This document shows positions 1-29,465 of a DNA stretch of 29,465 nucleotides, one piece after another. The stretch is from positions 1 through 29,465 of IMG/VR virus record IMGVR_UViG_3300042934_000760; one strand, written 5' to 3'. Source of the stretch: a virus. The translations under genes and the position numbers were made by a program. The notes below the pieces were generated by a model. The model worked only from the letters and a program-made list of their open reading frames with translations. It was not told the DNA's origin and made no database searches. Position 1 is the first letter of the stretch, and each line of letters starts with the position of its first letter.

Positions 1-376
1 CGAATCCGTGCACTTCATCGGCCTTCCGCAGTACCTTTGCTGCATCCCTCAGCATTGTTTCGCGATCCATGTAGCGTAACCACTTAGGCATGGTGCCGTA
101 GATGGTTTCCGCGGCCATTTTATCGCGCCCTTGCAAGTGATGCTCAACCACCTCTTCGACCGGTTTGTTCTTCCAAACGCGTCGGCTCCACAGGCAGGGG
201 AGAATCAGCGCATTGGAGTTGTTAACCAGGTAGAACAGTCGGTTGCACTCGTCCAACACGGACTTATCGGGATCGTAGTTGCGTATCAGGCGAAAGTACA
301 ACGTCGCCATGAACAACGTACGCTTTGTGTTCACCCAAAATCCGTTTGCTTGGTTCATCGCTACAGACTGGATCAT
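1..376 (-). CDS. Unknown protein, 3' part cut by window edge
   Basis: An open frame runs from an ATG at 376 on the minus strand to the window edge without a stop (at least 125 residues). It starts MIQSVAMNQANGFWVNTKRT and is rich in Arg, Lys and aromatic residues; I recognise no motif and no membrane segment. It follows the RNase H gene by 10 bases on the same strand, so the two are probably co-transcribed. Neither the first ATG nor an in-frame ATG six codons later (358) has a strong ribosome binding site, so the exact start is uncertain. Plus-strand open frames over this stretch look like shadows. Confidence 0.6.
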   Translation of the reverse strand, partial: MIQSVAMNQANGFWVNTKRTLFMATLYFRLIRNYDPDKSVLDECNRLFYLVNNSNALILPCLWSRRVWKNKPVEEVVEHHLQGRDKMAAETIYGTMPKWLRYMDRETMLRDAAKVLRKADEVHGF

Positions 377-386
377 ACACGACTCG

Positions 387-1925
387 CTATTTCACCATCT
401 TGAAGTTACCGAACACGCTAGCCCAGATACCTACGTCGTCGTTTGTCTCGATGACCGTTGCATAACGGAATACTTCATCAGACTCCCGCCAGGTAATCAC
501 AGCCACCCGCTTGACGGTGTCAGCGAGTGCGTTCAGCGCATTCCTACGAATGATGTCGGTGCCCATGATCAGTCGCACTTTCGTGGTCTTGACCGGTACG
601 TCCGTCATCGCCCTGAGGTCACTGACTTTCCCGGTGTTGTAGGCCACAGTCAAATCCAGACACTTGGTCGTGGAATTGATTTCCTTACGGAGTTTGCGGT
701 CTACGACGCCTTTCTTTTCAGTGGCTTCATATAGTAGGTCGGTGATGTCGGTGACTACAATCGACTTGTCAGCTTGAAGAAAACGATCAAGTTTGTCTGT
801 CAGAGAGCTGATGTTGTCGAGGTTGTAGTGTGCCAAACCTGTCGGAGTGATGTGATGAACGATCGGCACCTTATTGTTGGTGCTTATCGACAGGTTGTGC
901 TTGTTCTTGCGAAAAACCCACGCCCCAAAGCGCATGATGTCGCTGTAGACGGTGGGGTTGGTTATGTTGTTCAGCGCCCCGATGAATAAATGACCGAGTT
1001 GGCGCTGATCCTGCTCAATGAAGTGTTTACGAAGTGCTTCAAGTGCAGGCTCCTGCTCTTTCAGGTACAACACAGCGGTAGCGGCGTCGGCTTGCGGCTT
1101 GGCAATGTCATCATCATCGCCGTGTTCGCCTGTCCAATATACGTGACGTCCGTCCGGAGAGCGGCTAACTTCTTCAGCAGAACTGCTGAAATACCACTTA
1201 GCGTGGCAAAAGATCCGATTGTACTTGGCCTTAGGCTTCCAATACCCGTCGGGTTTGTCTTCGAACGAGTAGGTAATGTCTGAACCGTTGAGGCCGATGC
1301 TGTTGCCTTTACCTGCCCATTGATCCGCCATCTCGTTACCTGCGTGCCCGTTATGGCCCTTAATCCATGCGAGTTCGACAGTGCTTTGTTTCTCTTTGAA
1401 CTTGTTCAACAGGCTTGCTATTTCCTGCCAATCCTCGCGGTTAGCGAGTTCGTCCCCATTGCGGGTCCGCCATCCATTCGCGGTCCATTTACTGAGCCCC
1501 GAGTTGATGCCTTTGACAACGTATTCAGAATCCGAGTACACGGTAGTGTGGCTCAGGCCCTTATCCAAAGCGTAACCAAGTGCTTCCTTCGCTGCTAACA
1601 GCTCCGTGTGGTTATTGCTCTTTGCTTTGGACACGCCGCCAAACCGGTCAACGTAGTTGACCACCTTTACCATTGGTGAACCGTCTTTGTCTTCCACGTA
1701 ACCGCCAGCCGTTGGAATGGCCTTTGGATTACCGGAACCCTTAGTCGGCAGATCGCTAGCGGAATACACGTAACCGTGTAGTCCCCATCCACCAGCTTTC
1801 TCATTGTTGTAAAACCCGCCATCGGCATAGAGCACTGCTTTAAGCTCAACCGATGGAGTACGCTCCAGGTTCCCCGTCATTACTTCCTTCCTGAGTGGTT
1901 CGACATCAGATATTTCCGAACTCAT
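387..1925 (-). CDS. RNase H type I domain protein with long C-terminal extension
   Basis: Probable ribonuclease H that cuts RNA in RNA-DNA hybrids, likely during phage replication. Residues about 28-205 form a type I RNase H domain with the full catalytic set: D35 (LYADGG), E108 (NNHTELLAAKEAL), D132 (VYSDSEYVVKGI) and D200 (GNEMADQWAG), with the WIKGHNGHAGN loop carrying H190 before D200. The protein is 512 residues, far longer than ordinary RNase HI (about 155); the last 300 residues match nothing I know. I chose the ATG at 1925 because GGGGT lies just upstream and because a longer frame to 2000 would run into the neighbouring gene. It lies in a minus-strand group with the lipoprotein-like and membrane genes. 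The RNase H fold is near certain; the role of the extension is unknown. Confidence 0.93.
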   Translation of the reverse strand: MSSEISDVEPLRKEVMTGNLERTPSVELKAVLYADGGFYNNEKAGGWGLHGYVYSASDLPTKGSGNPKAIPTAGGYVEDKDGSPMVKVVNYVDRFGGVSKAKSNNHTELLAAKEALGYALDKGLSHTTVYSDSEYVVKGINSGLSKWTANGWRTRNGDELANREDWQEIASLLNKFKEKQSTVELAWIKGHNGHAGNEMADQWAGKGNSIGLNGSDITYSFEDKPDGYWKPKAKYNRIFCHAKWYFSSSAEEVSRSPDGRHVYWTGEHGDDDDIAKPQADAATAVLYLKEQEPALEALRKHFIEQDQRQLGHLFIGALNNITNPTVYSDIMRFGAWVFRKNKHNLSISTNNKVPIVHHITPTGLAHYNLDNISSLTDKLDRFLQADKSIVVTDITDLLYEATEKKGVVDRKLRKEINSTTKCLDLTVAYNTGKVSDLRAMTDVPVKTTKVRLIMGTDIIRRNALNALADTVKRVAVITWRESDEVFRYATVIETNDDVGIWASVFGNFKMVK

Positions 1926-1971
1926 GATATACCCCGGATTATTTATGAAAAACAAGACCAAGGAAACCCGC

Positions 1972-2310
1972 CTATTGGCAGGTCTCCAGATGGCGGGCAA
2001 TGTCTTCAGCTAAGTAGCGTTTGTCATTGTCCAGATAAGCCTTGAGCTTCTCCGCGTGGGTCATCACAGCGTCCGTGAATTCCTCATCTGACATGGTGGC
2101 AGGGTTGATATCCGGGGGCGCAGGTTCACTGTGCCCAAGGTGTTTAGTGCGGACAAACATCTCGCAGTGAGCTTTGTCCGCGGGGTACGAAATGGCGAAA
2201 CTCATCACCCTGTTATCGTAGTTCTGGATGATGGCGCAGGAGCCCAGTGGCAGCATCACCCAGAAGATGGCTGCAAACTTAACTCCTAAGGTCATTTCCC
2301 TGAGATTCAT
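1972..2310 (-). CDS. Small lipoprotein-like protein, candidate outer-membrane spanin
   Basis: 112 residues. The N-terminus has a positively charged start (R4, K11), a hydrophobic stretch (about residues 12-22) and a lipobox-like LGSC with C25 as the possible lipidated cysteine. The remaining 87 residues are soluble, with a short APPDINP segment and a charged helical end. A good AAGG ribosome site precedes the ATG at 2310. The gene lies 9 bases downstream of a membrane/coiled-coil gene, the order of separate Rz/Rz1-type spanin pairs, in which the inner-membrane subunit is followed by an outer-membrane lipoprotein and the two disrupt the outer membrane at lysis. The fit is by topology only; it is longer and less proline-rich than many o-spanins, so another membrane role is possible. 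Confidence 0.45.
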   Translation of the reverse strand: MNLREMTLGVKFAAIFWVMLPLGSCAIIQNYDNRVMSFAISYPADKAHCEMFVRTKHLGHSEPAPPDINPATMSDEEFTDAVMTHAEKLKAYLDNDKRYLAEDIARHLETCQ

Positions 2311-2319
2311 GGCGTAACC

Positions 2320-2751
2320 TTAGTGATGTAACCGTTTCCAGCGATCAACGAAGTTAGTCGATGGAGGACGGGTTGAGGGTACCGGATCAGGCGTAGGCTT
2401 CGGTTGCACTGGGGCCTTTACTTCCGGCGGTTTCTGGGTTCGTAGGGCCTCGTATTGACCCTTCCACCAATCTGAACTGTCTTTGGCCTCTTTAAGCTGG
2501 CCTTGGCTGTCTTCGAGTTGTTGTTTCGCGTGGGTTAGACTTTGTTCTGAGACCGCTATCTGGGACTCTTGATCCTTCACGATGATGTACAGATTGACAA
2601 AAAGCACGGTCATCACGGCAAAACCAACAGACACCAGGATAAACGATAGATTCTCTCGAACGAACTGCCTGAACGTCCTGTCCCGTAGCCACATTTCCTT
2701 AAGAAACAGGAAAATGGCATGGAACAGTTTCAGCATTGGGAGGATCGTCAT
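2320..2751 (-). CDS. Membrane-anchored coiled-coil protein, candidate inner-membrane spanin
   Basis: 143 residues. An amphipathic basic N-terminus (1-33) is followed by one strong membrane helix (about 35-58, FILVSVGFAVMTVLFVNLYIIV), a heptad-like charged and Gln-rich coiled coil (about 60-105), a proline-rich stretch (107-130) and a basic end. This is the order expected for an i-spanin (Rz-like), which spans the periplasm and contacts an outer-membrane lipoprotein; the next gene downstream has a lipobox. AGGGAA precedes the ATG at 2751. It is the first gene of the minus-strand unit that reads away from the divergent gap 2752-2834. The long cytoplasmic N-terminus is not typical of Rz. Function is inferred from architecture only. 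Confidence 0.45.
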   Translation of the reverse strand: MTILPMLKLFHAIFLFLKEMWLRDRTFRQFVRENLSFILVSVGFAVMTVLFVNLYIIVKDQESQIAVSEQSLTHAKQQLEDSQGQLKEAKDSSDWWKGQYEALRTQKPPEVKAPVQPKPTPDPVPSTRPPSTNFVDRWKRLHH

Positions 2752-2834
2752 CGAGTTCCCTAAAATGTTATGATTGGTTCCAGTTATTTTTAACGATTGT
2801 CATAAGTTAGGTGACGATCCTTGCGGAGAATGAA
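2752..2834. promoter_or_regulatory. Divergent AT-rich intergenic region
   Basis: 83 bases between divergently read genes at 2751 (minus) and 2835 (plus). It is AT-rich in its middle (TTATTTTTAACG around 2785) and must carry start signals for both directions unless transcription enters from outside. The plus-strand gene has a clear ribosome site GGAG at 2824-2827. I see no confident -35/-10 pair. Confidence 0.35.
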
Positions 2835-4196
2835 ATGTACGAGTTAAAGGCATTTGCCCTTATCGGCGCGTTGATTGACAACACAGTGGCCACGGTAGCG
2901 CCGATTGGGGAATTGTCTCCGGTGGCCATGACCTACGCCCGTGAAAAGGAATACTACAGCGTAGCGGCCTCGCCGGGTCACACACTCGCCGTGTTCAGCT
3001 CCAAGCGTGATGGCAAAGTGGAACAGACTGACCAAGTCTTGGCCGGGAAACTCCTCGAGATCAACAAGTGGGCTTACGCTCAGGCGTTGGGCGGTTCCTT
3101 CACCAGCCAGACCGAATCGTTCCGCACCCGCTTCATCACCCAGTTCGGTACGGCGTACAGCATCTACTCCACCGGCACCATGGTGAAGATCGCCAACAAC
3201 ACCTACATGCCGTCGAGCATCGAGATTCGTGACACGGTCAACGACGACCTGCATTACCACATCTGGTACAGCAGCGAGGCGTTCGAACAGCAGTTCGATG
3301 AATACGAGATCAAGGTCGTTCCGCCCATCGACGAACTGGACGTGTTCTTTCAAGGCGCTGTGACGGTACAAGAGGCGCTAGACGCTCGCACTCAAGACCT
3401 GACGTTCGAACAAGTGCAAGCGATCAAAGAAGGGTACCCAGAGACCTACCTGATCAGCGACATGTTCGAGTGGTTCAACCCCAACAGCCTGAACGACCCC
3501 AAGACGCGTAAGCCCACTTACTGGAACACGGTGACGTACGGCATTGCCGGTAACAACATCGACGCCCGTAAAGAAGCCCTGCGTGAGTTCATTCTGGCGA
3601 ACTCCACCCACACCAAGGATGAGTGGGCAGTTATCTTCCCGGAGATCTTCACGGCCACTGAGTTTGTCATGGTGCCCATGTGGAAGAACTACTCGGTGAC
3701 CAACAAGGTAATCGACACGGGGATCTACAGCTCCAACACCAGCCTGCAATACGCCATCGCTGAACTGACCCGGCTGGTACGCGGTGAAGACTACACCGAT
3801 GAGTGGATCGCAGAACACGGCTCGTTGTTTGCCTTCACCCACAAGTGCATCAACATCGCTGTGGTCGGTGGTCCGAAGAACCGTGATGACATCTACGACT
3901 TCGCCACGCGCTACCCTGACTACATCGCGATCCGCAGCACTGAGACGGACTTTGGCCGCATGGCGCCAGAGACCCGTAAGTTCGTGCTGGCGTTGGAAGA
4001 CATGATGATCACCGCTGAGAGCATGACCCCGGATTCGGCTGTACCGGTGAAATACTCGCGACTGACCCGTGACGGTATCCTGTTCTTGGTTTCGACCATC
4101 GACAAGTTCCAGTTCCTCATCGTCTCTAAGTACTCGGCCAACGATGCAAGTGTAGGGACCGCCAGCGACGCTGCTGAACCTAAGTTGCCAAGCTGA
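2835..4196 (+). CDS. Unknown phage protein, possibly a virion component
   Basis: 453 residues with no motif I recognise. No signal peptide or membrane helix is seen; composition is mixed alpha/beta, rich in Tyr, Thr and acidic residues, with a disordered Ala/Ser/Pro end (ASVGTASDAAEPKLPS). I start it at the ATG at 2835, where GGAG sits six bases upstream, rather than a GTG eight codons earlier that lacks a site. It stands alone on the plus strand between two minus-strand blocks and ends five bases before a perfect hairpin terminator. A single-gene unit with its own promoter and a strong terminator would suit an abundant product such as a structural protein, but this is inference. Confidence 0.8.
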   Translation: MYELKAFALIGALIDNTVATVAPIGELSPVAMTYAREKEYYSVAASPGHTLAVFSSKRDGKVEQTDQVLAGKLLEINKWAYAQALGGSFTSQTESFRTRFITQFGTAYSIYSTGTMVKIANNTYMPSSIEIRDTVNDDLHYHIWYSSEAFEQQFDEYEIKVVPPIDELDVFFQGAVTVQEALDARTQDLTFEQVQAIKEGYPETYLISDMFEWFNPNSLNDPKTRKPTYWNTVTYGIAGNNIDARKEALREFILANSTHTKDEWAVIFPEIFTATEFVMVPMWKNYSVTNKVIDTGIYSSNTSLQYAIAELTRLVRGEDYTDEWIAEHGSLFAFTHKCINIAVVGGPKNRDDIYDFATRYPDYIAIRSTETDFGRMAPETRKFVLALEDMMITAESMTPDSAVPVKYSRLTRDGILFLVSTIDKFQFLIVSKYSANDASVGTASDAAEPKLPS

Positions 4197-4200
4197 CAGC

Positions 4201-4237
4201 ATAGAGCCCCAGAACCGCTACGGCTCTGGGGCTCTAT
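4201..4237. terminator. Bidirectional hairpin terminator
   Basis: Perfect 13-base inverted repeat: ATAGAGCCCCAGA (4201-4213) and TCTGGGGCTCTAT (4225-4237), with an 11-base spacer that can pair partly. It sits between convergent genes ending at 4196 (plus) and 4243 (minus), so it probably stops transcription from both sides. The outer ATAGA/TCTAT arms resemble those at 9299-9336 and 19712-19744. Confidence 0.8.
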
Positions 4238-4242
4238 GACGC

Positions 4243-4788
4243 TTACTGGAACTTCTCTTCGATGATGCTGTGGACGGTGACGGTGACAATCAGGGTATCT
4301 GCGTCTTCGATCGAAGTGTCTACGCTGGTGCTGTACACGTGGCTCTGCTTGAGCAGCCATTCACGCACTGGTACGTCGACACCTTTGAGCTTCTTGTACG
4401 CGGCAAGCATGAAACCTTCGCCGGTGGCGTACACTTCTTCCCAAGACTTGAAGTTGCTGTTGCGCTCTTGGATGATCGCAACCAGACGGTGATAGGCGGT
4501 AATAGCGTCGGCAAAGACCGTGACCTGGCTTTCGTCCAACCCGCCCGGTACCTGAGAGGGCTTAATGAAGAACTCAAGTGAGATTTCCTGATGACGAGGC
4601 AGGGCGTCTGGGTCAGTGTCTTCATTGACGTCAGGATAGAACACGTGCGCCTGATCTGTCAGTTCGTAGAACCGGATCTCTGACGCAATGCTGAACAGCT
4701 TGGTCAGTGCGTTGCAGGTGCTCTGCGACAGTTCAGGACAGCCCTCGAGCAGCTCGAGTTCGTTTGTGAGTAGCGGCGATGCTTGCAT
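4243..4788 (-). CDS. Unknown phage protein
   Basis: 181 residues, unrecognised. Soluble and acidic, starting MQASPLLTNELELLEG, with a predicted mixed fold and a beta-rich C-terminus (DADTLIVTVTVHSIIEEKFQ). The ATG at 4788 overlaps the end of the upstream gene by 56 bases, which is long, but AAGGA lies eight bases upstream and no other in-frame ATG exists in the first 100 residues, so the overlap appears real. It is the last gene of a minus-strand group of four headed by the Rad50-like ATPase and stops six bases from the hairpin at 4201-4237. Confidence 0.8.
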   Translation of the reverse strand: MQASPLLTNELELLEGCPELSQSTCNALTKLFSIASEIRFYELTDQAHVFYPDVNEDTDPDALPRHQEISLEFFIKPSQVPGGLDESQVTVFADAITAYHRLVAIIQERNSNFKSWEEVYATGEGFMLAAYKKLKGVDVPVREWLLKQSHVYSTSVDTSIEDADTLIVTVTVHSIIEEKFQ

Positions 4789-5185
4789 CGATGTATTCCT
4801 TCAGTTCGTTACGGGGGATGATATCGAAGTGGGAAATGGTTTCGACCACACCACGGCGCTGCGACATGCGCGCGCCCAAGGTGACATCGTCAAAGAACCG
4901 TTCCAACAAATGAGCGAAGGGACCGTAAGGGATCACTTCAAATGTGCACGTCATCTTGTCGCGGTCAAACACGGGGTTACACAGCTCAGCACAGACCCGT
5001 TCCATGTCCGTGCGACGGAACCGGAACATGCTGGCGTTCTCCCCATCATTCTTTCGCACCTTAGGACTGCCAAGCTCCGCGTAAGTCTTGACGTCCGTAC
5101 GGTTATACCCTTCAATAAAGCCCAGCAGTGACTCCACGTAACCGGTGGGCTTGTCTTGCAGGTCAATCACGATTACCTTATTCAT
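4733..5185 (-). CDS. Unknown phage protein
   Basis: 150 residues, unrecognised. It starts MNKVIVIDLQDKPTGYVESL and ends in a basic tail (THKRTRAARGLS) that could touch nucleic acid or simply reflect the overlap with the next gene. There are three Cys residues (PVFDRDKMTCTF among them) but no metal-site spacing. The start is three bases past the stop of the upstream gene, so translation is probably coupled; its own ribosome site is weak. Part of the minus-strand group with the Rad50-like ATPase. Confidence 0.8.
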   Translation of the reverse strand: MNKVIVIDLQDKPTGYVESLLGFIEGYNRTDVKTYAELGSPKVRKNDGENASMFRFRRTDMERVCAELCNPVFDRDKMTCTFEVIPYGPFAHLLERFFDDVTLGARMSQRRGVVETISHFDIIPRNELKEYIDASIAATHKRTRAARGLS

Positions 5186-5188
5186 TGA

Positions 5189-5647
5189 TCAGTCCAGTCG
5201 TTCGCCTTTCACGTCCTTGATACCTGGGGTCGTTTGACCGGCACCTGGCATCGGCACTGCGTCCGGGAAAGGGTCTTCCGCTTTAGTGGGCACCTCGTAT
5301 TTAAGGTAACGTGGCATGGAGCGCCCCAAGTGTTTCATCAGGACATCCTGACCATGAACGTTGAGGATCATCTCAAACGGCAACACTACGCCGGATGCTG
5401 AGTTGATCCCCACGCCGTACTTCAGCCAGTAGTCCCATGGGGGTACCAAGGTACTGCCATGGTAGTGCGGCACGAATTCCTTAACGAAGAGGTGAGTGGC
5501 TTCGGGGGTTAGCCCACACCATTTCTCCTCATCAGGGATCTGTGCACTGACGCCCTTACAACCGATCACCAGCGACCAGTCGTGAGGCTGCCTCAGGTTG
5601 AACAACTTCTTGATCGCTTCCGTCGAATACTTCGTATCGTCTGTCAT
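5189..5647 (-). CDS. Unknown phage protein
   Basis: 152 residues, unrecognised. The N-terminal 110 residues look globular with several Trp, Tyr and His; the end is a flexible Pro/Gly-rich tail (VPMPGAGQTTPGIKDVKGERLD). Its ATG overlaps the stop of the Rad50-like gene (ATGA type, 5644-5647), a tight coupling that suggests equal expression and perhaps a related job, but nothing in the protein itself shows a nuclease or ATPase motif. Confidence 0.8.
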   Translation of the reverse strand: MTDDTKYSTEAIKKLFNLRQPHDWSLVIGCKGVSAQIPDEEKWCGLTPEATHLFVKEFVPHYHGSTLVPPWDYWLKYGVGINSASGVVLPFEMILNVHGQDVLMKHLGRSMPRYLKYEVPTKAEDPFPDAVPMPGAGQTTPGIKDVKGERLD

Positions 5648-8124
5648 GTCGTGATCACCACGTGCTCGTTGAACTTGCGCTTCAAGGTGACGTGAGATTC
5701 ATCCAAGACAGCGATCTGACTATTGGGGAAGCTGTTCTGACCTTCGAAGTCGTGACTGATGTAGAACACTTGAGCGTACTGCTCATCATCGATCAGGTCT
5801 TTCATGGCCAGGATCAAGTTGGAGGAGTGCACGCCGTCAAACGCACGGGCAGGTTCGTCCAAGTACAGCGGGTACCCGTTCAGCTCCATGAACTTGTACA
5901 CCACCAAACGGAAAGCTTGGTTGATGATGTCAAGGATGCTGTCTGATCCGAACGCAATGTCCGGGATCATGTTCTCACGGGTGTGAACGTACATGGGAAA
6001 CTTGTAGTTCAGCTCACCGTCTTCCAGGTCCACGGTGTCCAGTGCAAGGTTGTAGCCCCAGATGCTGCCCACCACCTCATTGATCTTGGCAATGAAAGTG
6101 TTGATGAAGACCAAGATCTGCTCAGCAATCAACCCATCCTTCGGCGAGAGGATCTTCTCCAAGGCCAGCAGAGAGGCTTCTTCCTGCTTGGTCTCTTCGA
6201 TGGTCTTGGCAATGTCCTTCACGATCGCTGCTTGCATCTCAGCTTCGGTCAGGGATTGCTCCAGCATCGCCAGCGAGACCTGATAGGTTTTGACCATCCC
6301 CACCAACTCTTCGTTGTAGGTAAAGTCGACCAACCGGGTGAACTGAGACTCCTGCTTGGCCACCAGATCCGACATCTCCAGGTTGCAGTCCTCGAACTCC
6401 TTCCGGTCGCGGTAGTATCGTTCCACGATCGCCAGTGTGGACTGGTTCTGGTTGATCTGCCCTTGGATCTCCGCAATGCGGTTGGCCAACTGATTGTGCA
6501 GGTCACGCAAGCTGCCTGACTTGTCCAGCTTCTCGATCTGGTTCAGCTTCTCAATGAGCGGCGCCAAGTCGTAGTTGAGCGACGTGATCAGGATACCCTT
6601 CTCACTGTCGTGGATAAAGTCACGGCACAGCGGAACCAACTCACGGCCACGGACCACACCGCCGTTCTCACCAAACAGGTTCCACAGCCCGGCCAAGCCT
6701 GGGTTACGGTTGCGCAGCTGTTCCAACTCGTAGAGCTGATCCGAGGCGTCCTTGGCTTCATCCAAGAACTCGCGCACCACCTGCATCTTGCCTTCCATGC
6801 TGGATTTAAACGTCTGGCCTTTGGTCAGCGTCTCGCGCAGCTCACGCTCCTCGTTCTGGTCCACGCCTTCTTTAAAGGTGTGGTGACAGTTCGGGCAGCA
6901 GATGTCCTTGCAGTTGGCAATGTGGTTCAGGCGGTACTCGATCTCACTCAGGCGACTGGTACCGGCTTGGTAATGGCCCTGAAGCTGCTGGAGATCGTTT
7001 TGCTTGGTATAGACGATGTCACGGCTGTACTTCTCAGCTGCGCCCGGCACAACGGCGTGCAGGGCTGCCATGACTTCATCGACCGCAGCCAACTGCTGCT
7101 GTGACTTGGCCAACAGGCTTTCATCAAGGTTGGTTCTAAAGGAAGCACGGGCAGTGGCAATGTGCACCTCGATCGCTGCGATTTCCTTTTGAAGCTCGAC
7201 CGGGTCAATGTCGTCAAGGATGCTGATCTCGTGCATCTGCTTGTCGATCAACTGGTGCTGGTCCGAGACTTCCTGCAAGGCTGCGAACAACGCCTTGCGC
7301 GTGGTCTTCAGGTCTTCCAGTTGTTCTTGGATCGCAGGCAGCTCATGGTCCGGTACTGCCGCAGGAGGACGCAGGTTGATGTCGAGCATCCGGTCTGCCA
7401 AGGTCTCGATCCGACCGTTCAGGTAACTGATGCCATCCCGCAGTGAGGTGTAGTCCCCATCGGCCATCTGACTGTCCATGGACTTGAACAGATCGGACAG
7501 GCGAGCCCGCATCTCTGTGCTACGACGGTTCAGGTCATCAATGGCCTCATCGTCCAGCTTCTTGCCAGACTCGTTGACATAACGCTCTGTCTGACGCTTG
7601 ATGATCACGCCTGCATCTTTGGCCCCTTTACGGATACGCCGGTGCAGGTCAATGACATACTCAAAGTTTGCCGAAGACAACCGAGTGATCCAGTCACGAC
7701 GTTCCAAGTTGGACATCGCGGTGAACTTCGTTGCTCCGGTCAAGACGTCATGCAGTTCTTGGGTCATGTTGAAGTGCTGACGAATCAGCTCCTTCTGCGT
7801 AGCCCCAGTACGGCCAGGGTTTAAGTCCTCGCCATTGAAATAGAAGTGGTGCTCAGGGGTTTTGCCGTTGAAGATAGTACGCAGTTCGTACTCGTTACCA
7901 TTGCCCAACAGGTGGATGATCTTGTAACCGCCGGGGGCGATGTCATCTTTGGTGGGTGGCATTACGGTGAAGCCAATACGGAGCAAGCTTGATTTCCCGG
8001 AACCGTTGGTCCCAAGGATAATCTGTGTCTTCATAGTCGGGCATATCTCGATGGTCTCAATACCACGGACATAGAACCTCTTACACTTATGGAGCACAAG
8101 CTTTGTTATGAACATAGCTGTCAT
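5644..8124 (-). CDS. Rad50/SbcC/gp46-like ATPase with zinc hook
   Basis: 826-residue SMC-type ATPase that probably pairs with an Mre11/gp47-type nuclease in DNA-end processing and recombination. Walker A is at 38-45 (GTNGSGKS). Two long coiled-coil arms (about 170-400 and 420-690) flank a Rad50-type hook, C410-P-N-C413, at the exact centre of the protein. Walker B is near the end (PLYLDEP, D756-E757), followed by a His in YISHDF that fits the switch loop; FGSDSILDI is the likely signature segment. I start it at the ATG at 8124, with AAAGG upstream. An open frame continues 145 codons further upstream, but that part lies antisense to the spike gene and before the natural MTAMFITKLVLHKC start. 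No Mre11-like gene is seen in this window. Confidence 0.92.
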   Translation of the reverse strand: MTAMFITKLVLHKCKRFYVRGIETIEICPTMKTQIILGTNGSGKSSLLRIGFTVMPPTKDDIAPGGYKIIHLLGNGNEYELRTIFNGKTPEHHFYFNGEDLNPGRTGATQKELIRQHFNMTQELHDVLTGATKFTAMSNLERRDWITRLSSANFEYVIDLHRRIRKGAKDAGVIIKRQTERYVNESGKKLDDEAIDDLNRRSTEMRARLSDLFKSMDSQMADGDYTSLRDGISYLNGRIETLADRMLDINLRPPAAVPDHELPAIQEQLEDLKTTRKALFAALQEVSDQHQLIDKQMHEISILDDIDPVELQKEIAAIEVHIATARASFRTNLDESLLAKSQQQLAAVDEVMAALHAVVPGAAEKYSRDIVYTKQNDLQQLQGHYQAGTSRLSEIEYRLNHIANCKDICCPNCHHTFKEGVDQNEERELRETLTKGQTFKSSMEGKMQVVREFLDEAKDASDQLYELEQLRNRNPGLAGLWNLFGENGGVVRGRELVPLCRDFIHDSEKGILITSLNYDLAPLIEKLNQIEKLDKSGSLRDLHNQLANRIAEIQGQINQNQSTLAIVERYYRDRKEFEDCNLEMSDLVAKQESQFTRLVDFTYNEELVGMVKTYQVSLAMLEQSLTEAEMQAAIVKDIAKTIEETKQEEASLLALEKILSPKDGLIAEQILVFINTFIAKINEVVGSIWGYNLALDTVDLEDGELNYKFPMYVHTRENMIPDIAFGSDSILDIINQAFRLVVYKFMELNGYPLYLDEPARAFDGVHSSNLILAMKDLIDDEQYAQVFYISHDFEGQNSFPNSQIAVLDESHVTLKRKFNEHVVITT

Positions 8125-8187
8125 TATGAACGCCTTTCTGAATCCTGTAAGATAGGTAGGGTGAGTAAACTTTAACAAAGGTGCGGT
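8125..8187. promoter_or_regulatory. Divergent intergenic region
   Basis: 63 bases between the starts of the Rad50-like gene (minus) and the spike gene (plus). It contains the ribosome sites of both (AAAGG type on each strand). CTGTAAGATAGG around 8145 is a possible -10-like element for the plus strand, without a clear -35. Low confidence. Confidence 0.3.
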
Positions 8188-9033
8188 ATGGACGAGGAAG
8201 AGAACCCCAGTAACTTCAACAACGATGCGAGTATGTTTCGTTGCGTGGCCATGGGTACAGCCGCTGAGAACAAAACCATTGGCAGTCTGATGCTGAAGGT
8301 CACGCCCCACGAGAAGCTCACAATGATGGACGGTGAAAACGCCGACCGTGTAGACACGTTGGAGTACTCGGGCCAGAACAGCGACGGCGAGCAGAAAGCA
8401 GGCACCACGTTCATTGGTCAGACCATCAATGCCCACTGGTTGCCGGAGTCCAACCGACAGACCGCTCCGGACATCCGCAGGAACGAGCGTATCAGCCTCT
8501 GGCAGTTCGCTGGTAACGATAAGTGGTACTGGCGCGACACTGGGTTGGATAAAGACCAACGTCGCTTAGAAACGATTGTGATCGCTGTCAACGCTGACCC
8601 CAGTGGTCCGACCAAAGATGACCTGAGTAACTGCTACTTCTTTGAAATCAGTGCCCACAACAAGACCGCCACCTTCTCGACCTCTAAGGTCAATGGCGAG
8701 TTCTGCACGTTCGACGCACAGTTTGACATGAAGAACGGCAAGGCAGTGGTTCAAGATGATCTGGGCGACAGTTTTCTGCTCGATGCCAAGAACACCAACA
8801 TCCGCATGGTCAATGCCAACGGCACGTTCTCGGAGTTGAACAAGCAAGACATCAACCTGAGTGCTCCACGGGACATCAATGCCACGGCGGCTCAGAACGT
8901 GAACATTCAAGCCGGGCAGAACATCAACATCAAGGCCGGTGTCATGGCCATGATCGATGGTGGTGGTTCGGTACTCACGTTGCAAGCTGGGGGCACTACC
9001 CTTAAAACCCCAACCTTTAAAGGCGGTGCGTAA
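8188..9033 (+). CDS. Baseplate central spike protein
   Basis: 281 residues. The N-terminal half looks like a beta-rich OB-type domain. The C-terminal third is a run of alternating beta segments of the spike-helix type (INLSAPRDINATAAQNVNIQ, then QNINIKAGVMAMIDGGGSVL), as in gp5/gpV/VgrG needles that pierce the outer membrane during tail contraction. The end, TTLKTPTFKGGA, is followed by a one-base overlap with a PAAR tip gene, which is the expected partner at the sharp end of the spike. AAAGG lies seven bases before the ATG. There is no lysozyme domain in it, unlike T4 gp5. The assignment rests on the beta-helix pattern and the PAAR neighbour. Confidence 0.82.
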   Translation: MDEEENPSNFNNDASMFRCVAMGTAAENKTIGSLMLKVTPHEKLTMMDGENADRVDTLEYSGQNSDGEQKAGTTFIGQTINAHWLPESNRQTAPDIRRNERISLWQFAGNDKWYWRDTGLDKDQRRLETIVIAVNADPSGPTKDDLSNCYFFEISAHNKTATFSTSKVNGEFCTFDAQFDMKNGKAVVQDDLGDSFLLDAKNTNIRMVNANGTFSELNKQDINLSAPRDINATAAQNVNIQAGQNINIKAGVMAMIDGGGSVLTLQAGGTTLKTPTFKGGA

Positions 9034-9296
9034 TGGCTCTGGTCTCTTTGGTCGGTATCGATCAAGCCGGTGGTGTGATCAACGGTCCAGGGGCACCTGG
9101 GTGGACGTGGAACGGGGCTCCGATCTCCGTGGTAGGGGATGGGGTGGCTGGACACGGTGCAGGCGCTCACGCAGGCCCTGCAATGGCAACGGGCAGTGCA
9201 TGGATGAGCATCAACGGGATTCCTGTGGTCAGGGCCGGTGATGTCGCCACGTGCACGCATCAGGCGACCGGTTCGTCTCAGATGGACATCGACTAG
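9033..9296 (+). CDS. PAAR-type spike tip protein
   Basis: 87 residues. The sequence reads as a PAAR-repeat tip: Gly/Pro-rich turns, GDGVAGHGAGAHAG with H41 and H46, then SINGIPVVRAGDVATCTH with C74 and H76. Three of these His/Cys residues would bind the structural metal ion at the point of the cone. PAAR proteins sharpen the central spike of contractile tails and type VI secretion needles. The ATG shares one base with the stop of the spike gene, so both are made together. No toxin or cargo extension is present. It stops two bases before a hairpin terminator. Confidence 0.9.
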   Translation: MALVSLVGIDQAGGVINGPGAPGWTWNGAPISVVGDGVAGHGAGAHAGPAMATGSAWMSINGIPVVRAGDVATCTHQATGSSQMDID

Positions 9297-9298
9297 CG

Positions 9299-9336
9299 GC
9301 ATAGAGCGAGGGGCACTGCCCCTCGCTCGTTTATGC
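9299..9336. terminator. Bidirectional hairpin terminator
   Basis: Arms GAGCGAGGGGC (9304-9314) and GCCCCTCGCTC (9318-9328) with an ACT loop, extended by GCATA (9299-9303) and TATGC (9332-9336) after a three-base bulge. It lies between convergent genes and its right side contains the stop codon of the minus-strand gene (9331-9333). Confidence 0.8.
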
Positions 9337-10605
9337 TGTCGGCACAGCAATCGAGATGGACTCGCTGCTCCAGTTAATGAAGTCGCCCCGGTGGTACTTC
9401 ACCGGCCAATCGGAGATGCGTTGTTCGGTCGTGATCAACCGGTCAGCGTTCTCGAACTCATTAAAGGTGCGTTGTTGATGCAGGTTGTTGTCGATGCACA
9501 GCACCCACTTGCCTGCTTCTTCAAACGAGACGTACGACGGCAGCAGACCCAGTTGAGTACGCAGTGGCCACAGAGGACGTTCATCGTAATAGAAGCGACC
9601 CGGCAAGAACGTGTTGGTGGTCTTGCGATGAGTAACCGACAGGTTGTCCGTGTCCAGTTCAATCAGAAACGATTGGCTTAAGGTCATCAGTTCAGTGATG
9701 CACTCGTTGGAGTAGAAGCCTTCGGTGACGTAAAGGTCTCGGTTGATTTCCGTTTCATCGACCTGGTGGAACCGTTCCATGGACGTCATGTTCATCTTGT
9801 ATCGCGACTCCATGTACCGCTCCAGCAACGGGATACGGTTCATCATAATCTTTACAGCCCGAGGACCAATGACCTTCACGTCGCTGCTAAGCAGGTGCAG
9901 GTAACCACCAATGACAACCCCGACCGTCTTGCCAGTGGAATCGAACGGCAGCTTGATCCACGTGGAGTCTTTGAACTTCCCTTCGCTAGACGGGTGGTAC
10001 AGCATGTCCGCGGTGATGGTGTGAGTCTTGAGCTTGCCAATCGCTTCAAAACTGAGCAGTCCCAAGATGGCGCCTTTACTGCGTGCAAAGGTGCTGCCCC
10101 CTTCCTTGATGTACATGCCTTGGCCATCAGCATCGAGACGATGAACCAAACCGTTAACCGTCACCAACGCATGGCCTTGGTTGGTGACGTAATCGGTGTC
10201 CTTGCGAGTCATCCAGATGTCGGTCTTGTCCGAGTCCGGGGCATCGTTCAACGGCGAACCCTGAGGCACACAGAGCGTGGCACTGAAGTCAGCCTGCCAC
10301 ACGTCACGCGCCAGTACGCGTTTCTGCACCACCTTAGCCACGCCGTCAGTGGTCGGCAAGGCCGTGTCGCCCAGCGATGCCAGCCAAGCCTTGACAGTGG
10401 GGTCAGTGGGCAAGCCTACGATCATGGATTGAGCATCGCGCAAGCGCAGGGTGACCTGATTGGGGAGCGCATAGTGGCTTAGGGTCAAGTACGCTTCTTT
10501 ATAGTCGCTGAGCAGCTTCTTTACCGTGTACGAGGAGAGGTCGACTTCTTCGTAGGCGCTGCCGAGGGCTCTTGACTTGAGCAGCCCTGCTTTTAATTTG
10601 TACAT
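9331..10605 (-). CDS. Unknown phage protein, possibly virion-associated
   Basis: 424 residues, unrecognised. It starts MYKLKAGLLKSRALGSAYEE; no signal peptide or membrane segment. The fold looks alpha/beta with many aromatic residues and a central part (about 200-290) rich in beta segments. GGGAGAGA precedes the ATG. It is a single gene on the minus strand between the spike/PAAR pair and the tail fibres, and shares a divergent upstream region with the first fibre. Its position among tail genes suggests a structural or assembly role, which is inference only. Confidence 0.8.
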   Translation of the reverse strand: MYKLKAGLLKSRALGSAYEEVDLSSYTVKKLLSDYKEAYLTLSHYALPNQVTLRLRDAQSMIVGLPTDPTVKAWLASLGDTALPTTDGVAKVVQKRVLARDVWQADFSATLCVPQGSPLNDAPDSDKTDIWMTRKDTDYVTNQGHALVTVNGLVHRLDADGQGMYIKEGGSTFARSKGAILGLLSFEAIGKLKTHTITADMLYHPSSEGKFKDSTWIKLPFDSTGKTVGVVIGGYLHLLSSDVKVIGPRAVKIMMNRIPLLERYMESRYKMNMTSMERFHQVDETEINRDLYVTEGFYSNECITELMTLSQSFLIELDTDNLSVTHRKTTNTFLPGRFYYDERPLWPLRTQLGLLPSYVSFEEAGKWVLCIDNNLHQQRTFNEFENADRLITTEQRISDWPVKYHRGDFINWSSESISIAVPTA

Positions 10606-10750
10606 TTATCGGTCTCTCCCAATAATGGTATGTTACTTGTTTAATAACCATATATTAAACAGCGAGCTTTTTAAAACTGATTCTAGATTCTGGGTGCATC
10701 GAGTCGGCTAAATCGCTACGAGAAGGTGAAACCGTAACGGAGAGTAATTC
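10606..10750. promoter_or_regulatory. Divergent AT-rich promoter region of the tail fibre block
   Basis: 145 bases between divergent genes, the longest gap before 29 kb. It holds AT-rich stretches (AACCATATATTAAACAG around 10650 and TTTTTAAAACTG around 10670) and the ribosome site GGAGAG for the fibre gene. It likely contains promoters in both directions and a leader of some 60-80 bases for the fibre. I cannot fix exact promoter elements. Confidence 0.45.
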
Positions 10751-13126
10751 ATGAGTACTGTAATTCCAATCTACCCTTTCGATCCGGATGGTGACGCGGT
10801 TACGAACTTGGTGCACGAACAGCAGCCCTTGGAATCCAATGGAGTCTTTGACTACTTCTACGTGATGCCTCGGTCTGGTCCGTTCTACGCCGGTAGCGTA
10901 AAGCTCAAGCTGTTCCCAGGCGGCATTGACCTGATCGAAGGTAAAGACTACAACTTCGGCCACCACTTCATGGATGCATCGCATACCATTGGGCAGGCCA
11001 TTTACGGCTCCATCACGTTCTATGACCATACGCTCAAGGGCATCTTGGACATGGAGTACCAGACCCTCGGTGGTGTCTGGATGCTGGATGAGGCCACGAT
11101 CCTTGAGATCCTCGCCAACGAGATCCGCAACCCACGCATCACCAGCTGGGAAACCATCGTCGAACTGCCGGAACGTTTCCCGGTTGTCAACCACAAGTTC
11201 GACATCGAAGACTTTGTCGGCATGTCCGATGTCACCGAGAAATTGGAAGGCATCGAAGAAGCCATCAAAGCGATGGGTAACGGCGCCATTGACGAGCACG
11301 TCAACAACAAGGCGAACCCACACGAGGTGACTAAGACCCAAGTCGGTCTCGGGCTGGTGGACAACTACCCAACGGCGTCGATCGTGGAAGCCCAAGCGGG
11401 TACGGCCAACAACCGCTTTATGACCGCGCTGCGGGTACGTCAGGCGATCGAGGCCATCGCAACGACTGCGCTGAACACTCACTTGGCTGATCTGAACAAT
11501 CCCCACCAAGTGACCAAAGCGCAAGTGGGTCTGGGCCTGGTGCAGAACCTGCAACTGCCTACTCAGGCTGAAGCAGAAGCAGCGTCTTCAAACGCGCGTT
11601 ACATGACGCCGCTCAGAACCCGCGAAGCGGTCATGGCCATTGTCGGCAATGACTACGTCGCGCACGCTGCCAACCTGAACAACCCTCACCAAGTCAACAA
11701 AGGTCACGTAGGTTTGGGCTCTGTCCAGAACTACCCGTTGGCTTCGCAGGCTGAGGCTGAAGCCGGTACCAGTAACCAGCTGTACATGACCCCGCTGCTG
11801 ACTCGCTACATTATTACCGCCATGGTGGGTACAAAGGTCGACGGTCACATCGCCGACAAGAACAACCCGCACATGACCACCGCTGCTCAGATTGGCTTGG
11901 GGTTGGTGCAGAACTTTGGCGTGGCTTCTGAAGCCGAGGCTCGAGACGCTACCGTCGACAACAAGTACATGACGCCCCTCAAAGTGCGTCAGGCAATCAA
12001 CGAGCTGGTCGGTGATGCAGCCATCGGTGAACACGTTACCAACTTCAGCAACCCTCACCAGGTGACGGCGGCTCAGGTCGGTGCTCCATCGCTGGCGGCT
12101 TACAACCAAGCCATGGCTGGCAAACTGGGGACGGGTGAAACTGCTGCCAACTCCAACCAGTTGTTCGGCATGAACCAGACCGCGCTGCAAGCGTGGATTG
12201 CTGCCATGACCGTGGCCAACGCCACGAACGTAGGTGGCTTGTCTGTTCCGGCCTTGACTGCGCAGATCCTGACGGGTAAAGCGGCTGACTCCAACAAGCT
12301 CGACGGCAAGACGTACGCTGACATCTACGCAGCGATCACGTCCAACATCGCGGGCAGTTCGATTCAGTACACCATCCCTGAGATGCCATTGGTGATCGAT
12401 GGGGCTAACGGTGAAGTCCAACCGCCTCGTAACTGGGTGCAGTTCGGTATCATCAAACAGCCGACGTCTTCGACCATCTGTGATTTCCAGCTGATGCTGA
12501 CCGGTGGCCGTAACGACGAATCGTTGGACGATGAACTGCAATGCAACGCGATCCTGACGGTTTCGGCTAACGCTGAAGTACCAGACGGGGGTGTGCTGAG
12601 CATTAACGTCAAGCACGCTGAACTGAAGTACCTGAACGCCGTAGCAAGTCCGATCAAGGTCGGCTATCGCTCCAGCGGTACCGGTGCCAATGCCATCCTC
12701 GAACTGTGGGTGGAAGCTGCTGCCTCGCGGACTTCGATCATCGTCACCGAGCTGTCGTACAACCGCTTCACGTTGGCACCGATCACCGTTCCTGAACTGC
12801 TGAGCGAAGTCACGACAGTCCGTCCGACGGGCTTGGTGGACGCTGATGTGATCAGTGACGGTCGGGCTGAAGCCACGGCATTGAACAACGCGCTGAACGC
12901 TTTCATTGCTCGCCGGGATAACCCGCACCAGGTAACGAAAGCTCAAGTGGGTCTGGCCCTTACGCCGAACTACGCAGCCGCAACAGACGCTGTGGCAGCG
13001 GCAGGGACTTCGACCAATACCGTGATCAACCCCAAGCAGGTGTCCGACCGTATCAACGTTATCACCGATGCTATTTTGGTGAGCATGACGTCGACGCTGA
13101 ACGACTGCCTCGCGGACTTCGCTTAA
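10751..13126 (+). CDS. Tail fibre protein 1 (repeat-containing)
   Basis: 791 residues. The N-terminal domain (1-180) starts IPIYPFDPDGDAVTNLV and shares a clear pattern with the second fibre gene (YPFD, GPFY, DY, TG, MEYQ..GG), so it is probably the attachment domain. From about residue 189 come four consecutive units of 61-62 residues, each opening NPHQVTKAQVGLGLVQN and continuing with ...YMTPL..R..I..., followed by a fifth partial opening and, near the end (about 723), a sixth. This repeat type is typical of trimeric phage tail fibre and side-tail-fibre shafts. Between lies a beta-rich region (about 535-690) that may be a receptor-binding or carbohydrate-binding domain. A terminator follows directly. 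The protein binds host receptors at the virion tail. Confidence 0.92.
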   Translation: MSTVIPIYPFDPDGDAVTNLVHEQQPLESNGVFDYFYVMPRSGPFYAGSVKLKLFPGGIDLIEGKDYNFGHHFMDASHTIGQAIYGSITFYDHTLKGILDMEYQTLGGVWMLDEATILEILANEIRNPRITSWETIVELPERFPVVNHKFDIEDFVGMSDVTEKLEGIEEAIKAMGNGAIDEHVNNKANPHEVTKTQVGLGLVDNYPTASIVEAQAGTANNRFMTALRVRQAIEAIATTALNTHLADLNNPHQVTKAQVGLGLVQNLQLPTQAEAEAASSNARYMTPLRTREAVMAIVGNDYVAHAANLNNPHQVNKGHVGLGSVQNYPLASQAEAEAGTSNQLYMTPLLTRYIITAMVGTKVDGHIADKNNPHMTTAAQIGLGLVQNFGVASEAEARDATVDNKYMTPLKVRQAINELVGDAAIGEHVTNFSNPHQVTAAQVGAPSLAAYNQAMAGKLGTGETAANSNQLFGMNQTALQAWIAAMTVANATNVGGLSVPALTAQILTGKAADSNKLDGKTYADIYAAITSNIAGSSIQYTIPEMPLVIDGANGEVQPPRNWVQFGIIKQPTSSTICDFQLMLTGGRNDESLDDELQCNAILTVSANAEVPDGGVLSINVKHAELKYLNAVASPIKVGYRSSGTGANAILELWVEAAASRTSIIVTELSYNRFTLAPITVPELLSEVTTVRPTGLVDADVISDGRAEATALNNALNAFIARRDNPHQVTKAQVGLALTPNYAAATDAVAAAGTSTNTVINPKQVSDRINVITDAILVSMTSTLNDCLADFA
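11315..12084 (+). repeat. Tail fibre 61-residue repeats, fibre 1
   Basis: In-frame protein repeats: the NPH openings fall at 11315, 11498, 11681, 11864 and 12050, that is spacings of 183, 183, 183 and 186 bases. An isolated further copy opens near 12919. The DNA has diverged, so the periodicity is conserved at protein level. Confidence 0.9.
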
Positions 13127-13135
13127 GTGATCTAG

Positions 13136-13175
13136 GGCTCACTGCATGTAACAGTGCAGTGAGCCTTTGTTTTTG
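13136..13175 (+). terminator. Rho-independent terminator after tail fibre 1
   Basis: Arms GGCTCACTGCA (13136-13146) and TGCAGTGAGCC (13155-13165), 11 base pairs with an 8-base loop, followed by TTTGTTTTTG. This is the most classical intrinsic terminator in the window and separates the two fibre genes. Confidence 0.9.
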
Positions 13176-13198
13176 ACAGCTCAATACGGAGTCACCTA

Positions 13199-14647
13199 AT
13201 GAGCAGCCGACCCTTAATTGCCAAGTACCCGTTCGATAAGACGGGCACCTCGCTGACTAACAAAGTCGTGGGTGAGGTTCTGGAGATCAACTCGGCGCGG
13301 GAACGCGCATTTGTCCCTCTGGCCGGACCCTTTTACACCGACAGCATGGTCATCTACAACAACGACACGGGCAAACCGCTGGTGCCGGTGGATGACTACA
13401 TTCTTTGCCAACCGTTTCAACAAGCCTCGCTGCGTACCGGTAAGGACGTGGAGTGTGTGGTCTGGATCAAGCTGAACGCACCGATCACAGTCCGCATGGA
13501 ATACCAAGTGGTCGGTGGTGAGTACTCCTGGAACATCCAGGCGTTGGTCGACATGATCAACGAGATCGACCTTGACGGCCGCCCTGTGGCTTGGGGGTCG
13601 ATCATCGGCAAGCCTACGGCGTACCCGCCTGCACCGCACATCCACGACATCGGGGATTCGTACGGTTGGGAATACGTGGTGTTCCAGCTCGAAGGGATTC
13701 GTAACGCCATCCTCGTGGGTGACGAAGCGTCTCACGACGAACTGCGCCAACAGATGAAGGCGATGCACGACGAGTTGGAAGCGCTGATCAAGCTGACTGA
13801 CAACAAGATCGAAGATCACCTCAAGGACATGGCCAACCCTCACCAGACCACCAAAGTGCAAGTAGGCTTAGGGCTGGTGGAGAACTTCCCAATTGCCAGT
13901 GCTGCTGAAGCCTTGGCAGGGACAGTGACCAACCGTTACATGACCCCTGCATTGACCACTTCGTTGATCAACCGCATCACGGACGAGAAGCTCAACGCTC
14001 ACGTCAATGATAAGAACAACCCACACCAGGTGACGAAAGCACAGGTTGGGTTGGGTTCGGTACTGAACTACGGCGTGGCCTCGGTTGCAGAAGGTCAGGC
14101 TGGTGTGGCTAACGACAAGTACATGACTCCGGCTGTGACCAAAGCGGCCATCATGACCTTCGTCGGCGATGCGTTCAACGCTCACGTAGCGAACATGAAC
14201 AACCCGCACAACACTACCAAGGCACAGGTCGGTCTGAGCCTCGTTCAGAACTTCGATGTGGCCACCACGGCGGAAGCACAAGCCGGTGTTGCAACGAACA
14301 AGTACATGACGCCTCAGTTGACCAAGGCTGCGATCACGCAAGCGGTGGGCACCGGGCTTCAACAGCACTTGGGCGACTACAACAACCCGCACCGTACCAC
14401 GGCTGCTCAAGTGGGTCTGGGGAACATCCCGAACGCGATCACTCGCGGTCGTTCGGTGAACTCCGATGGTCAGTTGCTGACCGCAGGCTCCATGTTCGAT
14501 CACTTGAACTCCGGTGACCACGACGGTCGTTACATCCTGATCGCCAACGTGGCGCAACAGGGTTCGATCTACGTGACCGGCAGTAAAGCGTACGTGGCAG
14601 TCGATGGCGGATGGCGTCAATTCTGGCCTGCGACTTGGAATGGCTAA
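13199..14647 (+). CDS. Tail fibre protein 2 (paralogue of fibre 1)
   Basis: 482 residues. The N-terminal domain (1-170) is a diverged copy of that in fibre 1 (KYPFDKTGTSLTNKV, GPFYTDS, MEYQVVGGEYS). Four 61-residue units follow, opening NPHQTTKVQVGLG, NPHQVTKAQVGLG, NPHNTTKAQVGLS and NPHRTTAAQVGLG. The end (SKAYVAVDGGWRQFWPATWNG) resembles the tip found in many prophage and phage fibre proteins. GGAG lies eight bases before the ATG. No terminator is visible after it; the JmjC-like gene starts 42 bases downstream, so this fibre may be co-transcribed with the first half of the radical SAM region. It is probably a host-contact fibre. Confidence 0.92.
   Translation: MSSRPLIAKYPFDKTGTSLTNKVVGEVLEINSARERAFVPLAGPFYTDSMVIYNNDTGKPLVPVDDYILCQPFQQASLRTGKDVECVVWIKLNAPITVRMEYQVVGGEYSWNIQALVDMINEIDLDGRPVAWGSIIGKPTAYPPAPHIHDIGDSYGWEYVVFQLEGIRNAILVGDEASHDELRQQMKAMHDELEALIKLTDNKIEDHLKDMANPHQTTKVQVGLGLVENFPIASAAEALAGTVTNRYMTPALTTSLINRITDEKLNAHVNDKNNPHQVTKAQVGLGSVLNYGVASVAEGQAGVANDKYMTPAVTKAAIMTFVGDAFNAHVANMNNPHNTTKAQVGLSLVQNFDVATTAEAQAGVATNKYMTPQLTKAAITQAVGTGLQQHLGDYNNPHRTTAAQVGLGNIPNAITRGRSVNSDGQLLTAGSMFDHLNSGDHDGRYILIANVAQQGSIYVTGSKAYVAVDGGWRQFWPATWNG
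13835..14423 (+). repeat. Tail fibre 61-residue repeats, fibre 2
   Basis: NPH openings at 13835, 14018, 14201 and 14384, an exact 183-base period. The same unit occurs in fibre 1, so the genes share a modular shaft that could recombine. Confidence 0.9.
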
Positions 14648-14689
14648 ACCCTAGCAATTTTATAGTCAAATCTAATTGTGGGGTGTGAG

Positions 14690-15199
14690 ATGCAACGCAG
14701 GTTAACGGAGTTTGTCTTCAACGGTATCAATAAACAGCTACTGATGGTGGATGAGTTCCTCTCGCACCCTTACCCGTACAGTCAAGGCTTAGTCAAGATT
14801 GTGCGGGACAATGGCACCTTCGATGCCATGAGCATCATGGACACCATTGAACACAACGACAAGCCTATCAAAATTGAAGGGTATGAAAAGATGAACGCGG
14901 TGTTCCATGAGGAATGTCGTCGGTTGGCAGCTCACTTCGACCACCACGGTCCGGTGACCTGCCACCTGTTCATCTCTCCTGAAGATTCCTCCAGTTTCCC
15001 GATGCACACTGACTTGGACGACGTGGTCGTTCACATGGTCAAAGGGCAGAAAACCTTCGAGTTCCCCACCGGTTCATTGAAACTGTGTGAGGGTCAATCC
15101 ATTTATATTCCCAAGGGCACGCCGCACCGCGCAATCAATACCCATGATTCGTTGATGCTCAGCTTTGGCCTTGAGTTATTCCACGTCGAGAAACTGTAA
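14690..15199 (+). CDS. JmjC/cupin-like Fe(II) oxygenase candidate
   Basis: 169 residues with a double-stranded beta-helix pattern. The iron-site motif is HTD (H106, D108) followed by H146 in IYIPKGTPHRAIN, with KGQKTFEF between; this matches cupin-8/JmjC-type 2-oxoglutarate dioxygenases, a family that often hydroxylates protein side chains. The N-terminus is short and has no membrane segment. I chose the ATG at 14690, preceded by GTGGGGTGTGAG, over a GTG at 14678. Its stop overlaps the start of the first radical SAM gene (TAATG), so both are likely made together, and it comes right after a tail fibre gene. Function is probable as an iron enzyme; the substrate is unknown, and a non-enzymatic cupin cannot be ruled out. 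Confidence 0.72.
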   Translation: MQRRLTEFVFNGINKQLLMVDEFLSHPYPYSQGLVKIVRDNGTFDAMSIMDTIEHNDKPIKIEGYEKMNAVFHEECRRLAAHFDHHGPVTCHLFISPEDSSSFPMHTDLDDVVVHMVKGQKTFEFPTGSLKLCEGQSIYIPKGTPHRAINTHDSLMLSFGLELFHVEKL

Positions 15200-16254
15200 T
15201 GGATGCATCTGCTAACCAGAAGACGATCTACGTCAAGACCACGGGAACGTGCAACCTCAATTGCTCTCACTGTTTCACGAACGGCCGTTCTGGCGACAAG
15301 ACCCAGTTCTGCCCAGATACCGTGGGGGACTGGGTTGCTGACTTTATGTCGCGTTACCCGACCGAGACTCGCTACCACATGGAGTTTCACGGCGGGGAGC
15401 CTTTCCTGGTACCTGTAGCCAAGATGAAGCAGTTCGCTGATCGTTTCTGGGACAACCTGAACGTATCGTTCTGCGCCAACAGTAACCTGACGTTCAAACT
15501 GACGGATGAGATCATCTCGTTCATCAAGGAATACTTCGGGTCGCACATTGGGACCAGTTGGGACCAGCACATCCGCTGGGCCAACCAAAAGCAATACGAC
15601 CTGTGGCGCAGCAACTTGGATGTCCTCAAGAGCCACGGGATCAGCATCGGTTTGAAAGTGTCGGTGAGCAAGAGCCTGATCGAAAGCTCAGTGGACTGGT
15701 TCATTGACGAGATGGAGAGCTTTGGTGTTGAAGAGGTGTCCCTTGAACGTTTGACGGTCGATGGAAATGCTGAGATCAACATGGACATCTTCCCGGACAA
15801 CGTGGCGCAGGATGCGTGGTACTTGGCGCTGTACAACCGCTACCATGAACGCAAGCCTAACGTCTCGATCCGCCAGATGGACGTGCTCAAGACCAAGATC
15901 TCCACTGGGATTGTCAAGATCGACACCAACTGCCGCAACTGCGAGCAGAACCTGGTGACGATCAACTCCAATGGCACACTGTCAGGTTGCCCTAACGCAG
16001 CCACTCAGAAACACCACGCCAAGCTGGAACAAGGGGTGGATGCGTTTCTGGTCTCTGAAGGCCGACTGGATCAGATCGCCACAGAGTTGACATGGCACGA
16101 CAACTGTCTTGCTTGCGATGTATTTGATTTATGCGGCGGGGATTGCCACCGGCTGCCTTGGCAGAACGGGCGCTGTGGGGGATTGAAGAACACCCTGCGC
16201 GTGCTGTCTGGTCGAGGAGCCCCTGCTGCTTCCAACTTGATCTTCAAGGGGTAA
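15199..16254 (+). CDS. Radical SAM/SPASM enzyme 1 (rSAM-1)
   Basis: 351 residues. The [4Fe-4S]/SAM motif CNLNCSHC (C18, C22, C25; CX3CX2C) is followed by HGGEP, the SAM-binding GGE motif, and a half-barrel pattern. The C-terminal third has the cysteine set of a SPASM domain: CRNC, then INSNGTLSGCPNA, then CLACDVFDLCGGDCHR and a last C in NGRCGG. Such enzymes, including anaerobic sulfatase-maturing enzymes and RiPP maturases, use a 5'-deoxyadenosyl radical to modify peptides or proteins. It overlaps the JmjC-like gene by one base and is followed three bases later by the Cys/His-tailed protein, the most attractive substrate candidate. A non-peptide substrate remains possible. Confidence 0.93.
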   Translation: MDASANQKTIYVKTTGTCNLNCSHCFTNGRSGDKTQFCPDTVGDWVADFMSRYPTETRYHMEFHGGEPFLVPVAKMKQFADRFWDNLNVSFCANSNLTFKLTDEIISFIKEYFGSHIGTSWDQHIRWANQKQYDLWRSNLDVLKSHGISIGLKVSVSKSLIESSVDWFIDEMESFGVEEVSLERLTVDGNAEINMDIFPDNVAQDAWYLALYNRYHERKPNVSIRQMDVLKTKISTGIVKIDTNCRNCEQNLVTINSNGTLSGCPNAATQKHHAKLEQGVDAFLVSEGRLDQIATELTWHDNCLACDVFDLCGGDCHRLPWQNGRCGGLKNTLRVLSGRGAPAASNLIFKG

Positions 16255-16257
16255 GAC

Positions 16258-16797
16258 ATGCCAGATGAAATTATCAGACAGCGGGTGGCCGACATCGGCA
16301 ACGCTTACATCCGCAACAACGCCAATAGTGGGATCTCATGGGGGACAAACAGTTACCCTTCCGGTTCCATTGCTGGTTGGTTCCGTGGGACAACCGCGGG
16401 GCGTGGGGAGGCCCTGAGTGCCGGTAGCTTTGCAGGCGGTGAAACCTCTGCCAGTCAGACTGCGGCGGTCCTGCGAAACTTCGTGAACGTCTTCACTGAG
16501 ATCCGGACCACGCGGATTGTAATTTACTACCTCGACTACCGTTATGGAACGACGGTCCAGTACGACGGTACCGCTGTGGCTCACACCGTCTATGGCGTGG
16601 GCGATGTCGGCAGCAACGTAGGTTTGCCCGGCCTGACCGCCGGTGCTGAAATGGACCTGAACAACCTGAATGCCAGCTGTAACAACCTTTTGAACAATTA
16701 CTGGGCCAACGCCCGTAATACAGTCCTTACGCTGACCAACACGATCTGCCACACCAGTTGCCACGGTAACTGTCACTGTGCCCGCGGTCGTCGTTGA
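16258..16797 (+). CDS. Cys/His-tailed protein, candidate substrate of radical SAM enzymes
   Basis: 179 residues, unrecognised as a family. Residues 1-60 are Gly/Ser/Ala-rich, the middle (about 60-130) is beta-rich with aromatic residues, and about 130-160 is Asn-rich. The C-terminus is striking: C164-H-T-S-C168-H-G-N-C172-H-C174-A-R-G-R-R, that is CX3CX3C with each of these cysteines followed by His, then a free basic end. One more Cys is near 143. Location between rSAM-1 and the next genes, and the CXXX-repeat tail, recall precursor peptides of radical SAM RiPP systems, though it is longer than usual. Alternatives are a metal-binding virion protein or an unusual haem-binding tail (CXXXCH). 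AAGGGG lies just before the ATG. Confidence 0.8.
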   Translation: MPDEIIRQRVADIGNAYIRNNANSGISWGTNSYPSGSIAGWFRGTTAGRGEALSAGSFAGGETSASQTAAVLRNFVNVFTEIRTTRIVIYYLDYRYGTTVQYDGTAVAHTVYGVGDVGSNVGLPGLTAGAEMDLNNLNASCNNLLNNYWANARNTVLTLTNTICHTSCHGNCHCARGRR

Positions 16798-16810
16798 TCT
16801 GGAGTTAACC

Positions 16811-17671
16811 ATGTCTGAAGAAAAGCCCCAACTATACGGTTATCCAATCCCTGACATGAAAAAGGTGGTCGCTGCATTGAGCGAACCGGATAAACCGAAG
16901 GTAACAAAGGTAGCCAGTGGCGAGGTCATTCAGATCCATACCGCGGCGCCTATTCCTCCGGCTGAACTGAAGCGTAAGTTCTCCGAAGACGTCGAGTTCA
17001 TCTTGGACTACGACGCTGGGCGCTTCAAGGGCAAGACGCTGATGGTCTACCTCTCCAACTTGGACATCAAGGTTCAGTTGAAGTTGAATGACGAGACTTC
17101 AGCCCTCGAGTTGCTGGCGGAGTACCTGAAGATCACCACGCTGGTCAAGATCCCTGAAATGGAGAACTTGGCCATCAACATGCTGCTGGCGCACATGGGT
17201 CGTCCGAACTTCCTCGACTTTGACCCGTCGGCCTTCTTGGCGGAGAACAAAGCGTCGCTGGACATGTGGGAACGTCGGATCAACTCCCTGACGCTCTTTG
17301 CCATGTACTCTCTGGACAAGGAGAAGTACAAGGACTACATCGAAAGCTTCCCGGAAGATCCGGACGATGGCGTGACGGGCCTCAACTTCGTGCACCTGAT
17401 CAAACATGATCTGTTTCCGCTGCTGTTGGCCGATGTGCCAGAGAGCAAGTGGAACTGGAACAAGAAGTACTTCACCGAGTACATGTTTGCCGGTGCCAAC
17501 CTGTTCAAGTATTTCGCCGATGACAACAACCCGCTGTTTGTGGGCATCTTGGCCATCAGCGATCCCGAAGCGTTCAAAGCGATTGCCCCACAGATCGAGA
17601 AAACCCGCCAAGGGTTGAACGAACTCAAAGCCTCGCTCCAGTTGAGGATCGACCATGTACCATCTGTTTGA
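16811..17671 (+). CDS. Unknown protein inside the radical SAM region
   Basis: 286 residues, unrecognised. Soluble; the first 55 residues are Pro/Lys-rich and probably flexible (MSEEKPQLYGYPIPDMKKVV), the rest is largely helical with many Leu, Phe and acidic residues. There are no Cys-rich motifs, so it is not itself an iron-sulfur enzyme. I start at the ATG at 16811 with GGAG six bases upstream; a GTG at 16778 would overlap the previous gene. It overlaps the next gene by 17 bases, indicating coupled expression. Possible roles are a chaperone or docking partner for the substrate, or a tail assembly protein; the sequence does not decide. Confidence 0.8.
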   Translation: MSEEKPQLYGYPIPDMKKVVAALSEPDKPKVTKVASGEVIQIHTAAPIPPAELKRKFSEDVEFILDYDAGRFKGKTLMVYLSNLDIKVQLKLNDETSALELLAEYLKITTLVKIPEMENLAINMLLAHMGRPNFLDFDPSAFLAENKASLDMWERRINSLTLFAMYSLDKEKYKDYIESFPEDPDDGVTGLNFVHLIKHDLFPLLLADVPESKWNWNKKYFTEYMFAGANLFKYFADDNNPLFVGILAISDPEAFKAIAPQIEKTRQGLNELKASLQLRIDHVPSV

Positions 17672-18713
17672 CAAAGTCTACGTCGATACCGAATCGCGCG
17701 TGGATCGGTCTCAGGACCACATCACCATTGGCCCGCGCATTGGCTACGAGTTCTTTGCTGCACCGAACACAGTGGCCGGTGAGCAGTTCGGCTTTGCTCA
17801 GTCGCTGGACAACTGGACCCCTGAAGAGTTCGAGACCATCTTCGGTAAAGCCCTGCTCGATGGCGACAAAGTCTACGTCTACGCTGACGGTCAGTCGTAC
17901 CTGCGCATTTACACGATGCTGGTTAAAGCGTTGCTGCCCAAAGTGGACTTGGACACCTTCAAGTGGATCATGCTCTGCAAGAAGGCCACGTTCAACACCT
18001 CGCTCACCAACATCCGCAAGCCTGCGACTGATGTCCTGTCGACGGTCGTGATCAACACCAAGGTCATCGAAGAGCTGTTTGCCTTTGAAGACCCGCTGTT
18101 GGGTGCCATGGAAACCCTGGTGCAACTGGACGAGCATAAGCTGTCGCTCGAATGGCGCATCCTGCGCCTGAAGACTGACGGTCGTGTGGGCAAGATCCCG
18201 CGGTTGCTCAAAGGTCTGCTGCGCCGGATTGCTCTGGCCAACACGCACGATGCGTTGGACGTCTGGGGCCGTATCCTGACTGACCAAGAGCACTGGGAGT
18301 TCGGTGGCTGCGACATGGAGACCCTGCTCAATGCAGACACGGTCTTCCAAGGCTCCCTGAACCTTCACTACGCCTCAAGTCAGATCTTCCTGCAACCTGA
18401 CCTCTTCAAGAACCCACCGCCTGATGAGTGGATCTGTGGGCTCTTGCAGGAACTGATCGAGTTGCTCGAGCATTGCGACGAAGGGCCGACGGCTGGCCGT
18501 ACACGTTTGGTTCTGAAGTTGCTACAAGACTCGGACAAGAACGTCTACGACCCAACGGTCTGTCTGGAACGGGTCATGACCATGTTCTACGGCAACAAGC
18601 GTCTCGCACTGCCTAACCGCGATTCCGGCAAATACGACGAGAACCTCATCCGTTTCATCCTCGGCACTGACAAGGCGCGTCTGCAAGCCTGTGTCCAAGG
18701 AGCGCAATGGTGA
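17655..18713 (+). CDS. Unknown protein inside the radical SAM region
   Basis: 352 residues, unrecognised. It starts MYHLFDKVYVDTESRVDRSQ; the first half is mixed alpha/beta, the second largely helical (LKGLLRRIALANTHDALDVW and LLQELIELLEHCDE). No membrane segment and no clear catalytic motif; five cysteines are scattered without cluster spacing. GAGG lies seven bases before the ATG, which overlaps the previous gene by 17 bases; its own end overlaps rSAM-2 by 7. The tight coupling on both sides suggests that it works with rSAM-2 and the upstream protein, as a partner or as a substrate, but that is inference. Confidence 0.8.
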   Translation: MYHLFDKVYVDTESRVDRSQDHITIGPRIGYEFFAAPNTVAGEQFGFAQSLDNWTPEEFETIFGKALLDGDKVYVYADGQSYLRIYTMLVKALLPKVDLDTFKWIMLCKKATFNTSLTNIRKPATDVLSTVVINTKVIEELFAFEDPLLGAMETLVQLDEHKLSLEWRILRLKTDGRVGKIPRLLKGLLRRIALANTHDALDVWGRILTDQEHWEFGGCDMETLLNADTVFQGSLNLHYASSQIFLQPDLFKNPPPDEWICGLLQELIELLEHCDEGPTAGRTRLVLKLLQDSDKNVYDPTVCLERVMTMFYGNKRLALPNRDSGKYDENLIRFILGTDKARLQACVQGAQW

Positions 18714-19708
18714 GTAATCTGATCCCTGTAGTGGACTTATTGCAGGACAAGAAAGGGAAGTTCAAGGAAGCTCACCTGATCCTGTTCGAAAAATGCAATA
18801 TGCGTTGCTCTTTCTGCCACCAAGACCATGACAGTGAAGTCGGTCTGAACGGGGATGCGATCTCAGCCAAAGTTGATACGTTCTTAGCCAACGCTCACCC
18901 GGATGAGGCCTACGTGGTCAACATGACGGGTGGGGAGTTGTTCATGGACGACATCCCAGATTGGATGTTTGGCCATTACCTGATTGCAGGTAAGCGCATC
19001 CTCAAGCATTTCAAAGAAGTGAAGCTGGTGTTCGGCACGAACCTCGTCTACGAGAACGTCACCCGTGTGCGCCAGCTGATCGAGAACCTCAAGCCGTACG
19101 GTCATGCGTGCCTGGCGACGTCATACGACCCCGCTGGCCGCTTCAACCCGAAGCAGCACCGTTTATTCCTGAAGAACCTCGATCTGGTGGAGGACTTGGT
19201 TGAGACGGTGAATGTCGTGATCACCCGTCAGAACATCCAGTTGTTCTTGGATGGCAATGAAGGGGAGGAGTTTGACAAGTTCTGCATCCTCTACGACGTC
19301 TACTTCGACCATTACATCCCCAGCGAGCGTTACACGGAACACCAACCGTCTGAAGACCAGATCAGTCAGTTGTACCTGACCCTCAATAGACGCTACCCCG
19401 ATTCCTACCCCATCAAGGCATGGAAAGAACAGCGCTTTAATGACACAACCTGTCGCTCCACGAAGATCATCAACAAAGATGGTGTCGTGACGACTTGTTG
19501 GTCTGAGGCCGGGAAAGACTCCATCCTCGATGAAGGTGCAGGGCTGGCCGCCAAACATGCCGCAGAAGAACGCTTCCTTGAGAAGTACGACTGTTTGGCC
19601 TGTGAGTACTACCAGCGTTGTGGCCTGCGGTGCTTCTTGCACCACAGCTTCGTGGAAGATGGCAGTAACGAGTGCCAGATCAAAAAGATGTTCGACGCAA
19701 TCCTGTAA
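18707..19708 (+). CDS. Radical SAM/SPASM enzyme 2 (rSAM-2)
   Basis: 333 residues. CNMRCSFC (C30, C34, C37) is a canonical CX3CX2C motif; MTGGELF supplies the GGE motif. The SPASM-type end reads TTCRSTKIINKDGVVTTC, then CLACEYYQRCGLRC and a last Cys in SNECQ. AAGGAG lies upstream of the ATG, which overlaps the previous gene by 7 bases. It is the last gene before a perfect 15-base hairpin, so it closes the first transcription unit of the region. Radical SAM chemistry on a peptide or protein is the likely role; sequence resemblance to rSAM-1 is limited mainly to the motifs, so it probably acts on a different site or substrate. Confidence 0.93.
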   Translation: MVSNLIPVVDLLQDKKGKFKEAHLILFEKCNMRCSFCHQDHDSEVGLNGDAISAKVDTFLANAHPDEAYVVNMTGGELFMDDIPDWMFGHYLIAGKRILKHFKEVKLVFGTNLVYENVTRVRQLIENLKPYGHACLATSYDPAGRFNPKQHRLFLKNLDLVEDLVETVNVVITRQNIQLFLDGNEGEEFDKFCILYDVYFDHYIPSERYTEHQPSEDQISQLYLTLNRRYPDSYPIKAWKEQRFNDTTCRSTKIINKDGVVTTCWSEAGKDSILDEGAGLAAKHAAEERFLEKYDCLACEYYQRCGLRCFLHHSFVEDGSNECQIKKMFDAIL

Positions 19709-19711
19709 CGG

Positions 19712-19744
19712 CATAGATGCAGGGGCTCAGCCCCTGCATCTATG
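19712..19744 (+). terminator. Hairpin terminator within the radical SAM region
   Basis: Perfect 15-base arms CATAGATGCAGGGGC (19712-19726) and GCCCCTGCATCTATG (19730-19744) with a TCA loop, followed by TTCTATATT. It is the strongest perfect stem in the window apart from 27411-27444. It separates rSAM-2 from the second group rSAM-3 to rSAM-6. Confidence 0.85.
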
Positions 19745-19822
19745 TTCTATATTGGTGGTTCAAGACTTAAAACTTTACTGTCTCATCCATATGACCGCTA
19801 CTTCATATTCGGAGGTCTGATC
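19745..19822 (+). promoter_or_regulatory. Probable promoter/leader of the second radical SAM unit
   Basis: 78 AT-rich bases between the hairpin and a small frame starting at 19823. As all downstream genes to 27388 are close together on the same strand, a promoter is expected here. GGAGG at 19811-19815 is an excellent ribosome site for the GTG at 19823. No confident -35/-10 pair is seen. Confidence 0.45.
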
Positions 19823-20032
19823 GTGATTACCGAATTTCCTTTGACTGCTGATGGCTACGAAAGCGCTGTACAATGGATCAGAAGGCACGGTCATGCAGAC
19901 AAGCTGGAAGAGACGCCCACGCTGCCTTGCATGACCGTCATCATCCTTGCCAACCAACTCAGGAACCATCCTTGTGGATTTGATCATCAAGCCGACAGTG
20001 CGTTGCAACTTCAAGTGCACCTTTTGCTCTAG
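19823..20032 (+). CDS. Small upstream frame overlapping rSAM-3 (leader or displaced N-terminus)
   Basis: 69 residues from a GTG with GGAGG seven bases upstream, the best ribosome site nearby. It starts VITEFPLTADGYESAVQWIR, has no known motif, and overlaps the radical SAM frame by 59 bases in another reading frame. It may be a small protein that couples translation to rSAM-3, or the true N-terminus of rSAM-3 cut off by a one-base frameshift. A CTC-AGG pair near 19958-19963 is a place where a +1 shift would join the frames. Its codon use looks normal in its first 45 codons and less so beyond. Confidence 0.5.
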   Translation: MITEFPLTADGYESAVQWIRRHGHADKLEETPTLPCMTVIILANQLRNHPCGFDHQADSALQLQVHLLL

Positions 20033-21068
20033 CACCCATCTTTCTGACGATGTCACCGAGATTGTTGAACTGGCTGACATCGACGCGTTTATCAAACGCT
20101 ACCCATGGACCAACACCGTCATCTTGAATGGCGGTGATCCGTTGATGATGAAGCCGGAGTACTACTTCGCCATTATCGACATCCTGGAGAAGTACGACTG
20201 CCCTGCCAACTTGTCCTTTACCAGTAACCTCTGGGCTTTCTACAAGAAGCCGCTCAAGTGGGCACCCTTGTTCCGTCACCCGCGTGTGGCGATGACCACC
20301 TCGTTCCAATACGGGGATGCTCGCTTAAAAGGCGATGGTACGGTCTTTACCGAAGACGAGTTCGTTGACGTCACGGACCTGTTCTTTAAATACGTCGGTT
20401 ATCGCCCTGACTTCATTGCCGTCATTGACAAGTCCAATGAAGACACCGTGATTGCAACGGTTGAACTGGCCAAGCGGTTAGGTGTCGAGGCGAAAGTCAA
20501 TTATGCCGTGGCCTCAGGCCCTGTCGTGGAGAACCGTGGTGTCCTGATGGGCAATGCAAACACCATGTACACTCAAGCCGACATGTACGAGCAGTACTTG
20601 GCGATTCATGATGCTGGACTGGCACAGTACGAGTACAGCACCAAGCAAATGCTGATTCGGTTACGACATGGGGCGACCACTTGCCCATTGGCCCGTGATT
20701 GCGATTCGGGTATTCGTTCGATGCAGCCGGGGCGTAACTACCACTCCTGTGGGGCCTTCGGGGATGACCTTCAATACCCGATCGACTTTGACCGGGAAAT
20801 GGCCGGTGAGTTCTTCACCCCGTTGCAGAACCGTGAGGAACTGCACTCGATGAAGGATGCCTGCAACGCCTGTCCTATGTTTGCGATCTGCAACGGTTGC
20901 AAGAAGACCATTGCGGACACCAGGCGTCTGGGTCTGACCGAACACCATTGCCGCAAGATGAAATCCCTTGCGCCGCGCATCATTGCCTTGAACGGCATGA
21001 GCGAGTATCTGGAACCCACGCCGTACGAAGACGAATCTGTCCAGTTGATCCCGGCGTTGTCAATCTAA
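19974..21068 (+). CDS. Radical SAM enzyme 3 (rSAM-3)
   Basis: About 364 residues from a GTG at 19974, which has AGGA nine bases upstream; a TTG at 19947 is an alternative start. The iron-sulfur motif is CNFKCTFC (C11, C15, C18 from this start), followed by LNGGDPL, a GGE-like motif with Asp. The C-terminal SPASM-like set includes TTCPLARDC, NYHSCGAF, CNACPMFAICNGCKK and HHCRK. It leads a run of four radical SAM genes separated by 10 bases or overlapping. The start is unusual because there is no ATG before the cysteine motif and a well-supported small frame runs just upstream. Protein or peptide modification is likely; substrate unknown. Confidence 0.9.
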   Translation: MDLIIKPTVRCNFKCTFCSSTHLSDDVTEIVELADIDAFIKRYPWTNTVILNGGDPLMMKPEYYFAIIDILEKYDCPANLSFTSNLWAFYKKPLKWAPLFRHPRVAMTTSFQYGDARLKGDGTVFTEDEFVDVTDLFFKYVGYRPDFIAVIDKSNEDTVIATVELAKRLGVEAKVNYAVASGPVVENRGVLMGNANTMYTQADMYEQYLAIHDAGLAQYEYSTKQMLIRLRHGATTCPLARDCDSGIRSMQPGRNYHSCGAFGDDLQYPIDFDREMAGEFFTPLQNREELHSMKDACNACPMFAICNGCKKTIADTRRLGLTEHHCRKMKSLAPRIIALNGMSEYLEPTPYEDESVQLIPALSI

Positions 21069-21078
21069 AGAGTGTCCC

Positions 21079-22020
21079 ATGGAAAAGCCGTTTATCAACC
21101 TCAGCGTCAACCCGTGGTACTACTGCAACTTTCGCTGCAACTTCTGTTACCTCACCGAAGCACAGTTGAGCAACAAGCAGTTCTTGAGCCTTGAACGGTT
21201 TGAGGAGATGCTCGATGAAGTCATGGTCCATTATCAAGTGGGCCACATCGACATCTACGGTGGGGAAGTCTTGCTGCTGCCTGTCGAGTACCTGATGGGC
21301 TTGAAGGATATCCTGCACAGCCGCGGGATTGATGACATCGTCTTGGTGACGAACCTGTCCCTGACAAACGCGGTCAGTGAAGACCCGGACTTTGAGATCT
21401 CGGTCTCGTACGACTTCGGCGCACGGGAGAAGCATGAGCTGGTGTTCCAGAACATGCTCATGATGCCCAACCGGTTCAACATCCTGACATTGGCCTCTCG
21501 TACGTTCTTAGACACGGTGAGTGTGGACGAGTACGTTGACACCATGAACCTGCTAAGTCAGCTCAAAGGGGCTGAGATCAAGCCGTACAGCACCAACCAA
21601 GCCAACGTACACGATGTCAAGTACACCGAGTACGAAGAGTTCGTCTGGGCCGTGATCAATCACCCTGATCGGCGCTTCTACTTCGAGAACGAGACGCAGA
21701 TCAAAGCCTCGTTGGCCGGTGAGCGTAACGCGTTCAGCAACGACCATGTGTACATCACGCCTGAAGGCAAGTTCGCTGTGCTGGAGTTTGATGTCCACGG
21801 TCATGAATTCTTCTTGAACGTCGACACGGTCGAAGGCTATCAGGAATGGGCTGAGCTGGAAGTGGTCTACATCAAGGACAACTCGTTTTGCAAGACCTGT
21901 CCGTTCTTGGGCAACTGTTTGTCTGAACACTTGCGTGACGTGGAAAGTCTGGAGCATTCGTGCAACGGATTCCGAAACCTGTTAGAGAGGTATCAAGCCC
22001 ATGAAGATGGAACACGGTAG
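21079..22020 (+). CDS. Radical SAM enzyme 4 (rSAM-4)
   Basis: 313 residues. CNFRCNFC (C16, C20, C23) is the CX3CX2C motif, and IYGGEVLLLP the GGE motif. The C-terminal set is shorter than in rSAM-1 (CKTCPFLGNC ... HSCNG), consistent with one auxiliary cluster or a reduced SPASM domain. The N-terminus (MEKPFINLSVNPWYY) is short, as in many small radical SAM proteins. The start lies 10 bases after rSAM-3 and the end overlaps rSAM-5 by 20 bases. It is likely an additional peptide-modifying enzyme or a partner of one of its neighbours. Confidence 0.92.
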   Translation: MEKPFINLSVNPWYYCNFRCNFCYLTEAQLSNKQFLSLERFEEMLDEVMVHYQVGHIDIYGGEVLLLPVEYLMGLKDILHSRGIDDIVLVTNLSLTNAVSEDPDFEISVSYDFGAREKHELVFQNMLMMPNRFNILTLASRTFLDTVSVDEYVDTMNLLSQLKGAEIKPYSTNQANVHDVKYTEYEEFVWAVINHPDRRFYFENETQIKASLAGERNAFSNDHVYITPEGKFAVLEFDVHGHEFFLNVDTVEGYQEWAELEVVYIKDNSFCKTCPFLGNCLSEHLRDVESLEHSCNGFRNLLERYQAHEDGTR

Positions 22021-23083
22021 CGTCCAACACCGGCAGCGGCTGGAGATCACCCTGGACATCTTCCGGGGCTGTAAACATGCGTGCTCCGGTTGCATGATCG
22101 ACAAAGCCATGGGTGGGGATGTCACGGACATCCCTGAACTGCAAACCTTGATCCGTGAGATGGTCACGGCGGGTTACGTGGCGTTTGACTTGGGGGTGGG
22201 CCCTACGGACTACATGTCGTCGGAGAACACCCAGGAGGTCATGAGCAACCCGACCTTTCAAGCGATGGCACAGATGTTCCACCAAGTGACGTTCAACGCA
22301 GCGTTTCTTGAGAAGGACATGGACCAGTACGCCGCGATGGTGTCTGACATCGACGACGCTGTACCCGGCATGCCCATCCGTTTTCTCATCCCGGCCTCGC
22401 CTACGTTCTTTAAGACCGAGAAGTTCGGCAAGATGATCGAGGAGAAGTTGCAGTTTGTGAAAGACCAGTTCCAGCTAGCCTATCTCAATGAGGCAGGCTT
22501 TGTGGTCAACTGTACTCACGACACTGTGACCGATGACTTCGAAGCGCAGATGATGAACGGCTTTGACATCGAGTTCCCCGTGGAGAAGGATGACATTCTG
22601 AGCATCCCGTATGGCCGGGGTCAGAACAAGGACCTGATGATGGCGCAGAACATCCGTCGGGTGTCGCACCGCATCTCCTCCTTTTATGCCCAGCTCAATG
22701 GGGTCGATGAACGCCGTCGCAACCCGGACCTGCATCTGGACACAGGGACCATGGTGAACCTGTTGTACACCGGCGGGAAACTGTACTGGGTGCCGTTTCT
22801 GAAGGACGACTGTCCCTTCATTGACGATGACTTCAGCATTCCTCGTCCTTGGACGATGGAGAACCTGCTGGCCACCCGTACAAAGGCCCTGCAAGCCTCG
22901 CTAGAGCATTTAGAAGGCACGCCATGCCTCGTGTGCCCTTATCTGTCGAGCTGTGCTGAGAAGGGCATCACAAGCATCATGAAGAAGATGGCCATCAAGG
23001 ACTGTCTAGTGGGGTTAGAACATGCTCTCCCAATTGGTAGCCCAGACCTTCAACATCTCGTTGGAAGTGTTGACCGGGTGTAG
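22001..23083 (+). CDS. Radical SAM-like protein 5 (rSAM-5), diverged GGE region
   Basis: 360 residues. CKHACSGC (C24, C28, C31) keeps CX3CX2C, but the usual GGE motif is replaced by GVGPTDYMS at the same place. The end has CLVCPYLSSC and a further Cys (IKDCLVG), like the auxiliary-cluster half of a SPASM domain, after a RPW stretch (FSIPRPW). It is a tandem paralogue of rSAM-6 (shared VGPTD, GG.LY.VP, PRPW, CX2CX5CA). AGAGG lies ten bases before the ATG; the last 62 bases overlap rSAM-6. It is clearly of the radical SAM family by motif; whether SAM binding is intact without GGE is an open point. Confidence 0.85.
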   Translation: MKMEHGSVQHRQRLEITLDIFRGCKHACSGCMIDKAMGGDVTDIPELQTLIREMVTAGYVAFDLGVGPTDYMSSENTQEVMSNPTFQAMAQMFHQVTFNAAFLEKDMDQYAAMVSDIDDAVPGMPIRFLIPASPTFFKTEKFGKMIEEKLQFVKDQFQLAYLNEAGFVVNCTHDTVTDDFEAQMMNGFDIEFPVEKDDILSIPYGRGQNKDLMMAQNIRRVSHRISSFYAQLNGVDERRRNPDLHLDTGTMVNLLYTGGKLYWVPFLKDDCPFIDDDFSIPRPWTMENLLATRTKALQASLEHLEGTPCLVCPYLSSCAEKGITSIMKKMAIKDCLVGLEHALPIGSPDLQHLVGSVDRV

Positions 23084-24065
23084 GTACAGTTGTGCCGGGT
23101 GTACAGTGGAGAAGAACTTTGCTCCACTGGACATCTCGGAGAAAGACACGGACGATCTGATTGCTTTGATCCACAGTCTTAAAGACGACGGGTTCCGGTT
23201 GCTGGAATACCGTGTGGGTCCAACCGACATCATCAGTGCAGACAATGGCTTTGCAGCGCTGGACCATCGACTCTCTCGTGAGTTCGGTAAGCTCTACAAA
23301 GCCTTGAACCTGAACATGGCGATGCTCGACACCAAAGGCTTTGAAGAGTTGGCCACGTTGGTGGAGGACGTCATTCCGGGCAAGAAGCTCAGCGTGACGA
23401 TTCCTATGTCGTTAAAGAATACCCGCAATACCAAGTACCTTGCAGAGCTTAAAAAACGCATTCTGTATTTCAAGAGCCTGCTGCCCACCGTTGATTTCAA
23501 CCGGGTGTACTTGGCATTGAACGTCGGCGAGGATACGCTCAAGCACCTGAGCACGGAAAGCTACGACCACGCGCATGACTTGGATCTGGGTGTGGGCATT
23601 GTGGTGGAGTTCCCGTTCAACCATTCCCGTAAAGGGTTTGGGAATCTGCTGGTCGCTGAAGAGTTCAAGGCTGACTTGACTGAATTCATTGACTTCATGA
23701 AGACGCGGGTCAACACCAAGAGCTTTCGTCCGTTGCAGCCTGCTGTTCTAGAAGGCTTTGAGTTCACTTACCGTGGGGGCGAGCTGTACTCGGTTCCAGT
23801 GGTCGTGGAGAACCTGCCTGTGTTTCATCCTAAGTTCCTGTTGCCCCGTCCGTGGAATGCTGCGACGGTGTATGGTTACAAGGAGGAGACCTACTACAGC
23901 AACCTTGAGAAGTACGTGGTGCACCCAACCTGTGGGGACTGCTGCTTCTTGGATCACTGTGCACGGGGTGACGTTCACCGTATCATGGAATTGATCGGCA
24001 CAGACAAATGCCTGACCGACTCCAAAAACCAACTTCAGTACTATCACGTCGAGAGTCCTTCATGA
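23022..24065 (+). CDS. Radical SAM-like protein 6 (rSAM-6), paralogue of rSAM-5
   Basis: 347 residues. CRYSCAGC (C20, C24, C27) gives CX3CX2C; YRVGPTDIIS takes the place of GGE as in rSAM-5. The C-terminal cluster is CGDCCFLDHCARG and a later DKCLTD. The whole protein parallels rSAM-5, including GGELYSVPVV and LLPRPWN, so the pair arose by duplication and may act as a heterodimer or on two positions of one substrate. Its ATG lies within the end of rSAM-5 (62-base overlap), with GGGG upstream; its end overlaps the next oxygenase gene by an ATGA. This makes it part of one tightly coupled unit. Confidence 0.85.
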   Translation: MLSQLVAQTFNISLEVLTGCRYSCAGCTVEKNFAPLDISEKDTDDLIALIHSLKDDGFRLLEYRVGPTDIISADNGFAALDHRLSREFGKLYKALNLNMAMLDTKGFEELATLVEDVIPGKKLSVTIPMSLKNTRNTKYLAELKKRILYFKSLLPTVDFNRVYLALNVGEDTLKHLSTESYDHAHDLDLGVGIVVEFPFNHSRKGFGNLLVAEEFKADLTEFIDFMKTRVNTKSFRPLQPAVLEGFEFTYRGGELYSVPVVVENLPVFHPKFLLPRPWNAATVYGYKEETYYSNLEKYVVHPTCGDCCFLDHCARGDVHRIMELIGTDKCLTDSKNQLQYYHVESPS

Positions 24066-24493
24066 AGCTTGTACAAGTTGATGACGTTCCCATTCCAGAC
24101 TGGCTGCTTGAAGCAGCCTTCTGCCAACCCAATAAGGCTTACATCAGTGAAAGATCGATTCAAGACTTCGCGTGGGACGTCCTCCTCCCGCTGGCGCGTC
24201 GTCATCCTGACGTTAACATTTCTTTGCGGCCCTGTTCCAACCATGTCCACATCGGCGATGTTGGCCTGACGCCGCACAACCACTTGCCACATGCGTTTAC
24301 CTCTGTCCTCTATCTGGAGGATTCAATGGGTGAACTCGTGCTCAACCCGGATACTGCTGAAGAGCGCATGATCAACCCGATCAAAGGCCGCTTTGTGATG
24401 TTTGCAGGTGACATCATGCATTCGGTGAACCCATCCCCTTGTCCAGAACTACGCATCTCCTTGGTGACGAACTATGAATACCCCTCCGTATAA
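24062..24493 (+). CDS. 2-oxoglutarate/Fe(II) oxygenase-like protein
   Basis: 143 residues. The double-stranded beta-helix pattern is seen in PHNHLPHAFTSVLYLED, GELVL and GRFVMFAGDIMHSVNP..ELRISLVTN. Likely iron ligands are H72 or H74, an acidic residue (E91) and H120, with R131 as the 2-oxoglutarate anchor, as in the family of short phage and bacterial 2OG oxygenases. I start at the ATG at 24062, overlapping the rSAM-6 stop; a longer frame from 24008 would lie inside rSAM-6. It probably hydroxylates a protein or small molecule in the same pathway. The acidic ligand is not certain. Confidence 0.75.
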   Translation: MKLVQVDDVPIPDWLLEAAFCQPNKAYISERSIQDFAWDVLLPLARRHPDVNISLRPCSNHVHIGDVGLTPHNHLPHAFTSVLYLEDSMGELVLNPDTAEERMINPIKGRFVMFAGDIMHSVNPSPCPELRISLVTNYEYPSV

Positions 24494-24911
24494 AGACTAT
24501 CAGCGCCTGTACAACGAACTGGTGCAAGAACACCCTGACGACTTCGGCAACTTCGAGTACATCGAAGAAGACGAGATCGTACAGAACGCGCTCAAGTACT
24601 TCGACAGCGCCACGTTCCCGCTGATCTACCCGGCCAAGAGCTACGCGGTGGCTTTGATCTACGCGTTCAAGATCAAAGAGGTCTACGGTGTGCCTGTGTT
24701 GGAGACGTTGAACGACCCCGACCTGTTCTTAGGCCAAGACCCGTACTTCGTGCCGTACAGCTGCGACCCTGAAAGTTACCAAGGCATCATTGCCGCGCTG
24801 CAAGACCGTCCGGGTTGGCTTGGACAGGGCTGGGCACCGAAGTCAGTCGAGTACTTCAACCTCGAGTGCACCGAGGAGGGGATCAACAAAGTACTGGACG
24901 CCATGAAATGA
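24474..24911 (+). CDS. Unknown small protein in the oxygenase group
   Basis: 145 residues, unrecognised. Acidic, rich in Tyr, Phe, Pro and Asp/Glu (MNTPPYKDYQRLYNELVQEH), without cysteine clusters or His motifs and without membrane segments. It overlaps the previous oxygenase by 20 bases and the next by an ATGA (24908-24911). The embedding between two oxygenases suggests a joint role, perhaps as a substrate or a specificity partner, but the sequence does not show it. Confidence 0.78.
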   Translation: MNTPPYKDYQRLYNELVQEHPDDFGNFEYIEEDEIVQNALKYFDSATFPLIYPAKSYAVALIYAFKIKEVYGVPVLETLNDPDLFLGQDPYFVPYSCDPESYQGIIAALQDRPGWLGQGWAPKSVEYFNLECTEEGINKVLDAMK

Positions 24912-25465
24912 ACCTGATCGAGCCGTGGAAGATTCAGATCGGTCAGTTCAACCTGGCCGACAAGTTTGACATGGAACAATTTGCAACCGAGGTGTACACC
25001 CTGTACGCCATGACTGGAGGGGAAGACGAGGCTCAGTCCAAGTTAGACCCTGACCTCTTCCCTTTAATCCTGGAAATGCGTGATGCTGTCATTACACCCG
25101 CTGTACGTGAGTTTACCCAAAGTTGCTTTGACTACCCTCTTGACGATTTCGACGTTGAGACCAACGGAAAATGGATTCCGCCGGGCGAAGGACTCTATCC
25201 CCATTATCACCCCAGCTCCTGCTTCTCTGCCATCGTTTACCCTGGGGATTCCCCCAGCGCTCTGAACCTGTTTGACCCGCGGGGCAATGCGTGCCGTGGG
25301 TACCCGAAAGCCATTCGGGACAAGTTCATGACCAAGATGCAGATCTCACCCAAAGCCGGGGACGTCTATATCCTGCCCAGTTACATTCAGCACAGCGTTT
25401 CGTATGTACAAGAGGAGACTCGCCTCTCGCTGCTGCATGAATACTACCCACGCAATACAAGGTGA
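24908..25465 (+). CDS. 2OG-Fe(II) oxygenase (tandem copy A)
   Basis: 185 residues. The beta-helix core carries HYH (H99, H101), NLFDPRG with D123, and IQHSV with H162, followed by R172 in the RLSLL strand: a complete iron and 2-oxoglutarate set of the 2OG-FeII_Oxy_5 style (H.H....S..YP.......DPR...G.....PSY.QH). The first 60 residues form a helical lead (MNLIEPWKIQIGQFNLADKF). The neighbouring gene has the same residues at the same positions. The start is the ATG at 24908, overlapping the previous stop; a frame beginning at 24815 would lie within the preceding gene. The likely action is hydroxylation of a protein or metabolite. Confidence 0.88.
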   Translation: MNLIEPWKIQIGQFNLADKFDMEQFATEVYTLYAMTGGEDEAQSKLDPDLFPLILEMRDAVITPAVREFTQSCFDYPLDDFDVETNGKWIPPGEGLYPHYHPSSCFSAIVYPGDSPSALNLFDPRGNACRGYPKAIRDKFMTKMQISPKAGDVYILPSYIQHSVSYVQEETRLSLLHEYYPRNTR

Positions 25466-25469
25466 CTAC

Positions 25470-26018
25470 ATGGAAATCTTTCAACCGTGGCAAATCAAAC
25501 TTGCGCGCGTCAACATCGCTGACAAAGTCGACCTCGAAGCGTTGACCGGCGAGATCCACACCCTGCACTGCCTGTCGCCTCGTGAATCGGCCGTGCCGCA
25601 TCCGGTGACGGAGGATCAGTTCCCGCTGATCTGTGCCCTGCGTGATGGGTTGCTGACCGATCTGGCCAAGGACTACATCAAGGAAGCCTTCGGCGTAGAA
25701 CCTGAGAACATGACCATCGACACCTTTGGTAAGTGGTTCACCAAAGGCGAAGCATTGGGTTCTCACCTGCACGGTAATTCGTTGGTGACCAGCGTGTTCT
25801 ACCCGGCCACGTACGGCAACGGCATGACAATGGTTGACCCACGTTTCAACGCCAGCCGCGGTTACCCGCGCAGCATCCGTGACAACCACTTCGGCGATCA
25901 TGTCCTGCGCCCAGTAGCCGGTGACGTGTTCTTCGTCCCCAGTTACGTGCAGCATTCCATTGCACCCGTCGGTGAAGACCTGCGTGTGTCGCTGATCAAC
26001 GACTTCTTCTTCCAATAA
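25470..26018 (+). CDS. 2OG-Fe(II) oxygenase (tandem copy B)
   Basis: 182 residues, paralogue of the gene just upstream. H99, H101, D123, H162 and R172 fall at exactly the same residue numbers as in copy A, and stretches such as RGYPRSIRD and GDVFFVPSYVQHS are near copies. It begins MEIFQPWQIKLARVNIADK. AAGGTGA lies just before the ATG at 25470; a longer frame from 25404 is antithetical to the overlap with copy A and is rejected. Two such enzymes side by side suggest different sites or substrates. It ends the run of iron enzymes and is followed 10 bases later by an unknown gene. Confidence 0.88.
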   Translation: MEIFQPWQIKLARVNIADKVDLEALTGEIHTLHCLSPRESAVPHPVTEDQFPLICALRDGLLTDLAKDYIKEAFGVEPENMTIDTFGKWFTKGEALGSHLHGNSLVTSVFYPATYGNGMTMVDPRFNASRGYPRSIRDNHFGDHVLRPVAGDVFFVPSYVQHSIAPVGEDLRVSLINDFFFQ

Positions 26019-26028
26019 GGACCCTCTC

Positions 26029-26679
26029 ATGGCCGATGAAGCCCAACCTGACCTGTACATGGGTCCTGACCGCGGGGAGTTCCTCGTGGCCCGTCTGGAC
26101 ACCGCGGACGGTCTGTTCGTGGATGTCAACTGCCGTATCAAGAAAGCCTCGGTGTTCAACTTTGCCAGCCAGTACGCGTACGCATTGGTGGGCTACCAGA
26201 TCGAATACTGGCCCAAGGATGCCAAAGCCCCGTACGAAGGCGGCACGGCGCAGATCTACCGTCCCAAGGACCGTCCTGACTTCTCGACGTTCTACCTGCG
26301 GATCAAGGTCTCCAGTACCAGCAAGATGCTCTACCTGGAAGATGCGATCATCAACGATTTCATCACCAGCAAGCACCTGCTCAACGGCCTGTACCTTGAT
26401 GACTACACCAAAGCCGCTCAACAGCAGCTGGACAGTATCAAGATCAAGCGCCGGGTGAAAGCGACGGATGTGGAATACTACAACGGTGTGCACACCACTC
26501 GTTATGAGTCGTCGGCCTCTGCGCCGTTGACCCAAACCGAAGCGTGGATGCAGTACTCGGCCAACATCGTGAACAGCGATCGCGACGACACCCTGCGTTA
26601 CATCCGCGATGTTCCTTTCGTCAGCCTGAAAGACATGGTCGACAAGATCGTGGCGGATTTCATGGCTGCACAGTCTTAA
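26029..26679 (+). CDS. Unknown phage protein
   Basis: 216 residues, unrecognised. It starts MADEAQPDLYMGPDRGEFLV and is beta-rich in the first 110 residues, helical later, with a disordered Ser/Ala part (SSASAPLTQTEA). AAGGA lies upstream. It sits between the oxygenases and the lysin, 10 bases before the latter, in the same plus-strand unit. It could be a virion protein; there is no direct evidence. Confidence 0.8.
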   Translation: MADEAQPDLYMGPDRGEFLVARLDTADGLFVDVNCRIKKASVFNFASQYAYALVGYQIEYWPKDAKAPYEGGTAQIYRPKDRPDFSTFYLRIKVSSTSKMLYLEDAIINDFITSKHLLNGLYLDDYTKAAQQQLDSIKIKRRVKATDVEYYNGVHTTRYESSASAPLTQTEAWMQYSANIVNSDRDDTLRYIRDVPFVSLKDMVDKIVADFMAAQS

Positions 26680-26689
26680 CGGAGGACGT

Positions 26690-27388
26690 ATGTCCGACTT
26701 GTATAAACAGCTTCAACGTGACCTGAAAGCGCTGGGTCTGTACACCGGTGAGCCAGACGGTTCGTGGGGTCCTTTGTCCCACGGCGCGTTCGTCAACGCC
26801 CGTCGTTCTGTCGGTAATCCACCGAAGGGTATGACACCGTTGCTGCTGAGCTACTGTAAGGCTACTGCTTGGTCCAACCGCGTCTCTGATGAGTTCGTGC
26901 GCAAGACCAAGAAGATCGCTGTGGACCTGAAGTTGCCGTGGGATGGCGCTGACACCATGATGGCCTGCATGGCCTTCGAAACCGGCGGCAAGTTCAGCCC
27001 TACTGTGAAGAACGGTGCAGGTGCTCCTTACTACGGGATCATCCAGTTCGGTGAAGACGCTGCGACCGATGCTGGCACTACCTTGCCTGCCTTGCTGAAG
27101 ATGACCGCCGAGCAACAGCTCGACTACGTCTACAACTTCTTCAAGCCGTACACCGGCAAGCTGAAAACCATCAGCGACATCTACATGCGCATCCTCCTGC
27201 CTAAAGCGGTGGGTCAGCCTGAAGACTACGTGCTGTTCAGTGAAGCGAATACCAAGTCCAAGGCGTACCTCCAGAACAAAGGTCTGGATGCCAACCGTGA
27301 CGGCCTGGTGACCAAAGCAGAAGCCTCTGCCAAGGTAGCGCAGAAGTACGTTGAAGGGCTCAACCCCATCAACCTGAAAGTTGCGTAA
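26690..27388 (+). CDS. Lysozyme/transglycosylase-like peptidoglycan hydrolase
   Basis: 232 residues. Residues 1-40 resemble a peptidoglycan-binding repeat (LQRDLKALGLYTGEPDGSWG). A lysozyme-like (SLT-type) domain follows, with the probable catalytic E97 in MACMAFETGGKFSP and the substrate-groove motif YYGIIQF (114-120), then a helical half with TAEQQLDYVYNFFKPY. Near the end, DANRDGLVTKAE (D200, N202, D204, V207, E211) is a perfect EF-hand calcium loop. There is no signal peptide. It may be the endolysin, needing a holin, or a tail-associated lysin. GGAGG precedes the ATG. It is the last gene of the long plus-strand block, ending at a hairpin. Confidence 0.87.
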   Translation: MSDLYKQLQRDLKALGLYTGEPDGSWGPLSHGAFVNARRSVGNPPKGMTPLLLSYCKATAWSNRVSDEFVRKTKKIAVDLKLPWDGADTMMACMAFETGGKFSPTVKNGAGAPYYGIIQFGEDAATDAGTTLPALLKMTAEQQLDYVYNFFKPYTGKLKTISDIYMRILLPKAVGQPEDYVLFSEANTKSKAYLQNKGLDANRDGLVTKAEASAKVAQKYVEGLNPINLKVA

Positions 27389-27410
27389 ACAAAGAAAAAA
27401 GAAACAACGC

Positions 27411-27444
27411 TACTCTCCACCAGCCGCAAGGCTGGTGGAGAGTA
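27411..27444. terminator. Bidirectional hairpin terminator
   Basis: Perfect 15-base arms TACTCTCCACCAGCC (27411-27425) and GGCTGGTGGAGAGTA (27430-27444) with a GCAA tetraloop of the stable GNRA type. It lies between the lysin (plus) and a minus-strand gene stopping at 27450. Confidence 0.88.
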
Positions 27445-27449
27445 TGCTG

Positions 27450-27704
27450 TCAATGGTGGTCTTTCTCGTACTTGGTCTTGATGCCGTTGACAACTTTGCT
27501 GAGGTTCTTGTCGAAGTTCAGCGCAGAGACATCGTGACCACGACGTTCAAACGACTCGCGCGTCTTGGACGTGATCCGTTTCCAGTACGTTTCATTACGC
27601 GGTGCGTCTTTGTCTTGGCGCTCATTGTGACCCGCGGCCAGACGGTAGAGCTGTGCACGCAACTCTTCTTCGGTTGTAGGTGCAGCAGGACGAGTGGCTT
27701 CCAT
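27450..27704 (-). CDS. Unknown small protein
   Basis: 84 residues, highly charged (MEATRPAAPTTEEELRAQLY), unrecognised; helical with many Arg, Lys and Glu. It begins at the ATG at 27704 with AAGGAG upstream; a longer frame to 27809 would lie inside the next gene. No membrane segment. Last gene of the minus-strand group. Confidence 0.78.
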   Translation of the reverse strand: MEATRPAAPTTEEELRAQLYRLAAGHNERQDKDAPRNETYWKRITSKTRESFERRGHDVSALNFDKNLSKVVNGIKTKYEKDHH

Positions 27705-27714
27705 GACGTGCTCC

Positions 27715-28248
27715 TTAATGCACAGTGCTGGTGGGTACGTGAACGGCAGGCTTGTGTGGAAACGCCATGGACTCACGCCCAGTCTGCACACGGTTGACCG
27801 AAGGACCAACTACAGGTGCCACGCCATAGCGAACACCGTCCATTTCAACCCACCCAGCAGCTAAGTAATCGCCGCAGAACATGCGCAGCACGTACTCTTC
27901 CGAGCGATTGCTGGCCGCACGCCCCAGACCAACTGACACGTCAATCACCGAATCCATAGCCAGTGCTTGCTGCATCGGTTCGATCGGGATGATGTCCCAA
28001 TCCATCTCCTGCGAGATGAAGAGCATGGCAGTCAGGAAGACCACGCGCTCGTTTTCCAACTTGTCCGCAAAGTTCATGCGGTGCACGAGCATGCCAATGG
28101 CTGTCAAGCGCAGGGTCATCTGACTTTCGTCTTTGATGGCTTTGAACTCGTCAATGGCCAGTTGCAGAGCAATGGACACGCCTTCGCAGAACATCTGCTC
28201 GTAAGCAGTACGGACAGCCAGTTCAGTACGGATTTGTTTCAGGTTCAT
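27715..28248 (-). CDS. Unknown phage protein
   Basis: 177 residues, unrecognised. Largely helical, rich in Met and Ala, and starts MNLKQIRTELAVRTAYEQMF; ends in a flexible Pro/Val/His tail (AFPHKPAVHVPTSTVH). GGAG lies before the ATG. It is followed closely by the small gene at 27450. No catalytic motif seen. Confidence 0.8.
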   Translation of the reverse strand: MNLKQIRTELAVRTAYEQMFCEGVSIALQLAIDEFKAIKDESQMTLRLTAIGMLVHRMNFADKLENERVVFLTAMLFISQEMDWDIIPIEPMQQALAMDSVIDVSVGLGRAASNRSEEYVLRMFCGDYLAAGWVEMDGVRYGVAPVVGPSVNRVQTGRESMAFPHKPAVHVPTSTVH

Positions 28249-28270
28249 GGTGTATCTCCAAAGATGTTGG

Positions 28271-28540
28271 TTAAGGGTATTTGAACAGCGTAGGTTTCAT
28301 GGCACCTTTCAAGTACACGAGGCCCGTGAAAGCGACCCCTGTGTCCTTGTAAGTTTCCGTGGATAGGTCGAAGAGGTAGAGTTCTACCTGAGCAGTAGAC
28401 TCAAAGAACACCACTTCGGGCTCGTATGCCCACACGCCCGTGCACGAGCGTTTGTAATACACTACAACGTATTGCGCCGAGACCGGCCAGCTAAGGTCCC
28501 GGAACTTTGTGCTCAGATCAAACACAGGCTGCGTGAGCAT
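28271..28540 (-). CDS. Unknown small protein
   Basis: 89 residues, beta-rich with many Tyr, Val and Phe (SAQYVVVYYKRSCTGVWAYE), unrecognised and without membrane helix. GGAG precedes the ATG. It stands between two hairpin-separated small genes and ends with FKYP. A small accessory protein of early phage genes is plausible but not shown. Confidence 0.78.
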   Translation of the reverse strand: MLTQPVFDLSTKFRDLSWPVSAQYVVVYYKRSCTGVWAYEPEVVFFESTAQVELYLFDLSTETYKDTGVAFTGLVYLKGAMKPTLFKYP

Positions 28541-28561
28541 GACATTCTCCGAAGTGGCCCA

Positions 28562-28587
28562 CCACCAGTCCCGCTAAGGACTGGTGG
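28562..28587. terminator. Hairpin between small minus-strand genes
   Basis: Arms CCACCAGTCC (28562-28571) and GGACTGGTGG (28578-28587), loop CGCTAA; outer GCCCA/TGGGC (28557-28561 and 28590-28594) can pair. It touches the stop of the gene at 28594. No T-run follows on the minus strand, so it may terminate weakly or protect the mRNA end. Confidence 0.6.
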
Positions 28588-28593
28588 CTTGGG

Positions 28594-28794
28594 CTATGTG
28601 GGGACTTTGCGATGCTCCTCGAGCACGCGTTTAAGTTCTTCTTCAATCAGTGCTGGGTTACTATCAAGCATGCCGCAGATATCCTTTACACAGTGACCTT
28701 CAAGAACCAGTGTCGTCATGACCCGCGTTCTCGCCAATAACACCGCCATCGGATGCGGTATGGTAATTGTTTCTTGCGTCTTTAGTGCTGCCAT
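28594..28794 (-). CDS. Unknown small protein, possibly regulatory
   Basis: 66 residues from the ATG at 28794, which has AAGGAG upstream; a frame to 28815 is not needed. Starts MAALKTQETITIPHPM and has two helices (MAVLLARTRVMTTLVLEGHC and the last 20 residues). The segment GHCVKDICGMLDSNPALIEEELKRVLE reads like the helix-turn-helix of a small regulator, but the match is weak. Confidence 0.72.
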   Translation of the reverse strand: MAALKTQETITIPHPMAVLLARTRVMTTLVLEGHCVKDICGMLDSNPALIEEELKRVLEEHRKVPT

Positions 28795-28804
28795 GCCGTG
28801 CTCC

Positions 28805-29107
28805 TTACGAGGCATAGATGGTGATTTGTACAGCGTCGCCGTAGTGTTCCACTGCCTCTTCGAAATTATCGAACTCGAAGTGCTCTACGGTTGGCTGGTC
28901 GCCATCTTCTGGATTGATAGGTGTAACAGTGCGGTCCACTTCCCAGTGCACCTTGCCTTCATTGTCGCAGACGCGGAACAGGTCCGCTTCGTAGATTTCC
29001 CCGACCTTCTCATCTTTCCACATGCAGTGGGCCAACTTAACGGTCACAGCAGCCACAGTGTTATCAGCACCGGGAACATACGGCAGATCATTGAGTGTGC
29101 GTACCAT
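28805..29107 (-). CDS. Unknown small acidic protein
   Basis: 100 residues, acidic, beta-rich (MVRTLNDLPYVPGADNTVAA), unrecognised. GAGG lies before the ATG. Its stop TAA overlaps the ribosome site of the next gene (TAAGGAG), so the two are coupled. The acidic surface recalls small phage proteins that mimic DNA or inhibit host factors, but that is only an impression. Confidence 0.75.
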   Translation of the reverse strand: MVRTLNDLPYVPGADNTVAAVTVKLAHCMWKDEKVGEIYEADLFRVCDNEGKVHWEVDRTVTPINPEDGDQPTVEHFEFDNFEEAVEHYGDAVQITIYAS

Positions 29108-29212
29108 GGTGTTATCCTCATTAACAGGTTAGGGTAGATTATTCTTGCTACTCACCCTATTAATGTATTGCCATAAATTCGTGGAATCGATTACCCCAAC
29201 ACACGGCATAGT

Positions 29213-29260
29213 GCATCCAGGAGCGACGGTGTCAATGCACCTGTCGCTTACCTGGGATGC
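29213..29260 (-). ncRNA. Structured leader with possible 7-codon peptide
   Basis: On the minus strand, 29260-29213 can fold into one long stem: GCATC/GATGC, CAGG/CCTG, GCGAC/GTCGC and GGTG/CACC around a CATTGA loop, broken by small bulges. Just upstream, AGGAG (29285-29281) lies nine bases before an ATG at 29271 opening a seven-codon frame Met-Ala-Pro-Glu-His-Pro-Arg-stop that ends inside the left arm. This resembles a leader peptide plus attenuator-type hairpin upstream of the gene starting at 29107. It may instead be a terminator of the membrane gene at 29312-29461, although no T-run follows. The other bases of the gap 29108-29311 show nothing clear. Confidence 0.4.
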
Positions 29261-29311
29261 TCCGGAGCCATGGGTACCAACTCCTATATTAAATACCAAG
29301 GTTGGAATTTT

Positions 29312-29461
29312 TTACCTTTCTACTGAAATGGCTTCCAACACATGGGCTATAACAATCAGGCTAATCAACAGTGTAATCGCCTGTAGAGTGACAAGATGCC
29401 AGATGTGGTGCTTCTTGTGGTACTCGTCCATCAGCAGCCTGTTGGTGTGATAGACGGACAT
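29312..29461 (-). CDS. Small membrane protein
   Basis: 49 residues, starting MSVYHTNRLLMDEYHKKHHI, with a single hydrophobic helix (about residues 24-45, LVTLQAITLLISLIVIAHVL) and a short polar end. The ATG at 29461 is four bases from the window edge, so the ribosome site and any earlier start cannot be judged. Small one-helix proteins of this kind include phage lysis regulators and superinfection factors, but no family is recognised. The plus-strand frame over the same stretch is a shadow. Confidence 0.6.
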   Translation of the reverse strand: MSVYHTNRLLMDEYHKKHHIWHLVTLQAITLLISLIVIAHVLEAISVER

Positions 29462-29465
29462 GGCT

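Follow-up and report, generated by a model that had tools for sequence, protein, structure and literature searches.

A phage gene block of multiple radical SAM enzymes linked to a tail-region protein ending in Cys-His-x-Ser repeats

RiPP maturases such as PapB (ranthipeptides), AmcB and YhhB (cyclophanes) and DynA/DarE are SPASM-like enzymes found beside a ribosomal substrate bearing Cys or His residues. In the Hxs system, the substrate HxsA contains a repeated H-x-S motif and is accompanied by more than one radical SAM (rSAM) enzyme, HxsB and HxsC. Proteins are also targets of rSAM/SPASM enzymes, as is the case for QhpD, the maturase of quinohemoprotein amine dehydrogenase, and for the anaerobic sulfatase maturases. 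At the distal C-terminal end of the T4 long tail fibre, the gp37 tip carries iron-binding HxH repeats. The first-pass annotation of the locus described here held that phages usually carry at most one or two rSAM genes, which is fair but does not apply to all: the Campylobacter phages CP220 and CPt10 have 11-12 (PMC2853527), the marine T4-like genome TARA_ERS488813_N000010 has 12 (PMC5332604) and 332-Vera has 8 (PMC12390700), and the host-recognition clusters of pelagimyophages contain rSAM cassettes (PMC7029224). In the available parts of these four reports, the numerous rSAM genes lie several times among structural or host-recognition genes and are noted without a substrate or a tail motif.

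The window analysed here is a 29,465-base virus record (IMGVR_UViG_3300042934_000760) containing spike, PAAR and tail-fibre genes. The open reading frames of the block were all recovered at their annotated positions, on the + strand. Directly upstream are two tail-fibre genes (10751..14647, + strand; phrog_2163, phrog_13857 and other tail families), and a PAAR spike protein is encoded nearby (9033-9296). A search for the same block in other large phages had been suggested, and the block was found there: in hundreds of them, radical-chemistry enzymes numbering four to six or more adjoin a tail-region protein with the same ending as the one described below. Comparison of loci revealed that the block is retained in distant phages, hence the clustering of these enzymes is far beyond chance. 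In unrelated phages, baseplate and tail-fibre genes precede it.

Enzymes and partner proteins of the block

Six rSAM proteins had been proposed from their cysteine motifs. Four are clearly rSAM enzymes from their profile matches: rSAM1 (15199..16254; phrog_1802, 5e-52), which adjoins the proposed substrate gene, rSAM2 (18707..19708; phrog_1802, 3e-32), rSAM3 (19974..21068; phrog_1802, 7e-47) and rSAM4 (21079..22020; phrog_1802, 4e-32). Among the six proteins, PF04055 exceeds its cut-off solely for rSAM3 (7e-9) and rSAM4 (1e-8). The divergent rSAM5 (22001..23083) and its divergent paralogue rSAM6 (23022..24065) share the same profile, and neither matched any rSAM model alone in profile searches. 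In profile-profile comparison both align with the other rSAMs over the CX3CX2C region with a probability of 93-97%; their placement in the superfamily, which relies on motifs and this comparison only, is less certain. The claim that all six proteins combine an N-terminal CX3CX2C with a C-terminal CX2CX5C was borne out (6/6), and both motifs are maintained in related loci: CX3CX2C in 179/182 orthologues of the six genes and CX2CX4-7C in 182/182, while rSAM5 keeps CX3CX2C and CX2CX5C in 25/25 orthologues.

Against the TIGR04085/SPASM model, rSAM1 scores 26.2 bits for a cut-off of 27, and the remaining rSAMs score lower. The best-scoring models for rSAM1 are peptide or protein maturases, including PapB, AmcB, YhhB and the anaerobic sulfatase maturase, all far under their cut-offs. 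Its assignment as a PapB ranthipeptide maturase was rejected (NF047865, 51 bits for a cut-off of 340). Because these NCBIfam similarities are far under the equivalog cut-offs, the chemistry cannot be read from them.

The four oxygenase-like proteins of the first-pass annotation were confirmed and fall into two types. The first gene of the block (14690..15199) encodes a cupin/JmjC-like Fe(II) oxygenase with an HxD...H site (PF08007, 8e-8; PF07883, 3e-6), a family present in 87/120 tail loci having enough upstream sequence. The genes at 24062..24493 (PF13640, 2e-6), 24908..25465 (PF13759, 3e-10) and 25470..26018 (PF13759, 4e-7) encode 2OG-Fe(II) oxygenases, each over the cut-off and with an HxH/HxD...H site. 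No relationship was detectable between the cupin and the 2OG enzymes by profile-profile comparison.

Three further conserved proteins accompany the enzymes. The mostly helical product of 16778..17671 (phrog_20767; model pLDDT 88.9) occurs in 123 of the 138 tail loci that extend far enough downstream. Foldseek and VIA-align found no PDB match and no known fold for it, although a missing match does not prove a new fold; it is possibly a substrate-recognition or carrier factor. A second partner (17655..18713), present in 77/104 tail loci with enough downstream sequence, was considered as a relative of the first, and no relationship was detectable. A small partner (24474..24911; phrog_20737, 3e-38) is found in 41/54 tail loci with 8 kb of downstream sequence, and in bacterial loci too.

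The CHxS tail and its linkage to rSAM genes

Directly after rSAM1, the gene at 16258..16797 encodes the proposed substrate, a protein of 179 residues for which the motif and an AlphaFold model (pLDDT 92.6, with the tail at low confidence) predict a folded domain followed by a C-terminal tail, CHTSCHGNCHCARGRR. Searches of the PDB with Foldseek and VIA-align gave nothing usable, which again does not prove a new fold, and there was no NCBIfam match. The tail, (CHxS)3-RGRR, spans residues 164-179 (16747..16794). In a 70-row alignment with a mean column identity of only 23%, C164, H165, C168, H169 and C172 are invariant and H173, R176, G177, R178 and R179 are kept at 90% or above, so that the tail is near-invariant whereas the remainder of the protein diverges. 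Several positions are kept without being imposed by the search: Ser/Asn at -13 and -9, Ser/Ala/Asn at -5 and Gly at -3. Synonymous changes are seen in the codons for the tail, indicating that selection acts on the peptide. In two loci (L020 and L027), the repeat is expanded into many CHSSCHSN(VPV) units, as would be expected if CHxS were the unit acted on. Not all tail features are strict, since RGRR is missing in L030 and L033 and the third His in L035. A tblastn search of annotated phages with the short tandem-type substrate gave no match.

The linkage between tail and rSAM genes is near-obligatory. The repeat is present in 27 of the 28 IMG/VR loci recovered by similarity to rSAM1, the 28th stopping inside rSAM1 itself. 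Conversely, a search based solely on the tail retrieved about 250 viral stretches with 264 tail genes, and for 254 of these genes a related rSAM lies on the same retrieved piece (within 60 bases for 212). The rSAM family was found in all 31 whole records tested, usually in four or more copies, including three that had seemed negative on the fetched piece. Three chance matches to the tail pattern in bacteria had no rSAM. Tail and rSAM genes travel together in jumbo phages, T4-like marine phages and predatory bacteria, with chromosomal copies in predatory Bdellovibrionota; one bacterial version (L182) is adjoined by ABC transporters. The layout, a putative ribosomal precursor beside enzymes that would modify it, fits that part of the RiPP definition.

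Two observations bear on the location of the substrate. In L030, the substrate runs on into a Peptidase_S74 fibre chaperone (1.5e-11). In phage Atu_ph07, the available part of the report places the virion-protein cluster identified by mass spectrometry at CDS 170-215 (PMC6102473); CDS 170, whose numbering was checked, is a substrate-type protein, and the cluster thus starts at that gene. The S74 fusion and this cluster point towards a structural protein. The substrate is inferred to be probably part of the virion, the support from Atu_ph07 being that of a cluster boundary only.

Proposed maturation and alternative readings

The linkage and the invariant, odd Cys-His-x-Ser ending strongly suggest, at the level of sequence, that the terminus of a virion protein is chemically remodelled in a manner undescribed so far. 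The first-pass annotation had inferred a modification pathway aimed at the adjacent tail fibres or at the Cys-rich protein. The latter is strongly supported as the target by its invariant tail and rSAM linkage, on comparative evidence only, while the tail fibres are not needed. Against this, modification has not been observed so far, and neither a leader protease, an exporter nor any recognised RiPP recognition element turned up in the phage loci. The CHxS tail is inferred to be very likely the substrate, and it is fairly likely that the block is a RiPP-like pathway devoted to the maturation of a single virion protein.

In such a pathway, the 16258 protein would be produced with a folded domain and, at its C-terminus, a flexible tail in which RGRR follows three CHxS units. 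An accessory factor, for which the strongest candidate is the 16778 product, would present it to the enzymes. The rSAM/SPASM-like enzymes would act on the Cys, His and Ser residues of the tail; the likeliest outcome is crosslinking through thioether or carbon-carbon bonds, although this is a guess to which we give slightly less than even credence. The cupin and 2OG enzymes would probably add hydroxyl groups. The modified tail would then lie at the extremity of a tail fibre or of a baseplate appendage, where it could form a point that is hard, proof against oxidation, or able to bind a receptor or metal. Whether arrays of four or more rSAMs build a crosslinked, non-proteinogenic tip from (CHxS)n tails on virion or surface fibres, in hundreds of unrelated large and T4-like phages and some predatory bacteria, as a class of modified structural protein that is new and has a chemistry of its own, remains evenly poised.

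Cys-His repeats are typical metal ligands, and PAAR spike proteins, one of which is encoded near the block (9033-9296), are metal-binding tips in other systems. The tail could consequently be a zinc- or iron-binding tip, perhaps in a trimer, with the rSAMs and oxygenases acting on glycans, cofactors or other virion proteins. In CP220, known for 11 rSAM genes, the rSAM cluster neighbours amidinotransferase and sugar-transferase genes and no CHxS tail was found in the 100 of 177 kb examined, implying that the system is not universal to multi-rSAM phages. However, four or more neighbouring rSAMs would be superfluous for metal binding alone, and they are inseparable from the tail across very distant phages and bacteria, making this explanation unlikely; binding and modification can also coexist. 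The precursor-plus-rSAM layout, the transporters of L182 and the chromosomal copies in Bdellovibrionota would equally suit a true RiPP, a small molecule or peptide cut from the C-terminus and released against the host or rival bacteria. Such a product is more doubtful still, since conservation falls on the C-terminus and the protein keeps its large N-domain, the phage blocks show no protease or exporter, and the S74 fusion and Atu_ph07 cluster point to a structural protein.

For rSAM-rich phages, earlier authors proposed a role in host metabolism, in the available parts of their reports (PMC2853527, PMC5332604). The rSAMs would then serve iron-sulphur or low-oxygen metabolism, and Fe-S carrier genes (PF01521) do occur in 13/36 large tail-bearing records, a count made without a control set. 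Nevertheless, the rSAMs of the block, as judged by their sequences, fall into families specific to phages and linked to a single gene of the structural region; the tail that this gene encodes is under strong constraint at the protein level, and an auxiliary metabolic function appears highly improbable.

Relation to known systems

Remodelling of the tail by the block, if true, would be to our knowledge the first instance in which a phage uses radical SAM chemistry on a virion protein of its own. Literature searches found no phage radical SAM modification of tails, and text searches found no paper containing the motif strings. Such remodelling would explain the abundance of iron-sulphur enzymes in some phages, formerly ascribed to host metabolism, and possibly the iron-sulphur assembly genes of marine phages. 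With a precise candidate substrate and a 16-residue motif now defined and present in cultured phages, the target of phage rSAM arrays becomes a directly testable question, which could lead to novel enzymes for crosslinking peptides and to a new type of tip for receptor binding or piercing.

The T4 gp37 tip offers an analogy to the proposed substrate in its His-rich repeat at the distal C-terminus of a fibre; it has no Cys in the repeat and is not known to have modifying enzymes. QhpD and the anaerobic sulfatase maturases, to which rSAM1 gives weak matches under the cut-offs, act on other targets with a single enzyme per substrate. The block does not qualify as an Hxs system: there was no substrate match, rSAM1 scores 35.6 bits against HxsB for a cut-off of 370, HxsC is far under its cut-off and no HxsD match was seen. 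The two systems have in common a repeated His-x-Ser motif and more than one rSAM, but each His of the phage repeat is preceded by a Cys. Similarly, the block shares with RiPP maturases the proximity of a SPASM-like enzyme to a Cys/His-bearing ribosomal substrate, and differs from them in having several rSAMs for one substrate, which is itself large, folded and conserved at its C-terminus.

A C-terminal CHxS repeat inseparable from radical SAM genes

In the phage block (14690-26018), the gene 3′ of rSAM1 (the radical SAM gene at 15199) encodes the proposed substrate, a 179 aa protein (16258-16797) whose residues 164-179 form a (CHxS)3-RGRR tail. The first-pass annotation had proposed to look for the same block in other large phages, and related blocks were found in Pseudomonas phage pPa_SNUABM_DT01, Burkholderia phages FLC6, FLC8 and SURPRISE13, Agrobacterium phage Atu_ph07 and Sinorhizobium phage Phosso. 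In all five loci examined in these named phages, the gene 3′ of rSAM1 encodes a protein ending in CHxSCHxSCHxxR(G/S)RR, with little similarity outside the tail. Querying IMG/VR with rSAM1 returned 28 loci, 27 of which carry the CH repeat just downstream; the 28th stops inside rSAM1. In a 70-row alignment of CH-tail proteins (23% mean column identity), C164, H165, C168, H169 and C172 never vary, and conservation is 90% or more at S167, H173, R176, G177, R178 and R179. The codons of the tail Cys, His and Arg vary synonymously, which indicates selection on the peptide.

The association was also recovered from the tail alone. A DNA pattern for CHxxCHxxCHxxRxRR-stop, containing no radical SAM information, was run over IMG/VR in four codon classes (65, 55, 104 and 61 stretches, with some overlap, together giving the full count), yielding about 250 viral loci; bacterial and archaeal genomes gave 19 matches. 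The tail ends an ORF of at least 60 aa in 264 of the 272 loci. A relative of the window radical SAM proteins lies on the fetched piece in 254 of the 264 tail loci, in 212 of them at most 60 bases from the tail gene. Of the other eight, five are cut at the tail gene, with the same neighbour families present, and three, from Frankia, Pseudoalteromonas and Bordetella, lack any radical SAM relative and serve as chance controls. When whole records were searched, the family phrog_1802 was present in 31/31 tail-bearing records, with at least four copies in 30, including three loci (L063, L110 and L142) that had looked negative at first. Positions left free in the pattern are nevertheless kept, namely Ser/Asn at -13 and -9, Ser/Ala/Asn at -5 and Gly at -3.

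The tail itself varies in form. In two jumbo-phage contigs (L020:11022-11720 and L027:11030-11740) it has grown to many CHSSCHSN(VPV) repeats, which fits the idea that the repeat is the unit modified. The RGRR end may be a recognition tag, with two loci (L030 and L033) that have the CH repeat without it as exceptions. In another branch (L092, L118, L129 and others), two substrates of about 127 aa stand in tandem, each CHxS-tailed, and the radical SAM gene lies downstream of them instead of upstream.

The tail protein, the radical SAM proteins and the families of two partner genes, 16778 (phrog_20767) and 24474 (phrog_20737), are also present in Bacteriovoracaceae, Bdellovibrionaceae and relatives. 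These Bdellovibrionota contigs (L178-L185), from predatory bacteria, are apparently chromosomal; B12-binding radical SAM proteins and ABC transporters are encoded nearby, and one of the loci also encodes a prepilin-like protein that carries an S74 domain. Three metagenome-assembled contigs with a phage-type block (L156, L161 and L163, labelled Euryarchaeota, Rickettsiales and Bacteroidetes) may be misbinned phages.

Enzymes and gene order

All ORF positions claimed for the 29,465-base virus record were as stated. Of the six radical SAM proteins that had been proposed, those at 15199, 18707, 19974 and 21079 were confirmed by phrog_1802 (E 5e-52 to 4e-32), two of them also exceeding the PF04055 cut-off. 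The remaining two, at 22001 and 23022, are less certain: alone, neither matched a radical SAM model, but CX3CX2C and CX2CX5C are kept in nearly all orthologues, and profile comparison with the other radical SAM proteins gave 93-97% probability over the cysteine-motif region. The four oxygenase-like proteins resolved into three 2OG-Fe(II) oxygenases (24062, 24908 and 25470) and one cupin/JmjC-like protein (14690).

Counted only over tail loci whose flanking sequence suffices, the 16778 family occurs in 123/138, the cupin in 87/120, the family of a further partner, 17655, in 77/104, the 2OG family in 42/54 and the 24474 family in 41/54. The order fibre, cupin, rSAM1, tail protein, 16778, 17655 and more radical SAM genes is common to T4-like marine contigs, in which the block follows genes for tail-fibre proteins and a baseplate wedge subunit. 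In the window, two tail-fibre genes lie 5′ of it, as do genes for a PAAR protein and a baseplate spike protein. The rest of the window (387-2000, 5644-8559 and 26690-27388), outside the block, holds RNase H-like and SbcC-like genes, assigned by synteny with DT01, and a gene for a baseplate hub/peptidoglycan-binding protein.

Probable virion location of the CH-tail protein

Three lines of evidence point to a virion protein. The phage neighbourhood of the gene consists of baseplate and fibre genes. In one locus (L030:11050-12000) the CH-repeat protein runs on past the repeat into a Peptidase_S74 domain (1.5e-11), known from trimeric fibres and spikes of phages as a self-cleaving chaperone. Finally, in the Atu_ph07 study, virion proteins identified by mass spectrometry fall mostly in clusters CDS 31-76, 170-215 and 284-329 (PMC6102473). 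For the portal (gp198) and the prohead core (gp204), the gene numbers of that paper agree with the locus tags of RefSeq, so the CH-tail protein, as CDS 170, stands at the lower edge of the second cluster; its presence in the virion is inferred from the cluster boundary only, not from the proteome table.

AlphaFold predicts a confident folded domain (pLDDT 92.6) and a low-confidence tail. Comparison of the model with the PDB found no relative; viral relatives include the Atu_ph07 protein. Three BFVD proteins of 504-660 aa (A0A8S5USJ8, A0A8S5USJ7 and A0A8S5USV2), all from Myoviridae sp. ctijX18, share the predicted fold, by fold match only.

Proposed mechanism and known systems

In the most likely mechanism, the radical SAM enzymes would act on the CHxS units and the oxygenases would contribute further oxidation, so that a tail appendage would carry a modified C-terminal tip. 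The models nearest to rSAM1 are those of peptide and protein maturases, including PapB (ranthipeptide), AmcB (cyclophane-forming), sulfatase maturases and QhpD. rSAM1 scores far below all of their cut-offs, so crosslinking of the tail is the leading guess and no more than that. Among the non-enzymatic partners of the tail gene, the 16778 protein is the most constant and the best candidate for a factor that presents the substrate.

It is possible that the tail binds metal without being modified, or that the product is a released RiPP. The radical SAM enzymes could also serve host metabolism. The inseparability of the tail and the radical SAM array speaks against each of these; modification of the tail is the preferred reading.

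Phages with multiple radical SAM genes have been called "highly unusual" (PMC2853527, PMC12390700) or read as a case of auxiliary iron-sulphur metabolism (PMC5332604), and host-recognition clusters of pelagimyophages have been described as containing radical SAM cassettes (PMC7029224). Of 36 large tail-bearing virus records, 13 have an A-type iron-sulphur carrier (PF01521), a count without a control set; such carriers might supply the array and account for the iron-sulphur genes of marine viromes. In the literature searched, which left most subscription journals uncovered, no motif string and no paper tying phage radical SAM enzymes to a virion substrate were found, and an earlier description elsewhere is not excluded. 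Campylobacter phage CP220 (L177) has, at about 70-85 kb, a different radical SAM cluster, which also encodes an amidinotransferase and nucleotide-sugar transferases and is probably unrelated to the CHxS-tail system. The phage block resembles the Hxs system in its repeated H-x-S but does not meet the membership test of that system; it is classed with the systems in which radical SAM enzymes mature a ribosomal product, and its proposed substrate is of a new kind.

Follow-up and report, generated by a model that had tools for sequence, protein, structure and literature searches.

The DNA that we analyzed (hereafter the window) is a virus record of 29,465 bases. It contains a module in which a protein with a Cys-His-rich C-terminal tail is encoded among radical SAM (rSAM) and oxygenase genes (Table 1). 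Upstream of this module lie two tail- or fiber-like open reading frames (ORFs) that start at positions 10751 and 13199. The first was judged fiber-like solely by its visible NPH-VTK repeats, and a Pfam search with it returned nothing useful. Each of the enzymes rS2 to rS6 contains a CX3CX2C motif. The arrangement recurs across contigs: a cupin/JmjC gene is followed by an rSAM gene, the gene of the tail protein, that of a conserved protein, further rSAM genes, and finally the genes of 2OG oxygenases.

Table 1. Features of the module in the window
Feature	Position	Strand	Evidence or remark
Tail/virion structural protein with fiber-like repeats, upstream of module	13199..14647	+	phrog_2163 (virion structural) 3.5e-133; phrog_13857 (tail) 3.3e-65
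Cupin/JmjC_2-like iron oxygenase candidate, 173 aa	14678..15199	+	PF08007 8.6e-08, 32.2 bits vs cut-off 22
Radical SAM/SPASM enzyme rS1, directly upstream of tail protein	15199..16254	+	CX3CX2C, CX9-15GX4C, CX2CX5CX3C
Tail-bearing protein, 179 aa, ATG start	16258..16797	+	Compact predicted fold, flexible C-terminus
C-terminal tail CHTSCHGNCHCARGRR, residues 164-179	16747..16794	+	Three CHx[S/N/A] units and RGRR; proposed modified segment
Conserved partner gp17 (phrog_20767), ATG 16811	16811..17671	+	Conserved; no known fold assigned
Conserved cluster protein gp18	17655..18713	+	Recurrence in cluster
Radical SAM/SPASM-like enzyme rS2	18707..19708	+	Motif and profile matches
Radical SAM enzyme rS3	19947..21068	+	PF04055 over cut-off; ~50% identical in Agrobacterium and Sinorhizobium phages
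Radical SAM enzyme rS4	21079..22020	+	PF04055 over cut-off
Radical SAM-like enzyme rS5	22001..23083	+	CKHACSGC; no Pfam match
Radical SAM-like enzyme rS6	23022..24065	+	CRYSCAGC; start uncertain, overlaps rS5
2OG-Fe(II) oxygenase	24008..24493	+	PF13640
Conserved cluster protein or2	24474..24911	+	Recurrence in cluster; sits among the three 2OG oxygenases
2OG-Fe(II) oxygenase	24908..25465	+	PF13759, searched from 24905
2OG-Fe(II) oxygenase	25404..26018	+	PF13759; inner ATG may be start

An earlier note on this DNA had drawn attention to C164, C168, and C172, each followed by His, to an ARGRR end, and to a gap of three bases between the rSAM gene and the gene of the tail protein. All of these features can be read in the sequence: the last residues of the ORF are TNTICHTSCHGNCHCARGRR, the rSAM stop codon ends at 16254, and the next ATG stands at 16258. 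The same note had also listed C174; this residue is present in the window protein but is not a general feature, since only 14 of 166 unique tails have a Cys at this place. The pattern CH..CH..CH did not occur once in 200,000 shuffles of the tail protein. Attachment of heme c to the tail was rejected because a CxxCH motif is absent from the sequence.

An AlphaFold2 model of the tail protein calculated with 57 sequences has a mean pLDDT of 91.7 and a pTM of 0.83. The last blocks have pLDDT values of only 73 and 53, which predicts a flexible tail. The Foldseek relatives of this model are uncharacterized viral proteins only, and a Foldseek search of the PDB gave no match with E ≤ 0.001; no close solved structure was found. 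The model of gp17 (mean pLDDT 91.0) misses the first Met, and the gp17 searches were run on 16814-17668, one codon short at the start; structure searches found no convincing solved match (best Z 3.6 over 66 residues, rmsd 3.6). Despite these empty structure searches, both proteins may have a known fold.

How strictly the tail is tied to rSAM genes was examined by searches that were blind to part of the motif. Using the protein body without the tail as a query against viral contigs, we recovered 62 relatives. The earlier note had staked its proposal on homologues of this protein lacking neither the tail nor a nearby rSAM gene, and this expectation held: all 62 end with C...C...C...R.RR, with His after each Cys in all 29 distinct tails, and all 62 have an rSAM gene nearby, in 59 cases with a frame that ends at most 80 bases upstream of the matched stretch. 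A pattern that fixed only Cys and left the His places free matched 57 stretches, and one that fixed only His and left the Cys places free matched 51; with either pattern, rSAM loci contained 30 motif genes, all of which read CH-CH-CH. Among the rSAM-less stretches of both scans no CH-CH-CH was found except at L136 and L302, which share contigs with L026 and L030, where rSAM genes are present. These two scans and the body-only search are the independent tests of linkage, with some contigs shared between scans; tail conservation in our alignment A2 is not independent because its proteins were picked by motif.

The reverse search from rS1 found 28 viral loci, and in 26 of them the next gene encodes CH..CH..CH. 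Locus L036 carries the variant CHTSCHSNCNCN-RGRR, in which Asn replaces the third His, and at L027 the sequence ends 2 bases beyond the rSAM match, which leaves the next gene out of reach. In the stretch examined there was no rSAM gene around 9 of 165 unique tails. For 125 tails with at least 1300 bases upstream, an rSAM frame lies within 30 bases upstream in 77 cases and none lies upstream in 36, many of which are tandem tails with rSAM genes downstream.

For comparison with viruses at large, we compiled 50 tail records (from at least 80 loci, without short records or contigs covered before) and 50 control records, namely those of at least 18 kb among 80 listed loci of a control pattern; this pattern replaced two earlier ones that matched 0 and 2 times. 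PF04055 was found in 50 of the 50 tail records (45 over the cut-off, mostly with 3-6 matches) as opposed to 6 of the 50 controls, which contain less sequence given added record lengths of 3.65 Mb for the tail set and 2.78 Mb for the controls. One control virus (L224, record G083, 182,566 bases) has 14 rSAM matches, and the Cys-His tail pattern was not found in it. Many rSAM genes alone thus do not imply a tail, and those of L224 may have a different substrate.

The numbers bear on the idea that the rSAM genes strengthen the host through auxiliary metabolic or repair functions, with the tail protein adjacent by chance. Such roles have been proposed for related clusters: the accessible parts of the respective reports put the rSAM genes of phage DT01 down to DNA repair or host metabolism (PMC8541153) and suggest a metabolic advantage for those of the Campylobacter phages CP220 and CPt10 (PMC2853527). 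Against this stand the contrast between tail records and controls, a gene order that is constant beside fiber genes across many contigs and in several named phages, and the maturase-like SPASM domains, so that we regard chance adjacency as very improbable.

The nearest annotated relative of the window is Pseudomonas phage pPa_SNUABM_DT01, with 69% identity for rS1 and 49% for the tail protein. Among 50,697 phage records, tblastn with the tail protein as the query matched seven. The DT01 match (E 1e-40) spans the full length; the six others go through the tail alone, with E values of 0.2 to 3 that make these matches weak by themselves. In all six records examined (MF403008, a duplicate of NC_042013, was left out) the tail gene directly follows an rS1 homologue. 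With rS1 as the query eight phage records matched, the eighth being Thermus phage phiLo (22.9%), and no Cys-His tail occurs in the stretch of phiLo that was read. The bodies of seven aligned proteins, including that of the window, are 19-49% identical to the window's, and 10 of the 15 invariant columns fall in the last 16 residues. Searching by tblastn with two other tail proteins produced no convincing annotated phage.

Single-linkage clustering placed 155 of 166 bodies in one cluster. Profile comparison links the window-type bodies to 257-aa bodies (99.6%) and the latter to three further clusters; the tandem 126-aa family, the FLC8 type, and the bodies of L083, L168, and L172 were not joined. 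At several loci (L037, L060, L069, L078, L102, L110, and others) the tail gene occurs as a tandem pair; each product has about 126-140 aa, the two tails are almost identical, and paralogues resembling rS5/rS6 come next. By profile comparison the bodies of these tail proteins have no detectable relation to the window protein. In two Burkholderia phages the rSAM cluster encloses a pair of neighboring genes with a dihydrofolate reductase annotation (L007:16861-18038 and L008:16771-17984). A scan of genome contigs gave 19 stretches with 16 real in-frame tails. L160 and L167 have no in-frame tail and that of L161 lies inside a 29-residue frame; these three were counted as chance matches. Half of the 16 (L158, L159, L163, L168, L170, L171, L172, and L175) come from Bdellovibrio/Bacteriovorax-type assemblies and may belong to phage contigs, proviruses, or host genes. 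The carriers of the tail protein are many large, unrelated bacterial viruses, and the arrangement is general across many tailed phages.

The tail places that the search pattern left free (second place, third place, and the G before RR) are informative about the repeating unit. In a set of 166 unique terminal tails, Ser, Asn, or Ala occupies the third place of the first, second, and third unit in 161, 165, and 166 cases, respectively. Ser or Asn fills this place in 467 of 498 units, Gly in none (it is found 77 times at the second place), and a single His is missing. Since places outside the pattern are still constrained in this way, the unit is best described as C-H-x-[S/N/A]. G precedes the final RR in 151 of the 166 tails.

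R-x-R-R terminates most tails, and this basic end could in principle be a protease or assembly-recognition signal that is removed or bound, with the Cys-His units as a spacer or disulfide clamp. The L031 protein lends some weight to this idea, as its Cys-His units precede a Peptidase_S74 domain instead (PF13884, 1.5e-11; the only relative in which it was found). Yet L031 and also L034 retain the Cys-His units without RxRR. Two further proteins (L021:11037-11717 and L028:11036-11737) carry an enlarged form of the tail: it has 13 and 14 CH units, respectively, spaced by VPV or VV. The grown tails and the loss of RxRR suggest that function resides in the units rather than in the end, and a recognition signal is improbable. 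At L024:11622-11680 the gp17 gene begins with MSCHSNCHANAGR after a good ribosome site, which places a partial tail motif at an N-terminus.

Is the tail protein part of the virion, as the earlier note had suspected? The protein itself matched no tail-fiber family, and its sole match is phrog_35144, of unknown function. On other contigs we took 10 proteins encoded beside the module or close to it: 8 of them match tail or tail-fiber families, among others, and 6 match phrog_19602 (tail fiber). The families phrog_22593/phrog_19602 represent a C-terminal domain shared by large module neighbors (e.g., L045:6029-9031 and L074:2670-5831), and the tail protein could dock onto this domain. S74 domains, such as that of L031, are self-cleaving chaperones of trimeric fibers and spikes. 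In Agrobacterium phage Atu_ph07 the tail protein is gp170 and gp171 is an rSAM enzyme. The accessible text on this phage states that virion proteins identified by ESI-MS/MS are encoded mostly in clusters, including CDS 170-215 (PMC6102473). That this cluster starts exactly at 170 suggests that gp170 was detected, judging from the cluster edge in the text rather than from a peptide table; the cluster also takes in the rSAM gene gp171. Together, the tail-fiber neighbors, the S74 fusion in one relative, and the Atu_ph07 cluster edge make it quite probable that the tail protein is in the virion.

We then turned to the question as to what the enzymes may do. The CX3CX2C core of rS1 (C18-C22-C25) is invariant in 32 relatives, as are the cysteines of its SPASM set, which consists of CX9-15GX4C, CX2CX5CX3C, and a last Cys. 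rS1 scores 26.2 of 27 bits with TIGR04085. Among NCBIfam models, the best matches of rS1 are PapB, AmcB, and YhhB, three maturases that cross-link peptides by bonding a Cys or aromatic side chain to a carbon close by. A viperin-like defense function was dismissed because rS1 (27.3 of 180 bits) and rS4 (34.3 of 180 bits) remain below the curated cut-off. In cyclophane formation the rule is His-x-Ser/Asn; a third place that always offers a beta carbon fits this rule, and the strict Cys fits a thioether. Likeness to maturases, the third-place rule, and JmjC_2 chemistry lead us to propose cross-linking and hydroxylation of a fiber-tip tail.

The tail, its strict conservation, its constant linkage to rSAM genes, the gene order, and the enzyme motifs are established at the level of sequence. 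They point to a virion protein of the tail-fiber region with a tail that is cross-linked and probably hydroxylated by enzymes of the cluster, a reading that we consider probable; that the tail is a substrate of these enzymes is very probable. The protein would fold as a compact domain and expose a flexible tail of CHx[S/N/A] repeats plus Arg-x-Arg-Arg. Before or during fiber assembly, rS1 and other rSAM enzymes of the cluster would cross-link this tail, and the iron oxygenases would probably hydroxylate it. The acting enzyme may not be the same everywhere, since phages with tandem tails have another rSAM paralogue closest to the tail genes. As for the bonds, each unit could be closed by a His-to-beta-carbon link, by a Cys-thioether, or by both, and either assignment has less than an even chance; a His cross-link is at least as likely as a thioether because of the strict His and the never-Gly third position. 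For the modified tail, a role in contacting the host or in stabilizing the tip has an even chance.

Strict retention of both Cys and His would also be expected of ligands. Fiber and spike tips are known to contain His clusters, and HxH iron sites exist in T4 gp37 and in P2-like spikes. The tail could accordingly be an iron- or zinc-binding tip, with the rSAM enzymes acting on a sugar or another protein. This model leaves unexplained why the tail is always accompanied by rSAM genes (62 of 62) and why the third place prefers Ser, Asn, or Ala and excludes Gly; we hold it to be unlikely. A conserved Cys-His run beside cross-linking-type rSAM enzymes suggests that the end of the fiber is probably rebuilt chemically by the virus's own enzymes.

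Phage rSAM clusters have been noticed before. The accessible parts of published reports describe eight rSAM genes in a structural cluster, termed highly unusual (PMC12390700), pelagimyophages with rSAM cassettes in their host-recognition region (PMC7029224), and rSAM genes in phage annotation lists (PMC8066314, PMC5468394). A literature search with subscription papers and bioRxiv preprints mostly outside its scope returned nothing on phage or viral rSAM or RiPP virion modification, nor on the motif. As far as these searches reach, the arrangement of tail and rSAM genes is not described as a modification system. Gene clusters so far ascribed to metabolism thereby gain a concrete candidate substrate, which is checkable by mass spectrometry in the cultured phages pPa_SNUABM_DT01, FLC6, FLC8, SURPRISE13, Atu_ph07, and Phosso. 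Should the proposal be true, viruses make RiPP-like cross-linked particle tips, a new layer of fiber chemistry, and a new enzyme-substrate pair is on offer in the strict CHx[S/N/A] code. More speculatively, and with somewhat less than an even chance, jumbo and other tailed phages may display a ribosomally made, rSAM-cross-linked peptide as a fiber tip, with units closed by His-to-beta-carbon and Cys bonds and decorated by oxygenases; such a particle would carry a natural-product-like tip that is either receptor-binding or armored.

Among known systems, the CXXX-repeat/rSAM-SPASM pairs (TIGR04115) and the ranthipeptides (PapB, CteB) share the four-residue Cys spacing beside a SPASM enzyme, and the tail does have a Cys every four residues. 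TIGR04115 matches 20 of the 32 rS1 relatives with E ≤ 1e-3 (best 1.5e-9) and is outside the best 25 for the window protein. PapB is the NCBIfam model that rS1 resembles most, and CteB is among the solved structures nearest to its profile, together with anSME (4k36/4k37, the best), 8vpo, and ChlB. However, rS1 reached no curated cut-off of the named NCBIfam peptide maturases (best, PapB, 51 of 340 bits). Further differences of the phage system are that His follows every Cys, that a folded domain of 160 aa precedes the tail, that several rSAM enzymes and oxygenases are present, and that phages encode it; the scores lie far below the cut-offs.

The HxsABCD system and the three-residue cyclophane RiPPs (FxsB, GrrM, YhhB, AmcB) have in common with the tail that His-x-[Ser/Asn] repeats end a longer protein, and HxsB-type matches occur in 28 of 32 rS1 relatives. 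HxS repeats are indeed present at the C-terminus of the proposed target, but with an invariant Cys ahead of each His; the cut-offs of HxsB (35.6 of 370 bits) and HxsC (at most 20.5 of 267.9 bits) were not reached. Unlike in cyclophane RiPPs, the scan with free His places found only His, and no Phe, Tyr, or Trp, at that place.

QhpD and the anaerobic sulfatase maturases, the latter being the best solved matches of the rS1 profile, are SPASM enzymes that act on proteins rather than short peptides. The phage system differs in having no CxPxR site, and rS1 stays below the cut-offs (44.7 of 349 bits). JmjC_2 ribosomal oxygenases (YcfD, NO66, MINA53) hydroxylate Arg or His, both of which are present in the tail. 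The window cupin matches their family above the cut-off, but it is short, and its target is putative. Finally, fiber tips with HxH metal sites (T4 gp37) and S74-processed fibers resemble the tail protein in their His-rich end and, in one relative, the S74 domain, whereas Cys-His pairs and dedicated rSAM enzymes distinguish the phage system.
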